NCBI GenBank assembly: GCA_019973155.2
Contig: BPQB01000051.1
Coordinates: 124,001 to 188,000 of the forward strand
Direction: 5' to 3'
Length of the DNA: 64,000 nucleotides
From: Phanerochaete sordida
Taxonomy: Eukaryota > Basidiomycota > Agaricomycetes > Polyporales > Phanerochaetaceae
Shown one piece after another: positions 1-64,000 of the stretch. Below the pieces are notes generated by a model. The model worked only from the letters and a program-made list of their open reading frames with translations. It had not been told where the DNA came from and ran no database searches. Position 1 is the stretch's first letter. The number at the start of each line of letters is the position of its first letter. Made by a program: the position numbers and the translations under genes.

Positions 1-7
1 CCAGACT

Positions 8-1660
8 TCACGCCTTAACCTTCCGCGACACGATACCGAAGAACGACCGAACCAGCTGCCACTTCGTCTCGCCGCCACTCCCCGCCTCCCCGCCGCGGCG
101 CGCCGCAGCCTGCTCCGCGCGCCGCACCTTGTCGATGCGCTTGTTGAGCGCCTTCTCGGCCTGCTCGTCGCCCTTGGTCCCCATCACGCGGACGCCGCGG
201 CAGAGCCGCGCGAGGAGCCGCACGACGTCGTCGGCGACGCCTGCCTGGATGTCGACGATGCCGAGGTCTATATCCTTCGCCACGAACGTGTGGGCGAGCG
301 GTACGTCCAGCGGGGCCTGTGCGATCTGCAGCGGCAGGCGGAGCGAGTAGAGCTTAGGGCAGAGACACGCGAACGGCAGGACAGCGTCGACGGGGAGGAG
401 GCGGTCGGTCGCGGTAGGGGGCGTCGCGGACGCGCTGTCGGATATACATAGCGTGTGCAGCTGCGGCCAGGCATGCGCCATGGCCTCAGCGTCGCCTAGG
501 GTGAGGCGGACGGGCAAGGTGCTCAGTCGCAGCGTCCCGAGGTTCCGCAAGGAGAACAACGGCGCGAGCATTCGTGCGTCAAGGATATGGGTATCTTCGA
601 CAGGCGATGCAAACGGGAACCAGTTGACGTCGAACGCGAAGGATTGGAGCGTAGATAAATGCGAGATCTCGTGGAGTATGACATGCAAGTCGGCCGCGAG
701 AGGTCGGCGGTGATTCGCCGGATTTCTCAGACTGGAAAAGTCGACCTGCGGGTATATGCTCAACTCTTGCAACACGGGGGCTTCTAGGTTCTTCAAGTAC
801 GGCAAGAGGGCAGGGATGTTGACCAGTTGGACCCAGACCATGAGATGTGTCATCGCTGGGAAGAGAAGAGTGGCTGTCTCCACCGCGGTGAAGTCGTTTA
901 GAGACAGCTCGCGCAACGTCGAAAGGGTTGACAGATGTTGGATCGCTCGAGGGAATGATAGGGAGACATAGACTCGGGTGAGCTTCTCCATCTTCAAAAG
1001 GGCACTGGAGAACTTCTGAGACAATGCCTCCGACTGGCAGTCCGCTCCGCAAGTCATTCTGTCCATGAAGATGGTTTCGAGCGTCGAGGCGCAGCCAGGA
1101 AGAGCGTCCATGATATCTTCAATGTGGTCTGAATGTATCTTCTTCAGTTTGAGGTGACGCAAAGGCGACTGCAAGAGCAGTGAGGAGGGTAGCAGCGAGT
1201 TCGACCGCAGGGTGTGGAGGTTGGGGAAGAGCTGGCCGTACGGGAAGTGTTCCATGATCAACTCCAAGGAAGGGTTCATGAACGAGAAAGACAGCTCCCA
1301 GCAGTCCAGGGCCCGCACGCGTCTCGCGTACTGAGCAAGACGTTGCCATTCGAGTTCGGAGGGCAGCCGCATGAAGGTCTGTGCGAGAGCGGGTCAACAT
1401 AAGCCGCTGGCAAGGAGAAAATGACATACTACTTCACTCTTCTCTTCATCCTCGCTCATCTCTACGCTTTCAAGGATGTCCTCGGGAAGCACTTGTATGA
1501 GCTGATCTACATCGCTCAAGACCCTCCACCGAACGTTCATGGCGGGGTCAAAGAAGGCGCGGCAGACCAAGGACATCTTCAACAGTGTTTGATCGTCCTC
1601 AGTGCCAACGCCTTCTGCGATATGTTCAACGACTTCGTTTATCAGAAGGGCGTGGTGCAT
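8..1660 (-). CDS. F-box/LRR-like protein, copy A-left
   Basis: Two exons, 1430-1660 and 8-1378, joined across a 51-nt GT-AG intron in phase 0, give about 533 aa. The first 45 residues are an F-box (LINEVVEHIAEGV, then LVCRAFFDPAM), which in this superfamily binds Skp1 in an SCF ubiquitin ligase. The second exon is a long run of irregular leucine-rich repeats, the expected substrate-binding part. I start at the ATG at 1660 because a well-formed 59-nt 5'-UTR intron ends just upstream and the same start aligns in all six family members. The closest relative is the copy at 55227-56852 on the other strand. The protein ends with a basic tail (SRKVKA) at position 8, so the gene is complete although it touches the window edge. 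Substrate unknown. Confidence 0.85.
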
Positions 1661-2165
1661 CGTATCTTCTGCATGGAGCGTCCAAACAGTGAGCAAGGAT
1701 ACAGCAGACCGCTGTAGACGTACGCACCTGTTCTATCACCTCAACGCTATACGCCCGTCTGTCGTCCCTAATCTCTTCCGCTGCTAGCGGTACTCTGTCC
1801 GGACACAAGGTCTTGGGTAGCGCAGGTGGTATCGCAGAGCGGAACGAGGGGATGCAAGTCGTCGAGCGGAAGCGGGTCAGGGGAAGGGGAAGAGCGCGGG
1901 GGGCCTTCAACTCGACTTTCAGGTATAAGAGGCGAGAGAAACAAGGTTCTTGAGGAGCGAGACATGGCAGGAAGACGTGTCGGAGAGGAAACCAGTGAAC
2001 GAACACGGCAAGTCGTCCAAGTCGTCGCCGAATTCGGAAGCGCGGCACGCACGTGACCGTCGCGCCGGGCGGCGCGCTGCAGACAAAGCCGCGTGTTCTC
2101 GCGGCGATGTTCAAGTTTTCCCGCAAATAATGAAAATTGCTAGAGGAATGTACACAAGATAGAGC
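1661..2165 (-). promoter_or_regulatory. Duplicated promoter and 5'-UTR of F-box copy A-left
   Basis: This stretch matches 54725-55226 on the other strand closely by eye, so the promoter was duplicated with the gene. It holds a predicted 5'-UTR intron at 1669-1727 (GTGCGT donor, GCAG acceptor) of 59 nt, the same length as in the other copy. A short upstream reading frame ending near 1770 is also shared by the two copies. Confidence 0.6.
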
Positions 2166-2223
2166 TACAGGAAGAGGGGTAATTAGACAAGTCCTCCAGC
2201 GGTGTGTCCACGTTGAATCTACC

Positions 2224-3819
2224 TTAGCTATCCGTGTCCTGCGGCCCGCCGTACACTTCGTCAACGAGTGTCTTCTTCGCCTTATTCACAGCTTCGACGA
2301 GATCCGTGGCGTGGCCATAGCCTTTCACCCGAGCTGAAGGGAACGTCCTCGCGAGGACACGCAAGGCCGACGTCGAAATCGGCCGGGAAATCTTGGCAGC
2401 CCACAGCGTCTCGAGCGCAGACTGCACTGGCAGCTCTGGGCCGTCGTCCAGCGGCGCCGCGAGCGGCCCTATGCGCAGCGGCAGCTTGAGCTCGCGTAGG
2501 CGTGGCCAGAGATGCGCCAGGGGGAGTAGGTCGCTGACCTGCAGGTCGCGTGGGGAACGTGTCCCGAACATCCGAGCATGCGGCTGGTACAGCAGCAGGT
2601 CCTGGATCCGCGGCCATGCGCGTGCCATGGGCCCGATGTCGGCAGCGGTTAACTCGACTGCGAGGGCACTAAGATCTAGTGTTTCTAGGTCGCGCAGAGC
2701 GTGCAGTGGAGAGAGTGCCGACGGGTCTAGAGCTTCTTCGGGCTCACTGCGGGAGTGTATGTGCTGGTCGCCCTTGAGCTTGAACATGCGCAGAAGGGAT
2801 AATTTGGAGACTTCTCGGACGACGAGATGGATATGAGCCGTAGAGGGAGGTCGTACCAGAACCGCGCCTCCACGAACGACATACGTATGATAGTCAATCC
2901 GTAGACGTTCCAGCACGGGAAGTGCCATTCTTTGCAACAACTTCGCGACCGCGTCCATGTCTGTCCTTACGGAGACGTATAAAGACTTCAGGGCGGGGAA
3001 TAGTGCCTTGGTGCCCTCGACATGCGCGCTGGAGATCGGTAGATGCAATTTCGTGAGATTCGAGAGGGAAGCAAGGTGCCGAAAGGCCTGCGGAACATAG
3101 AGGGAGACGTCGAGGTCCACCAGTTGCTGCAGCTCCGCAAGCGCCTGCCATAGTCGCACTGCAACCTCATGCTCGTCCTCGCTCCGGAAGAGCCCAGAGA
3201 CTCGCAAGTACTTCAGTGTCAACACGCAGTTGGGGAGCACATCGATGATATTTCGCACGCCTTTCGCGTCCACGTCGTCAATATATAGTTCTTGAAGCGG
3301 CGGCCTAAGGAGAAAGTTGGCGTGCGAGCACCCGTAATCCGGGGTCCATTCCCAGAACAAGGAGCGGAGACGGGGAAATGGCTGTCCTCCAGAGAAGTGG
3401 TCCAGTATTGCGCACCAGTGCATCGGCAGGCCTGCGCCCCTCGCGTAGCGTTCGACGCTCAATGCTCGCACGCGCCGAGCGTACACGTCGAAGCGTGCCC
3501 AATCCGCATCGGACGGCCGAGAGCTCGGGACCTACGCGAGGATCAGGGGTCAGAGATTGAATGTCTATAAATACGTAGCTCCACACACCAAGTCCAAATA
3601 GTCGCAGTCCATGTCCGGCTTCCAGGTGAAGCAGCGCTCCGGGAGGAGGTCGACGAGATGTGTCGTGTCCCGCGGCTTCCGCCACAGCACGTCCATGGCT
3701 GGCTCGAAGAATGTGTGGCACGTCAATGCCATGCGCAGAAGTGTCTGCGCGTCGCGGGACCTCGCAAGATTTCCGGCGACCAGCCTGAGAATCTCGTCGA
3801 CGCGGAGGCACCGGTGCAT
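2224..3819 (-). CDS. F-box/LRR-like protein, copy B-left
   Basis: Exons 3589-3819 and 2224-3531 flank a 57-nt intron (GTGTGT donor, CGTAG acceptor) in phase 0, giving about 511-512 aa. Residues 1-45 form the F-box (MHRCLRVDEIL, then MALTCHTFFEPAMDVLW). The rest is leucine-rich, with family signatures such as PSDADWARF, YARRVRAL and LARTFPSARVKGYG near the C-terminus. An AT-rich TATA-like site lies about 95 bases upstream of the ATG (3912-3919, minus strand). The gene sits about 560 bases upstream of copy A-left in the same orientation. In the inverted block on the right, the gene at 52191-53765 has the same relative position. Expected role: substrate adaptor of an SCF ubiquitin ligase; target unknown. 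Confidence 0.85.
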
Positions 3820-4198
3820 CGTACGTGAACCGGTGGCGCGCTGCTTTTGTCTGAGAACGAGAGGGCGACCCGTGCTACGCACGGGGCTCGAGAGACAGGC
3901 GCGGGGCGCTTAATATAATGCGAATTTCCTTCGCATAAAATGGCGTACCCAGGCCGGGGGATCTTTTACTAAGGTCTGAAACTTTGGGAGTGTATACCTA
4001 GTACCTGCTCTCGTTTTATGAGATGCTCAGAATGTATATATAGAGAGGTCATGGTACCCTCGGCGGTCTTCGTCCACTCTTCACTCGCAGCCATCCGAAA
4101 TAGGCAGTGTAGGGCGAACGAAAGCGAGGAGTTCGCAGTGGCATTGTGGAATCTACATTGATAAACTGGCTACTCTAACATGTACATGCAAGTAGATG
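3820..4198. other. Intergenic, no gene seen
   Basis: Upstream region of F-box copy B-left and downstream region of the next gene. It has a TATATATA run on the plus strand at 4035-4042. No reading frame I would defend. Confidence 0.5.
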
Positions 4199-5157
4199 CT
4201 ACGAAGACTTTGTCTTCTTCGAGGGAGGTTGCGAGGGCGTGGGAGTGGAGGGAGTCGATGGTCGCTTCATGATCTTTGGTCCACGCTTTCCGTTCGGTGT
4301 CGATGCTACGACTGAGTCAGCGCGGTGATGAGGTGGCAGTGAATATAATAGATGGCTTACGTGTACCTGACTCATGGTCAGAGGGGGCGATCTGCTGTGC
4401 ACGGCCGAGGAATGCGATGTTCTCGATATCGACGCCGATGTGAGCTGCGGCTTGGGAGTCCTTTGCTGTGACGACGTCTGCGAGCTTGCCCGCTCCTGCG
4501 TATAGGGAGAGATCGCTTGGTACTGGTTTCTTCTCCTTATTCCACCGAGGCAGGTCGGGCAACCGAGCATGGACTTGAAGTGCAGCATCCTTAGTGTTGA
4601 AGGCATACTGACTGATGGGGGTGTGCCATCGAGCTTCGGCTCGGTTCACGTTCGTTGCTGCGCCGCTGACGATGACGTATGGTGCATAGCATGGGAGCTC
4701 TGTAATGGGAAGGGGAGCAAGCTGGACGACCTCATTAGTAACTCGTGAGCTAATTGCTGAAGAGACGTACATAGACAATATCGCCCATGAAGTTGTACTC
4801 TTGTGCATCAACTTCGTCTCCGACATAGGCAGCAATCTGTGAAGGCTGCGGGCGAGCAAGCTAAACAAAGCCAATGAGCAAGGAAGTCTGTGTCGCCGAG
4901 GCAGAGAGGGGACGCACCGTGCACACTACCATGCAGTATATATCCTCGTCCTGCTTCACCACTGACAGATCCCCGCGGTTGTAGTAGCGAACCAAGGCGG
5001 TTGCGAGCTGACAGTCGGGTTCGTCGGTTGATGATGCCGAAGACTTGTCCCTTAGATAGAGGAACATGTCGAAGACAATCCATCCAGGAGCGACACCTTT
5101 GGCCTGAGGGGTTCGGGGGTTTTGAAGGCAGGCTATAGCGACGGTGAGGGCAGACAT
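4199..5157 (-). CDS. Unknown four-exon protein next to the Helitron
   Basis: I do not recognise the family. Four exons read in phase: 4918-5157, 4771-4860, 4361-4730 and 4199-4311, with introns of 57, 40 and 49 nt, giving about 270 aa. The start at 5157 lies about 70 bases below a TATATATA box at 5226-5233. The N-terminal 180 residues alternate hydrophobic strands and polar turns (WIVFDMFLYL, then YCMVVCT, then FMGDIVYVVQLAPL, then PYVIVSGAA). This could suit a small beta-barrel such as an OB fold, but that is only an impression. The C-terminus is proline/serine/threonine rich and ends in a basic stretch (PPSKKTKSS) that could be a nuclear signal. It lies just downstream of the Helitron transposase on the same strand, so it could be Helitron cargo. 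The third donor has an alternative site 7 nt away in the same phase. Confidence 0.55.
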
Positions 5158-5225
5158 AGCGAGGGGCGAACGATTCTGAGAAGCGAAGCTTGGGGGATGG
5201 TCATGGCACTGTCTGAAGCACAATG

Positions 5226-5233
5226 TATATATA
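5226..5233 (-). promoter_or_regulatory. TATA box of the unknown four-exon gene
   Basis: A palindromic TATATATA about 70 bases upstream of the ATG at 5157. The spacing is right for a core promoter. Confidence 0.4.
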
Positions 5234-5365
5234 GCCTGAGTGGTGGAGAGTCTGAGCTGCAGCGAGAGGGAGCCGGAATTTTCGTTGATATTCGTGAGGT
5301 GACCACACAATCCTGGATGGTAAGCCCGCACAAGCTCCTGCCTTATTTGAACATCACGTGACAAA

Positions 5366-5384
5366 CGCGGCCCGGAGGGCCGCG
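5366..5384. other. Perfect GC hairpin
   Basis: An 8-bp self-complementary stem (cgcggccc pairing with gggccgcg) around a 3-base loop. It sits directly inside the left inverted-repeat arm and downstream of a Helitron gene, where Helitron 3' ends usually carry a hairpin. I could not find a convincing CTRR terminus beside it. Confidence 0.5.
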
Positions 5385-5401
5385 ACAACATATACTTAGA
5401 T

Positions 5402-5494
5402 AACCCGAAAGCCCTAATCCCTAAGCCCTAAAACCCTAAAACTAATCCCTAAAACTAAAGCCCTAAAGCCCTAAAACCCTGAAGCCCTAAACCC
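5402..5494. repeat. Telomere-like CCCTAA tract (interstitial)
   Basis: About ten degenerate units of CCCTAA with 0-6-base spacers on the plus strand (TTAGGG on the minus strand). This matches the telomere repeat used by most filamentous fungi. It is internal, not terminal, and lies inside the inverted-repeat unit. Confidence 0.65.
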
Positions 5495-5544
5495 GGACCT
5501 AAAGCGGCGCGCTGACGCGCGCCGCGGCGAGAACCAAAAAATAA

Positions 5545-5620
5545 AACCCTGCCGGGGATCGAAACCCCGCGCCGCTGACAGCGCTCACGCTTAGCCGATA
5601 GTCCACGGCGTCGCATAAAA
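5545..5620 (-). other. tRNA-like sequence with B box and T-rich stop
   Basis: On the minus strand a sequence resembling an A box (TGGACTATCGG) is followed by GGTTTCGATCC inside a perfect GGGG/CCCC stem. It is then followed by a run ending in six Ts, as at RNA polymerase III stops. It does not fold into a full tRNA by eye, so I call it a tRNA-derived remnant or SINE head. Confidence 0.3.
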
Positions 5621-5823
5621 CGAGACGCCCACGGTCGGCTATATCCCATACTGGCGCTTACGCGCGTGGAAAGCTCTCGACGCGCCTTCACGTGATGTCC
5701 ATATAAGGCAGGAGCTTGTTTGGGCTTACCCACCCACAATCCTCGTGAGCCGGGTGCCTCTGGAATATTCTGCGCTGGAAAGCTATCGTAATAGTAGCGC
5801 TTGCTAACTTACAAATGGACAAA

Positions 5824-5895
5824 TAGCTGACCTGGTTAGTACGCGCTGTGAATAACGCAACTACAGAAACCGGTGAGGCCCGAGTTCGAATCATG
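5824..5895 (+). other. Second tRNA-like sequence
   Basis: On the plus strand TAGCTGACCTGG resembles an A box and GAGTTCGAATC a B box about 58 bases later. A CTGT/ACAG pair lies between them where an anticodon stem would be. The T stem is imperfect. Probably a decayed tRNA or tRNA-derived repeat. Confidence 0.25.
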
Positions 5896-6042
5896 GTAAG
5901 TGCAATTATTAAATGTGAAGCTAGTGGGTTTTTGTTTGATCGGAGTCTTTTTGCTTCACATTCTACTGTTTCTTGCTGTTGCTCACCAATATCATAGGCC
6001 ATTATACACACAGAGATAAACAGCGAATTGGTGGTTTTGATT

Positions 6043-9000
6043 CTAATCTAATAAAACCTCAGGATACACAACATTCGCTGTAACATTTCCCAAGGGATGA
6101 TCAGCTGGCAGGAGAATGCGCAGTCGCGACCGGTCAGTGGCTCGTGAAAGAGCGACGTAGAGCTGTCCATGGCCAAATACTGCTGTCCGAAGGTCGATTC
6201 CAACAGTCTTGACTGACTGGCCTTGTGATTTGTTGATCGTCATCGCAAATGCGAGTCGCACTGGGAATTGTCTTCGTCGAAGAATGAACTCGAGTCCCGC
6301 CGTGTCGCTAGGGGTAAGTGTGATCCGTGGGATGAAAGCGAGTTCGCCATCATGGTCACCACCCATTATTCGAACCTCTAGCAGGCGGTCTGACATTCGC
6401 TCGATTGTGAGGCGAGTCCCATTGCAAAGTCCACGTGCAGGGGCAAGGTTACGCAGCAAAATGACCGGGCATCCAGGCTTGAGCCGCAGCGTAGCAGGTG
6501 GAAGACCGGATGGATTGAGCGATCGCAGGAATTCGACAGGTACGGGAGGCGCATCTTGATCACCTTCTTGCTCGACTGAATCGGCACTATGAAAAGTGGC
6601 TTCTTCTCCTGGGAAACACTCCAAAATGTGCTCGTTGATGGTGTTTGCGTCTTCGTTTCGGGCGGAGAGGATCATGCGGTCGAGAAAGTATTGTGGAGGG
6701 GGTACAGGCCGTGTTTCGTTGAGGTCGCCATAGACGAATGCTTGGAGATCCGGCAGTGTTGAGCTGAGGAGATCATCTGGAATGGATATGTTGCCCTGAT
6801 CATCGACTGTACGCCCATGGCCAACGTCGAGGAGCCACTGTGCAAAGCTTGTGGCGCCTATGCTGCCACGAAGTCGCATGTTCTCTCGTAGATGGAGGAT
6901 TTTGACCTGCGTCCACAGAGGGGAATGCTGAAGACAGGCCTCTACGATGTCTTCTCGTGAACCATGAGGGACGACAGGTAGTGTTTGTTGGAAATCCCCG
7001 CCAAAAACGACAGTAAGTCCGCCAAATGTGCGCTCGCTTTCTCGGAGATCCTTGAACGTGCGGTCTGCAGCTTCAGGGCCAAACCGATGCTGCATGGGGA
7101 CTTCGTCCCAGATGACGACATGAGCACGGCGAATGAGATCAGCAAGTGGAGACTGCTTGTTGATGTTGCACGTCGAGATGTCAGAAAGATTTGCGACAGG
7201 AATCCTGAACATCATGTGTGAGGTGCGTCCGCCAGGAAGGAGAAGCGCTGCGATGCCAGAGGATGCGACGCAAAGGACAATGAGGCCCTCAGAGCGCGCC
7301 TTGTAGCATATGGTCTTGTAGACGAATGTCTTCCCAGTTCCAGCTGGCCCGTTGAGGAAGAACACGGCGCCGTCTTGTGCTTCAATCGAGCGCACGATTG
7401 CATCGTATGCATGTCTCTGGCCAACGTTGAGTCGCTCTAGGCTTTCCTGAAGGAGACGGTGCTGCTCTTCGCGATCGTAGGCAAGCTGTTCAGCAATAAG
7501 TCGGTTGTTTTCATCGACATCTTGCCAGTCGCGCTCAGGCCGAGGCATAGTCGGGAAGTCTGCAAGGCTGTGCCCTGCGTCACGAAGGAGATTGTCGAGA
7601 AGGTATAGGCCATAGTCGTAGACATCGTTTGGTGATGGGTCTACGATGTCCCTCTGGCGCAGCCGGTGCTCCAAGTCGTCGCAGATTGATTCGCGAAACT
7701 CTAGCCAGAGCTCCTCAGGTCGAGTGAGGTCGCAGTGAAGGAGTAGCATGCTGAAGAGTTGCCGGAGCCGTGATCCCGTCTGCCAGACAGTAGCGTCTCG
7801 AAGGCACATTCGCCACTCGCCATCGTCTTCCAGGAGTCCTCGTGCCAGGCATGCGTCTCGAAAGGTAGGGAGTAGGACGCCATTGAATGTACGGAGATCC
7901 TCGAATGACTGTGGGCCTTTGACGATAGAAAGCAAGGTGCGAAGGTAAAATCGCTCGCCAGCGATGGGGGAGACATAGTACATTCGCCCAATTGCGCCTG
8001 ATGCAGTGCTTTGACGTAAAGTCCACCTTTTCTCGGCGCGCTGCCAGACGAAGCGGGACGGAAACTCTTGATATGTGTACTGGCGCGCAATTTCTCCTGT
8101 AAAGGATATGAGCATATTTGTCACTGTAGACTGCAAGACCGTACCGAGTTCTCCAGGATTGGAGTTAGCAGTAAAGAACGCAGTCAGAGTCGTCTTCTCT
8201 TGAGCTGCACGCATGCGTACAATCTCAGGATTGTCTCGTGGATCAAAGACGACCATGTGCTGGCCAGGAAGATGAACTTGCAGCCGAACGACATTCGGAT
8301 ATTCTCGGTGAAGGGCGAAATGGAAGATTCGCCATGCTGCTTCGCTTGGCCCAATATAGCGACCCTCGAGAAACTGCTTGATCTCGTCGTTTTGAGCGTG
8401 AATCTCCATAGTCGCGCAGTCGTGACCTTTGAAGATATACTTGTGGATGTACTTGACAGAGCCGACGCTGAATGCGCATTCAACGTTGATGTGGCAGTCG
8501 TATTTAGCAGAGAGGTATGGGGAGTAGGGGACGATCCAGCGGTGATCGAGGAAGTGGCCGGAAACGTAATGTTGAATGCCATCGTTAGGACGGCGATACC
8601 GAGGATAGCCATTGTGGTCCATGGACGTTTCGGACTGGAAGTCCTTTGGAAAGCCTTTAGTGCACTTGCCGTCCTCCATGCAGCGAGCATGTGGGTTGAG
8701 TGCACCACATGGACCATGGACCATACATCGGCGGACTGTCTCGAAGAGAAGGGGTTCGTTGACAGGGTCGGGCCATGTAGCACGTATGCAGGAGTCGACA
8801 TCCTCAGGAGTGCGAAGCTTGTCTTGATCGCGAAGCCAGACCAAGAGATGCATATGAGGGAGACCACGTTTTTGGAACTCGATAGTGTAGACGTGAGCAA
8901 CTGCGCGACCGAAGATGCCATGTTTCATGATGTCGTCCAGCAGAGCATCTCTCTTGAGCTTGAAAACGCGGCTGAGCAGGTCAGGACGGTCCTCAGGCCT

Positions 9001-11452
9001 TTGACCTGGCTGTAGTTCTCGTAAGATCTCGTCCCAGGCTGGGTTGCATGTCATCGTGAGGAAGATATCGACCTTGCGATAGTGCCGTGCAATGGCCATC
9101 GAGTCTTGGTAAATCTGATGCATGTGTCGAGCTCCGCCAATGTATGACGACGGCAAGATGACCTTCGTCCCGACTTGATTGAGGTCGACGTTGTCACCGC
9201 CAGCACCGACAGCATCTTCCAGTCCGCTGTAGAGAACTGCTCGGATCGTCGATTGGTTTGCACGGTTCCAGCGTAGACGTTCTTGATCAGCTTGGGCCCA
9301 CATGTCGACCATGAACTCTTGCAGGAGACGCCCACTGCGAAGGATGGTAGAGAACTCGCCTTGCCGATCGTGGAGTCGAAACGCGGCCCAGCGTGTGAGA
9401 GTCAGCTTGCGTGGGTTCGGCTTCTCGGGCTCGTGGAGGCGTAGCTGCCAATGCCATCCATGCTCGCCGTAGGGAAAGAGGAGGACGTAATGCAGGGGCG
9501 CGTATGCTGGATGAGCCTCGCTGATATGCATGAGCCCATCAGCGCGGTCACGGAGTACAATGTCGCGATGGTCGGCATCCCATGATGCTGCGTCGGGAAT
9601 GATAACGGCCACCTCGTCTGCAGTCGGTAGATTGTATCGTCGTCGGTCGTTGCTTGAGAGGCAGTGAAGCGAGAGTGAGACATCCACGCCGCCATCGTGT
9701 TCTTGCAGAATTTCGTGCGCATGGCGGAATATTGGTGCGTAGCGGTGATGTTCGAGAAGCATCTGCTGGAGAGCGGCCATTGTGTCATTGCTGAGGTCGG
9801 AATTGCGACTGTTGCGGATCTGCAGAGCCTCCTGTCCGTCGTAGATGTAGAGCTGACAGTACTTCGGATCGTCGTCAGGAGTTTCGAGGGAGCTGATCAT
9901 ATGACAGAGTTGGCCATGAATACGGAAGACATAGGGGGCGCGTCCAGTGTTGGGCACTCGGTCGTCGATCTTGGCGTGCAGCGACGTAAAGGCGAGAGCG
10001 TTGTTGTATCGCCGAATGTGCTGTCGGAACTCAATGGCATCGTCGCTCGTCGGGTCGGTGAGTAGAGTTCGGAGTGGCGAAGGAGGAGGTTGCAGTGCCG
10101 GCAAGCGGACCAAGCCATGGTCGCAGCAGATGCCAAATTCGGGGTGCAGGACACGGGAGTCTGATGTCTTCTCAGCGTCCCAGTGGAGTGCACTGCACTC
10201 GGGACACTGTACATTCATTCGGCCAAGATTATGGCGCGCACTTGGCTCTCTATAAGGCTGCCTTGCATGCATATACAGCAGAGGCTCAGAATCTGCGCTC
10301 ATAATTGTCAGAATTTTCAAGTTGTAGTTGAGATCAATGTGTGTATGATGCTCACCTGCTATCCTTCGGCGTGAGACCGCATTTCGCGAAGGATCATCGG
10401 TCCTGCGAGCAGAAGGGTATTGCGGAATGCTGTCACTGCCTTCGTGCGATCCCGCCACTTCGTGTTCCAGCACAGGTAGGCCCGCGGGAGCTCTTTCTGC
10501 GGATTGTGGGGCCTGATTGCGACTGTGAGCGAGAGCGCGCTCTTGCGCTTCACGCTCCCGACGCCGTCGCTGACCTTCCGAATAACGGTATCCAGGTATA
10601 GGAGCAGGGGAATTGCGACTGCGAGCGAGAGCTCGCTCCTGTGCTTCGCGCTCCCGACGCCGTCGCTGACCTTCTGAACGCCGATTTCTAGGGATAGGAG
10701 CAGGGGGAGACACAGGCACACCACTGAGTGGTGAGGCGCCTGGCACATCTCCAAGCGATCCACGATTGCGAGAGACACTTGCTGCACTCGCCGCAACCAC
10801 GGGATGTCGGTTGACATGCTCCCCTTCCGAATTGTTGCCAGATGTGGGTTCGTTCAGTTGACTCAGAGGCGTGGGCGGAACCGTTGCTGCAGGCATAGTA
10901 TTCGTGTGCGAGGACGAATGAAGTGTATTGACTTCGCCGCGCGAAGGCGACGGCGGATGTCTATGCCATTCAGTCTGTACGTGAGGCTGGGAACTGGGCC
11001 GTGCAAAGCTGAGGTCGTGCGTGGGTGGAGGCGTAGCCAGCTGTTGATTGTTGCGGACATTACGCAACTGAGCGAGTCCCAGGCTCGCGAGCGAGTCTGA
11101 CGGCGCATCTGCATCGCGTTCACTGTGTTCTGGAAGCAGGTGCTCCGCAAGCTGTGGGAGGGCGAATGGTATGGGGCCGGAAGCATCGCCTTCTTCCTCG
11201 AGGTCTGACTCGGAATCAGTCACAGGCGGTGAGCGCCACACAGACGATGGGACAGGCTGAAAGGCGCCGCCGCGAGGCGCCTTCCGTGGGGTACGCAGCG
11301 GTGTCGATGGTTGCGTTTCAGCCTGGGACGGCCTGCGCCGTCGAGTTGGGCTCTCGAGCAGTTCTTCTCGCGCGCGCCGGTCTTGATAGCGCTGCTCCTG
11401 CTGCAACCGCTGCGGTGTGTTCTGGCCCTGTCGAGGAAGGCTGGCATGAGGC
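6043..11452 (-). CDS. Helitron transposase (HUH Rep plus PIF1-type helicase)
   Basis: This is the rolling-circle transposase of a Helitron. The open frame runs from a splice acceptor at 11452 to the stop at 6043, about 1,781 aa once one intron (10293-10355, 63 nt) is removed. That intron is a multiple of three without an in-frame stop, has GTGAGC, a CTGAC branch site and CAG, and is easily missed. Order of parts: a low-complexity N-terminus with a duplicated 32-aa arginine/glutamate-rich unit; a Cys-rich segment (CPECSALHW); the Rep nuclease with the HUH motif PHMHLL (HMH at 8848-8856) and the paired tyrosines in KYIHKYIFKG (8437-8451); then a helicase with Walker A GPAGTGKT (7327-7350), Walker B IWDEVP, GGDFQQTLPVV and the C-terminal TINKSQGQ and YVALSRA motifs. 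No frameshift or nonsense codon is seen in the catalytic domains. The true start lies in an unresolved upstream exon (probably 11510-11695). Confidence 0.85.
10516..10707 (-). repeat. Two-copy 96-bp tandem repeat inside the transposase N-terminus
   Basis: Units 10516-10611 and 10612-10707 are near-identical and in frame. They encode a 32-aa arginine/glutamate-rich block around SEGQRRRREREAQERA twice. It reads as a recent in-frame duplication in a disordered, possibly helical, basic region. Confidence 0.7.
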
Positions 11453-12073
11453 CTGCATGATAGATAAGATGGTCAGTTGTTGCTCGACCTGATAGAACTC
11501 GGTCACGCACCGAGAACCCGGAGAACCATCGGCTTCTCTTTCTGATCTGTCTCCGGAGTCCCAAGACTGAGCTCGGTCGGCAAACGCGCAGCTTGTGGGG
11601 GAGGTAGGTGTTCGCTCCGGAGGATTTTCGGGAGAGGGCCTGCGAGAGCTGTGGTCAGGTGCACATGCGTGGGAAAAGCTGGAAAAGGCCTACATGCACG
11701 GAGAAAACAACAGAGCGTGAAGGATAGATGCTTTTTTAGGACACAGTTACGTGAGAGAAGGGGTAGCACGCGAGAATGAGAGTGTAGAGAGCGCGTCGAG
11801 CAGCGACGCGCGAGCCCGACGGCGGGCGAGCGGGCGGGCGTCAAAGCGAAAGCGAGCTGGCCAATCACGACGCGCGTTTGTCTCGAGACAATTAGACGCC
11901 TGTCCGGGGTGTTTTATTATATTAGATTGGGGTGAGCTCGCAGCCAGGAGTTGTTTTTAGCAGGTTTAAGAAGTATCTTACAGCCGTCAAAAGACCTCTC
12001 AAAGGCAGAAGGCTAACCTCAGAGAGTTTAGACGCGGTCGTGTTGGAGGTTGATGTTGGTCGAGGGGCGGTCA
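11453..12073. other. Upstream region of the Helitron gene
   Basis: Holds a likely intron (about 11453-11510, GTGCGT donor) and a probable 5' exon in the Rep reading phase without its own ATG. It also has a TATAATAAAA-like site on the minus strand near 11903-11912. I found neither the first coding exon nor a Helitron TC terminus. The right end is the insertion point of the retrotransposon. Confidence 0.35.
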
Positions 12074-12087
12074 GTGCCTGGAGGCTC
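12074..12087. repeat. Target-site duplication, 3' side of the retrotransposon
   Basis: The 14 bases GTGCCTGGAGGCTC directly abut the poly(T) run and recur exactly at 28996-29009. Confidence 0.8.
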
Positions 12088-12106
12088 TTTTTTTTTTTTT
12101 TTTTTT
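12088..12106 (-). other. Poly(A) tail of the retrotransposon
   Basis: Nineteen consecutive T on the plus strand, about 155 bases beyond the polymerase stop codon, directly against the target-site duplication. Confidence 0.8.
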
Positions 12107-12261
12107 ATATTCTCGTGGCTTATCCTGCGTACACAACGGTACATGAGCAGTGCCGGAGCCGGATCTAATCTAATCAGTCGTCCAAATACAGTCGTCTACG
12201 CACAAAACAATCGATCCCAGGGACACGCGTCATCGCCAAGCGGCTGGCGCGCGCTCGGGGC

Positions 12262-15200
12262 CTACGGGGGTTCCCAGTTCTCCAACGCCTCCCTTGTCCG
12301 CGCGTCCGCATCCCAATCCGCCATAAACGCAGTGGCGTCGCCATGTGGGCTGGACCGTCGGAACGCAGCCCACGCATCCCGACGCGCCGTGGTGTGCATG
12401 ATGACGAGCGTGCGGGGGTAAGATTTCACCTGGTGAGCCGCATTATCGGCATCCCTTCTGTCCAGGAGCTCATACCACTCGAAGGTGCCCACCATAGGGT
12501 TGAGCTGCAGAAAGTGCAATAGTTCCGAGTCGGTGGGCAGTGACATGGACGGGACGTCGTCGTCAAGTTCATCGTCCAGGAACAACGCACTGCGTGGGTT
12601 GCGAGGCCCCCGCCGAGCCGGTCGCTGGAAGGGGTGTATCCACAGGGGACAGTCGTACAGTATGTGATCTCGTGTCTCGAGTGCGTAGCCGCAGTGGCAC
12701 TGCTGTCGACCTGGCAGGTTGAACCGCTGGCGGAACTCGCCATGGGGGAAGTGTCCCGATAGGAACCGGGCCGCCCTGGCAAATTCCTTAACCGAAGATC
12801 CCAGCGTCTTGAACAGATAGTGGGAGCGTGGTTTGTGCGTGACCCGGGCGTGATAGTCCTTCCGCAGAAGATTATGGTGTCCACGGTATGTGTCGCTGTC
12901 CATCATCGTGCGCCAGTGACCGAGTGCAGCAGAAGTGGCGTCTTGTCTTGCCTTGGCGTATGACGTGTACGGGGGTTGCACGCCGTAGAGAGAGGCTTTC
13001 GCTTGACCATCTACAAATTCGTTTTGGGCAATGCCTTCGTGTGCTGGGCACCAGTGTAATGTGACCCGGTGGTCGTCCGCAGCCGCCAGGAACGACCGAA
13101 TAACACGACAGATGAGTATAGCCTGCATTTGTCCCGGTCCGCGTTCACACTTGGTCGCTTTATCCACGACAGCCCGATTATCCGTGAAGACATGGATGTG
13201 TCGAACAGAGTGCGGGAGCGACGCAGTCGCATCAGCTAGACCTCTCGCGAGTGCGGTGATCTCTGCATCGTATGGCGTTACATTTCCCAGACCAAGTGTC
13301 CCGGAGGTGCGTATGCGGTCACTGTCGTAGATAGCCCAGGCCGCCCCGGACCCCGGGGCTCCATCGTTTGTCCCCGCAGACCCGTCAGTGAACAGTACCC
13401 GGTTTGTTGGGTCCTGTAAGATGGCGCGTAATCGCGGTCGGAAGTCCTGCATGAGCCAATCACGGAAGGCGTCCTTGTTCCCCTTTGGTGGCGCGTCAGG
13501 AGCGAGGTCAATCTGTAGCCGGTGGGCGTACAGATCGCGCAGCCGCCGTCCCGGGCAGCATTCGTCATCCAGTGGGTAGAAGGGTTCCTGGCTTTTGAGG
13601 GCTAGGATCGCCGCGACCTTAACCGGCGACTGATCATGTGGTAGAATACCGCCATCCCCGGGAATTCTGCCCTCGACGGCAGGGCGTTGTAGTCTCTGCG
13701 CGGTCATGCGCACCGGGTGGTACATTTGTACCGTGTTCAGTCTGAGGGCTGCTCTCGTCATGTACCGGTCAATTTGTGTTCGGATGGGGATGAGACCCGC
13801 CGCCATGTCCAGGGCGCCTACTGGGGTGGTACGAAAGCAGCCCGATATCCATCGTGCGGCTCGTGTCTGAGCATGTTGCAGGGCGGTTGCAGCCCATTTC
13901 CTGCCTTTCCAGGACGGATGCCACCACAACTGTGCCCCATAAAGCATCAGGGGTATAATGTTCGTGATATAAAGTCGCCGTTTGTGCGTGGGGTCGAGTC
14001 CTCGCACAGAGTTGCCGAGCAGACGCATTGCGGCGATGGAGCTCGTGGCGGCAGTGGCGTAATATTGTACATGATGCCTGAAGGACAGGGCAGGGTCCAG
14101 GTAAAATCCGAGGTATCGCATAGTAGTCTTGGGCGGGACGCGCTGTGCTCCAATGGTGGTGTCAAGCACGAGCTCCGGACCCAGAGTTGTGGCCTTTGGG
14201 CGGGTGCGTTTTGGGAAGTGCATTAGTTCGAGTTTATCCGGCTCCACCGTGAGGCCAAGTTTGTGGAGGTCAGAGGTGAGCCCTGTGAAGATACGATTGA
14301 TGTTCTGGTTGTTGCGTGTGAGGGCGTCTGGGCCTGCAGGACTGCTTGCGCTGATAAGGCCATCATCAACATAAAATTGGATGGTGCTGTCCGAGTTATC
14401 GGGTGGATTTGTATGTATCGGAGCCCATTTGTGCAATATGGGAGCAATGTATAGTCCAGCCAGGATGGGCGATAATGCAGAGCCCTGGCCGACGCCGACT
14501 GTGAAGTCCGTTGGGTCCAGCATTTCCCCGTTAAAGATGAATTGTGTCTGTCGGCCGACCAGGTAATCGTCAAAGAAGGCACACAGATGTGTGGAGAAGC
14601 CCTGCTTCCTCAGGACGTCAGTGAGGAGGTCATGCTGTATGGATGGGAAAAATTGCGCCACATCCAGTAGGAGGGCTGATGTGGAGCGGCCTTGTGCCCA
14701 AGCCGTGCGGACGTTGTGGATCAGGGCCATTCCCGCATCCGTAGTGCTGTACTGGATAGTCCCACCATATTGGCACGGGTGCATGATGGAGTATTTCTGG
14801 CCGTCGAATTGTAGGCGGGCCGCAATCATCTTTTCCAGGAGCTTTCCGATGCAGTTAAGGAGGACGATCGGCCGGTATGCCTTGGCCTTGGTATAATCCA
14901 CTTTATTCGGCTTGGGTACAACCACTGTGCAAGAGCGCTTGAAGAAAGTGGGCGTGATTCCGTGTGTGATGCAGGCATTAAATAGCGCCACAAGGCGTGG
15001 CGCCACATGCTCGTGCTCAGCAGACAGCTGCTTGAGCCATTGCCAGTTAAGGTGATCTGGGCCAGGGCAGGACGAATTGTTTGTCCTCCGCAAGTGGTCG
15101 TCGAACTCTGCCCTCGTAAATGGGGGAAAGTCTCGTTGGGGGAGCTGTGGAATATCATCAAGGATGGTCCGGTCGCCGGTCCGTTGGGATGGGGTGAATT

Positions 15201-16746
15201 GGTCCTGCAGTGTGGCGCGCGTCTGTTCGCCCGTCTCAGCAGCCATCCCGTTCGCAGTGGTGAGGTTTATGTGATGGCGCGTCTTTCGCGGGCGTGTCCA
15301 CGCCACCGCCTCCCATACGCTCTTGGCCTGAAGCTTCGCAAGTAGCGAGTCAAAGAGGGTTTTCTTGGCTTTCCTGGTCGCGCGGCGCAGACTTTGATGT
15401 GTGGCGGCGCAGCGGTCCCGCAGTCGGAGAGTCTGCAGGTGTAGGTCTCTGAGAAGGCGGACGTTGCCGGCCCGCGCCGCCTGTCGTTTGTCTTGGCGGG
15501 CGAGCCTCAGCTCCGCTCGATCTCGGCGGAGTGCCCGCGCCCGGACCGAGCAGTCCGCGTCCCACCAGGATTTGGAATGCGCGGTGTGGTGAGGGGCCCG
15601 AGCATGAGCGTGCCATGCATTGTCTGTGACGTTCTGTAGCATTTCGCCCGTTCGCTCCACATCCTCACGGTTCCCGTACTGCGTCGGCAGCGCCGTGATG
15701 CCCTCAGCGATGTCGTGCAAATATTGCGTGACTGCCTCAGCATTTCGTCCGATAGTAGGGATACAGCGGGCCATCGGGTGGATGGGCATCGTCCAGCGCA
15801 GTACGGCGTGGTCGCTTCGGAAGCGGTGGTCCATAAGGACTTCCAGTGAGTCGTAGGAGCCTAGCGAGCTATCCACCCACGTAAGGTCCAGCACTCCTGG
15901 GCGTAGTCGGGGGTTGTTAGATTGCCAGGTGGGTGGCCCGTTGGGATCATTGAGGAGGGATAGTTGCAGCTCAGTCGTGGCGAGCTGAATCAGGTCGTCA
16001 CATGCCGCGACTTTTGTGCGCGCCGGTCGTTGGTCAGCCTGTTCCGCACCGTCGCCATTCCACATGGGGTGGCGTAGATTGAAGTCTCCAGTCATGAAGC
16101 TGAGCTGAGGCATGCGGTCCACGCAATCAAGTGCGTGGCGGACCGCCTCGTGAGAAGACGAGTCATTATACACATTCAGGAAGTGCAGTGCGCCAGTGGG
16201 GAGCGAAAGCGTCACCAGAAGGGCATCCGGGTGGTTGAGGATGCCTGCTCTGATTGTCGGGTGTGCCGCTTGCCAACGCTTGTGGACGTAGACAGCGACT
16301 CGCGATGTGGCCGACGCCCCCAAGCAGGTGAAGTTGGGGTGCGCCACTGTGTTGATATAGTTTTCGCCCTCCGGGCGGGTGCAGGAGGGGACAGTTTTAA
16401 TCACTCCCCAGTAGATTTCCTGCACACATATAATATCCGTCTCGCGGAATTGTTCCAGGAGCAGCGTTGTGTTGATCGCCGACTTCTGTACATTGTGGCT
16501 CACGCACGCGAATGGTGCGTTTTGCGGTGTCCCATCCGTCCCGCGGATGCGACCGGGACCTAATCTCCGAGACGCGCACCCCAGGCCAGCTGGAGGTTCG
16601 CCTGTCACCGGGGAGAGGTTCCTGGGTCTGCTTGCGGTTGCCCGCCGCTCGTCCTGAGGGCCGGGAGCAGCAGTGGACCCGACAGCCCTTCGGAGCGGCA
16701 AGAGGTTCGAACCGGTTGTCTGGGACTCGTCCGTGTGGTTTATCAT
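12262..16746 (-). CDS. Retrotransposon ORF2: endonuclease, reverse transcriptase, RNase H
   Basis: Polymerase polyprotein of a non-LTR retrotransposon, 1,494 aa from the first ATG at 16746; the frame stays open to about 16905. Domains in order: an apurinic-type endonuclease (SHNVQKS, VQEIYW, GDFNLRHPMW near 16080, SDHAVL near 15800), which nicks the target; a reverse transcriptase (RPIVLLNCIGK near 14880, LLDVAQFFPSIQ, FYVDDG with YVDD at 14362-14373); an RNase H (LFTDGS near 13385, YDAEITALARGL, FTDNRAVVD, HWCPAHEGIAQNEFVD) with all expected acidic residues and the histidine; and a C-terminal Cys/His finger (CHCGYALETRDHILYDC near 12690). This order fits the Tad/R1-like group of fungal LINEs. 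No stop or frameshift is seen, so it may be active. Stop codon at 12262, short 3'-UTR, then poly(A). Confidence 0.9.
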   Translation of the reverse strand: MINHTDESQTTGSNLLPLRRAVGSTAAPGPQDERRATASRPRNLSPVTGEPPAGLGCASRRLGPGRIRGTDGTPQNAPFACVSHNVQKSAINTTLLLEQFRETDIICVQEIYWGVIKTVPSCTRPEGENYINTVAHPNFTCLGASATSRVAVYVHKRWQAAHPTIRAGILNHPDALLVTLSLPTGALHFLNVYNDSSSHEAVRHALDCVDRMPQLSFMTGDFNLRHPMWNGDGAEQADQRPARTKVAACDDLIQLATTELQLSLLNDPNGPPTWQSNNPRLRPGVLDLTWVDSSLGSYDSLEVLMDHRFRSDHAVLRWTMPIHPMARCIPTIGRNAEAVTQYLHDIAEGITALPTQYGNREDVERTGEMLQNVTDNAWHAHARAPHHTAHSKSWWDADCSVRARALRRDRAELRLARQDKRQAARAGNVRLLRDLHLQTLRLRDRCAATHQSLRRATRKAKKTLFDSLLAKLQAKSVWEAVAWTRPRKTRHHINLTTANGMAAETGEQTRATLQDQFTPSQRTGDRTILDDIPQLPQRDFPPFTRAEFDDHLRRTNNSSCPGPDHLNWQWLKQLSAEHEHVAPRLVALFNACITHGITPTFFKRSCTVVVPKPNKVDYTKAKAYRPIVLLNCIGKLLEKMIAARLQFDGQKYSIMHPCQYGGTIQYSTTDAGMALIHNVRTAWAQGRSTSALLLDVAQFFPSIQHDLLTDVLRKQGFSTHLCAFFDDYLVGRQTQFIFNGEMLDPTDFTVGVGQGSALSPILAGLYIAPILHKWAPIHTNPPDNSDSTIQFYVDDGLISASSPAGPDALTRNNQNINRIFTGLTSDLHKLGLTVEPDKLELMHFPKRTRPKATTLGPELVLDTTIGAQRVPPKTTMRYLGFYLDPALSFRHHVQYYATAATSSIAAMRLLGNSVRGLDPTHKRRLYITNIIPLMLYGAQLWWHPSWKGRKWAATALQHAQTRAARWISGCFRTTPVGALDMAAGLIPIRTQIDRYMTRAALRLNTVQMYHPVRMTAQRLQRPAVEGRIPGDGGILPHDQSPVKVAAILALKSQEPFYPLDDECCPGRRLRDLYAHRLQIDLAPDAPPKGNKDAFRDWLMQDFRPRLRAILQDPTNRVLFTDGSAGTNDGAPGSGAAWAIYDSDRIRTSGTLGLGNVTPYDAEITALARGLADATASLPHSVRHIHVFTDNRAVVDKATKCERGPGQMQAILICRVIRSFLAAADDHRVTLHWCPAHEGIAQNEFVDGQAKASLYGVQPPYTSYAKARQDATSAALGHWRTMMDSDTYRGHHNLLRKDYHARVTHKPRSHYLFKTLGSSVKEFARAARFLSGHFPHGEFRQRFNLPGRQQCHCGYALETRDHILYDCPLWIHPFQRPARRGPRNPRSALFLDDELDDDVPSMSLPTDSELLHFLQLNPMVGTFEWYELLDRRDADNAAHQVKSYPRTLVIMHTTARRDAWAAFRRSSPHGDATAFMADWDADARTREALENWEPP

Positions 16747-17635
16747 CGTAGTATTGTGTGCAGGTAGTGTAGGACGCCGCCAGAGACCCGGCGGCGGGGC
16801 ATTGGGTCCTGTGTTGTCCCCGAGTGTCTCGGCACCCTCGGTGTCAACGGTGGGCCCGCTTGCCTCCAGCGTGATAGGCCTCAATCCGAATTTGCACGCA
16901 ATCACCGTTGTCCGTCGCCTCGGCGATGCGTGCCTGGGCCGAGCTTTCCTGTCCTGCTCACCTCGGAGCAGTCAGTAGATGCGGGCGTCGTCCCAGTCGA
17001 CTGTAGGCCAGTGTTCTTAAAGGCCGCACTAGAAAAGCCTGCAGTCTTTGGCCACCGTACAGAGCAGCCTAGCACCGGCCGAGGGGTGCCCTAACCGTGC
17101 CGCTGTGTACGTTTCATACCATAATGTTTTCGGCGCGGATTCTCCAAGGTGTCCTTCTGCTAACTTGTCCAATATTACCTTTTACATGGCTGTGGCCCAT
17201 GGCCTCAGGCGTTACAGTACGACGCAGGCATTCGCAGTCTTGGTCTCAGTGTGTGCGTGACCCCGTATATGATATTCAGCTGTGCTGGTACAAGTACATG
17301 TGTCAAGTGCGTGGCCGCAGAGGAAGGCATGTCAATGGGAGAGCAGGTCGGCTAAGGCCTGGGAAGGTCGGGCAGTGCATGGGGTCGTGTATCGACTGCG
17401 GGCGGGGATTGGAACCTATATTTCACGTCCTGCAGCGAACGATGAGACGAGCGTGTGTGTTGGCAGCGGAATCGGAGAAGAGACAGTCGCATCGTGGCAA
17501 GCCTATGGTACAGCGTAAACGGAGTAGGCGAGGAAGGTCGTAATAGTCGTCACGGGTCATGAGCGAAATGGGTGAGTGCATACGTGTGTGTCATTGGGTC
17601 GTGATACGGGGTCGCGCGTCGGTGCCCAAGGGTCG
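16747..17635 (-). other. Spacer between ORF1 and ORF2 of the retrotransposon
   Basis: No separate gene seen. The ORF2 frame remains open to 16905 without an ATG. A TTTAAG-like core lies near 17017 on the minus strand. Confidence 0.4.
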
Positions 17636-20178
17636 TTACTTGTTGCTGCCGACTCGTGCGGTGTTCTTCGTGTTGCGCGGGGGGCGGTGCGTGCCCGGCG
17701 CCGGCGGGGGGCCTTGTTCCTTGGCGGCAGGGGCCTGCGGTCGCGGGCCGGTGGTGGTCGTGGCCGCGATGCGTCGCTTCGGCGGCGGCATCACTCCGTG
17801 CCATCCAGGGATCTGCATGAACGGGCACGAGAACTGGTAGTGGTCCCGCCCGTGGCAGCCTTCGCATTCAACGTTAGACCGTACCGCAACTTCGGCAAGG
17901 AAAATGTCGGCCCACTGGAAGCTGTTGAGGAGGCGGTGCCAGAGCTTCCATGTTTCTGTCGTCATGATGCTGGTCGACATGTACAGACTGTAGATGGGGA
18001 TGAGGGAGGCTCCGCGGCCGTGCTTCTCCGATCGCGTGATGCGAACGGTGTTGATGAGCCGTCGAGCGAGTTCGACAAAGTCCATCGTGTCGGGGAGGCC
18101 TGGGGTCTCGCGCAGGAGCTCGACGATAGCCACAAGGTTGGGTCCTCTCGTCATGGTGGCGATCGCCATGTTGCGGACCATGTCACATCCGCAGTCGGTG
18201 ATGTGCGCAAAGGTGACGAAGAGGGATGGCAGGGTCACGGCGAACGGGAAGAACATGACAGTGACCTTCGGGGTCGAGAGGCACTTCTGGCGGATGAGTT
18301 GCGTCGCCCGTCCAGCAGAGAAGCCATGGACCAGATACGCGTATGGTGCCTGGTTGAGCTCCTTGACCTGTCGTTCGGCAATGGGAGGCGAGACGTGGAC
18401 CGTGGAGACGCCTAAGAACTTCATAGTAACGTTCTGGACGTGCGCGACAGTGGAAAAGAGACGGTCGTCAAGCTTGTGGTCGTTGGCGCCCTGTCCGAAT
18501 GCGACGGCGAGCACCTTCCCGCCTGGGAGGCCCACCCAGCCGATAATGTTCTCCTTGGCTTGGTTGGTCATCTGCCATCCAGGGCTTCCTCCGTTCTGCT
18601 CTGGGAAACCGCTAGGAGGGGTGGGAGTGAAGGTCGTAGCAGGTTCTGACGTGGATGCCCCGATGGTGGACGTGTCTGAGGTGATGAAAGCCTCGAGAGA
18701 GCCCTGAGCAACCGTTGGGATGCTCTGGTCCTCGCTAGCTCTGCCATCCTGGCTGGGTCCCGCCGAGTAGTGTCCACCGTCCGGGCTGGTCAAGCTACGG
18801 GACGGTTCGTCGTCTCTGAGGGATGCCATGGGGGGCACGTCTTGCGCCAAGCCTGGGCGTCCGGGCGCGTCCGCCTGTGAGGATCCGGGCACGCCAGAGC
18901 CGAGCGCCGCGTCCGCAAGGACATGGAGTGGGTTGTGCTCTGTGTCCTCCGTGGCCTGTGACGACTGCGTGCCTGCCGTTACGACGAACGGACCCGATCC
19001 GATAAAGACAGGGCCTGCCCCGTTGAGGCGGGGCTTCTTGTGCGGAGCCTCAGAGTCACGCTGGACCGCTTTGCCGTGAGGTGAGCGGTCGACTGGCGCC
19101 TCCGGGCGCTTCCCCTGGGGGCGCGACGGGAGGATAGGAGCTCCAGCCGGCAGCCTGGCCCGTCGCAGCTCGGCCTGCGTGAGTTTCTTGGGAGGGGCAG
19201 CAGCTCTTGGGGCCTCTGGGGTCTTAGGGGGGGGCAGGGATGGGGGTGTCTGGACGCGTCGAGGTGCCTCGGCGGGATGGCGGAAACGACGGGACGACGA
19301 GGGGAGGGAGGAATTCGATGGGTGGAGCCGGGATCGCCGCGGCTGGTGCCAGCAAGAGCGACTGGTAGTCCTGCCGGTTAGTCGGTGTGAGGGCCGACAG
19401 TCCGTGGGCTGGGCGCGCAGGGGCTCTGGGCACAGCGGGGTCCCTGCCGCGTAGTGTGAGATTGGGCTTATGGGCGTTCTCTTTGTTAGAGCCATGAGCA
19501 TCGATCAGCTGAGCCAGCTGGTCGACCGGAGCTCCCTGGCGTGTCCCGCGCAGGGTTCGTCTGGCCTCCGCGATGCTCTGTCCCAAGGTGCGTCCTGTAG
19601 ACAGAGGGTTAGACGTGCGGTGTATGGGTGCGACGAACGGTCGTCACTTACGGGTAGGGGGCGGCGGAGGGGATGGCGGGGACTCGGAGAGGTCCTCTGC
19701 TGCCTGGTCCTCCTCTAGCGTGCCCGCGCTGTTGGCGTCGCCCTCGCTGTGCGTCGGGGAGGTGTCGCGTGGGGTGGTCGACGCCGGAGCGCTGTCGGAG
19801 GGGCACTCCCCGTCTTCGACTTCCACGTATGACAGCTCGGACTCGTCGTCGCCAAACTGCGAGACAGAGTCGCCGTACTGCGGTGGCTGTTCCGCCCTGG
19901 CCACCTTAGGGGTGACTTCTGTGGCAGAGGTGAGCATAGGTCATCGGCGCCGGCGCAATTGCCCACATACCCGGCTTGAGTTCGGGGGTCTCCGGCGGGA
20001 GCCGGTCTCCATGGTTGGACAAGACAGCGTACACGTTGGGCGCTACGATCGGGACGAGTGTGGTCGTCGATGCAGCGCGTCCCTTCTTCTTGTGGGCGGC
20101 TGCAGGACGTTTGGCCTGTGGGGCTGTCTCTGCAGTCCTGCTGGGTTTCTGTCGTCCCGCTCTCGAGCGTGTTTCCAT
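17636..20178 (-). CDS. Retrotransposon ORF1: gag-like protein with CCHC knuckle
   Basis: Nucleic-acid-binding ORF1 protein of the element. Starting at the ATG at 20178, three segments read in phase if two GT-AG introns are removed: 19971-20178, 19652-19918 and 17636-19594 (introns 52 and 57 nt, the second with GTAAGT and CTACAG). The third segment needs a +1 shift at a run of eight C (19227-19234) directly before an in-frame TAA; with it the protein is about 810 aa. The N-terminus is basic (KRPAAAHKKKGRA) and the middle proline-rich. The folded part (WVGLPGGKVLAVAF onward) ends in a CX2CX4HX4C zinc knuckle, CEGCHGRDHYQFSC, near 17830-17871. A TATAAG lies 80 bases upstream of the start (20259-20264). 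Without the shift the main frame starts near 19501 and is 621 aa or less. Confidence 0.7.
19227..19234 (-). other. C8 slippery run at the ORF1 frame change
   Basis: On the sense strand eight C are followed by TAA. The upstream frame reads CCC CCC TAA; a +1 slip gives CCT AAG and enters the long downstream frame. It could be a +1 programmed shift, a one-base insertion, or a sequencing error in a homopolymer. Confidence 0.5.
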
Positions 20179-20878
20179 GTTGGTGGAGGTTTACAGTGGG
20201 GTGAAGGTGGATGCGTATCTGTGGGTGAGGCTGAGCGATGAACTCCCAGTTGACTGGTCTTATACTCAGCTGTTTGTGGCTGGGGATGGACCGTCCAGGG
20301 GTCCGCCATCGCGTCGCGTCACCGTTGACGTTAGGTCGCGGTCCAGCAAGCTGGTTCGTTTGCAGGGTCAGGCCACCGTGTACAATGCAGAGATGCGATT
20401 GAGATGTCGCTGGCAGTCATGGGAGCATAACGCGAACGCACATCGTGACCGCTGCATTATGTCACGGGGTGACCGTCGTAACGGCTTGTGTCACCTCACC
20501 GTGCGGTCCGATCAGGTCAGTCGTCTGGGACCGTTCCGCCGGGCTCTCAGAGCGGCGGTAAGGGCGAACGAAATAGATCTGCTGTGGCAAAGTGGCATTT
20601 ACATAGGTAGTACAGGCATGTGAATGAGAGCACGGGAGAGAGTTCATAATGTGTCCGCGTGGACACCTATCAGTCTGGGGACAGTCTTGTAGCTGCGATG
20701 CGGATCGTATTCCGTCATGGGGAAGTCAGTCATACTTTCATGTGTTTGCGACTCCAAGCCCTGCTGACTGTGTGAGAATGCGATAGCAGGGTGGCTGTCG
20801 TAAGGTCGCGGAGTGCGAAGCTCACCGTTTCCGAGTGTTTGGTTACCTGGAGCCCTGAGGGTGTTCGCCTTCTTGGGT
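20179..20878 (-). other. Retrotransposon spacer upstream of ORF1
   Basis: Holds the ORF1 leader with the TATAAG near 20260. Otherwise no gene I can support. Confidence 0.35.
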
Positions 20879-21757
20879 CTACTGTGTCTGACAGCCGTCG
20901 TTGTCGCGGCCGTGAGTCGCGGATTCGATCGGGCGGATCGGTGTTTCCGGGACCGGCGGGTAGGTGTTGGGGAGAAACCGCCGGAGCAGCCTATGGGCGA
21001 AGGCAAGGATACTCGGCAGGGAGGACCAGCCGTCCTTGACCGGGATGGCACACATGACGAGCGGCTCGAATTCGTTTTTGCGTTCGAGGAGGAACTCCCC
21101 CCAAACTGCTTCGGGGAAGCGTGCCGCGACGACTTTCCTGCACACCCAGAGATAAGTGTCGTTCGGGTCGTATAAGGCGACGTGGTCTCCAACTCTGATG
21201 GTGCTATTTGGAATGCCCCAGGCCTGGTATAGCTGTATGGCTTGTCTGGTGTTGTGGTGGTGCGCCGTGATGACCGTCAAGAGCTTTGCTCCCGAAATGA
21301 AGTAGTCATGGGGCTCCATGAAGAGCGGGCGCTGTGCCTGCCAGATCGCCAGGTGGATCCCGTAAGCGTGCCGCAGCAGGATGTCGAGGCAGGTGGGTGG
21401 GCGTACCGTCTGCCCATGTGAGTGCGGCGTCGGTTGCACGTCCACGGGCGTTCCGTCCCGTAGCCCGCCTCCTTCCCTTTGTGGCTTCGGGCGGGGCGCT
21501 GGGGTATCCGGTGCCGCCCGGGACGGGCGCAGCACCCGGCCGTCTCCGGCGGGCCGGATGTCAACTGGTCGCTCCTGTGTTCCAGTTTCCGTGCCGCGTT
21601 GATCACCCAGTCCCGTCACAGACAGGGCGCGCGGTGGCAACTGTCGCGGTGCTTCGAGGTGCGTGTGTGCTATTGCGCAGGCCATGAGTGGGATTATACG
21701 TCGAATTGACACCGTATTGTAGGGTGGCTTACGTGTGGACAAGTCGACCTCAGTCAT
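20879..21757 (-). CDS. Unknown protein carried in the retrotransposon
   Basis: Open frame of 292 aa from an ATG at 21757; family not recognised. The N-terminal 110 residues are proline/arginine rich and look disordered. Residues about 120-260 look folded, with alternating aromatic and hydrophobic strands (DYFISGAKLLTVI, then RVGDHVALYDP, then TYLWVCRKVVAARFP, then VWGEFLLERK). A GTAAGC shortly after the start could be a splice donor, so the N-terminus may differ. It is co-oriented with, and about 700 bases upstream of, the gag-like gene. It could be an accessory or regulatory protein of the element; I have no functional assignment. Confidence 0.45.
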   Translation of the reverse strand: MTEVDLSTRKPPYNTVSIRRIIPLMACAIAHTHLEAPRQLPPRALSVTGLGDQRGTETGTQERPVDIRPAGDGRVLRPSRAAPDTPAPRPKPQREGGGLRDGTPVDVQPTPHSHGQTVRPPTCLDILLRHAYGIHLAIWQAQRPLFMEPHDYFISGAKLLTVITAHHHNTRQAIQLYQAWGIPNSTIRVGDHVALYDPNDTYLWVCRKVVAARFPEAVWGEFLLERKNEFEPLVMCAIPVKDGWSSLPSILAFAHRLLRRFLPNTYPPVPETPIRPIESATHGRDNDGCQTQ

Positions 21758-22911
21758 ATTGACCGACCCAGTACCGTGCTGCTTGTGTCGCTGCGCAGGG
21801 GGAATGGGAGAGTCCAGCGGCCACTGGGTGTCTCTTAAACTCCTGCGCAGGCGTGCTTGTGGGTGCCTTTCTGGGGGCGTCGTGATCCGTCGTTTTAGTC
21901 CTTGACGTCGGCTGAGTTTCTGGTGTGGAGGTGGCGAGGATTTCAGGGTGAGGCCCTGGGCCTGCCGTACACTTCCGTTGATGGGTCTGGTAGGCTTAGG
22001 GAGCTGTTCGGGATGTCGTTATGGGTTCTTGGGCTAGGGCAATTTTTGCTCAGGTTGTGACGTGTGGGCGCGTAACCAGTCAATACAAGCACCTGTCCTT
22101 TTCTGTTGACTTGTTCTGTCACAATTGAGCCCACGGGCAGAGCCGGTGCCCCGCCCGTGGGCTGACGAGGGTGTGTAGCAAGCAGGTCCTACTCTCTCTT
22201 TGTGTCGCGGGCATTGACCTGGCGCCCGGGCACTTGGGCGGCGCGCGCCGGAGCGCCGGCCGCGGTCGAGACGGGTCGGTTCAGCCGGTATGACCGCCGA
22301 GCGCCCCACATGGCCGGCGTCGATTTCACGTGGCACTCGTCTTTCGCTTCCATGGCGGAGCGCCGTGTGCTCTGGAGTACCGTCGCCGCGGGAGGCGGTG
22401 GGCGCGTGGCGTACTCCGTAGGTCGTATACGCGACGGGTCGCAAGCAGTGAGGCAGCCTGTCCCAAAATGCGTAGTTGTGTCAGCTCGGAGCTCATAGAC
22501 GTCGCGGCCCACCGCGTTACTCACGCTCGGGGCCTTGCCCGGTGGTGGGAGGCCCTGACTCGGACACCGCGACCGTCCCCGCTGGTGTAGCTGCGGGCGC
22601 AGAGTGGGCTGTGGTGCGGCTGTTCATTCGCTCAGCTACTTTAACCGCTCTGCTACCGTCCAGCTGCTTTGCAGCGCGCAGCTGTACCAGGCCCTCGCCA
22701 TCTCGTTGTTTATGTCAAGTGCTATTCCTCCCCGGTCGGACTGTAGTCGCAGACGGTCTCTAGCGTGTGGCGCAGAGACCATGGCTTGATATATTACATG
22801 CTATTGTACACGCGAGCACTATGTTGTCGCTGGGAGAGGGGATAGTATCGCAGGCAGGCGTGACCACGTACAGGGGTTCTGGGGCAGGCAGAGCTACGCT
22901 GACCAGGTACC
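21758..22911 (-). other. Retrotransposon spacer
   Basis: About 1.1 kb, strongly G/T rich on the plus strand, without a supported gene. A TTTAAG-like core lies near 21833 upstream of the 21757 start. Confidence 0.35.
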
Positions 22912-24072
22912 TTACTCATACAGGATCGCGAAGTCTGGAACGGTCGGGAACCACATGGGGAACTGCTCGTACAGATCCTTCCAGACCTCTTCTCCAGTGC
23001 AGCCAGCCTTGTTGGCGGCGACGTTGAGCTGGAACGTGACCGAGTTGAGGCTGGTGCAGGACGCCTCCAGACGGGCGCAGATGGATTTGGCCGGGAGGCT
23101 CGCGAGCGCGCGGGTGAGCGCTTCGAGTGTACGAGGTCGGGTGAAGATGGTGATGACAACGTCACGCAGGGACTCCGGGCACGTCATGAGCATAGGGAGA
23201 AGGGAGCGTGTGACGGCCTTGGACTCAGCCCTCAAGGGAATCGGCGAGTACGGAATGATGACGTTCAGCGTCGTGAGGTGGTCGGCGCCGAGCAGAGACA
23301 GGTGTGTCTCTTGGTTGGATTCGTAGACCTGCGGGTGAGTGGGCGAGAGGAAGAGGGTGATCTCTTCGACGGTGGCGCTCGCGGCTTCGATAATCGCATT
23401 AGCGTAGACGATGCGGTCGTCGGTGATGCGCCCAATGTGCAGGCGTTTCGGAAACATCTCGAGGTGTCCGAGCAGTGGCTCGATTCCCGCCCAGTCAGTG
23501 GGGCTCATGATGCGCGTGGTCCTCACGTGAAGGCGGTCGACGTTGGGGAAGGCCTGGGTGAAGCAGGTGAGGGCCTTCGTAGCATCGCGGGTGTCGTAGA
23601 CGTCGATGGTGAGGTCCGTGACGTTCTCGAGGACGATAGTGGCTGGGTACAGCCCTTGCGGGAACGGGAGTGCGGTGCACGTCATGTGTTCCAGTTCGAC
23701 CGCGGTGAGGTTGGGGAAGCGCGAGCATATCGACAGCACTTTGCCCAATAGGACGTGGCTGTCGTACGCGTTCTTCTCCCCTTCGTCCTTGATTTCTCCA
23801 GTGAAGACGAGGCGGCGTACGAGCGGGATGGCCCGTTCGCCGGCCTTCGGCGTGGTCTTGTCGTAGAAGAAGAAGGTTTCCCCGGCCGTGAAGCACGCAC
23901 CACACGCACTCGCCCTGAAGACGGTGGTCGCGAACACAATGGGGTAGGCGATGGTCGAAATGTAGCGACAGATGTGCGCGGTGACGATCTTGTCTTTCGT
24001 CTTCACGGCGTCGGACACCGCCACGCGCACGATCTTGGAGATGGTCTCCGTGGGTAGGGTGCCTATGGTCAT
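22912..24072 (-). CDS. F-box-like protein carried in the retrotransposon (1)
   Basis: Single-exon frame, 386 aa from the ATG at 24072; the open frame extends upstream to 24174 without better support. The first 50 residues resemble an F-box of the agaricomycete type (LPTETISKIVRVAV, then HICRYISTIAYPIVFATTVF). The remainder has repeated leucine-rich segments (FPNLTAVELEHM, ENVTDLTIDVYD, FPNVDRLHVRTT, GADHLTTLNVII) like the substrate-binding part of F-box/LRR proteins. It has no MHRCL-type N-terminus and no intron, so it is not a member of the genomic F-box family elsewhere in this window. It lies between retrotransposon-borne frames on the same strand. Likely role: SCF ubiquitin-ligase adaptor; whether it serves the element is inference. 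Confidence 0.65.
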   Translation of the reverse strand: MTIGTLPTETISKIVRVAVSDAVKTKDKIVTAHICRYISTIAYPIVFATTVFRASACGACFTAGETFFFYDKTTPKAGERAIPLVRRLVFTGEIKDEGEKNAYDSHVLLGKVLSICSRFPNLTAVELEHMTCTALPFPQGLYPATIVLENVTDLTIDVYDTRDATKALTCFTQAFPNVDRLHVRTTRIMSPTDWAGIEPLLGHLEMFPKRLHIGRITDDRIVYANAIIEAASATVEEITLFLSPTHPQVYESNQETHLSLLGADHLTTLNVIIPYSPIPLRAESKAVTRSLLPMLMTCPESLRDVVITIFTRPRTLEALTRALASLPAKSICARLEASCTSLNSVTFQLNVAANKAGCTGEEVWKDLYEQFPMWFPTVPDFAILYE

Positions 24073-25461
24073 GGTGGCAAGCGTTGCTGGTTGCCTATCA
24101 GTCTCGAGGGCAATGCGACGTTTGCGCGTGCTTACTCGTTGTGGGGTCTGTGCACACTGCTGGGGCAAGGGCAAGTCTGGGGTCGGTGGGTCGGGGCAGC
24201 TGGGTCGTTCAAGCTGATTGATTGTGTGCGGTGTTGTCCTGCGAGAACAGACGGGCGTGCGCTCCGTCAGGGCCTATCCTCAGGACCGGCGCGTGTCATG
24301 CGCGACTAGAGTTCGTCGTGTCAGCTGGTGGCTCGTCTCGGTGAGCTTGGATTGGGCTTCATCGCGCCCGTGGAGCGTCCGTCAATGCGTTATTGTCCTG
24401 GGAGTCTCAAGTCCGTTACGGCGTTGTCTGCCCTGTGGTGCTAGTTTGTGCTGTCAGGCACCGCCGCTCTCGTAGTCTGTCGCACGCACCATACGCGGAG
24501 GAGAGCCCTTGTGGGCCTCACTCCCGGCAGGGCCGGCGTCGCGGTGCGTCAGTTCCACGGGCCTGGCCGAGGGGGAGGGCGGCGTCCGTGCCCGCTTAGC
24601 AGATACGTGTCGGGCCTGTCCTACACCCTCAGGCTATGTGTTACTCTGTGTGAGACTGTTGCCCGTTCTTCCGCGCGTTGTTGGTGTATTCTATGTTGTT
24701 GAGCAGTGGCGTATAGTGTCGCCGGGCTGCCCGCGGCAGGGTCCGCCGTGTGGGACGCGGTGACTTGAAGTTGCCTTTCGGGATCCGCGTAGTTCAAGTT
24801 TTAGAGTTCGCCTGTCTTCTTCGCAGAACCGCGAAGTTAGCGTGGCGTGTTTTAGGCGTCCATCGGGCGCCCATGAACCTTACTTCGTTCCAAAGATCAG
24901 AGCCATTTACTGGGACTGATGTGCCTGGTGCCGTCATGCTGCGGGCCTTCTCCGTGCGCAGCTTTGGACTCGCGCGATTAGCAGGAGTCGCTGTTGTTGA
25001 TTTGGCGGTCTCCGCTCCGCTCCCGCGATGGTGAGGGGTCATGTGCGGCCGTTCTGGGGCACGGGCTACCGTCTGCGCGGTTCGCCCGCCAGGGTCACCA
25101 TGTCGCTCATTCCGTTCCTGTCCTTCGCATTCGCTAGGCCGTTTCTTGGCAGCAGTCTGGGTGGGCCGAATTGTAGTCTGGAACCTGTCGACCGCGACGT
25201 GATATCAGGCCTATCAGGAGGGGCAGCACGGGACGCACCCGGGTGGGTTCGCGTCGGGTAGCGCATCCGTCAGGTGGGCGGGCCCATTCTCGCAGCGCAT
25301 TGTTGGGTGCGCCTGCGGTCGTATGCTTATGTCTCGCATTTGTATCGCTCAGTCAGAGTCAGTCTGGTATGGCATTGATACGGTTCTCTTACTATTGTAC
25401 AGCTGTGTCATTTGGACTGTTGTTACGTGCTGGTCGCGTAGAGGTACGGGTCGCGGCTACG
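24073..25461 (-). other. Retrotransposon spacer
   Basis: About 1.4 kb between the two F-box-like genes, G/T rich on the plus strand. Short frames only; no gene supported. Confidence 0.35.
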
Positions 25462-26598
25462 TCAAATGAGCTCCAGGAATCGTTCATACTTTCGGAGTGC
25501 AGTACGCCAGCCTCTACTGATCCTCTTCACGCGCTGCCATCGGCTAGCTCTCATCGTCGTGCTAACGTCCGAGCCTCCGGCCCTGATGTACACCTTTCGC
25601 ATGGACGGGACGCGGCGCAGGAGCGCGCAGAGTGACTGGATAGGGAAGGTGGCCAGAGCGCGGAGGAATTCGTCTACGGTGTCCATCCGGTTCCAGAAGA
25701 CGACGTGAGTGGTTGTGATGGTAGGGGGGGAATACTCGACCATGTGGAGGACTGGCAGAGAGTGGGCGACGATATCGTACCAGGCATAGTCGACCCGGAG
25801 TGGGATGAAGATGTCGAGCTCGCCGAGCCGCGTGAGCGTCGTGAGGTCAACGCGGGCGGGCCCGATGATCTCATAGTGCGGGTCAGGGGTGGCCCATAGC
25901 TCGATGCTGAGGTGGGCGAGCGTGGGTGCGGACGCCCGTAGAATGAGGTTTACCGCCTCGACTTGATCAATTGTGCAGCGTCGGACTCTGAGGGCGGTGA
26001 GCGGGAGGACGGACCCCTCCATTGTAGCCTTGAGGACGTCGAGGTCCGTGTCCATGACTTCGCCACCGTATCCGTCAACTTGGAGTGTGGTCAGGCGGGG
26101 GAGCCTGGTGGCAATGCTCGCAACGGCATGCATGGTGACGTCTGCGTGGGAGCCCGTGATAGTGAGGGAGGTGCTGCTGGGAGGTCCCATGGGGGCTGGG
26201 AGGGAAAGGGGCCCGAGCTCCGTGATGTTGAGACCGTTGAGTGTGAGTTCGCGTAGGTCTTCGAACGTGTTCACGAGCGTGAGGATTTCGGTCGGGGTGA
26301 CGTCGCTATCCTCGTAGAGGCGGGGTTCGCTCGTGAGGCCACGCTCAGAGATGGTTAGGTGGCGGACCAGCGCGCGGTACGCTGTGTTGGCTGCCATCCA
26401 GGTCGTCACTTCAGCGAGTGGGGAGGACGCCTTCCCGACGTAGACCGTCGTGTTCTTCATCATCGCCGGCCTCGCCGCCCATGCACACTCGCGATTCGTG
26501 CGTGACAGCATCGTCGCTCCTCTGTTGGTTGGGTCCTCCTCCGCCAGCTCGGCAATCCTGGCGATGACTAGAGCCGGGGGGGCACGCTGGAACGACAT
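25462..26598 (-). CDS. F-box-like protein carried in the retrotransposon (2)
   Basis: Single-exon frame of 378 aa from the ATG at 26598, with TATAAAA 41-47 bases upstream (26639-26645). The N-terminus looks like a diverged F-box (PPALVIARIAELAEED, then MLSRTNRECAWAARPAMM). Leucine-rich segments follow (FEDLRELTLNGLNI, LPRLTTLQVDGYG, PLTALRVRRC, LTRLGELDIFIPL). The overall plan matches the neighbour at 22912-24072, although sequence similarity by eye is low. Start choice: first ATG of the frame, correctly placed behind the TATA box. It is inside the retrotransposon and co-oriented with the gag and polymerase genes. Probable SCF adaptor; target unknown. Confidence 0.65.
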   Translation of the reverse strand: MSFQRAPPALVIARIAELAEEDPTNRGATMLSRTNRECAWAARPAMMKNTTVYVGKASSPLAEVTTWMAANTAYRALVRHLTISERGLTSEPRLYEDSDVTPTEILTLVNTFEDLRELTLNGLNITELGPLSLPAPMGPPSSTSLTITGSHADVTMHAVASIATRLPRLTTLQVDGYGGEVMDTDLDVLKATMEGSVLPLTALRVRRCTIDQVEAVNLILRASAPTLAHLSIELWATPDPHYEIIGPARVDLTTLTRLGELDIFIPLRVDYAWYDIVAHSLPVLHMVEYSPPTITTTHVVFWNRMDTVDEFLRALATFPIQSLCALLRRVPSMRKVYIRAGGSDVSTTMRASRWQRVKRISRGWRTALRKYERFLELI

Positions 26599-27461
26599 GG
26601 CGATGGTGAGTTGGGTTCCCGCTGGCGCGCTGGGATGGTTTTATACGTACGTGCGGTCCGCTTTGCGCGCGTGAGCGCCCGACCCCTGTGCCCGTTCCTG
26701 GACGTGCGTGGTCTGTGTACCGGGCTGCTGAGGATGTCGCGTTGTAGCAGCGCTCAGGTCGCCGTCACGGCCATTTGGCCGTTAGGCTGTACCGCGAGTT
26801 CGTGTTGTGTCATCTTGCAATGGTGAGTGTCGTGTCGATGTGCAGTGTATTGGGGACTTACGGATGTACCGTGTGCAACATTCGTGTTTGCACATCTGTC
26901 GTCGGTGAGGGTTCGGTGGCCGTGCTCGCCGTTCGGTGTTGAGAGTAGGGCGGTACGGATTCGTCAGGCTGACTGTGCATTCAGTGCTGGAGGTACCTGT
27001 GGACGGTGGTGTCGCGCAGGATGGGCGGTGAATGGGTTTGGTTCAGTACGCTGTGGCAGTCTGTAGAGGTGGGTCACACCAGCGGTACCGTTCAGACTGG
27101 ACGGTTGGGTATCATGTCATGTGACTTGCGCCAGTGTGGGAGGGAATTTCCCACTTGAGCCACTGCGGGCCGGGCAGGGAATATTTGCTGGCGTTATTAA
27201 TCGTTCCCGGTCTTCGACCATACTGTCTGTTTTCCCTCGAGCCAAATTTATTGTGGTACGTGCAGGCAGTACTCGACCTCACGTCATTTATGTCTGAGGG
27301 CTCTTTCCGTCCCGTCCCGTCTCGCTTCTCATGCCAACCCTCCTTCGCATTGGGCTGTGTCGCGCTTTGTGACCCCGCGATGCGTCTCCTGGAGTGAATC
27401 TCTAAGAATGGGGTGCTCAGTTGTCATGAGAGAAGGCTGAGATGCCGTCCTGCTTACGGCG
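26599..27461 (-). other. Retrotransposon spacer with TATAAAA
   Basis: Contains the TATAAAA at 26639-26645 that fits the gene starting at 26598. Nothing else recognised. Confidence 0.4.
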
Positions 27462-27890
27462 TCAGGTGAGTATGTTCTCGAAGTGGCCCACGCGCAGCTG
27501 AGGCTTCGGTTCGAGGAGCCAAAGGCTGCGGTCGACCGGGATTTTGCCGTTTCTATGCTCAAAGCGGCGACGTTGGGTCGGCGTGGGCTCGACTGCGCGG
27601 GAGGGTATGGCCATATAACACGCTGAGGTGTTGTCCGTGGTGTGACGTATTAGGCGGAAGATATAGTGGTTAAATTCCAGGGCACAGACGTCCTGTACAT
27701 GGAACAGGCCGCGCAGGCCGTGGATATGGACCCACTGTCCTGTGTGGATCCTGCTCTCAGGGGCCTGGGTGAGCGTGAGTGGGTAGCTCGGTGTGGACAG
27801 GTCTGCGTGGATGTAGCTGGCCAGTTCTTCCGTGCAGTTGCATTCGTGCGGGATCTCCCGCCACCGCGGGTGTCGTTTGGCGTGCAGCAT
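27462..27890 (-). CDS. Unknown small protein at the 5' part of the retrotransposon
   Basis: Open frame of about 142 aa from the ATG at 27890; the frame stays open a little further upstream without an ATG. Family not recognised. The centre looks folded (HTGQWVHIHGLRGLFHV, then EFNHYIFRLIRH) and begins with a glycine-aromatic-valine turn that also occurs in the unknown protein at 20879-21757 (RVGDHVALYDP). That may hint at a shared fold, but the similarity is weak. A TATA-like ATATAAAG lies 218 bases upstream (28108-28115). Confidence 0.3.
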   Translation of the reverse strand: MLHAKRHPRWREIPHECNCTEELASYIHADLSTPSYPLTLTQAPESRIHTGQWVHIHGLRGLFHVQDVCALEFNHYIFRLIRHTTDNTSACYMAIPSRAVEPTPTQRRRFEHRNGKIPVDRSLWLLEPKPQLRVGHFENILT

Positions 27891-28995
27891 AGGAATGGGC
27901 TTGCGGGCCTGTTTGAGGTTGCGCACGGGGTTGTCTGATTTACGTTATGGGTTATCAAGGTCAGTGTCAGGTCTTGGGCTCGGTGAGATGGAGCGAATAT
28001 GCGGTGCGACGTACATATGTGGCTGTGGGTCATTTTGTATGGCCGTGCTGTTGTGTGCAGTCTGGTGTGCGCGGCAAGGCGACGTCTGACAGGGCTGCTC
28101 GGTGGGTCTTTATATGGCCTCTGCCGTGTAGCGTCTGTTCGTTGACAGTTGACATGCTGATACGCGAACTGCGGTGGCATGAATATTGAGGATCTGGGGT
28201 CGTGACGGTCGCAAGAATGTCCCTGTGTGCTACTGTGTCAAGGTACTGGTGGTATGAGCGTGGGGGGCTTATCGTTCATTATCGTACGTCCGCTTGGATG
28301 TCCTGTGGGTCGTGGACCGTATTGCTAGCGAGGTTCACACCGTTCTGCTATGTGCACTTGGCAAGGCGCCCGGCACATGGCGCCCTTGCGCCGGCCCGGT
28401 GCGGCGCGCGTCTGCGTACCCGGAGAGGGTCGGGCGAGTATGCTGACGCGTCACTTGTTAGGCGCCCTAGTTGTCGCAGACTGCGCTGCGGGTCGTGCTG
28501 GTCCCCGTCCCATCGTCGCCTTCTCAGGTAGTGGGTGCGCCGGACGGGTCCTCACGTCCTTGTGAGCTGTTCGTGGGGTGTAGCTGGAGGCCGTATATGA
28601 GGCGGAATGAGTAGGTGTTCGCACTGCCGGCTTGGTCACGTCTGCACTATCGCTGTGTACCCCCTGCCCTCATTCGCATGCGTCTCACTGTTGTCGTGGT
28701 GAGAGTTACGGATGTTGCGCCCTCCGGTGGTGGGGGTCTGCTCTCAGAGGTGGGTTCGTCTCCGTGCCACCTATCTCAACGGCGTCAGGGCCACTGTCAG
28801 GCAGGTGCCGGGCTCTTCGCTCTGGGTGTGGTGGCATTCAGGGAACGCTGGGGAGTGGTTCTAGTCAAGTTGTTATGTATTTAAGAGCCTTGTGCAGGTG
28901 GGCTGCACGCAGCTCGGGCTTTGCAGCACGATCTAAGGACCGGTGAGGCCCGAGCGCTTAACCCGAAGGTGGTGGTTGGGGAACAACCAGCGCTG
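27891..28995 (-). other. 5' leader of the retrotransposon
   Basis: About 1.1 kb between the 5' target-site duplication and the first reading frame, with a TATA-like ATATAAAG at 28108-28115 and a TTAAATA near 28877. No gene supported. Confidence 0.4.
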
Positions 28996-29009
28996 GTGCC
29001 TGGAGGCTC
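28996..29009. repeat. Target-site duplication, 5' side of the retrotransposon
   Basis: Exact copy of GTGCCTGGAGGCTC at 12074-12087. It marks the 5' boundary, and the strong G/T bias ends here. Confidence 0.75.
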
Positions 29010-29213
29010 GGCGCGTGCACATCCTGGTTCCAGGGTCCGCACAGACCCCTGACACCGCATACCGTCCGCCGTGTTTTCTGAGCGAACACGCACCAGGTTC
29101 GCATGTCCAAACTGATGGAAATTGCATCGTGATTGAATGACAAGGATGTGCTGCAAGTTCGGTAGGGCTAGCTTCAGCGGCAGGTAGGCCGAGCCTCGCC
29201 CCGTGGGGGGAGC

Positions 29214-29345
29214 TCAGCCTGTGGACTCCGCGGACGCAGCAGGAGAGCCATAGAGGCCCTTCTGGGAGTACGTTCCGTATGTCTCCTTGGCGAGCGAGCT
29301 CCTCATTTTCTCAGATTCCGCGGCACCCGGTGTCAAGTGCCTAGG
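29214..29345 (-). pseudogene. Possible C-terminal fragment of an F-box gene
   Basis: A minus-strand frame ending at 29214 reads KMRSSLAKETYGT and further. It is loosely like the family C-terminus (KKALVHELYGTQ). Only about 40 codons can be followed. A chance frame is possible. Confidence 0.2.
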
Positions 29346-29518
29346 GTCTGCTGGCACTGTTGCGCTTAGCAGCACGCCGGCGTGGGCGCCGGCGGTAGCA
29401 GCTCGACGACCACCGGGCTAACTCGACAGCGGCCTGAACTGTACTCAGAGAGCCCGACGTTAGCAAAACAGTCGGATTATGTACATCACTGTAGGCGGTG
29501 AGCTCTACACATGCGCTG

Positions 29519-31101
29519 TCAGACTTCCTCGTCACGGCCTCTGTCGAATCGTGCGCCGTACAGGCCGTGGACGAGACGCCCTATCGTTCCGTTAATGACT
29601 TTGTCAAGGCGCGTGTCCTCGAAGCTTTCGACCGTCACCACGGGAAAATTCTTCGCGAGGAGCCGCACCGCATGAACACAACGCGGCGAGGACACGTCGC
29701 TGACCCAGAGCTTCCTGAGGTTCGCGTGTGTTGTCGTCCATTCCTTCTCGAGCTCCGTCTCCGATGCAAGTTGGAGGAAGACAGCGAGCTCGCGCAGGTG
29801 GGGGCACAGTCGGGCGAAGGGAAGGATGTCGTCGAGACTTAGCATACGCAGGGGACGCTCCCCGAACAGCGCACGCGATTGGTATAGCCGCAGGCACTGC
29901 ATTCGCGGCCATGAGCGCGCCATGGGCTCGATGTCGGCCGCGGTCAAGCTAAACGCGAGGACACTGAGGTCCAGCGTCTCCAGCTCGCGCAATGCGTGCA
30001 GCGGAGCGAGCACTGATGCGTCCAGTGCTTCTACAGGATCCCTGCTGGACGGCCGACTACTCTTGATTGTGAGCGAGCGCAGAGAAGTCAGTTTGGAGAC
30101 TTCCTGGACGACCAGTTGGACATGGGCCGCGGTAGGACGGTGTAAGGGGACAGTGCCTCGATGGATGATGTGGTAGATGATGTTTAGATGTTTCAGCGCG
30201 GGAAGTGCCATCCTGCGCAACAACTTCGCGACGGCGTCCATGTCTGTCTTCGCGGATATGTCAAATGATGTGAGAGAGGGGAAAGGGAGCCTAGTGTCCT
30301 CGAGATCCAAACTGTCAATCACGAGGCGCAGGGTCTTCACGTTCGAGAGCGACGCCAAATGACGGAAGGCCTTGGGGGAGTAGAGAGAGATGTCGAGATG
30401 GCCCACCCGCTGCAGCATCGCAAGTGCTTGCCACAGCCCCTCCGCGAGCTGAGGTTCGCGCTCGCCCAGGAAGCGCGTGCTAATCTCCAAGTATTCCATC
30501 GTCTCGGAGCAGCCAGGCAACACGTCGATGAGCTGCGCGATGCCACGTTCGTCCAGGCCGTCGACGACAAGCTTCCGCAGCGGCGGCGTGATAAGAAGGG
30601 GAGCGTGCGAACAATTGCATTCCGGGGCCCATTCCCAGAGAACAGAGCGGAGCCGAGGGAGGGCTTGGATTCCAGGAAAATGTTCCAAGACAGCACACCA
30701 GTGGAGGGGTAAGTCCGTCGTCTCGGTGTAGGATATCACATCCAGAGTGTGCACGCGGCGAGCATATTTGCTGAAGCGTACCCAGTCTGATGCGGAGGGC
30801 GGACGCAGCGCCATCTAGGCAGCAGCGCAGTTACGAATGACGACTTCAGCTCAGAGCATGCAGTCGTACGCACCATCTCCACGCTTTCTCCGTCCATGTT
30901 AACCCTCGCGAAGGACGTGTCTGTAAGAAGGTCGACGAGACACATCCCGTCCCGTGGGTGCCGCCACAGCGCGTCCATGGCCGGGTCAAAGAATCCGCGA
31001 CATGTTAGCGCCATGTGTAGAAGGGCCCGGGTGTCCAAGGGTGAGAGAAGTTTATCAGCGACCATTTGGAGAACTTCATCGATGCGAAGACATCGGTGCA
31101 T
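29519..31101 (-). CDS. F-box/LRR-like protein, tandem copy C
   Basis: Exons 30874-31101 (76 codons) and 29519-30814 with a 59-nt intron in phase 0 (GTGCGT donor, CCTAG acceptor), giving 507 aa. F-box: MHRCLRIDEVLQMVADKL, then MALTCRGFFDPAMDALW. The second exon opens with PPSASDWVRF and YARRVHTLDV and continues as leucine-rich repeats (LPRLRSVLW, MEYLEISTRF, LRELETLDLS, WPRMQCLRL). Its C-terminus (YGARFDRGRDEEV) is the most diverged of the family. The upstream 230 bases and the N-terminal half match the next gene (32914-34517), so the two are a tandem duplicate. Expected function: substrate adaptor of an SCF ubiquitin ligase. Confidence 0.85.
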
Positions 31102-31330
31102 ATTCGCTCAGGAGGGCGATGTCTGCAGAATATGGGGAGTATTCTTATGAGAACGATACGCTGAATTAGTTTCAGACACACCTACAGTTCAATCGAGCCT
31201 AGACTCGGTACAGTGTGTCCGTCGGAGACAAGATGAGCGAAGGATTGAACGGGCCAGTCGCGTCGCCCAGTACGCTTATGTAAGCTCCTGCTTTCGACGC
31301 GCGTCTGCGTGACGACGCTTTGCTCTCGAC
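31102..31330 (-). repeat. Duplicated promoter region of tandem copy C
   Basis: This 5' flank is repeated at 34518-34760 with small differences, including shared blocks GTCTGCAGAATATGG, ACCTACAGTTCAAT and ACGACGCTTTGCTCTCGACC. Confidence 0.65.
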
Positions 31331-32913
31331 CACCTCGACACCCCGCACACCATGTTCACGATGTCTTGAAACAGTTCTCGGACGGGCTGCGTATTGGCCC
31401 CTATATTCTCACTGCAGTTGTCACGAGATCAAGAGGTTGCATGACGCGGCTCTCGCGAAGTGCTTTGGTCGACCTGGCTGGTTCGCGACACCGTCGTGAT
31501 ATCTGATAGTTCGCCACAGCGTTCGGATTCATGGGCTCTGGTGCGTTCGCTACCTTTGTCTGTGTTGAATAGTTGATAGGCTGACATCGAGCGCAGCTAG
31601 AATACGTGTCGGCGTCGAATCGTCGCTTTGGATCCGTCGTCGCCGACTTCTCGTATTTGCCGGGCAACCCCGCCCAGCCGTCGCCGACAGCGTGGACTCC
31701 CTCCAGGACCACTTGATGACATGCATCACGGCGTCCCACTTGCACGGATAGTGACTAGGAGGCTCTGGTGATATGCGTCGTCGAGCGCGTTTTGGACTTC
31801 GGGCATAATCTCCTGCTTGGTCGTGAGCCTCTATATTTCTGCTTGCCTTTCACCTCGTCCTTGCCTCCTTCTACCGTTCTCACCCTTGCTCAGCGTGTCT
31901 TGCCTCGCGACCAGCGGGCGTGCGCGTCGCGCCGCGCCTTTCTGCTGTCCAGAACAAGCGCCCAACTTCTCCAGCAGATTCCGGGGAAAGTTGCTTCCAT
32001 GTGATTTCTGTCTCCTGGCAGTGACGTCACCTCATGCCTCCGTCGTCCGCAACAGAGCGTCCCCACCAACCACCTACATACATCTGCTGCGGTCCTCGAC
32101 GTTCGGCGGATGGGCTGCGCGTCATGTAAGTGAGCAGTGGGCTCGTGGACGTCGTCGTAGACAACTTCATCCTCGACTCGCTCAGTCACTCGTGTCGGTC
32201 TGGCTTTCTATCATGATACGACCTCTCCACGAGCAGGATCGGCATGTACTCTATACTCGATGCAATATAAGTGGTTTACTCGCAATACTATCGAGGGGCT
32301 TGGAATATCGCTGTTGTGTGACTTGGTCGACTTGCCTTCCCCCGGGTCGGCGGAACATCGCGTTCGCGATGGCCGTGCCTGCCGCGATTGAGCCCTACGT
32401 AGGCTCATTTGTGAAACTCTCACTTCGTCGTGTGCGACTCGCGCACGAGGGAACGATCACGCGCTCGCGTCGATGTTAGTCGCGGTGTCAAGCGTAAAGT
32501 TCGATAAAGGCGTGCTCACAGACACAGACTCGGACTCGGACGTAGGCGAGGGCGAGGGTATTACAGAATCGCGCTCTGTGCACCTGGAAGCAAACATAAG
32601 TTATCGCCAAGTAGGACCTGGAACGCAAGCGACTACAGGCCGACGTGCAGCCGTCATACACATGCCGTGGCCGCGCCCCTGCGGCTGGCACGTCCGTGGT
32701 CGAAGTATGCGGGGTGAAATTCACTGCGAGCAGTACATTGCATGAACAATCCAAGAACAACAATTCATTGCATGGCGTAACAAATACCGATGCTCGGATG
32801 GGATGGTGAGAGTGTAGGAAAGGCAAGGAAGGCAGTGGAGCAAAGCTAGGTTTGGAACAAGGGAGCGAGAAGGGCGGACGTGCAGATTGACCCTTGGACG
32901 GTATACGCCCCTG
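31331..32913. other. Spacer of the tandem F-box pair, no gene supported
   Basis: About 1.6 kb. Short open frames on both strands overlap each other and show no family signature or consistent splice pattern. Confidence 0.4.
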
Positions 32914-34517
32914 TTAGAACGTTAACGCGCCAAGGCCGTCCGTGTCCTCGAACTGTGTCCCGTACAGCTCGTGAACGAGTGCCTTCTTTGCCTCGTTGAC
33001 AGCCTCGTCACGGTCGGGGTCGTGGCCATAGCCTTTCACCTCTGCCGCGGGGAACGTCCTCGCGAGCACACGCAGTGCCGGAGTGAAAGGCGGCAGGGAG
33101 ACGGCGGCTCGCAGAGTCTTGAGCGCGGCGTGCACCGGCAGCTCCGAGTCATCGTCCGGCGGCGCTGCTGGCCCGGGAGGCCCGATATGCACCAGCAGGC
33201 CGAGTTCGCGGAGGTGTGGGCAGAGACGCGCGAAGGGGAGTATGTCGACCACCTCCAGAACGCACGGCGGATGTGTCCCAAAGATCGCGTGCCGCTCGTA
33301 CAGCTGCAGGTTCTGCATCCGCGGCCACGCGCGCGCCATGGGCTCGACGTCGGCTGCGCCCATACTGACTGCGAGCGCAGCAACGTCCAGCGTTTCTAGC
33401 CCACGCAGGGCGTGCAGCGACGAGAGTGCCTGCGCGTCCAGGGCTTCTGTAGGTGCCATACTGATGCTTCGGTGGCACTTGAACGCGAAGGAGCGCAGGG
33501 AGGTGACTTTGGCGACCTCTTGGAGGGTGAGGCGGACGTGGGCAGCGTTAGCACGATGCATGGGCATTACGAGACGGCGCAGGAAGTAGTCAGTGATGGA
33601 GAGATGTTCCAGAACGGGGAGCACCATTCTCTGCAACAGCTTCGCGACGGCGTCCGTGTCTGTCTTTACCGAGAGCTCTAACGACTTGAGGGCGGGGAAC
33701 GACGCTTTGGCGTCCTCGGTATCCGCGCTGTCAATCAGGAGGCACAACGACGTGAGGTGGGAGAGCGACGCCAGGCGACAAAAGGCCTGGGGAACGTAGA
33801 GAGAGACGTCGAGATGCGCCAGCTGGTGCAGCATCGCGAGGGCCCGCCACAGGCTCGCTGCGACCAGGTGATCGTCTTCTCCTCGAAAGCGCGTGCCGAT
33901 CTGCAAGCGCTCCAGCGTCGCGGAGCAGCCAGGCAAGAGTTCGATCAGCTGTTCGACGCCGCGCAGGTCCAGGTCGTTCACAGCCAGCCTCCGCAGCGGC
34001 GCCTTGAGGAGAAGAGCACCCTGTGAGCAACGATATTCTGACGCCCATTTCCAGCGCACAGAGCGAAGCCTGGGAAAGACCTGAGTTATTGGGAGATGGT
34101 CCAAGACAGACCACCATTGGAGCGGCGTGTCCATCGTCTCGGTGTAGGATATCACATCCAGCGTCTGCACGCGGCGAGCATAGTTGGTGAAGCGCACCCA
34201 GTCCGATGCGGAGGGCGGAGGCAGCGCCATCTATGTACCAGCGTTATAAGAGGAGGCGACTTCATCCTGGGGCATGCACTCATACGCACCATCATGACTC
34301 GGTCTCCGTCTATGTTATCACCCGCGAAGGTTGTGTCCTTAAGAAGCTTGACGAGACACATCCCGTCCCGCGGGTTCTTCCACAGCGCGTCCATGGCTGG
34401 GTCGAGGAATCCATGGCACGTTAACGCCATGTGTAGGAGAGCCCGGGTGTCCAAGGGCGAGAGAAGGTTATCAGCGACCATCTGGAGAACTTCGTCGATG
34501 CGAAGACATCGGTGCAT
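32914..34517 (-). CDS. F-box/LRR-like protein, tandem copy D (mosaic)
   Basis: Exons 34290-34517 and 32914-34230 with a 59-nt intron in phase 0 give 514 aa. F-box and opening (MHRCLRIDEVLQMVADNL, PPSASDWVRF, DVISYTETM) match copy C, as does the promoter. From about 33800 to the end the sequence instead matches the plus-strand copy at 52191-53765 almost residue for residue (DSADTEDA, RANAAHVRLTLQEVAKV, VEPMARAWPRMQNLQLY, LVHELYGTQFEDTDG). It is therefore a chimera, best explained by gene conversion or ectopic recombination. Reading frame intact. SCF adaptor by family; swapping the C-terminal half would be expected to change the target. Confidence 0.85.
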
Positions 34518-34760
34518 CTTCGTACCGGCCGGCAATGTCTGCAGAATATGGTGAGTATTCTTACGAGGGCTATACGCTGATTTCCACGCAGATGCACCTA
34601 CAGTTCAATTGAGCTTAACCTTGGTACAGTATGCCCGTCGACGACAGGCAGAGACAGGCTGAGCGAAGGATTGAACTCATCAGTATCGTCGCTGTTGGGC
34701 CAATGCTTATGTAAGCTTTCGACGCCCGTCTGCATGACGACGCTTTGCTCTCGACCGCCG
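34518..34760 (-). repeat. Duplicated promoter region of tandem copy D
   Basis: Second copy of the 31102-31330 flank, same orientation. It marks the outer limit of the tandem duplication. Confidence 0.65.
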
Positions 34761-37700
34761 TGAAGTAGACGATTCAAATGCAGCCCGATGTGGAGGGAAG
34801 AGGTATATTCATGGTAGGGGAGTGTACATGCGGGCGACTAGATGGCTGTAGGCCTACGGCGACAAACCTGACCAGAGCTTGGACGCCGAGCACACGTAAA
34901 GCAGAACGGCGTCACCAGGAGTCGCGCGTGAGACTAGACAGAGATGCAGTGCATATCGCTAAGAGGACCGCCAAGAGAGCCCGCGCGGGGATTGCAGAGA
35001 GGATGTCGCCGCCGACCGCCGCAGAGTCTGGACGCGCCACCATGTCACAGGTGTCGACTTGAACGACGCTGGGGTTTCTCGAGAGGATGTACGGGTTGCC
35101 ATGATGGTGAACGGTGAGAGCAAGACGGCGTCGAAGCCCGGTGTGAGGGATGAGGCGGAAACTTCGACAGTCCTCGGGTCGCCAGCCGGTACCAGTGCAG
35201 CTATGGGACGAGTGGCCAGTACTTCCGTGGACCAAGGTCGACCGCCTGGTGCCACAGGCGTGCACACCTTACGAGAAACGGTCAGTTTGGGCGTCTTCCC
35301 CGAGGACAAGGTCAACGCACCGTGTTCGTCGCTGCAACTATCGGCCGACTCTGGCACACCAACTCGCTCCGCGCGCCGGGCGGAAATCGCGCGTTCTGAC
35401 AGGTCCTCGCGGTGGACGTCCCTGAGCATGTGCGTGTAGAAAAGCTGTCGTCCAGAGACTGGAGGCGGCTTATGACGAGGCGACGGTCCGTGGTGGGTCG
35501 AGGCAGCCGGGCCAATGTCGGTGCAGACACTGGTCAGCCTGTCGAGCACGTCGTGCTGCGTCGGGAGACATGTTGAGCGAATGTGAAGGGAGAAGGCAGG
35601 CAGCGCACGCACCAAGCAGCCAACTGGACAACGCGCATCACGGCCCAGCACCAGCGCGGAAGCACGGCTGCAGCTAACGCCGACGGTGGAGCAGGACGGC
35701 CGGGGCGCGGTTTCGGCCTACGCGCGACCCGCGAGCCCGAGCCAACAACAGGGTGCGTATCCAGGCGCGCACGCGCGGTGCACGCATCAGAACCCGGCGT
35801 GGCGGCGTGGAACCCGGCGAGCGCGAGCGCGAGCGCACAGCGGGCAGCGGTGCGCGACGCAGACGAAGTGAGATAGCAGGAAGACGGGAGAAGGCAAGAG
35901 CGCGTTGCTGCCAAGCCGCTCTGCGCGGCGGAGGCCAGCGGAACGGGGCCCTCCGAGCCCCGCGGACGCCGACGCCTGCCTTTCCTGGAGGGCGCGCGCC
36001 CGTCCGCGCGCTTCGGGCGTGCGGCGCCGAGGACCCGACCGCGGCTTCCCTGACCTTCACCCGCCCTTCACTGTGCCGCGCGGGCTCCTCGCGAAACACG
36101 GAGACCGAGCCGCGCTGAGCAATGTCGACCGAGCCTGGCTTCCTGCGCGTCAGGTACGCTGCCGCCAGCGTTCCTTTCTGCAGCTCATGGACGCAGATAG
36201 CAGGATCGTTTTCGCGCGGGCGACTCGTATGGGCAAGACAGCTGTCGCCCACGCCTGGCTCAGCCGTAGGGCCTGACCACTGCTGCGACGTGAGCGTGAA
36301 GTGCTCGAACAAGGATCGCCCAGCGAGATGAAGCCGAAGTCCGCGCGAGGAAGCCCGCTCAACGTGCGGAGGAAGCGTCGATCTGGTGTGACCGACGACG
36401 ATGCCACTCAGAGTTTGTGGCGAGCTCAGATGACCACAGGTGCCAGAACATCCAGCGGCGCTTGTGTCGTACTTCTCGTAGAGCGAACAGCAGAGCCGCG
36501 AACGTGTGGCTGCTGGTGTTCGCATGGCCGCCAGCCTCCTACCGCCGTGGTCACCAACCCGTTCCCTGCCATGATACCGTCCTGCCGCCTTATGGTCTGC
36601 TCAAACGCATTTAGGCAAAGAAACGCCACAATCCCCAAGCACACAGCTCCTCCGAAGGTGCGCCACGCGACGGCCCTCGTGGCCTGCATCGGGCCCGGCG
36701 CCGCTTCGCGCGCATCGCCCCTCCGCAGGCCTGAGGCTGATACCCAGCCCGCCCGCCTTCGGACACGCCGATCCTGACGAGTGACGCAGCGGAAGCAAGA
36801 ACCGCACGCCGGAGCGCACCGCCGATCCGCGGAACGGCGCACAGGCGGGAGGCTGCCCGCGCGCCGGCTCAGCGAATCAGACGTGCTGACGAGGAGCCGT
36901 GCCCGGTCGGCCGTCGCGGGCTCGTTCTGCGCGCAGGGCAGGGCGAGCGGACTGCCGGCGCCGGCTCGTGCTGGGCCGGTGGCGGGCGCGCGTGGCGCAC
37001 CGACGCGGACACGGAGTGCGGCTGGCGCACCGCCACATCGGGTCTGCACGCGGACCAAAAGGCGTTGGGCTAGCCTCAGACACGGCGCAGGTTGTCGTGG
37101 CGACGGGTCACTGACTCGTGTCTCGCCCCAAGCCGGTGTGTTGGCGCATACAGTCGGTGCAGTGCGTTCTGCTGGGTCATCTCGATGCATGGCAGGCCTG
37201 CAGATTGTCGTGACGTAGCGTTTGCGTAGCATGGATTTGAATTCAGGTTTGGTGAGCGATGAACGAGATGTCTCGGCTCGCCGTGCAAAAGCAAAACTCG
37301 GACGAGACAAAGTCTGGCACGGTGTGGATATTCGTCCGCGCGCGGCCTACCGAGCTGCATTGACGGACGACAAGCGGTCGTAGATGGGGCGACTGCGGAA
37401 AGGATCTAAGATGCATTTAGACACGAACGCACCGGTGATGCGGGCGTAATGAACAGCAGAGCGGATTCCAAGAATAAATCAAGTCTATTTTCGTCGGGTG
37501 TCTGCTACATTGGGTCTGCGTCCGCGAAAGTGATTAACGTACGAATTCGCTGGCACGTGCGGAGCAGCGACCGAGCCTCCGGGCACGAAGAAGCGGGGCG
37601 AGAAGTGGACAAGATGTCGAAGGGGAGCGTACCGTGGCATCGCGGTCTCGAGCATCGCGTCGTCCGCAGCAAGCGCGTCGTCCGCGTGCTGTGGTATGCA

Positions 37701-40224
37701 AAGCTCGCCCCGTCCGCGTTGAGCGAGATGATGCCGACATGAGCGCAACGCGGTTCGAGATGCTCACCTTGGCGGGCTCGTGCCCGTCGCGGTGGCGACC
37801 TTTCCCACTTGGCCCGCGAAATGGCCCACGCAAGGACGGCGGGACGCCTTCTAGGCTCGCGCAATGAGATCATCGCGGCAGTGACAGTTGCGAACTCACT
37901 TTGGCCATTGCCATCCCTGATGCGCAGCCGCGCCCGCCCGTTCGCCTGATGCCACGGAAGATCTCGCGTTTGTGCCTGCAGATGGTGCCACGCTGGACGT
38001 GAGCTTCGCCGCAGAGACGACGTGCAGAAGTGGCGCACCTGTTGTCTGTCAGATGGAAGCGCGATGCGCCACGGATGGCGGCGACGGCCCCGTGGGTCGT
38101 CTCGAGACGCGATTCGGGCAAGACAGCGCGAGGCGTCCGAGGGGGCCCATGCTGCGAACGTCGCGGTGCCCGCGGCACCCGACTCTTGTAGCCACACCCA
38201 GCCTGCGGCGGTACTGCGGCAGCTCAGCAGCGCGCCGGACGCCGCGCACAAACCGCGCGGGCGGGCGAAGACGTGCGAAGCGCACGGGCGACAGGGGGGC
38301 ATCGCGACAAGTGGGCAGGGGCGCGCACCGAAGGCCGGCACCGCCGACGTTCTCGCGGCGTATATGAGCGTGCGGGGCTCCCGGGGGGCTACGAGGGCGC
38401 GACCCTGGGCGCGTCGCGCGCGCTGCGCGATGGCGTCAGCGGGGACGCGGGGTGGCTCGCTCTGGACCGGCCACTGCCACCGCCGTGCGCGCGTGGGCAG
38501 CCTATGAGGTCAGCGTGCACGGCCGCGCTGGGAATAGACGGACGCAGGCCATACACATGTGCGGCGCCTGCGCACGGGCAATGAGGCGCGGTCTCTGAGC
38601 GGAGGCCTGCGGAGACCGGCTGGGAACGCGGGCGGCGGCGCGGGGCGCGGGTGGTGCTGGGAGCGCGGGCGGCGGCGCAGGCTGGGGGCGCGCGCCTTGG
38701 AGGCTTTGTACGACGACCCGACGGCCGAGGCACCGACGAGCGGCGGGCGCGCAGACGGTGGCGGCGGCAAGGCACGCGCAGAGCCGGTCGGACGAGGGTG
38801 ACGCAGAGCTGCTGACGGGCGGACGATCAGGCGTGTGCGGGCTTCTGCGTTCGCGATGACGATCGCGCGCGCGCGGAAGAGCGGGCTGCAGGCTGGCGGG
38901 CCCTGGGCGAGATTCGTCCGTGCGGCGCACAAATGGAGGGCGACGGCACGCGTGTGCCGCACATCAGCCCGCCGCATCGTCTGCTGCGATGCCAAGTCTG
39001 GCATCAACCGCTGCTGTTTGCTGCCTTTCGTTGCCATCTCTGGTGTGCACACCGCCGAGCTCGCCAGCCTCATCTGCGTGTCCAGATTTCTGCAACTTCC
39101 TGTCAGCCTCTGCGCCTGCGCGCGCCTCTGCGTCTTCGCAGGTCGCAGGCCGGCTGCCGAGAGAGGCCGAAAGTCCGGCCAATTAACTGGTATTTTTTCA
39201 TTGGCCCGCGGGCAGGGCCGTGCCGCGGCTCGGCAGGCTTCAGAAATAGCTGGACCCAATCAGCCGGCGCGGCGGCACGCGACGGACGAGGGCTTGGCGC
39301 CCGGGTGGACGAGGAACAGGGACGGCGCGGCGGCGGACGTTTCGCGCGAGCTCGTCGGACGTCGAGAGGGCAGCTTACGGGCAGCGCACGAACGCGGGGC
39401 GCGCAACGGACGCTGCTGGGGCGCGGGGCCCGACGCGAGGGCGCCGACGCGCGCCATACGGCCGTCCGCGGCAGCACCCTTGTTCCTGCGGTGCGCCCAC
39501 ACGGCGCGGGGTGGCCATCGATGGAGGACGATGTTGACCCGCCGCGGCTGCGCGTGAACGGTCGATGCGCGCCCGCCTTTGCGGGCGATCAGCGGGGGGA
39601 CTGGGCGTGTACGGGGGCGCACTTGCGGTTAGCGACGGGAGGCTGGCAGTGACGACAGGGCAGTCGTGTGCGCGATTGCAAGAAAAACGGCCAATGGGAG
39701 CGGGGGCATCAGAGATGGGCATGGGAGAGAGAAGCCTGCCTCGCCTGCAGCCGCTCTCGCTCGGGGGTGGTCTGCGCATCGGCGAATGAAGTCCTGTGGG
39801 TCTCCACTTCGGGCGGGAAGACACGCTGCTACTCGTCCCTCTAGCCACACGCATCGCACGGAGGTGTCAGCGTTTGCGCGGTCGGACCGGTTGCGTCCAG
39901 TCTGAGAGGCTGGCAAAGCCAGGGGCGCGTCGGAAAGGCTGGCCTCTGCCGCCGTCGACAAAGCGTTCTGCTTGGAAACTTGGCGGGCCTGCCGTGTCGT
40001 CCGTGCGTCCGTGCGCCCGACGTTGCGCCCCGGTGTTAGAGCGCGCGCATAGCGAATAAGCCGCACAGGCGGGACCAAGTCGTTTCGTCCGGGAGACGGC
40101 CCAAACAGGACATCGGATATTCGACCGAGAGGGATTTCGGAAGGAATTTTTCGAGGGTCGGGCGGCTGGGGTTATTTGCTGGTGTTTGGCCGCCGATTGA
40201 TCTTCCGCACTAGCGGGTTGGGAA
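34761..40224. other. GC-rich 5.4-kb region without a convincing gene
   Basis: Long frames occur on both strands at once (for example 35674-36525 minus, 36426-37310 minus, 38835-39557 plus). They are arginine/alanine/proline-rich, as expected from GC-rich noncoding DNA, and none has a domain or a splice pattern. A minus-strand stretch near 34930-35050 reads a short hydrophobic helix (ALLAVLLAICTASLSSL) and could be a relic of a membrane protein. Confidence 0.4.
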
Positions 40225-40401
40225 TATTTAAAGGTGCGGGCGTCGTCGAGGCTGCCCAACCTCTCTCCCCAACCACCATAATTGCTGTCGTCGTCCCCTT
40301 CCTCGCTCTTCTGAGCAGCTCCGCATAGAAAGCCCCCTCAAAAGGGTCTTCCCCTCCCACTTCTACATCGCCGTCCTACGCTTGCGCCTTCTCTAGACAC
40401 C
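40225..40401 (+). promoter_or_regulatory. PMA1 core promoter and leader
   Basis: A TATTTAAA box at 40225-40232 is followed by a pyrimidine-rich leader (40260-40320, CTCTCTCCCC and TCGTCGTCCCCTTCC), typical of highly expressed fungal genes. The start context at 40402 is CACC before ATG. Confidence 0.65.
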
Positions 40402-43400
40402 ATGTCCGCCAACGTCGAGAAGGAGGCGGGCCCTACGGAGCCTGTCAAGGATACCAACCAGCCCCCCACCCCTACCGACGCTCAGGAGCCTGAGAAGAAG
40501 AAGCGGGAGTACAAGGACTTTGGTCATGAGGAGGAAAAAGCTACGCGTACGTCCCCTTTATCCGCTTATCGCCCTCTTCCCCGCCCGAGAGGGGCTAACC
40601 TCACCTCCTCCAGATGCGAAGGTTGATATGTCCCAAATCCAACTTCGCGCGGAGGATCTATACGACAAGGACAAGGTTGACCTGGAGACCATCGTCGTCG
40701 ACGATGTGTTCAAGCTGCTCCAGTGTACGGAGGCTGGTCTCGACTCTGCCGAGGCCACGCGCCGTCTGGAGTTGTTCGGTCCTAACAGACTCGAATCTGA
40801 GGAGCAAAACCCGTTCCTTCAGGTACGTGCTCGCTTTGCGCGCGACGTCATGTCGCGCTTCCGTTTTCCAGAGATTGACGCCCACCTCTTCGCGCTAGTT
40901 CCTCGGTTTCATGTGGAACCCGCTCTCGTGGGTTATGGAGGCTGCCGCCATCGTCGCTATCGTCCTCTCGAACGGTGAAGGCCAGCCCCCCGACTGGGAG
41001 GACTTCGTCGGTATCGTCTGCCTGCTCTTCGTGAACTCCCTCATCGGTTTCTACGAGGAGCGCAACGCCGGTAACGCTGTCAAGGCTCTCATGGACTCGC
41101 TCGCGCCCAAGGCCAGGGTCAAGCGCGACGGCCAGTGGCAGGAGATCGAGTCCGCCGACCTCGTCCCCGGTGACATGGTTGCGTTCAAGATTGGTGATAT
41201 CGTTCCCGCCGACTGTCGTCTCGTCGAGGCCGTCAACGTCTCGATCGACCAGGCCGCCCTCACGGGCGAGTCGCTGCCCCAGAGCAAGAAGGTCGGCGAC
41301 CAGTGCTTCTCGTGAGTTTGCGTCTCTCCGTTCGTATTTCGCCTCTCTGACATCTCTCGCAGCGGCTCTACCTGCAAGCAGGGCGAGGCTGAGGGTGTCG
41401 TCATCTCCACTGGTGCCAACACTTTCTTCGGTCGCGCTGCGTCGCTCGTCGGTCAGGACGACGACACCACGGGTCACTTGCAGAAGATTCTCGCCCAGAT
41501 CGGTTCTTTCTGCCTGGTCGTCATCGGTATCTTCATCATCGCCGAGATCTTCTGCTTGTACGCCGGTTTCCGCTACCACTACCGCCGCGGCATCAACGAC
41601 ATCCTCGTCCTCTTGATCGGTGGTATCCCCATTGCCATGCCCACTGTCCTGTCCGTCACCCTCGCCGTCGGTGCCCAGCAGCTCGCCAAGTACAAGGCCA
41701 TCGTCACCCGTATCACGGCCATCGAGGAGCTCGCCGCCGTCACGATCCTTTGCTCGGACAAGACCGGTACCCTCACCACCAACAAGCTCACCATCGACAA
41801 GACGACCCTGAAGACGTACGGCCCCTTCTCCGCCGACGACGTCATCCTGCTCGCCGCCTACGCTTCTCGTACCGAGAACCAGGACGCCATCGACGCTTGC
41901 GTTGTCGGCACCCTCGGTGAGCCCGCTCGCGCTCGCGCTGGTATCAAGCTCCTCGACTTCAAGCCCTTCAACCCCGTCGACAAGCGTACCGAGATCACCT
42001 ACCTCGAGGAGTCGTCTGGCAAGCTCAAGCGCGTCACCAAGGGTATGACCGGTATCATCATCGAGCTCTGCACGCGCAACAAGACTTCCGAGCTCGAGGA
42101 CCGTCTCGAGGCTGACGTCGAGGAGTTCGCTTCCCGTGGTCTCCGTGCCCTCGCTGTCGCGTACGAGGAGGTTGACGGAACCGACTTCGAGGCGGAGGGC
42201 AACGGCTTCGAGCTCATCGGTCTCCTCTCCATCTTCGACCCCCCTCGTGAGGACACCAAGCAGACCATCGACGACGCTATCGCTCTCGGTGTCCGCGTCA
42301 AGATGGTTACCGGTGACCAGCTCGCTATCGCTAAGGAGACTGGCCGTCGTCTCGGCCTCGGCGACCACATGTACCCCGCGAAGGTTCTCAAGGACGGCCC
42401 CGAGCCCGGCTCTCGCTTCCGCAACCTCGACGAGATGATCCTCGACGCCGACGGTTTCGCTGGTGTCTTCCCCGAGCACAAGTACGAGATCGTCAAGCGC
42501 CTCCAGGGTCTCGGCCACCTTTGCGCCATGACTGGTGACGGTGCCAACGACGCCCCCGCTCTCTCTCGTGCCAACGTCGGTATCGCCGTCGAGGGTGCCA
42601 CTGACGCCGCCCGTGGTGCCGCCGACATCGTCCTCACTGAGCCCGGTCTCTCCACCATCGTTCACGCCATCCGCGGCTCTCGTGTCATCTTCCAGCGTAT
42701 GCGCAACTACGCCATCTACGCCTGCGCCGTCACCATCCGTATCGTCGTCTGCTTCGCCATCCTCGCGTTCGCGTTCAAGTTCGACTTCCCGCCGTTCATG
42801 GTCCTGATCATCGCCCTCCTCAACGACGGTACCATCATGACCCTCTCCGTTGACCGCGTGCTGCCGTCGAACACACCCGACAGCTGGAACTTGGCCGAGA
42901 TCTTCGCGTACGCGTTCGCTTACGGCTTCTACCTTACCCTGTCGACGTAAGTCCACCTCATGCGTTGGTATCTGAACATGCGCTGACGTCATTATCTAGC
43001 ATTGCCCTCGTCGCCGTCTGCATCCGCACCGAGTTCTTCTACAACAAGTTCGGCGCGACGTTCTCCGACGGTGCGCGCAGCGCTGCCGGCAACCACAACG
43101 ACCCCAAGCTGCACACCATCGTCTACCTGCAGGTCGCTATCATCTCGCAGGCGCTCATCTTCATCACCCGTTCGCACGGCTTCTTCTTCATGGAGCGCCC
43201 CTCGGTCGCCCTCTTCTGCGCGTTCTGCCTTGCGCAGCTCGTGTCGTCGATCATCGCCGCCTACGGTGACTGGGGCTTCACTCAGATCCGTGCTATCGAG
43301 GGTGCTTGGATTGGTATCGTCTGGGTTTGGGTAAGTCTCATCCTTCGTCGTCGTTGCCTTGCTGTAGACTGACATCGTCTGTCCAGGACATCATCTGGTT

Positions 43401-43719
43401 CGTGCCGATGGACATCATCAAGTTCGCGATGAAGGCCACCATCATCAAGTACCTGCGCAACCGCCACGAGGCCACTCTCCGCCAGGAGACCTCCGCGTCC
43501 GCGTCGGGTGTCCCCATCACCCGCACCCAGTCCCGCGCTGCGTCGATCCACGAGTCGCTGTACTCGAACCGCGTCAGCTTCCTCCGTCGTGCCGCCCACA
43601 AGGTCGGCTTCCGGCAAAAGGTCTCGGTCAAGCCCGAGGAGCTCCGCCGCTTCTCGAGCATCCAGGCCGCGCAGACGGGCTCCGTTCTCGCCCGCCACCC
43701 TTCGCGCCCTCATGCATAG
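40402..43719 (+). CDS. PMA1: Plasma-membrane H+-ATPase
   Basis: P-type (P3A) proton pump that hydrolyses ATP to build the plasma-membrane proton gradient. Six exons: 40402-40546, 40614-40822, 40899-41311, 41363-42946, 43000-43330 and 43387-43719, all with GT-AG introns of 51-76 nt and consistent phase. Together they give 1,004 aa, near the length expected of basidiomycete Pma1. Order: acidic N-terminus; first membrane pair ([19 protein letters not shown]); actuator with TGES at residues 240-243; [12 protein letters not shown] with the phosphorylated Asp388; the hinge [10 protein letters not shown] from residue 645; the C-terminal membrane helices; and a serine-rich regulatory tail ([20 protein letters not shown]). 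The coding sequence is strongly biased to C at third positions (ATC, CTC, GTC), a sign of high expression that also produces long antisense open frames. No defect is seen. It is the only clear housekeeping gene in the window. Confidence 0.97.
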
Positions 43720-44250
43720 ACGTGGAGAAGTTCGAGGGCCGCTCGTCGCCCTGCCATTCCTTGTACTACACTCGCCTCTCGTAATCGTCCCCGATGGTCG
43801 ACGCAGCAACGTTCCCTGGTGTCATCGTTCCCTTCTAATTCCACTACCTTGTCTTACTACACCTTTCCTCCTACCGCCACACCGCTCGCGCAAGGACATT
43901 GACATCGGATACCCGCCCACCCGCCTGCTCGTTGACGTTTCCCTATCGAAGGTTGTGTAGCCCCTCGCGTGGGCCCTTGGTTCCTTGCCCCGCCCCTGGT
44001 CTGGCCTGTGCTTCATGGTTCTCTTCTGCCCCGCGACTCGTGCCCCATTCATAATTCTTTGCATAACCGCGATACGTCGTTTCTCGTTCACGATCTTCCG
44101 CTTCATGACTTGACGTGTGGTGCCGGTAGTAATATTCTTTTACGTCGCACTCATTGACATTGACCTCCCGATCGCCTGACATCGACGACACTCCATTTTC
44201 TTTACCATAGCTAATGTACAAAGGAAGCCCCGTAATATAGAGATGTGCAC
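43720..44250 (+). other. PMA1 3' flank
   Basis: Pyrimidine-rich sequence after the stop codon, probably the 3'-UTR and terminator. No gene seen. Confidence 0.45.
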
Positions 44251-47200
44251 AATATCAGCTGTGTGATACCTTTATCGCCTTCAAACTTGGTGTGAGCGCG
44301 AGCAGTGACGGCGACGACGAGAGCTGGCCTTGGCGCGACAGCTGCGCGCCTGGCGACCTCTGCTTCTGACCACGACGACCCTGCGACGCCTCTGGGCCGA
44401 CTTCGTCCGCTACGCTCAGCACCATGCCCGCTATCCGACGAAGCCCGACATGGGCCCGGCGTCCGACCTCATGCACAGTCCTTGTCATCCGAACCTTCGT
44501 CCGCGCGAGACCCGAAGCCCACTCTCTCCGAAGCCGAAGCCCTCGCCTTCCGCCGCTCGAGGCAATTTGCCCAGGATCCTGACAGCGCAGAAGAAGACCT
44601 GCCGTACGTGGAGCCGGACGGGGCTCGGTGCGGGAGCGGCGTTGCGTGCGACAGGCCCACGAGCGTTTCGCGTCGGCGGACGCACACGCCTCGCCCGCGG
44701 CGTCAGCATACGGGGACACGGCGGCGGGAGGGCGAGACGCGAGGGGCCATGCGGCCGCGGGAGACGTGCAGGCTCACGCTTCGGATACGCTGCAGGTGGG
44801 TCCATGTCTGAAGATGTGCGGGTGCGTTCGCGCTGCTGACGGCAGCGGCAGGCGCGGGCGGACGCCGCCGTGAGGCCCGCACAGGCCCCGGCGCCGCGCT
44901 ATCTTTGTCCTCGCGCCTGCGAGGCGACCGCGAAGGCCCTCGACGCGGGAGAGCTGGGCACAGGGCGGACGCGGGCACGGAGGGCAGCCCTGGGAACGCC
45001 CGGGCAGGAATAGGGAGCGTGGCATGGTCTCACCGTTGACGTCGCGGTGCGGTGCGTGCGCTCCGAATTATGGTTTTATTTCGCGTCTGCTGACACCGTG
45101 CATGCGCAGATAGGACGAGCCGCGGGGCGCAAATTGGAATATCGCCTCGCGCGGGTGTCATCGTGCGGCGCATCCGCGCGTCCTGCCCTGGCCAGGCGGA
45201 AGGCACGCGGCGCCCGGCCGCGCCGGGGACGACACCCCCGTTTGGAGTGCCTTCTGCGGGGGCCGCCTGCGCATTTGCCTTTCCGCGATCGACCGCGGGG
45301 CGAAGAGGCGTTTGGGGCGGAATCTGCGACGAGAGAGGCAAAGCGCGGGCAGGGCGAGGGGACAGCGGCATGACGCCGGTGGCGGTCATTTATCGCGAGT
45401 GCCCGAGACATGTCCTGCACGGCGCAGGCGGGTCATGCGTCCGTGGCGTCGCGGAACCCTCTGGAGTGCCCCGGAGGTCAGGGGAGCTGCTGCACGCGGT
45501 CTGCACGCCATCGTCGCCACCGCCGACTCACTTGCGAGGCTGCTGGACTGCATTCGCTCAGGTACTGCGTCTCCTATGACACGATGTGGAAAGGTTCCGC
45601 GGCGCAGCAGGACGTGCGACATGGAGCGCGTGAGATTGGCGGTGGAGCGTCTCGTCCAAGGGTGTGGCGCGGAATCAGACATTTGGTGCTCTGCGCTGCT
45701 ATTCCTCAAAGGTGTGTACCCTCGTATTTGGTCCGCGCCGTTCATGAGTTCATTTTCCCGCGAAAACTGAAGGTCTACATTCGTTCGGCGCGACGACGCC
45801 AAGAATCAGTGAGACTGCCAAGCACGCTCGTCCAATGAGACCGTCCTTGGCCGTACGCGGCGGGCTCGTCCATCCAATGCCAGCGAAGATTTCTTTCCCG
45901 GGATCCACCTCAAATTTATCAGACCTAGATGCCGCTAGGTGAGTGCGGCTTCAGCCTCCTATCGAGATTTGCCTGGCTGAACGGCACACAGAAGGTCCGC
46001 ATGGCCTAGGCCACAAGTCCGTTTCCCAGGACTTCTTCGATCGCCCCCTACAAATATTCGTCGTCGTCGAGATGAGGAGCCACTGGGCTCGCTCGCAATT
46101 GGCCCGCAGGTCAGGTCGCTCTCAGGATTACCACCCAATGAGCAGCTATTCGTCCGATCTGGCCGACTTTCCCATCTTCGGGCCTAGGCGACTCGAAGCC
46201 GTGGCTGGCGGACCACTTCTCGAAGATCCTGTCGCACCGGAACGTCCTTGTTACCCTTTCCGGCCACGCTGCGTATCCTGGTCTTCCCTGCGCGCGCTAG
46301 AGGACGGTCCTAGGACTACGAGAAGACGTGAGTGCCGCGATGTTTCATCCCTATTTCCCAAGTTAAACGGCACATTTCCTGTGGCAGAGGTCGCTGTATG
46401 CGTCCACGCTTGTCCGCGAACCAATGAGCAAGCGTTCGGATATAGAGCACCGCTCGAGCCGGACCGCTCTGCTTCATTTGGCTCTCGCGCAGCTTGCGTG
46501 CGGGCCTGCTTTCCAAGGCGGTGTCTCATTGGTCAACCCATACTTCCCCTGACTAACCTCATCGCCACAGGCTCGAGATCTGACGCGTACACTGCTCTCT
46601 AGGCAGATTGGATCCTAGCGGATCAGGCTCACGCGCTACGGCATCCGCAAGACGACTCTTTGGCGGAGGACTCCGACCGGACCGCGACCTGGACCTCCGC
46701 CATACTGCTCCGAGGTTGTACTCGTACGCCCCGGCCGTCCGACAAGGGTCGCCTATGCGCAAGCGGACGACGTCCAGCATTCCATCATATCCCTCTCAAT
46801 CTCCTCGAGCTTACATGGGCTGTGTCTGATCTCGTACTCGACCCCGGCCTCTTGCCTTCGCCTCGCTGGGTACGGAAATACTCAGGCGCCTAACGTCATT
46901 CGTTCGGCGACTATGGCCATTCAGCGGCTTGGTCCCGTCGTCCTAACCCCTCGGAGCGCAGCTGGGCGATGCACTAATTATTTCTCAGCCCTTGGCCAAC
47001 GGTGGCCGGCGGACTCCAGATCCAGACGTAACATAGCCACAGCGCATCGGATGCGCAAGTCGCTCGCTGCGTGACCTATCTTTCGCAGGAGTTGGTACTC
47101 GCTGATAGGAGCGTCTGACGCAACCTCGTCCCGTATTTCCTGCATAATACAAATTATATTCCCCAGAATAGCGTGCTGGTGTCTGCCTAAGGCCAACCGA

Positions 47201-48276
47201 TCGATACACTGAGCGGCCGCCTGAGACCCAGAAGCCGGCGAAGGCCTAGGGTAATCCTTATGCTTTTGCACAGCATTCACATCGCAACGAGCGACAAGTC
47301 GCTCTGAAAATCATGGACGAGCCATAGAGAAATGTAGCCATAGAGAAATGTCCGCTTTCCTCAGTTGTAACTCTAAGAAACCTCCGCCAAGTCAACGCCA
47401 AGTCTTCAAGGTAGTTTGTGAATTCGTTCAAGTCACAAACAAATTCGCAGAGGAGCGATGTCAATCTCAACCACTGCCTGGATGTATGCATACAAGGACA
47501 TGGAGTATTTTTGTGCATACGATTTGCGCATACCTGTGGCAGCGTACTTCGACGTAGTCGAGAGCAAGTTTCAAATATTGGCTCCTGTGCGATTCGAAAG
47601 TGCGCATCTTATTACATAAGCTGCTTCGCTGGAGCGCAGAGTACCGTGACCGAACCCGTGTGCGTCTTCGACTCAAGCCGGAACGTTGAACACCCAACGT
47701 TCACGACAAACCCTGGAAGTGAGTACAATCGTGTATAACGCTTTATGGCGAACCTGACGCCCTGATAATAGCTCAGATGCGGCGAATCCCATCGCAGTGT
47801 CCGGTCAAACCTTGGGTATATTATGTCCGGTATCGAACCTTCATTCCTATACAACTCCTGGCCTGAGCCGTTCGAGCTGTTCTGTCTTTGAGCTATCGAG
47901 ACGTCCTCGTATGGGCACCACATCTACCAGAGACTTGTGCAGTGCGTGGGTACAACATGTCAGTCCGTGGACGAAACCAGAGCCCACGTATTTTCCTCGC
48001 TACGATATCGCAATTCCCTGCCGTCCCTTACAGTATAGGCAAGAATTACCTTTGGTAGCGCTAACTTTATCACCACATGCCGCAGACGATGTGGGGAATA
48101 CTTCGCCGAAGCATTGTGCTCAGAGACATGCAGAATGCTTGCTCCCTAAGCTTTCGCAATTCACCGAACGTGACACCAGAGGCTTCCCTTCCAGCGCTCT
48201 CTGCACCCCCACGGAGAGCAGGTATCTTCGCCTCAGTATTCTCTTGACCTCTGCCATCTTCTGAGCCAGACGTGCC
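44251..48276. other. About 4 kb without a convincing gene
   Basis: The first half is GC rich with spurious frames on both strands. The second half (46.0-48.2 kb) has normal composition. The plus frame at 45943-46602 (219 aa) has no recognisable feature. A possible relic at 46978-47518 is listed separately. Confidence 0.4.
46978..47518 (-). pseudogene. Possible gene relic, minus strand
   Basis: Two adjoining minus-strand frames (47258-47518 and 46978-47280) read protein-like helices (CEFVCDLNEFTNYLEDLALTW; then NIICIMQEIRDEVASD). They are reminiscent of amphipathic helical N-termini of large fungal membrane/WD40 proteins. No start, no clear splice sites and no family match, so this is a guess. 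Confidence 0.2.
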
Positions 48277-51200
48277 ATGCCTCGGTCCCCTGTACTCGAA
48301 CGCCGCGCAGAAACAAAGCAAACTGCTCCAGATGCCGGCACGGCGCTGCCAAATGATGCCCATAACGCGGTGGGTCCTCCATTATGACTTGTATGTGACG
48401 ACGACTGACTGGACGGTTCGTGCCAGGACCCTACGGGTCTGTCTGGTTGGGACGGAGTCGAGGAGCATATTGCGGAGAACGATCATGGAAAGATGAAAGG
48501 TTATTCGGAGGATATTGATACCCTCCTGGTCTTTGTGAGTCGTCGATTTATCCTCACAAGATTGCTGTACTTAACCCATGCTCGCGATGAACAAGGCTGG
48601 TCTATTCTCCGCTATCCTTACGGCCTTCGTCGTGCAGACATATCCGCTGCTTCAGCCGTCGAGCACTGACATTGCAAATCAATTTCTCGCTGCGAATAAC
48701 AAGATGCTCTACTTAGGCTTTTCCGCCATCGCGTCTCAGTCACCGTTCGCACCTCCTCCGATGCTTTCCCTCGAAGAGCTGCCTCCCTTCCAGCCATCCA
48801 CCCCAGCGCGATGGATCAACTGCCTGTTCTTTATCAGCCTCGTTCTCAGCCTCGCTGCGGCACTCTTCGGCATCCTCGTCAAGCAGTGGGTTCGCGAGTA
48901 CATGCTGTGGACCTGGCCGCTGGGGACTCCGCGCGAGAATGTCCTAGTCCGACAATACCGCTTCGAATCATGGGAGGCATGGAACGTGGCTACGGTCATC
49001 TCGACTGTTCCTGCTCTGCTTGAGATAGCGATGATTTTATTCCTCTCTGGCGTCATCGTCCTCCTCTGGACCCTCGACGATGTTGTCGCGATCTGCGTGA
49101 CTGCTATCACCAGCGTGTTTCTCCTCGTTGTAGCGATCTTCACTACCCTTCCTATATTCTTCCGTCGCTGCCCATACAAATCCCCAACAGCGTGGGCATG
49201 CGTGCTTACATGTCAGATTCTGCATCAGTCCGCCATATATTGCCTACGATGGTGCCAGTTGTCTGCTACCCTCCTCCGCGAGCGATGTCGCAAGCTTATT
49301 GAAACCCGTACGTCATCCTGGGTTCGAGCACATTCAAATCATTCTGATTGCGCGTAGTCGTCCACGCCCCAACAAGCCCTCCCGCGGACACGGTGATCGA
49401 CACCGTACTGGGGACCGTCTCCATTGCCCTCGCCTTGACTCCGCTCATTGTCCAGGATATCAGACGACCTAAATGGACTCGGCTTCCGCTCGGGTGGAGA
49501 GACGTTGATCTTGCGAGCTGCCGGAGCTCATCAATACGACTGGGCGCGTGGAAGCCGAAACCGGACGACCTGCTCAAGGTCACAAAGAACATTCTTCCCG
49601 CGGTGCCGGAAAATCAGCCTGAAGACTCACACACTGCTGCGACCCGCGACGATCCGGTCAAGGTGCTCATCGCCGAGGTCAAGGAAAGCTGCCTGCTTTT
49701 GCGGGCTCTATCCTGGGTCTCCAAGTCTTCGCAAAACTCCCATGTCGTCACTTACATCGCAGAATGTAGTCAGGCCGAGCACAGTCATCATGGGAACAGC
49801 CTGAGGTGCCTGGTTGATCTGGTCCTTTCTACAGCACCCGTCCACCCCATACGGACCGCGTCTGGCCATGACGAGTGGCGAATATTCGTCCTGCAATTTG
49901 TCTTAACAAGGCGGCATCTCCCAACCGGTTGCCAACCCGGGCTGCTGCTCACAGTATACTCGCACGTCTTGCATCGCTACAGAATAGGAGTCTCGGCTAC
50001 GGGAGACCATCTAAGTGAGGCAGTGCCTTATCCCCAAAAAAGCCGTCTAACAGCAGTGTTCATAGTCATCCAACAAGGCTACACTCGGGTTGCCGATCTA
50101 GAGTCTATACTTGCGAAGTATTTCATTCCCGGCCACCATGGCAGCGATGAAGACTGGCTCGGGATATTTCTATTGACTGCAACGCTGTGGTTGGAAGCAC
50201 GCTCTATGGCGAGGACCCCTCGAGAAATTACTGCGAACGTATTGAACAAGATGGCCGACGCGGCGCACGTTTTGTACGGCGCTGCACTCCCGCAGTCACC
50301 AAATCTCACGTCCCCCCGGGTCGTCAACGGTCACAGGACAGTACTACCATTTCCGCGACCTCCTCCGAGCCTCGTGTATAGCGCTCACAGCTCCGAATCG
50401 CTGATGACAGCTTCACCCGACACATTGCTGCGCGCCTCAGGCTCCCCCGAGCCCCGTCCCACCTCACTGCGTGTTCCAAGTGCCAACGAGCCCGGCTCGG
50501 CATCGCAGGACGTTCTTGGCATTTATGAGCTTCATCAACAGGCGACTACCCCATTGCCTGCGTCACTGCCAGCACCGAGCCCACATGTGGCAGATCTGCA
50601 GTCCACGGCCCCCTTACAGACATCATTCGCGCTGAGGCCCCATGAGCAGCTTGATGTCGGACAGCCGCCATCCTCCGAGCCGCAGCCCATCCCCTCCAAA
50701 ACAGCGAGGCCTGCAGCCACCCGGGGTGACAGTCATACAAGCACTCGACGTGATCATCTCGACTGGCTTTGGGCACTGACTGAAGAGCGCGAAACGCTGA
50801 CGACTCTCTACGGTGCCGAATACCGACGGCTCCTCCATGCCCTGGAAAGAGCTTATGAGCAGTACGCGCTTCGTGGCGACCAGACGAGCATTCGGAACAC
50901 CCTACACAGGCAGCTCGAGACATCCCACTCCCAATCGGTTTGCGAAGTCGAGACCTGTCCCTGGAATGGGCATCATTGCACGAACAAGCCATCCTACACG
51001 TGCGACCTACTCTCTCAGGTCTCAGAATCCCCCGCTCTTCGCCGCTGGAAGAGGGCTATCCGCGTCATCTGCGCCGTCAGAAGAGTTTGGTGTACAAGCC
51101 GCCCCTTCCGTATTCGCCAACATCGCATGCTGGCAAGCACATTCTGGGTGGCTATCTTCATCGCTCGGGTGCGCGCTCATAGACGTGCCACAATTGATCT

Positions 51201-51444
51201 GAATATACCTCCTGCCGAACGTCGTACATCCTTCCTTACTCTCATTCCTATTATTCGCGTTAGGAGCGACTCGGACCCGGAGTCCGCCAGCCCACAAAGC
51301 CCTAGTCGCAATAGGTCGAAGTCATTCGTACAGACGGTACAGGATCGTATAGTCCCGAGTCGTAGAAGAGAGGCAGCCAGGGCGGGATTGCAGGTCATAG
51401 ATCCACGGGATGGGACCCAAGGTCGCGCTACCACGTTCTCCTGA
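48277..51444 (+). CDS. DUF6535-domain membrane protein
   Basis: Exons 48277-48369, 48427-48534, 48596-49307 and 49358-51444 (introns 57, 61 and 50 nt) sum to exactly 1,000 codons, 999 aa. Residues about 35-270 match the agaricomycete DUF6535 domain: EDIDTLLVF before the first helix AGLFSAILTAFVVQ, ARWINCLFF, GILVKQWVREYM, ENVLVRQYRFESWEAWN, and a last pair of helices (LEIAMILFLSGVIVLLWTLD; TAITSVFLLVVAIF) ending in RRCPYKSPTAWA. About four membrane helices. The remaining 700 residues are soluble, partly helical, then serine/proline rich and basic at the end. Function unknown; such genes occur as multicopy families in mushrooms. The first donor (GTGGGT) is the weakest splice call. Confidence 0.8.
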
Positions 51445-52190
51445 CTTTGCTAAGTGTCCGAAGCAGCATCATCGCCGAAATGATTACTATAATTCCTTTA
51501 TCGGGTTATGGGCTTAGATACCACAAATTGGCTAGCAGGCTGAACGACAGTGCTCACTGTCCCGCATGGGACAAGCATCGGAGGACGCCGTCCGAGTCAC
51601 GTCGGGCACTCAGATACTTACTTAGCCTGCCACCACCAAATATTATATTACACGTAGCGCTGATTCGACAACGCAGTATAGCGGTCATAATTTACTTGCC
51701 ATTTGCGACATAATTGCGCAAGCGAAGAACTTGAAAAGTGCGTGGAGTGACGGGTGGTCGATCGGAGCCCTGAACTTCAATGCGTCCTCAGTTAGAGACG
51801 CATCGACTCGGTTGCTGTTTAGATTTCCCTATCGGACTTCAAGTTCAAGGTCGAGCAAGTCTCTGAAGTCCAGCCCTGCAAGCCACACGTACACCGCAAT
51901 GTGATCTTTTTTAACTTGGGCATGCGAATCTGGGCTCGAAAGCGGTGAGACGGTGAACGGTATCAGGGGTCGGTGCGGACCCTGAAACCAGGATGTGTCA
52001 CGCGCTGAGCCCCAGACCACTCTACAACTAGCATCCACCTACAACACGACCGTGCTTGAAATAACTGGTTTCAAACTTGGCTCCTCGAGACCTTCTTTCC
52101 TTGCAGCGAGGTACTTCTGCAAGCTGGTCAAAGTCAAATCTCTGGCTGTAATTTGACACAAATTTACAGACGACAGCAGCGTGGCACAAA
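51445..52190. other. Intergenic, no gene seen
   Basis: Upstream region of the plus-strand F-box genes. Only short frames. Confidence 0.45.
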
Positions 52191-53765
52191 ATGCACCGGT
52201 GTCTCTGCGTCGATGAAGTACTCCAGCTGGTCGCTGGAAGCCTGCTCAATCCCCTCGACACACAAACGCTTTTACACATGGCATTGACGTGTCGCGCATT
52301 CTTCGAGCCAGCCATGGACACGCTGTGGCAGAAGCCGCGGGACGTGAAGTATCTCGTCAACCTCTTACCGCGGAGCTGCTTCATGTGGGTGGGGATGAAC
52401 GGCGAATACGTGGAGCTGGTGCGCATGAATGCGCCCTCATCATAGCCGCGAGCTCTCTGACCCCCCGCACAGCTGTTGAAGTCTCGGCCGTCCGAAGCAG
52501 ATTGGGCACGCTTCAGCACATACGCTCGGCGCGTGCGGACGCTGGACGTGCACTGCTACGCTAAAGGCGGAGATCTGCCTATACATTGGTGCTCGATACT
52601 GCGCAGCTTCCCCGGGAACCAGCCACTCCCCCGTCTCCGCTCCATGCACTGGGAATGGTCTCCGGATTACGGTTGCTTGCACAGCGCCCTTCTCGTCAGG
52701 CCTCCGCTTCAAAGACTTCACTTCGGCGCCATGGACGTGCGCGGCCTCAAACAGATCATCGAGGTTCTTCCCAGCTGCGCATCAACGCTGGAACACCTAA
52801 GAATTGGCAAGCGCTTTCGGAGCGCGAGCGAGCCTGAACTCGCAGAACGCCTGTGGCAGACGCTTACGAAGCTGCAGCGACTGGTGGGCCTTGACGTCTC
52901 CCTCTACGTTCCACAGGCCTTTTGCCACCTGGCGTCGCTCTCGAACATCACGTCGCTGCACCTCCTGCTTGACAGCGCGGATACCGAGGACACCATAGCA
53001 CCGTTCCCCGCCCTCAAGTCACTCGAGCTTTCGGTAAACACACATATGGACGCTCCCGCCAAGCTGTTGCGGAGAATGGTGCTTCCTACCCTCGAACATC
53101 TCAACATCATTGATGACTTCCTACCTCGTGCTGCGATCCCCATGCCTCGCGCCAACGCGGCCCACGTCCGCCTTACCCTCCAAGAGGTCGCCAAAGTAAC
53201 TTCCTTACGCTCCTTCATGTTCAAGTGCCACGGACACACCAGTACGGCACCTACAGAAGCCCTGGACGCGTCGGCGCTCTCGCCGCTGCACGACCTGCGT
53301 GAGCTGGAAACGCTGGACGTCGGTGCACTCGCAGTCAGCATGGTCGCGGCCGACGTCGAGCCCATGGCGCGCGCGTGGCCGCGGATGCAGAATCTGCAGC
53401 TGTACCAGCGGCATGCAATTTTTGGGACGGATCTGCCGTGCGTTTTGGAGGTGGCCGACATACTCCCCTTCGCAGACCTCTGCCCACACCTCCGCGAACT
53501 CGGTCTGCTGGTGCATATCGGGCCTCCAGCAGCGCCGCTGGACGATGACTCAGAGCTGCCGGCGCACGCCGCGCTGAAGACGTTGCGCGCTGCCATCTCC
53601 CTGCCGCCTTTCACTCCGGCACTTCGTATTCTCGCGAGGACGTTCCCCGCGGCAGAATTGAAGGGCTATGGCTACGCCCCAGACCGTGACGAGGCTGTAA
53701 ACGAGGCAAAGAAGGCACTCGTTCACGAACTGTACGGGACACAGTTCGAGAACACGGACGGCTAA
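52191..53765 (+). CDS. F-box/LRR-like protein, copy B-right
   Basis: Exons 52191-52418 (76 codons) and 52473-53765 with a 54-nt intron in phase 0 (GTGCGC donor, CACAG acceptor) give 506 aa. F-box: MHRCLCVDEVLQLVAGSL, then MALTCRAFFEPAMDTLW. The second exon starts RPSEADWARF and is leucine-rich throughout, ending LVHELYGTQFENTDG. In position and orientation it mirrors the gene at 2224-3819 across the window centre. Its C-terminal half is, however, closest to the tandem copy at 32914-34517, which points to exchange between loci. SCF adaptor by family; target unknown. Confidence 0.87.
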
Positions 53766-54025
53766 GATCTATCTTAGCATGGACGCACGCTGCTCGGCCA
53801 AGGATCAAACTCTCGCCCTTCTCGATACCTTGTTTCAGAACCGACCTTGGTTCATGTCTGTCTGCGTTTTGCCTACTCTCGCGACACTCCATTCGAATGA
53901 TCCCTATCTTGTCAGAAATACATCGTCGTTATTGGACACTTTGTGCAACTTGAATGAGCTGATAACAGATAATTCCGCGCTGCGTACTATGAAGTTTGAC
54001 CATGGACGTGTCAGCCGCCTCTCCA

Positions 54026-54337
54026 TACGCCCCACAAGCCTTCTGCCACCTTGTCTCGCTCTCGAACGTGACGAATCTATGCCTCGTAATTGACGGTGTG
54101 GATGTAGAGGACACTGGACGGCTCAGAGCGGTCGGTGCACGCCGCGCTCAAGGAGCTGTGGGCCGCCACCTCCCTGCCGCTCCCCTCCCAGGCACTACAT
54201 GTCCTCGCGAGGACGTTCCCGGCGGCAGAGGTCAAAAGCTACGGCGATGCCCCAGCTCGTGACGAGGCCATGAACGAGGTGAAGAAGATACTTGTTCGTG
54301 AATTGTACGGGACTCAGCATGAGGACACGGACGGCCA
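54026..54337 (+). pseudogene. F-box gene relic 1 (internal deletion)
   Basis: YAPQAFCHLVSLSNVT and LVIDGVDVEDT match the middle of the family. After about 15 bases the reading frame changes and continues with the family C-terminus (VLARTFPAAEVKSYG, LVRELYGTQHEDTDG). About 200 codons are missing between the two parts and there is no F-box exon. Confidence 0.7.
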
Positions 54338-54354
54338 GGTGGGCGCCTCCCCCG

Positions 54355-54630
54355 CTGGCACTGCGCAAGCTGGAGGCTTCGGGGCTTGGCCCCCTCGCCT
54401 TTCGCCTGAGGGATCCTGACGTCGAGCCCATTGCACGGGCGTGGCCGCGGATGAGGACCCCGCGGCTGTACGAGGCACATGCGATGCTTGGGACTCGCCC
54501 ATCACCTGTGCAACGAGTCGACGAGGTCCTCCCCTCCGCGCTATCCTGCCCCGCCCTGCACACACGCCGTCTGCCCTTCCAGCTTAGGCTCGTGCGGCGG
54601 GACGGATATCGAGGCAAACATCTGCCGGTT
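54355..54630 (+). pseudogene. F-box gene relic 2 (middle segment)
   Basis: Reads LGPLAFRLRDPDVEPIARAWPRM and RVDEVLPSALSCP, the family segment that should lie upstream of the C-terminus. Here it follows the end of relic 1, so the order is scrambled or it comes from another copy. Confidence 0.6.
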
Positions 54631-54724
54631 CGGTGACGGAGCTCTCCCGATGCTTGCCGTAGGCCTCGCCGACTCTAGCCAAGCTCGATGGGCAGGAACG
54701 CATAGACTAGGATTGATCTCTTTA

Positions 54725-55226
54725 TTCAATGAATATTTCGCGAGAAAATCCGAAGGTCGCCGCGAGAGCATGCGCTTTGCTGGAGTCTGCAGGCTGCAGC
54801 GCGCCGTCCGGCGCAACGGTCACGTGCGCGTCGCGCGGCGGGGCTTCCAAACTCGGCGACGACTTGGACGACTTGCCATGTTCGGCCACTGGTCTCCTCT
54901 CCGACACGTCTTCCTGCCATGGCCTGCTCCTCAAAACCCTGTTTTCTCCGCCTCTTATACCTGGACATCGAGTCGACGCCCCCCGCGCTCTTCCCCTCCC
55001 CCCTGAATCGCTTCCGCTCGACGACTTACATCCCCCTCGCTCGGCTCCGCGATACCACCTGCGCTACCCAAGACCTTGTTGCCGGACAGAGCATTGCTAG
55101 CGGTGGAAGAGATTAGGGACGAAAGACGGGCGTATAGTGTTGAGGCGACAGAACAGGTGCGTAGGTCTGCAGCGGTCTGCTGTCTTCTTGCTCACTGTTT
55201 GGACGCTCCATGCAGAAGAAGACAAG
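54725..55226 (+). promoter_or_regulatory. Duplicated promoter and 5'-UTR of F-box copy A-right
   Basis: Inverted counterpart of 1661-2165. It holds a predicted 59-nt 5'-UTR intron at 55157-55215 with the same GTGCGT donor and GCAG acceptor, and the same short upstream frame (54919-55116). That frame's C-terminus is nearly the same in both copies (DTTCATQDLV, then GQS). Confidence 0.6.
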
Positions 55227-56805
55227 ATGCACCACGCCCTTCTGATAAACGAAGTCGTTGAACACATTGCAGAAGGTGTTGGCACCGAGGACGATCAAAC
55301 GCTGTTGGAGATGTCCTTGGTCTGCCGCGCCTTCTTCGACCCCGCCATGAACGTTCGGTGGAGGGTCCTAAGCGACATAGACCATCTCATTCGCGTACTT
55401 CCGGTGGAAATTCTGGATGGCATTGAGGTGGACGAGGAGGCTCACGCAGTATGTCCTTCCCTATCCCAGCGGCTTTTGCTGACCCACTTACCCGTAGGTC
55501 TTCACGCGGCCACCCTCTGAACTCGAATGGCAGCGCTTTGCTCAGTACGCGAGACGCGTGCGAGCCCTGGACTGTTGGCAGCTGTCTTTCTCCATCATGA
55601 GCTCTTACGTGGATATTATCATAGACCACTTCCCGTACGGCCAGCTCTTCCCCAACCTCCACACTCTGCGGTCGAACTCGCTCCTCCCCTCCTCACGGCT
55701 TCTGCAGTCGCCTTTGCGCCACCTCAAACTCAAGAAGATACACTCCCACCGCATGGAAGACATCATGGATGCTCTTCCTGCCTGCGCCTCGACACTCGAG
55801 ACCATCTTCATGGACACAATGACTTGCGGAGCGTACTGTCAGTCGGAGGATTTGTCCCAGAAATTCTCCGAGGCCCTTGGGAAGATGGAGAAGCTCACAC
55901 AAGTCTTTGTCGCCCTACCGTTCCCGAGCGCGATCCAACATCTGTCGACCCTTTCGACATTGCGCGAGTTGTCCCTACACAAATTCACCGCACTGGACAC
56001 AGCTACGCTTCGCTTCCCGGCATTGACGTATCTCATGTTCTGGTTGGAAGCAGTCAACATCCCTGCCCTCGCTCCGTTCCTGAAGAATCTAGAAGCACCA
56101 ATCTTGCAGGAGCTGAGCGTATATCCGCAGGTCGACTTTGACAGCTTGAGGAATACGGCAAATCACAACCGACCTCTTGCGATGAACTTGCAGGCCATAC
56201 TCCGGGAGATCTCACACTTAACCACGCTGCGTATCTTCACCTTCGACGCCCACTGTGGCGAGGACACCTCCCCGCTCTACAACACCCACATCCTCGACGG
56301 ACACATGCTCGCGCCCCTGTTTTCCTTGCGGGACCTCGAAACGCTTCGGCTGAGCACCTGGCCTGCCCGCCTCTCCCTGGCAGACACTGAGGCCATGGCG
56401 CGTGCCTGGCCGCGGATCGAGAGGCTGTGCATATCCGACGGCGCATCCGCCACACTCCCTGCAGCGCTCGACCTCCTCCCGGTCGACGCCGTCCTGCCCT
56501 TCGCCTGCCTCTGCCCCGCGCTGGTCTCGCTCCGCCTCCCGCTGCAGATCACGCATGCCCCACTGCATGCGCCGTCCCCGCCGACGCTCGCGGCGAAGCG
56601 TGTGGATCTCGGAGTCGTCGCCGTCCAGCCGGACGTCGCGGGCGATGTCGTGCGGCTCCTCGCACGGCTCTGCCGCTGCGTCCGTGTCATGGGGACGGGC
56701 GACGAGCAGGCCCAGAAGGCGCTCAAGCTGCGCATGGACGAGGTGCGGGACGCGGAGCAGGCGGCGGCGCGTGGTGGCGAGGGGGCAGGGCCCGGTGGCA
56801 TCTGA
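55227..56805 (+). CDS. F-box/LRR-like protein, copy A-right
   Basis: Exons 55227-55448 (74 codons) and 55498-56805 with a 49-nt intron in phase 0 give 509 aa. F-box: LINEVVEHIAEGV, then LVCRAFFDPAMNVRW. The second exon is the leucine-rich part, very similar to copy A-left (PSELEWQRF, YARRVRALDCW, LRHLKLKKIHS, LPVDAVLPFACLCP). Compared with copy A-left the C-terminus is cut short. The frame stops at 56805 after GPGGI, while another frame carries on with the expected tail (VRSFLGLVSRKVGT) to 56852. A small indel has therefore removed the last 15-20 residues. Otherwise intact. Confidence 0.85.
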
Positions 56806-56852
56806 GTGTTCGGTCGTTCCTGGGTCTCGTGTCGCGGAAGGTCGGGACGTGA

Positions 56853-57659
56853 TGTCTGGCGGTAGGTCATAAGACACTGTTTCGATAGCGTATGGCTGCG
56901 TCCTTGGATCATAGGTATCCCTAATTGTATGGCTTTCACACCACTGGACGAACTGCTCGGGCGTACTTGGCTGTCTGGACGGTGTCTGACGCGTCTCAAC
57001 GCGTTTGCTGCGTGGATGGCGCGTCGAGGCGGGCGCGTGCATGTTCGTGTCATGGAAGTTCGTCCCGCTATTCTCTCGCCATTCAATATTCAGGCTTCAC
57101 GTCCTCACGGTCGTGATGTCAGCTCGCCAGCCTTGCGGTAGCAAGCGAAGCACGTCCGCGCGAAGGGTGTACAAAGGCCCGGATCGATCGCCCAGCTCAG
57201 CCTGCGCCGCATGCTCCACGCATACGGAATCCTAAGAGTCGTCGTACTGGAAGCGACTTGGATGCGCCGTGTGGCTTCTCAAACGCAGGACTGGCTCCTT
57301 CGCGGCGCGGACTTGCGTTCGTCGGGTACGCCACGCCTGTCTTTGCGGAGGACATGGGCTGTCCGCCGTGCCTTTCATCGGTCTGCTTGAGCGTATGCGG
57401 CGCGATGTGAGACCAGGACGTGCCCGTGCCATTCTTCGTCCGCGCAGTGACCGCGGCGTGCAGATGGCATGAATTGTTAGCTAGTGGCGAGGACGGTTCA
57501 TAGTATCGCTTCTGAGGTACGGCAAGTCCTGAATTATGCTATTAATGGTCGGCAGACGATTACGAGACTAGGATAGATACATGATTGTAGTGTAGGGATG
57601 AATCAAGCCCAAAAATGCAAACAAGACTCCGAGATTCTGGGGAACCCCTAGATGGTTCT
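56853..57659. other. Intergenic, no gene seen
   Basis: Spacer between two convergent genes. Short frames only. Confidence 0.45.
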
Positions 57660-60600
57660 TCAGGAGTCGTGCTCGAAGACGTCTGGAGACGATGACCGTG
57701 GTATCAACACTGTCTGTGCGGCGCGATAGCTTAGGTCGTCGTCAAGTCGGCGCATGACCTCGCGTTCCTTCTGAGTGATCGTCCAAAGGTGGACCTTTCC
57801 GTCGTTTGTGCCAGTCGCAAACATGAGCGGATCAGCAGAGGGACTGCAGGTGATGCAAGTCAGGCCTCCACCGCCCAGCGCATGAAGCCGAACGTGGCGT
57901 AGCAGGGCCCCAGACTCGCGATCCCAGATATGAACGTCGCCGGCTTCAAGGTGAACGGGTGGTCAGAAGATCAAAAGTGACAGGCAAGGGTCGTCCAGCG
58001 TACCTTTGTCTGTGCAGATGACGAGTTCGTCTTGCTTGCCTCCAAAATAGCTTGGTCCCGAAAAGTCGACTGGACGCTTTGGCATGTATGTGTGTCGAAG
58101 CTGTAAGCGAGCGATTTCGTCGGAGTATTCCAGCTGCCATAGTTGCGGCGGCGCCTTGGTAATCAATTTAAGTACAACACAGAAAGACGAAGATCGACTT
58201 GGCTCGCACCCTGTTCTCATAGCTGATCAGTGCCATGTCTCCAGACCGGGACATTCTGATGTGACGAATGTCGTGAACGACAGGAACACGGCTTAGTAGA
58301 GACAAGGATTCAGCTTTATCGGCAACGAATGACCTTTATGCAGGGCTCACTCTTCTATCTCATGTGTTTCGAAGTTGTACACTGGAGAAACGTTAGCAAG
58401 GGGCGCAGATAATTATTTCCGAGTACACACCGATTATTTGACTTTCAGCGCGGCTCTTCTTGGGGCGTAGGCCGTTGGAAGAAGAGGTTAAAACTCCTAC
58501 GCACATCATTCGCCGGCTATCTGTGGTGGCTGTCATATCGTGTATAATCATCGGTCCGAAGTAGTATTGGCCGAGAACCTGCAGAATAAATGAGTAAAGC
58601 TCCAAGAGTATCATAATATCGTACTTTTCCGACCAAGTCCTACAAAGGCTGTTAGCGACCGCGCCTGGGAACGCAAATAAAATCACGATGGTACCAATTT
58701 AGTGATATACGCCCCCTCGGCTGCGAGAAAGGCGTCGCCGCCCGGAAGCCAGGCGATAGCTTGTAGAGTGGTCGCCCGGTCAATCTTCCTCTTGCATGCA
58801 CCGTCCTATGATAATGCAAGTAAGTCTCATCGACCACATGCGGTTCCGAAGCCAACATACCTCAGTCCAGATCTGAACTTCACGGCCTGTCCTCGTGAGC
58901 ACTTGTCGACCATCGGGAGACCAGATGATCTGCCGGACGAAGCCCGCCTCGTGTTTCAAAGTGCGATCTACCACAATGGGCTCGTCCGCAGTCATATCCT
59001 CGTCTATCGCAAAGATCACGGACGTCTGGTCCCAGCTAGACGTTGCCAGATATCGACCGTCGGGAGAGAACTGAAGGTCGCGCACGAGGGACTGGTGGGG
59101 ATTGAGGTCGAAGCATCGTTCCACCTGCTTGAGAAGCGGAACGCGCTGCTTGGTGGGTGAGCGTTGTACCATGGCGGAGGTCATGCGCTCGCTCCTGCTT
59201 GAGTCGGGGAACTGGAGCGGTGCTGCTTTGATATGGTCTGCAATGCTCAGAGCACTCTGCGTTTGTGCGATGATCGACGAGTGGGTTATCGTGCCTGCGC
59301 TTTCCCCGTCGGCTACGACCGTGTCTTCTGGGCCGTCAATCGTCACGAAGATGGGCTGGGAAAGGGGTGTGGAAGTAACGGTTGGACCGCTAAACAGATC
59401 ATACGAACGCAGTGATATACACTCCGAGAGGGCCCCGGTAGAGGTAGGATGGGAGACGGAATAGGATTTGAGATATTTGTTCCCGGAGTCGCCAGTGTCA
59501 GGGCTTTCTGGATCGGATGTGCTGCGTTGCGGACGGTCTTCCCGTTGAGGCTTTGTACTCAGCACGGTTCGAATGACACGGGCAGCACCGCGACAGATGC
59601 GTTCTATCCAGAACGCGGCCGCACGGACCGAGACGCGGAATGAGCTGAGAACCAAGTCGGTTCCTAATAGGCGGCGTATTGATGTATCCGCTCTAGATAA
59701 TGCGTCCATGAGCCATGTCCCGCTCGCGTGCATGATGGAGACCGTCCGCCTGGAAGCGAACCAGCACGCGACAGCCGCGATGCCGAAGCTACTACAGGCT
59801 GAGAGCGCAGTCGTGACGGTTGACGTGATAAGATGCTGTCCGGACGAGAATGCGAACACGACCAGCCCAACGGAGAAGCAGGCCACCGAGAGCACAAGGA
59901 AGACCAGCGGAGACTTCTTGATCCAGGCGAGGACCCACCATGGGATGCGGTGCCCTGGCCCGCGGTGCATCTCCTGCTTCCAGTCGACACCAAGTAGACT
60001 GTTGACCACGGCAGCTAGGCTGAAGACGAGCGAGGTAAACCAAAAGCCGTTGACGCTGTTCTGTAGGGGGCCGTCGGTCTGGGTGTATGAGAACTGCAGC
60101 GTCGTCGCCGTGACAGCGCTGAAGAACGTCGCTACGGTGAGCAGGTTGTCTGCAGCATGCTTCTGGTGCGAGGCGATGCTTGGCACGCCTGCGGCACCGA
60201 AGGAACATCATGAGTCGTTAAAACCCTGTGATATATATTGGCACTCACCGATTTCGACGAATATTTGCAGTGACGATACGACGTTGTCGATGTACTCCCC
60301 CATGCTTGATGCAAGGTCGTGCAAATATCTCTGGACTGCAGGGGTCTTGAATCTGCCTTCGTATGCCTGGAGACAGGATGCCCAGTACTGCAAAAAATGT
60401 CAGAATGTACCGGTCAGGTGTCCATGTCGGCGGTACATACCACCAAATCACCCTCAAACGTGGCGAAGGACGCTTTCATCCCTTCGTCGGTATACTCCTG
60501 CGACTCTTCCATACAGTCCAGCAAAGCCGCGACCTCTCTCGCAAGCCCGTGAAGCTGGTCTGGTAAATCCTCCGCATCCAGACCGTCGAGCATGTCCGGG

Positions 60601-61037
60601 TCCGCGTTGTAGCGAGCTGCCGCCTTCGAACGCTTCCTGACGGTCAGGTTTATTACGTCCTCGCGCGGCTGCCGCTGGACTCTCGTTGGAAACAAGTCCG
60701 CAGCATTGTCACGGAAGAGGTAGAGGATCCGCGCGAGGCGGTCGCGCAGGTACAAGGACGAGGAAAGAATCCCGATTGGATTATCCAGTTGCCGAGCCGC
60801 GTGTGCAAGGTTCCGGAGCTACGGAGGAAGATTTGAACGTTCAGGTTTTCCAAAAAGCAAAATATTGGCGGGGCTACATACCTCTCTGTCAAAATTGTTC
60901 ATACGCCTGACGGTGAGGAGTGAGATGCCATGAATTATAGGGCAGCGAACTGGATATCTGTACCTCTCGAACCTTCGGAATGACTCTGCGCCGGCGTGTT
61001 GGAGTTTTTCATCCGCAGTCACTTGAAAGGCGAGCAT
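57660..61037 (-). CDS. Membrane protein with C-terminal WD40 repeats
   Basis: Twelve exons read in phase: 60964-61037, 60882-60906, 60441-60818, 60249-60387, 58861-60188, 58695-58805, 58625-58639, 58431-58578, 58351-58381, 58210-58291, 58004-58154 and 57660-57943. All introns are GT-AG, 46-63 nt; total 921 aa plus any upstream exons. Order from the ATG at 61037: a helical soluble part (DELRNLAHAARQLD-like, ILYLFRDNAADLFP); hydrophobic segments near residues 220-238, 254-272, 299-319 and 332-349; a serine/proline-rich linker; then WD40 repeats from about residue 560 (LQFSPDGRYLATSSWD, IIWSPDGRQVLTRTG, AIAWLPGGDAFLAAEG, LTCITCSPSADP, FATGTNDGKVHLW). WD40 propellers hold partner proteins; here one seems tethered to a membrane. 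Function not known. Real upstream exons probably lie at 61090-61480. Confidence 0.75.
58625..58639 (-). other. 15-nt micro-exon of the WD40 gene
   Basis: Codes for D-L-V-G-K only. It lies between a TTTGTAG acceptor and a GTACG donor, and skipping or extending it brings stops into frame. The joined reading restores a WD40 strand-turn. Confidence 0.6.
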
Positions 61038-62681
61038 GTAAGCGTGGTACGCAGACGCACCGTTGAGCGAAAGGACGTACGAATGTTTCTACCATCTTCC
61101 GTGCTTGGTCGACGAGTGTATTCTGGTTGGGAGGTTAGAAGCTTGTCTGGTGCGAGAAAGATAACTTGCCTGCGAGGCCTACATCGCCGTCTTTGCCCAG
61201 CTCTTGCAGCGCATTCAGCAGGGTATGGAGTAGTTGCTGATGGCTACTCTCAGTGCTGTCGAGGGACGTCCTGGTACCTGCGAGGGGAGATCAATGAGAT
61301 CAACAGCTAATTCTCTGGGTAAATCAGCGTACCGCGGGGCATGTTCAAAGCGTCCCTATCGAAAATTGCGCCGGTCGGTGAAGATGAACGCGTCCAGCTT
61401 GGAGTTGTATTGTATGCAAAGTTCGAAACTGGGCGATCAATGGCGAAGAAATACTCTGTCAGTAAAAGGTGGGAGCGACGATGACGGGAAATCGAAAAGT
61501 GGTCAGTGAGATGATGTCTAGATGGGTATTTGCACGTGTGAAGTTTTATGGTTCGAATCCTGATACCTTAGAGGAAAGTTTGACATAGGTGCTAGAGCGA
61601 CCCTGAATCCCCTGACCCGTCAGGGTCCTTGATTGGGGCTGTGTATCGCGAGACTGCGCACATCCCGCCGAAAAGCAGAGCGTATTCGTGAATGTATTCC
61701 GCCGTTGCGTGGCGACGGTGAGCCAATAATCTGAGAAGCGACTGAGACGATATTTTCCCTGGTCTAGAAGATGCACAGGTCGGCGCGTGCTTCATAGAAA
61801 AGGCCAAGCGCTCCGAAGTGACGTGGTTTCGCAAATACTGCTGTGCGTAGCGACCAAGGGAAGCGCTTCTGGAATGCGATCAACACAGGTATGTCCATCC
61901 GGTCGGAAGTACTGCACCTCCGTCGACGTACCTTGCGCGTTGCCACCGGAGAGGGTCCTCGAGATTTTGGGTGCAGGGCTGCGGTCATCGCACGAGTCTT
62001 GATCAAGGGTCCCGAGATCTTCATTATGGAAGCAGGCAAATACACAGCTCTCCGAAACTACGGTACGAAGCTTCCGCCCCTGCCTCCGGCAATATTAGCG
62101 GACGTCCACGGGCGAGGATGACGACACGCGTACCTCAGCTTGAAGTCGCGTAAAGGTCCAGGTTGGAAACCCATCACGAGACCCTCGGCCAGCCAAATCC
62201 ATCGGCGGGCGCAGCGCCACCGGAAGGGGCGGTGCTGGCGTCGCTTGTGCAGAGATGCGCTTTGCTGGTCGCGGTGTCGCCGCTGGTCTCCGCCGCTGCT
62301 TCTGACGGGCTCGCGCTGCGCAGTACGCAGAGCGCAGCCAGCATCGCCCCGCGCCAGAGCAGATGCCCGTGGGACCACGCAGGGCGAAGGCGAAGCTTGG
62401 TGGCGACCGTCGTCGCGCGCGCCAATGCTGCTCCAAGCCGTGACAGGTGGCCGCGGTAATAGTGTCAGGGTGCGCTCGAGTTGGTCGCGTGTACCGCCCA
62501 CTGGCCGCGAGAGAGCAGCGCGTGAAACGCGCCGCGAAGATGGGCGCGAGGCACAGGAGAGACGTTGTAGTCGGCGGCGCTGGACGTTCCGAGGGCGTAC
62601 GCGTGTTCGAGGGAGGGCGGGATCGTGTGATGCTGCGCGCGGTGGGGACTCTGGAGCTGCTGCTCTTTCCTGCGGGCCAGC
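61038..62681 (-). other. Probable further exons of the WD40 gene, then spacer
   Basis: Minus-strand pieces look coding. 61110-61300 reads SHQQLLHTLLNALQELGKDGD joined by a GTAGGC/CTAAC/CCAG intron to NTLVDQARKMVETF. 61600-61840 reads YAQQYLRNHVTSERLAF and AEYIHEYALLFGGM. I could not join them to the main gene without a phase conflict near 61050, so the N-terminus is unresolved. The part 62100-62680 is GC rich; a short minus frame with a hydrophobic start (MLAALCVLRSASPSEA) is not convincing. Confidence 0.3.
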
Positions 62682-62688
62682 TTTTATA
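62682..62688 (-). promoter_or_regulatory. TATAAAA box on the minus strand
   Basis: A clean GGTATAAAAG core. I could not assign the transcript it drives; it may be the WD40 gene or a small unknown gene at 62100-62640. Confidence 0.35.
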
Positions 62689-63230
62689 CCCATAACAGGT
62701 AGGATAGTCCTGTGGTCTTCGTGCTGTGTCACGAGGCTACAGTCGTGGAGTAGCATGTGATTTCTCGAGCTCAGGAGGAGTTTGACGAGCACCTGTACTG
62801 CTTGAAATATGCCATATTCGAGCGGCCATGCTGTCGCGGTGAAAGCGAGCAATATCGCGCGATCATTGCTCGCGTGAAGCTCGAAGCGAGAACCGACATG
62901 GTTCGCCAGCAGAGCCCTGTATTCGCCATTCTGCGTCCCGCAGTGACAGATGACTGTGTCTCGATGGATTGTAAGCTACAGCCTCCAATTCAAATGGGGA
63001 TTATGCTCACCGGAACGTCCTCCCTGGCAGAGAAAGGCCTTTCGCAAGAGCGAACAGCCTCGGCTTAGGCGTCGTACTGATCGCCGGAAGGCCCACCAAA
63101 GCCAATACACCAGGACATAAGCTGTAGCAAAAGGAAGCCGCAGCTTATCCGCGACAGCGATCGAGACCTGCGCGCACGTTCCGGTAGATGTGAACCCTTC
63201 GAGGGACCACTAGAGATTGCCCTGACTGAC
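62689..63230. other. Intergenic, no gene seen
   Basis: Short frames on both strands with no recognisable feature. Confidence 0.4.
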
Positions 63231-63600
63231 TCAGGCTCGATACGTCTGCGCTGCTCGCCGAAGGACGATCTGCGGGTCCTGTGCGAACGTCTGGGCCTTG
63301 AAAAGCGCGTCGAACAGACAGCCTATCTTGCCGAGCCTCTCGAAGAACTGTTGCCTGCTTGAAGTCGGCCGTGCTTGCCAGGGAGTCGAACTCGCGGAAT
63401 GGGGTCGGGAAGGGGGACTGGCGCATGAGCGCGTTCTCGCGTGAGACCTTGAAGGGAAGTGAGATGCCCAGTGCCACTTCAAGTAGCGGGACAACTGTGG
63501 ATTGACGACATCGTGAACGAGCGTAGCGAACAGACTATAACTCGCACGAGGAGTTGATCCTCTGGGCGAGGATGTCTTGAGGATATCCTGGCTCACTATC
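63231..63600 (-). CDS. 3' exons of an unknown gene
   Basis: The minus-strand frame ending at 63231 reads like a folded protein at both ends (YSLFATLVHDVVNPQLSRYL; then RQQFFERLGKIGCLFDALF and FAQDPQIVLRRAAQTYRA). A lower-quality middle probably is an intron (GTCTCAC donor, TTCAAG acceptor). The start is not found; upstream coding may continue toward the window end. Family not recognised. Confidence 0.4.
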
Positions 63601-64000
63601 GTGGCAGCCTACCGCGGCAAGTGAAAGGTCAACATATGCTCATGTCTAGATGCAGGGCAACTCACGAATAATAGTATGACCTATCTGGACGTGCGAGAGA
63701 ACGCTGCGTCTGCCTCGGGCTCGACGCGACGATCACGTGGGACCGCTCGTCCACGTTTGGTGGGCGATGAGCGACTTGCTCTCTCCCGTCACCGTGCCTC
63801 CTTCTCCCAACCTTCCCGACATGCTACGCCATCCACAACTCTGGTTTTTTGCCGTCTCAGATACCTGAACTTGCCCTTCATGCAGTCTTCTCTTGCCCTC
63901 GATTCGCTTTGACGAGTCCACGATCTCGCACGTCCGAAAACCCACCCCACGACCTGCTGCACGGGACAAGACCGCCAACATTCTCGGAATTGTTGCTTCT
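63601..64000. other. Window end, nothing assigned
   Basis: May hold 5' exons or the promoter of the preceding minus-strand gene. No supported feature. Confidence 0.35.

Follow-up and report, generated by a model that had tools for sequence, protein, structure and literature searches.

A giant LINE with a conserved block of extra genes at its 5′ end in Phanerochaete sordida

LINEs are usually compact, with lengths of 4–8 kb. The stretch of DNA analysed here (64,000 nucleotides of Phanerochaete sordida, located on contig C51 and hereafter called the window) contains an insert of 16,908 bp that we interpret, with a probability of about 0.93, as a full-length giant LINE belonging to a lineage with a fixed extra gene block at its 5′ end. 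The original prediction offered either a giant cargo-carrying LINE or a large 5′ transduction. The former is supported by a contiguous copy on contig C87 and by a copy split between contigs C74 and C39, which have their own duplications of 14–15 bp, the same 5′ gene order and poly(A) tails. All searches for copies covered one assembly, that of a single genome of 40.8 Mb in 222 contigs, and the numbers of matches found in it are lower bounds. The features of the element are collected in table 1.

Table 1. Features of the giant LINE in the window (positions are those of the window)
Feature	Position	Strand	Basis
Target-site duplication, copy at the element 3′ end	12074..12087	.	Exact 14-mer GTGCCTGGAGGCTC
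Poly(A) tail, A19 on the sense strand	12088..12106	-	Exact T19 run in the window
3′ end, ORF2 to tail	12107..12261	-	Segment next to the tail matches the corresponding position in C87 and C39
ORF2 polymerase	12262..16905	-	Pfam domains
ORF2, RNase H domain	about 12994-13401	-	RNase_H, 9.1e-11
ORF2, reverse transcriptase domain	about 14101-14916	-	RVT_1, 1.9e-24
ORF2, endonuclease domain	about 15802-16500	-	Exo_endo_phos_2, 2.5e-12
ORF1, gag-like	17636..19501	-	Identity 62% to C87, about 54% to C39
Short frame, 90 aa, 5′ of ORF1	19906..20178	-	Resembles parts of longer frames there in C87 and C39 (by eye)
p3, 379 aa	20879..22018	-	Residues 230-363 kept in C87 (51%)
Gene B, LRR-type, ATG at 24072	22912..24273	-	Homologues: C87 71%, C74 28-30%
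Gene A, LRR-type, paralogue of B, ATG at 26598	25462..26640	-	Homologues: C87 69%, C74 40%; fold comparison
p160, accessory frame	27462..27944	-	Homologues: C87 65%, C74 43-49%
Conserved 5′ end, predicted terminal stem	28875..28995	-	88.5% identity to C87 over 122 columns
Target-site duplication, copy at the element 5′ end	28996..29009	.	Exact 14-mer GTGCCTGGAGGCTC

In the whole window, the tail is the only homopolymer of A or T that reaches 15 bases. As had been predicted, it directly adjoins a 14-mer of which an identical copy lies at the opposite end of the insert, and both copies are exact. The chance of such a match to the bases beside the tail is about 64,000/4^14 = 2.4e-4, which agrees in order with the earlier estimate. 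Exact repeated 14-mers are not rare per se, as the window contains 145 of them, many overlapping; the match is meaningful because it adjoins the tail rather than because of any rarity of 14-mer repeats. The predicted end of a base bias at the element edges was also found: the A–T skew on the sense strand is 0.17 inside the element and 0.00 and 0.03 in the two 5-kb flanks, and it ranges from 0.17 to 0.25 in four element pieces versus −0.04 to 0.09 in six flanks. Among the repeats listed for positions 10000–31000 (20 of 22 direct families and 13 inverted pairs), there are no terminal repeats other than the duplication, and long terminal repeats are thus absent from that list, as membership of the LINEs requires. 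A poly(A) 3′ end combined with a target duplication, a further mark of LINEs, is present in the window, in C87 and in the split copy. The claim that all genes lie on one strand holds for the six frames with homologues in other copies, which are all on the minus strand, but not for every open frame, as frames on the plus strand, the longest of 279 aa, overlap them.

The frame on the tail side, ORF2, matches endonuclease, reverse transcriptase and RNase H models in Pfam, confirming that a LINE polymerase adjoins the poly(A) tail and that the element combines a reverse transcriptase with a LINE-type endonuclease. The reverse transcriptase also matches R2 and LINE-1 ORF2 chains. ORF1 has no match in a Pfam search up to E 0.1 and contains, by eye, a cysteine/histidine knuckle close to its end. 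By eye as well, the short frame that precedes ORF1 in the window and the start of ORF1 are absent from the frames seen in C87. Tad1-type fungal LINEs have an ORF1 with zinc knuckles and an ORF2 with endonuclease, reverse transcriptase and RNase H. The giant elements share with them the ORF1–ORF2–poly(A) plan and the domain order, a likeness at the level of the gene plan; they differ in having a length of 15.4–18.5 kb and p160, A and B (and p3) 5′ of ORF1.

The search for further full-length copies identified one at C87:45776-64279, with an insert of 18,474 bp, homologues of all six frames, corresponding ends, an A19 tail and its own perfect 15-bp duplication, GATTCTGTCACCCTG, on both sides. 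A BLASTN comparison of the two elements with 1 kb of flanks gave two long alignments with 62.4% and 62.0% identity, beginning at position 28995, the base of the element that directly adjoins the duplication in the window, and running six bases beyond the tail. Because the alignment starts there and the duplication of C87 is a different one, the 5′ end of the element is supported independently. When the DNA of positions 20200–29009 was used as a query, C87 was the sole match besides the query itself, up to query base 8796 (window position 28995), whereas the 3′-terminal 1.2 kb matched C87, C39 and C149 besides itself. Between B and p3 a stretch stays unaligned, about 0.9 kb long in the window and 2.4 kb long in C87, which we counted against the reading as a giant LINE.

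The third copy is divided between two contigs. C74 contains its 5′ half, where homologues of p160, A and B follow one another as they do in the window (with identities of 43%, 40% and 28%) and the 5′ end can be recognised (67% over a stretch of 67 bases, E 4e-4); C39 contains its 3′ half with ORF1 and ORF2 (54% and 56%), the match to the latter including one stop, and an A21 tail. The 14-mer GATACAACCCCGAT stands directly after the C39 tail and directly before the C74 5′ end, and it occurs once in each piece examined. At the break lies a repeat of 2,207 bp (C74:106976-109182 and C39:294323-296529, 98.0% identical) that has inverted-repeat-like ends and, by eye, TGGCC on its left side in C74 and its right side in C39; this arrangement would fit a single insertion of the repeat between the two halves. 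No repeat of this type was found at the two other flanks of the third copy, which without the repeat measures 5,967 + 9,425 bp. Both a real exchange between two 2,207-bp repeats and a misassembly fit the split. Beyond the repeat, C74 has a Ty3-type integrase-like sequence (by eye). The order and strand of p160, A and B are kept in all three copies, and on the evidence of these three, one of them split, the element moves as one unit.

A large one-off 5′ transduction, in which a host promoter further upstream drove the transcription of an ordinary LINE and neighbouring genes were taken along, would likewise yield a long insert with a poly(A) tail and a duplication at its ends. This part of the original prediction was not supported: the same 5′ end and gene order recur in copies that are about 38% different and have other duplications, and the genes themselves have no match outside these elements among the matches listed for the assembly. 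Matches to the LRR proteins in the same assembly are confined to the three giants (6/6, 7/7 and 6/6 of those listed), as are those to p160 (3/3). Given that the module keeps its order and strand in three copies, has dN/dS of 0.15–0.25 between the window and C87 and lacks matches elsewhere among those listed for the assembly, we regard both a one-off transduction and a nested ordinary LINE as very unlikely.

To place the giants among the LINEs of the genome, we searched the assembly with ORF2, which gave at least 25 matches. Fourteen related pieces were checked for tails; eight have one and six lack an A run of 9 or more. The flank is readable in all tailed pieces except C149, and five of these seven relatives have their own duplications of 13–17 bp or longer, 17 being the longest tested, within the DNA examined: C42 (insert 5.8 kb), C15 (6.5 kb), C28 (1.3 kb), C54 (1.8 kb) and C21 (2.9 kb). 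C66 and C70 have tails and no duplication in the DNA examined. The 3′ flanks of the seven relatives and the three giants start with GA in every case (10/10), a count that omits C149 because its contig ends two bases (CA, not GA) after the tail. In a reverse transcriptase tree of 11 sequences, which contains LINEs of this genome only and no reference LINE clades, the three giants group together with support of 1.00, and the window groups with C87 at 0.94. The same kind of duplications, the GA flanks and this grouping indicate that the giants share the insertion habit of the other LINEs of the genome and carry more. A second, distant group of reverse transcriptases (C103:68783-70102, C156:22222-23535 and C88:23137-24408) is 26–27% identical to ORF2, and its members are 91–97% identical to each other in the reverse transcriptase region.

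No copies of this element reduced to the part at 12.1–20.2 kb, which would have spoken against the original prediction, were found. The nearest cases are the distant C42 and C15 (46% and 44% identical in ORF2), which have ORF2 with no more than about 1 kb of sequence 5′ of it and show no block; the frames 5′ of ORF2 in C42 run across the duplication, and both elements may be 5′-truncated. An empty site or allele was not found in this assembly of one genome. A nested structure, in which an ordinary LINE of about 8 kb lies beside or within an older element that carries the LRR genes and the 14-mer match arose by chance, could draw on the exact 14-mer repeats elsewhere in the window and on C149, which has p3 (residues 257–354 are conserved, 27%), ORF1 and ORF2 without p160, A or B detectable by BLASTP, and in which a kinase gene lies upstream and the contig stops at the element end. 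Such a structure would have to have originated three times, each time with corresponding ends and an outer duplication (14, 15 and 14 bp), and inside the element the plus strand has GTGCCTGGAGGCTC again only in a form with 3 mismatches (at 23088), so that we assign it a probability slightly below the already very low one of a transduction. Movement of the block by segmental duplication or by another mobile agent such as a DNA transposon, which the mere three copies known would allow, is just as improbable, as the homology with C87 starts at the duplication edge and stops six bases past the tail, flanks and duplications differ between the copies, the tails have 19–21 A and no terminal repeats are among the repeats listed.

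The protein of gene B has an F-box-like start by eye. Pfam searches for an F-box in A and B of the window and of C74 gave no match up to E 10; in C87, A has no Pfam match and B has one weak match to an FBD-associated LRR (E 0.23). The F-box-like end of the LRR protein model has a pLDDT below 50. We hypothesise that the LRR module acts in F-box-like counter-defence. The frame of p160 in the window lacks an ATG where that of C87 has one, and its low-confidence model (pLDDT 48), perhaps a small β-barrel, has no fold match with E ≤0.001. With this missing ATG, the differences around the start of ORF1 and the stop in the C39 match to ORF2, each copy is at most putatively autonomous.

The dN/dS values between the window and C87 are 0.15 for p160, 0.25 for A, 0.18 for B, 0.21 for p3 (128 codons only), 0.26 for ORF1 and 0.17 for ORF2, ratios that are rough because dS is high (0.9–1.9). 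Third codon positions differ most (0.42–0.62) and second positions least or tied (0.13–0.24). At the level of sequence comparison, these data demonstrate codon-level constraint on the six frames between the window and C87. Relative to the third copy, the identity of the accessory proteins (A 0.40, B 0.29–0.30, p160 0.43–0.49) is lower than that of ORF1 and ORF2 (0.57–0.59), and selection on B cannot be read from the pair of window and C74 because third positions no longer stand out in that comparison. The dS of A and B between the window and C87 is about half that of ORF2 (0.9 vs 1.8), which codon constraint or an exchange of the block among elements might explain.

Several other sequences lie close to the element. 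Near its 3′ end is a Helitron (6043–11406, minus strand) with a frame of 1787 aa containing Helitron_like_N and PIF1 helicase domains and with a 96-bp tandem duplication at 10516–10706, and beside the Helitron is a degenerate, telomere-like AACCCTAA repeat (5402–5491). A 16-bp exact repeat beside the Helitron (5869–5884) and at the 5′ end of the LINE (28939–28954) may be due to chance. The insertion is flanked on both sides by genes for four paralogous proteins (8–1372, 2224–3486, 29519–30814 and 32914–34230, all on the minus strand), which are 29–55% identical and in three cases match LRR_14 under the curated cut-off. No kinship of A and B with these paralogues was detected, as BLASTP gave no match at E 0.01 and a profile comparison gave a probability of 1.8%. 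Searches for known ribozymes or RNA families had no match at gathering scores in the window or in the C87 piece, and a search of 28800–29010 gave one weak match (E 0.59) on the opposite strand that extends past the element end. The last pair of the predicted 5′ stem is U–A in the window and C87 and C–G in C74 (by eye, three sequences); we claim no ribozyme, because this covariation amounts to one pair among three sequences.

Judging from the usual marks of LINEs, the element would yield one polyadenylated transcript of about 17 kb that starts at the conserved 5′ end and would be bound by the ORF1 and ORF2 proteins. A nick made in the target by the endonuclease would leave a primer ending in ...TC and join the tail to GA..., and ORF2 would then copy the entire RNA into the site by target-primed reverse transcription, giving rise to the duplication. 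The duplications are perfect and the tails unbroken, which hints at a fairly recent date for each giant insertion despite the far-apart sequences. With less certainty, the two LRR proteins might be the receptors with which an SCF-type ubiquitin ligase eliminates a host factor that holds the element in check, through RNA silencing or another genome defence. Viral F-box proteins disarm silencing, and by analogy a parasite-borne receptor may follow a shared logic. Only tentatively, then, do we propose that the giant LINEs form an old lineage, still active in recent times, which retains an F-box-like ubiquitin-ligase receptor module as counter-defence and moves via one RNA of 15–18 kb.

According to passages of a 2019 review of giant eukaryotic transposons, Terminons are giant Penelope-like elements of bdelloid rotifers that are endonuclease-deficient and attach to telomeres (PMC6431247). 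They resemble the present element as giant retroelements carrying accessory genes; however, the latter has a LINE endonuclease, a poly(A) tail and target duplications, which exclude its identity as a Terminon. In the same passages, 3′ transductions by L1, in which a LINE also takes extra DNA along, are rarely longer than 1 kb in human or 3 kb in mouse (PMC6431247), whereas the block described here is 5′, about 8 kb long and common to diverged copies. The headings of the review name planarian LTR elements, Terminons, Helitrons, Polintons and Teratorn, and none is for LINEs (PMC6431247). In a search of titles and abstract openings of the open literature, none of the matches listed names a giant LINE with a stable gene block.

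Copies of 15–18.5 kb with duplications at both ends mean that a LINE polymerase would copy RNAs of this size to their end, and LINEs would retain cargo genes under selection over long times. Two questions thereby become testable, namely the reach of target-primed reverse transcription and LINE-encoded counter-defence. If the proposal is true, the counter-defence lineage would be the LINE counterpart of viruses with accessory genes and of Terminons.
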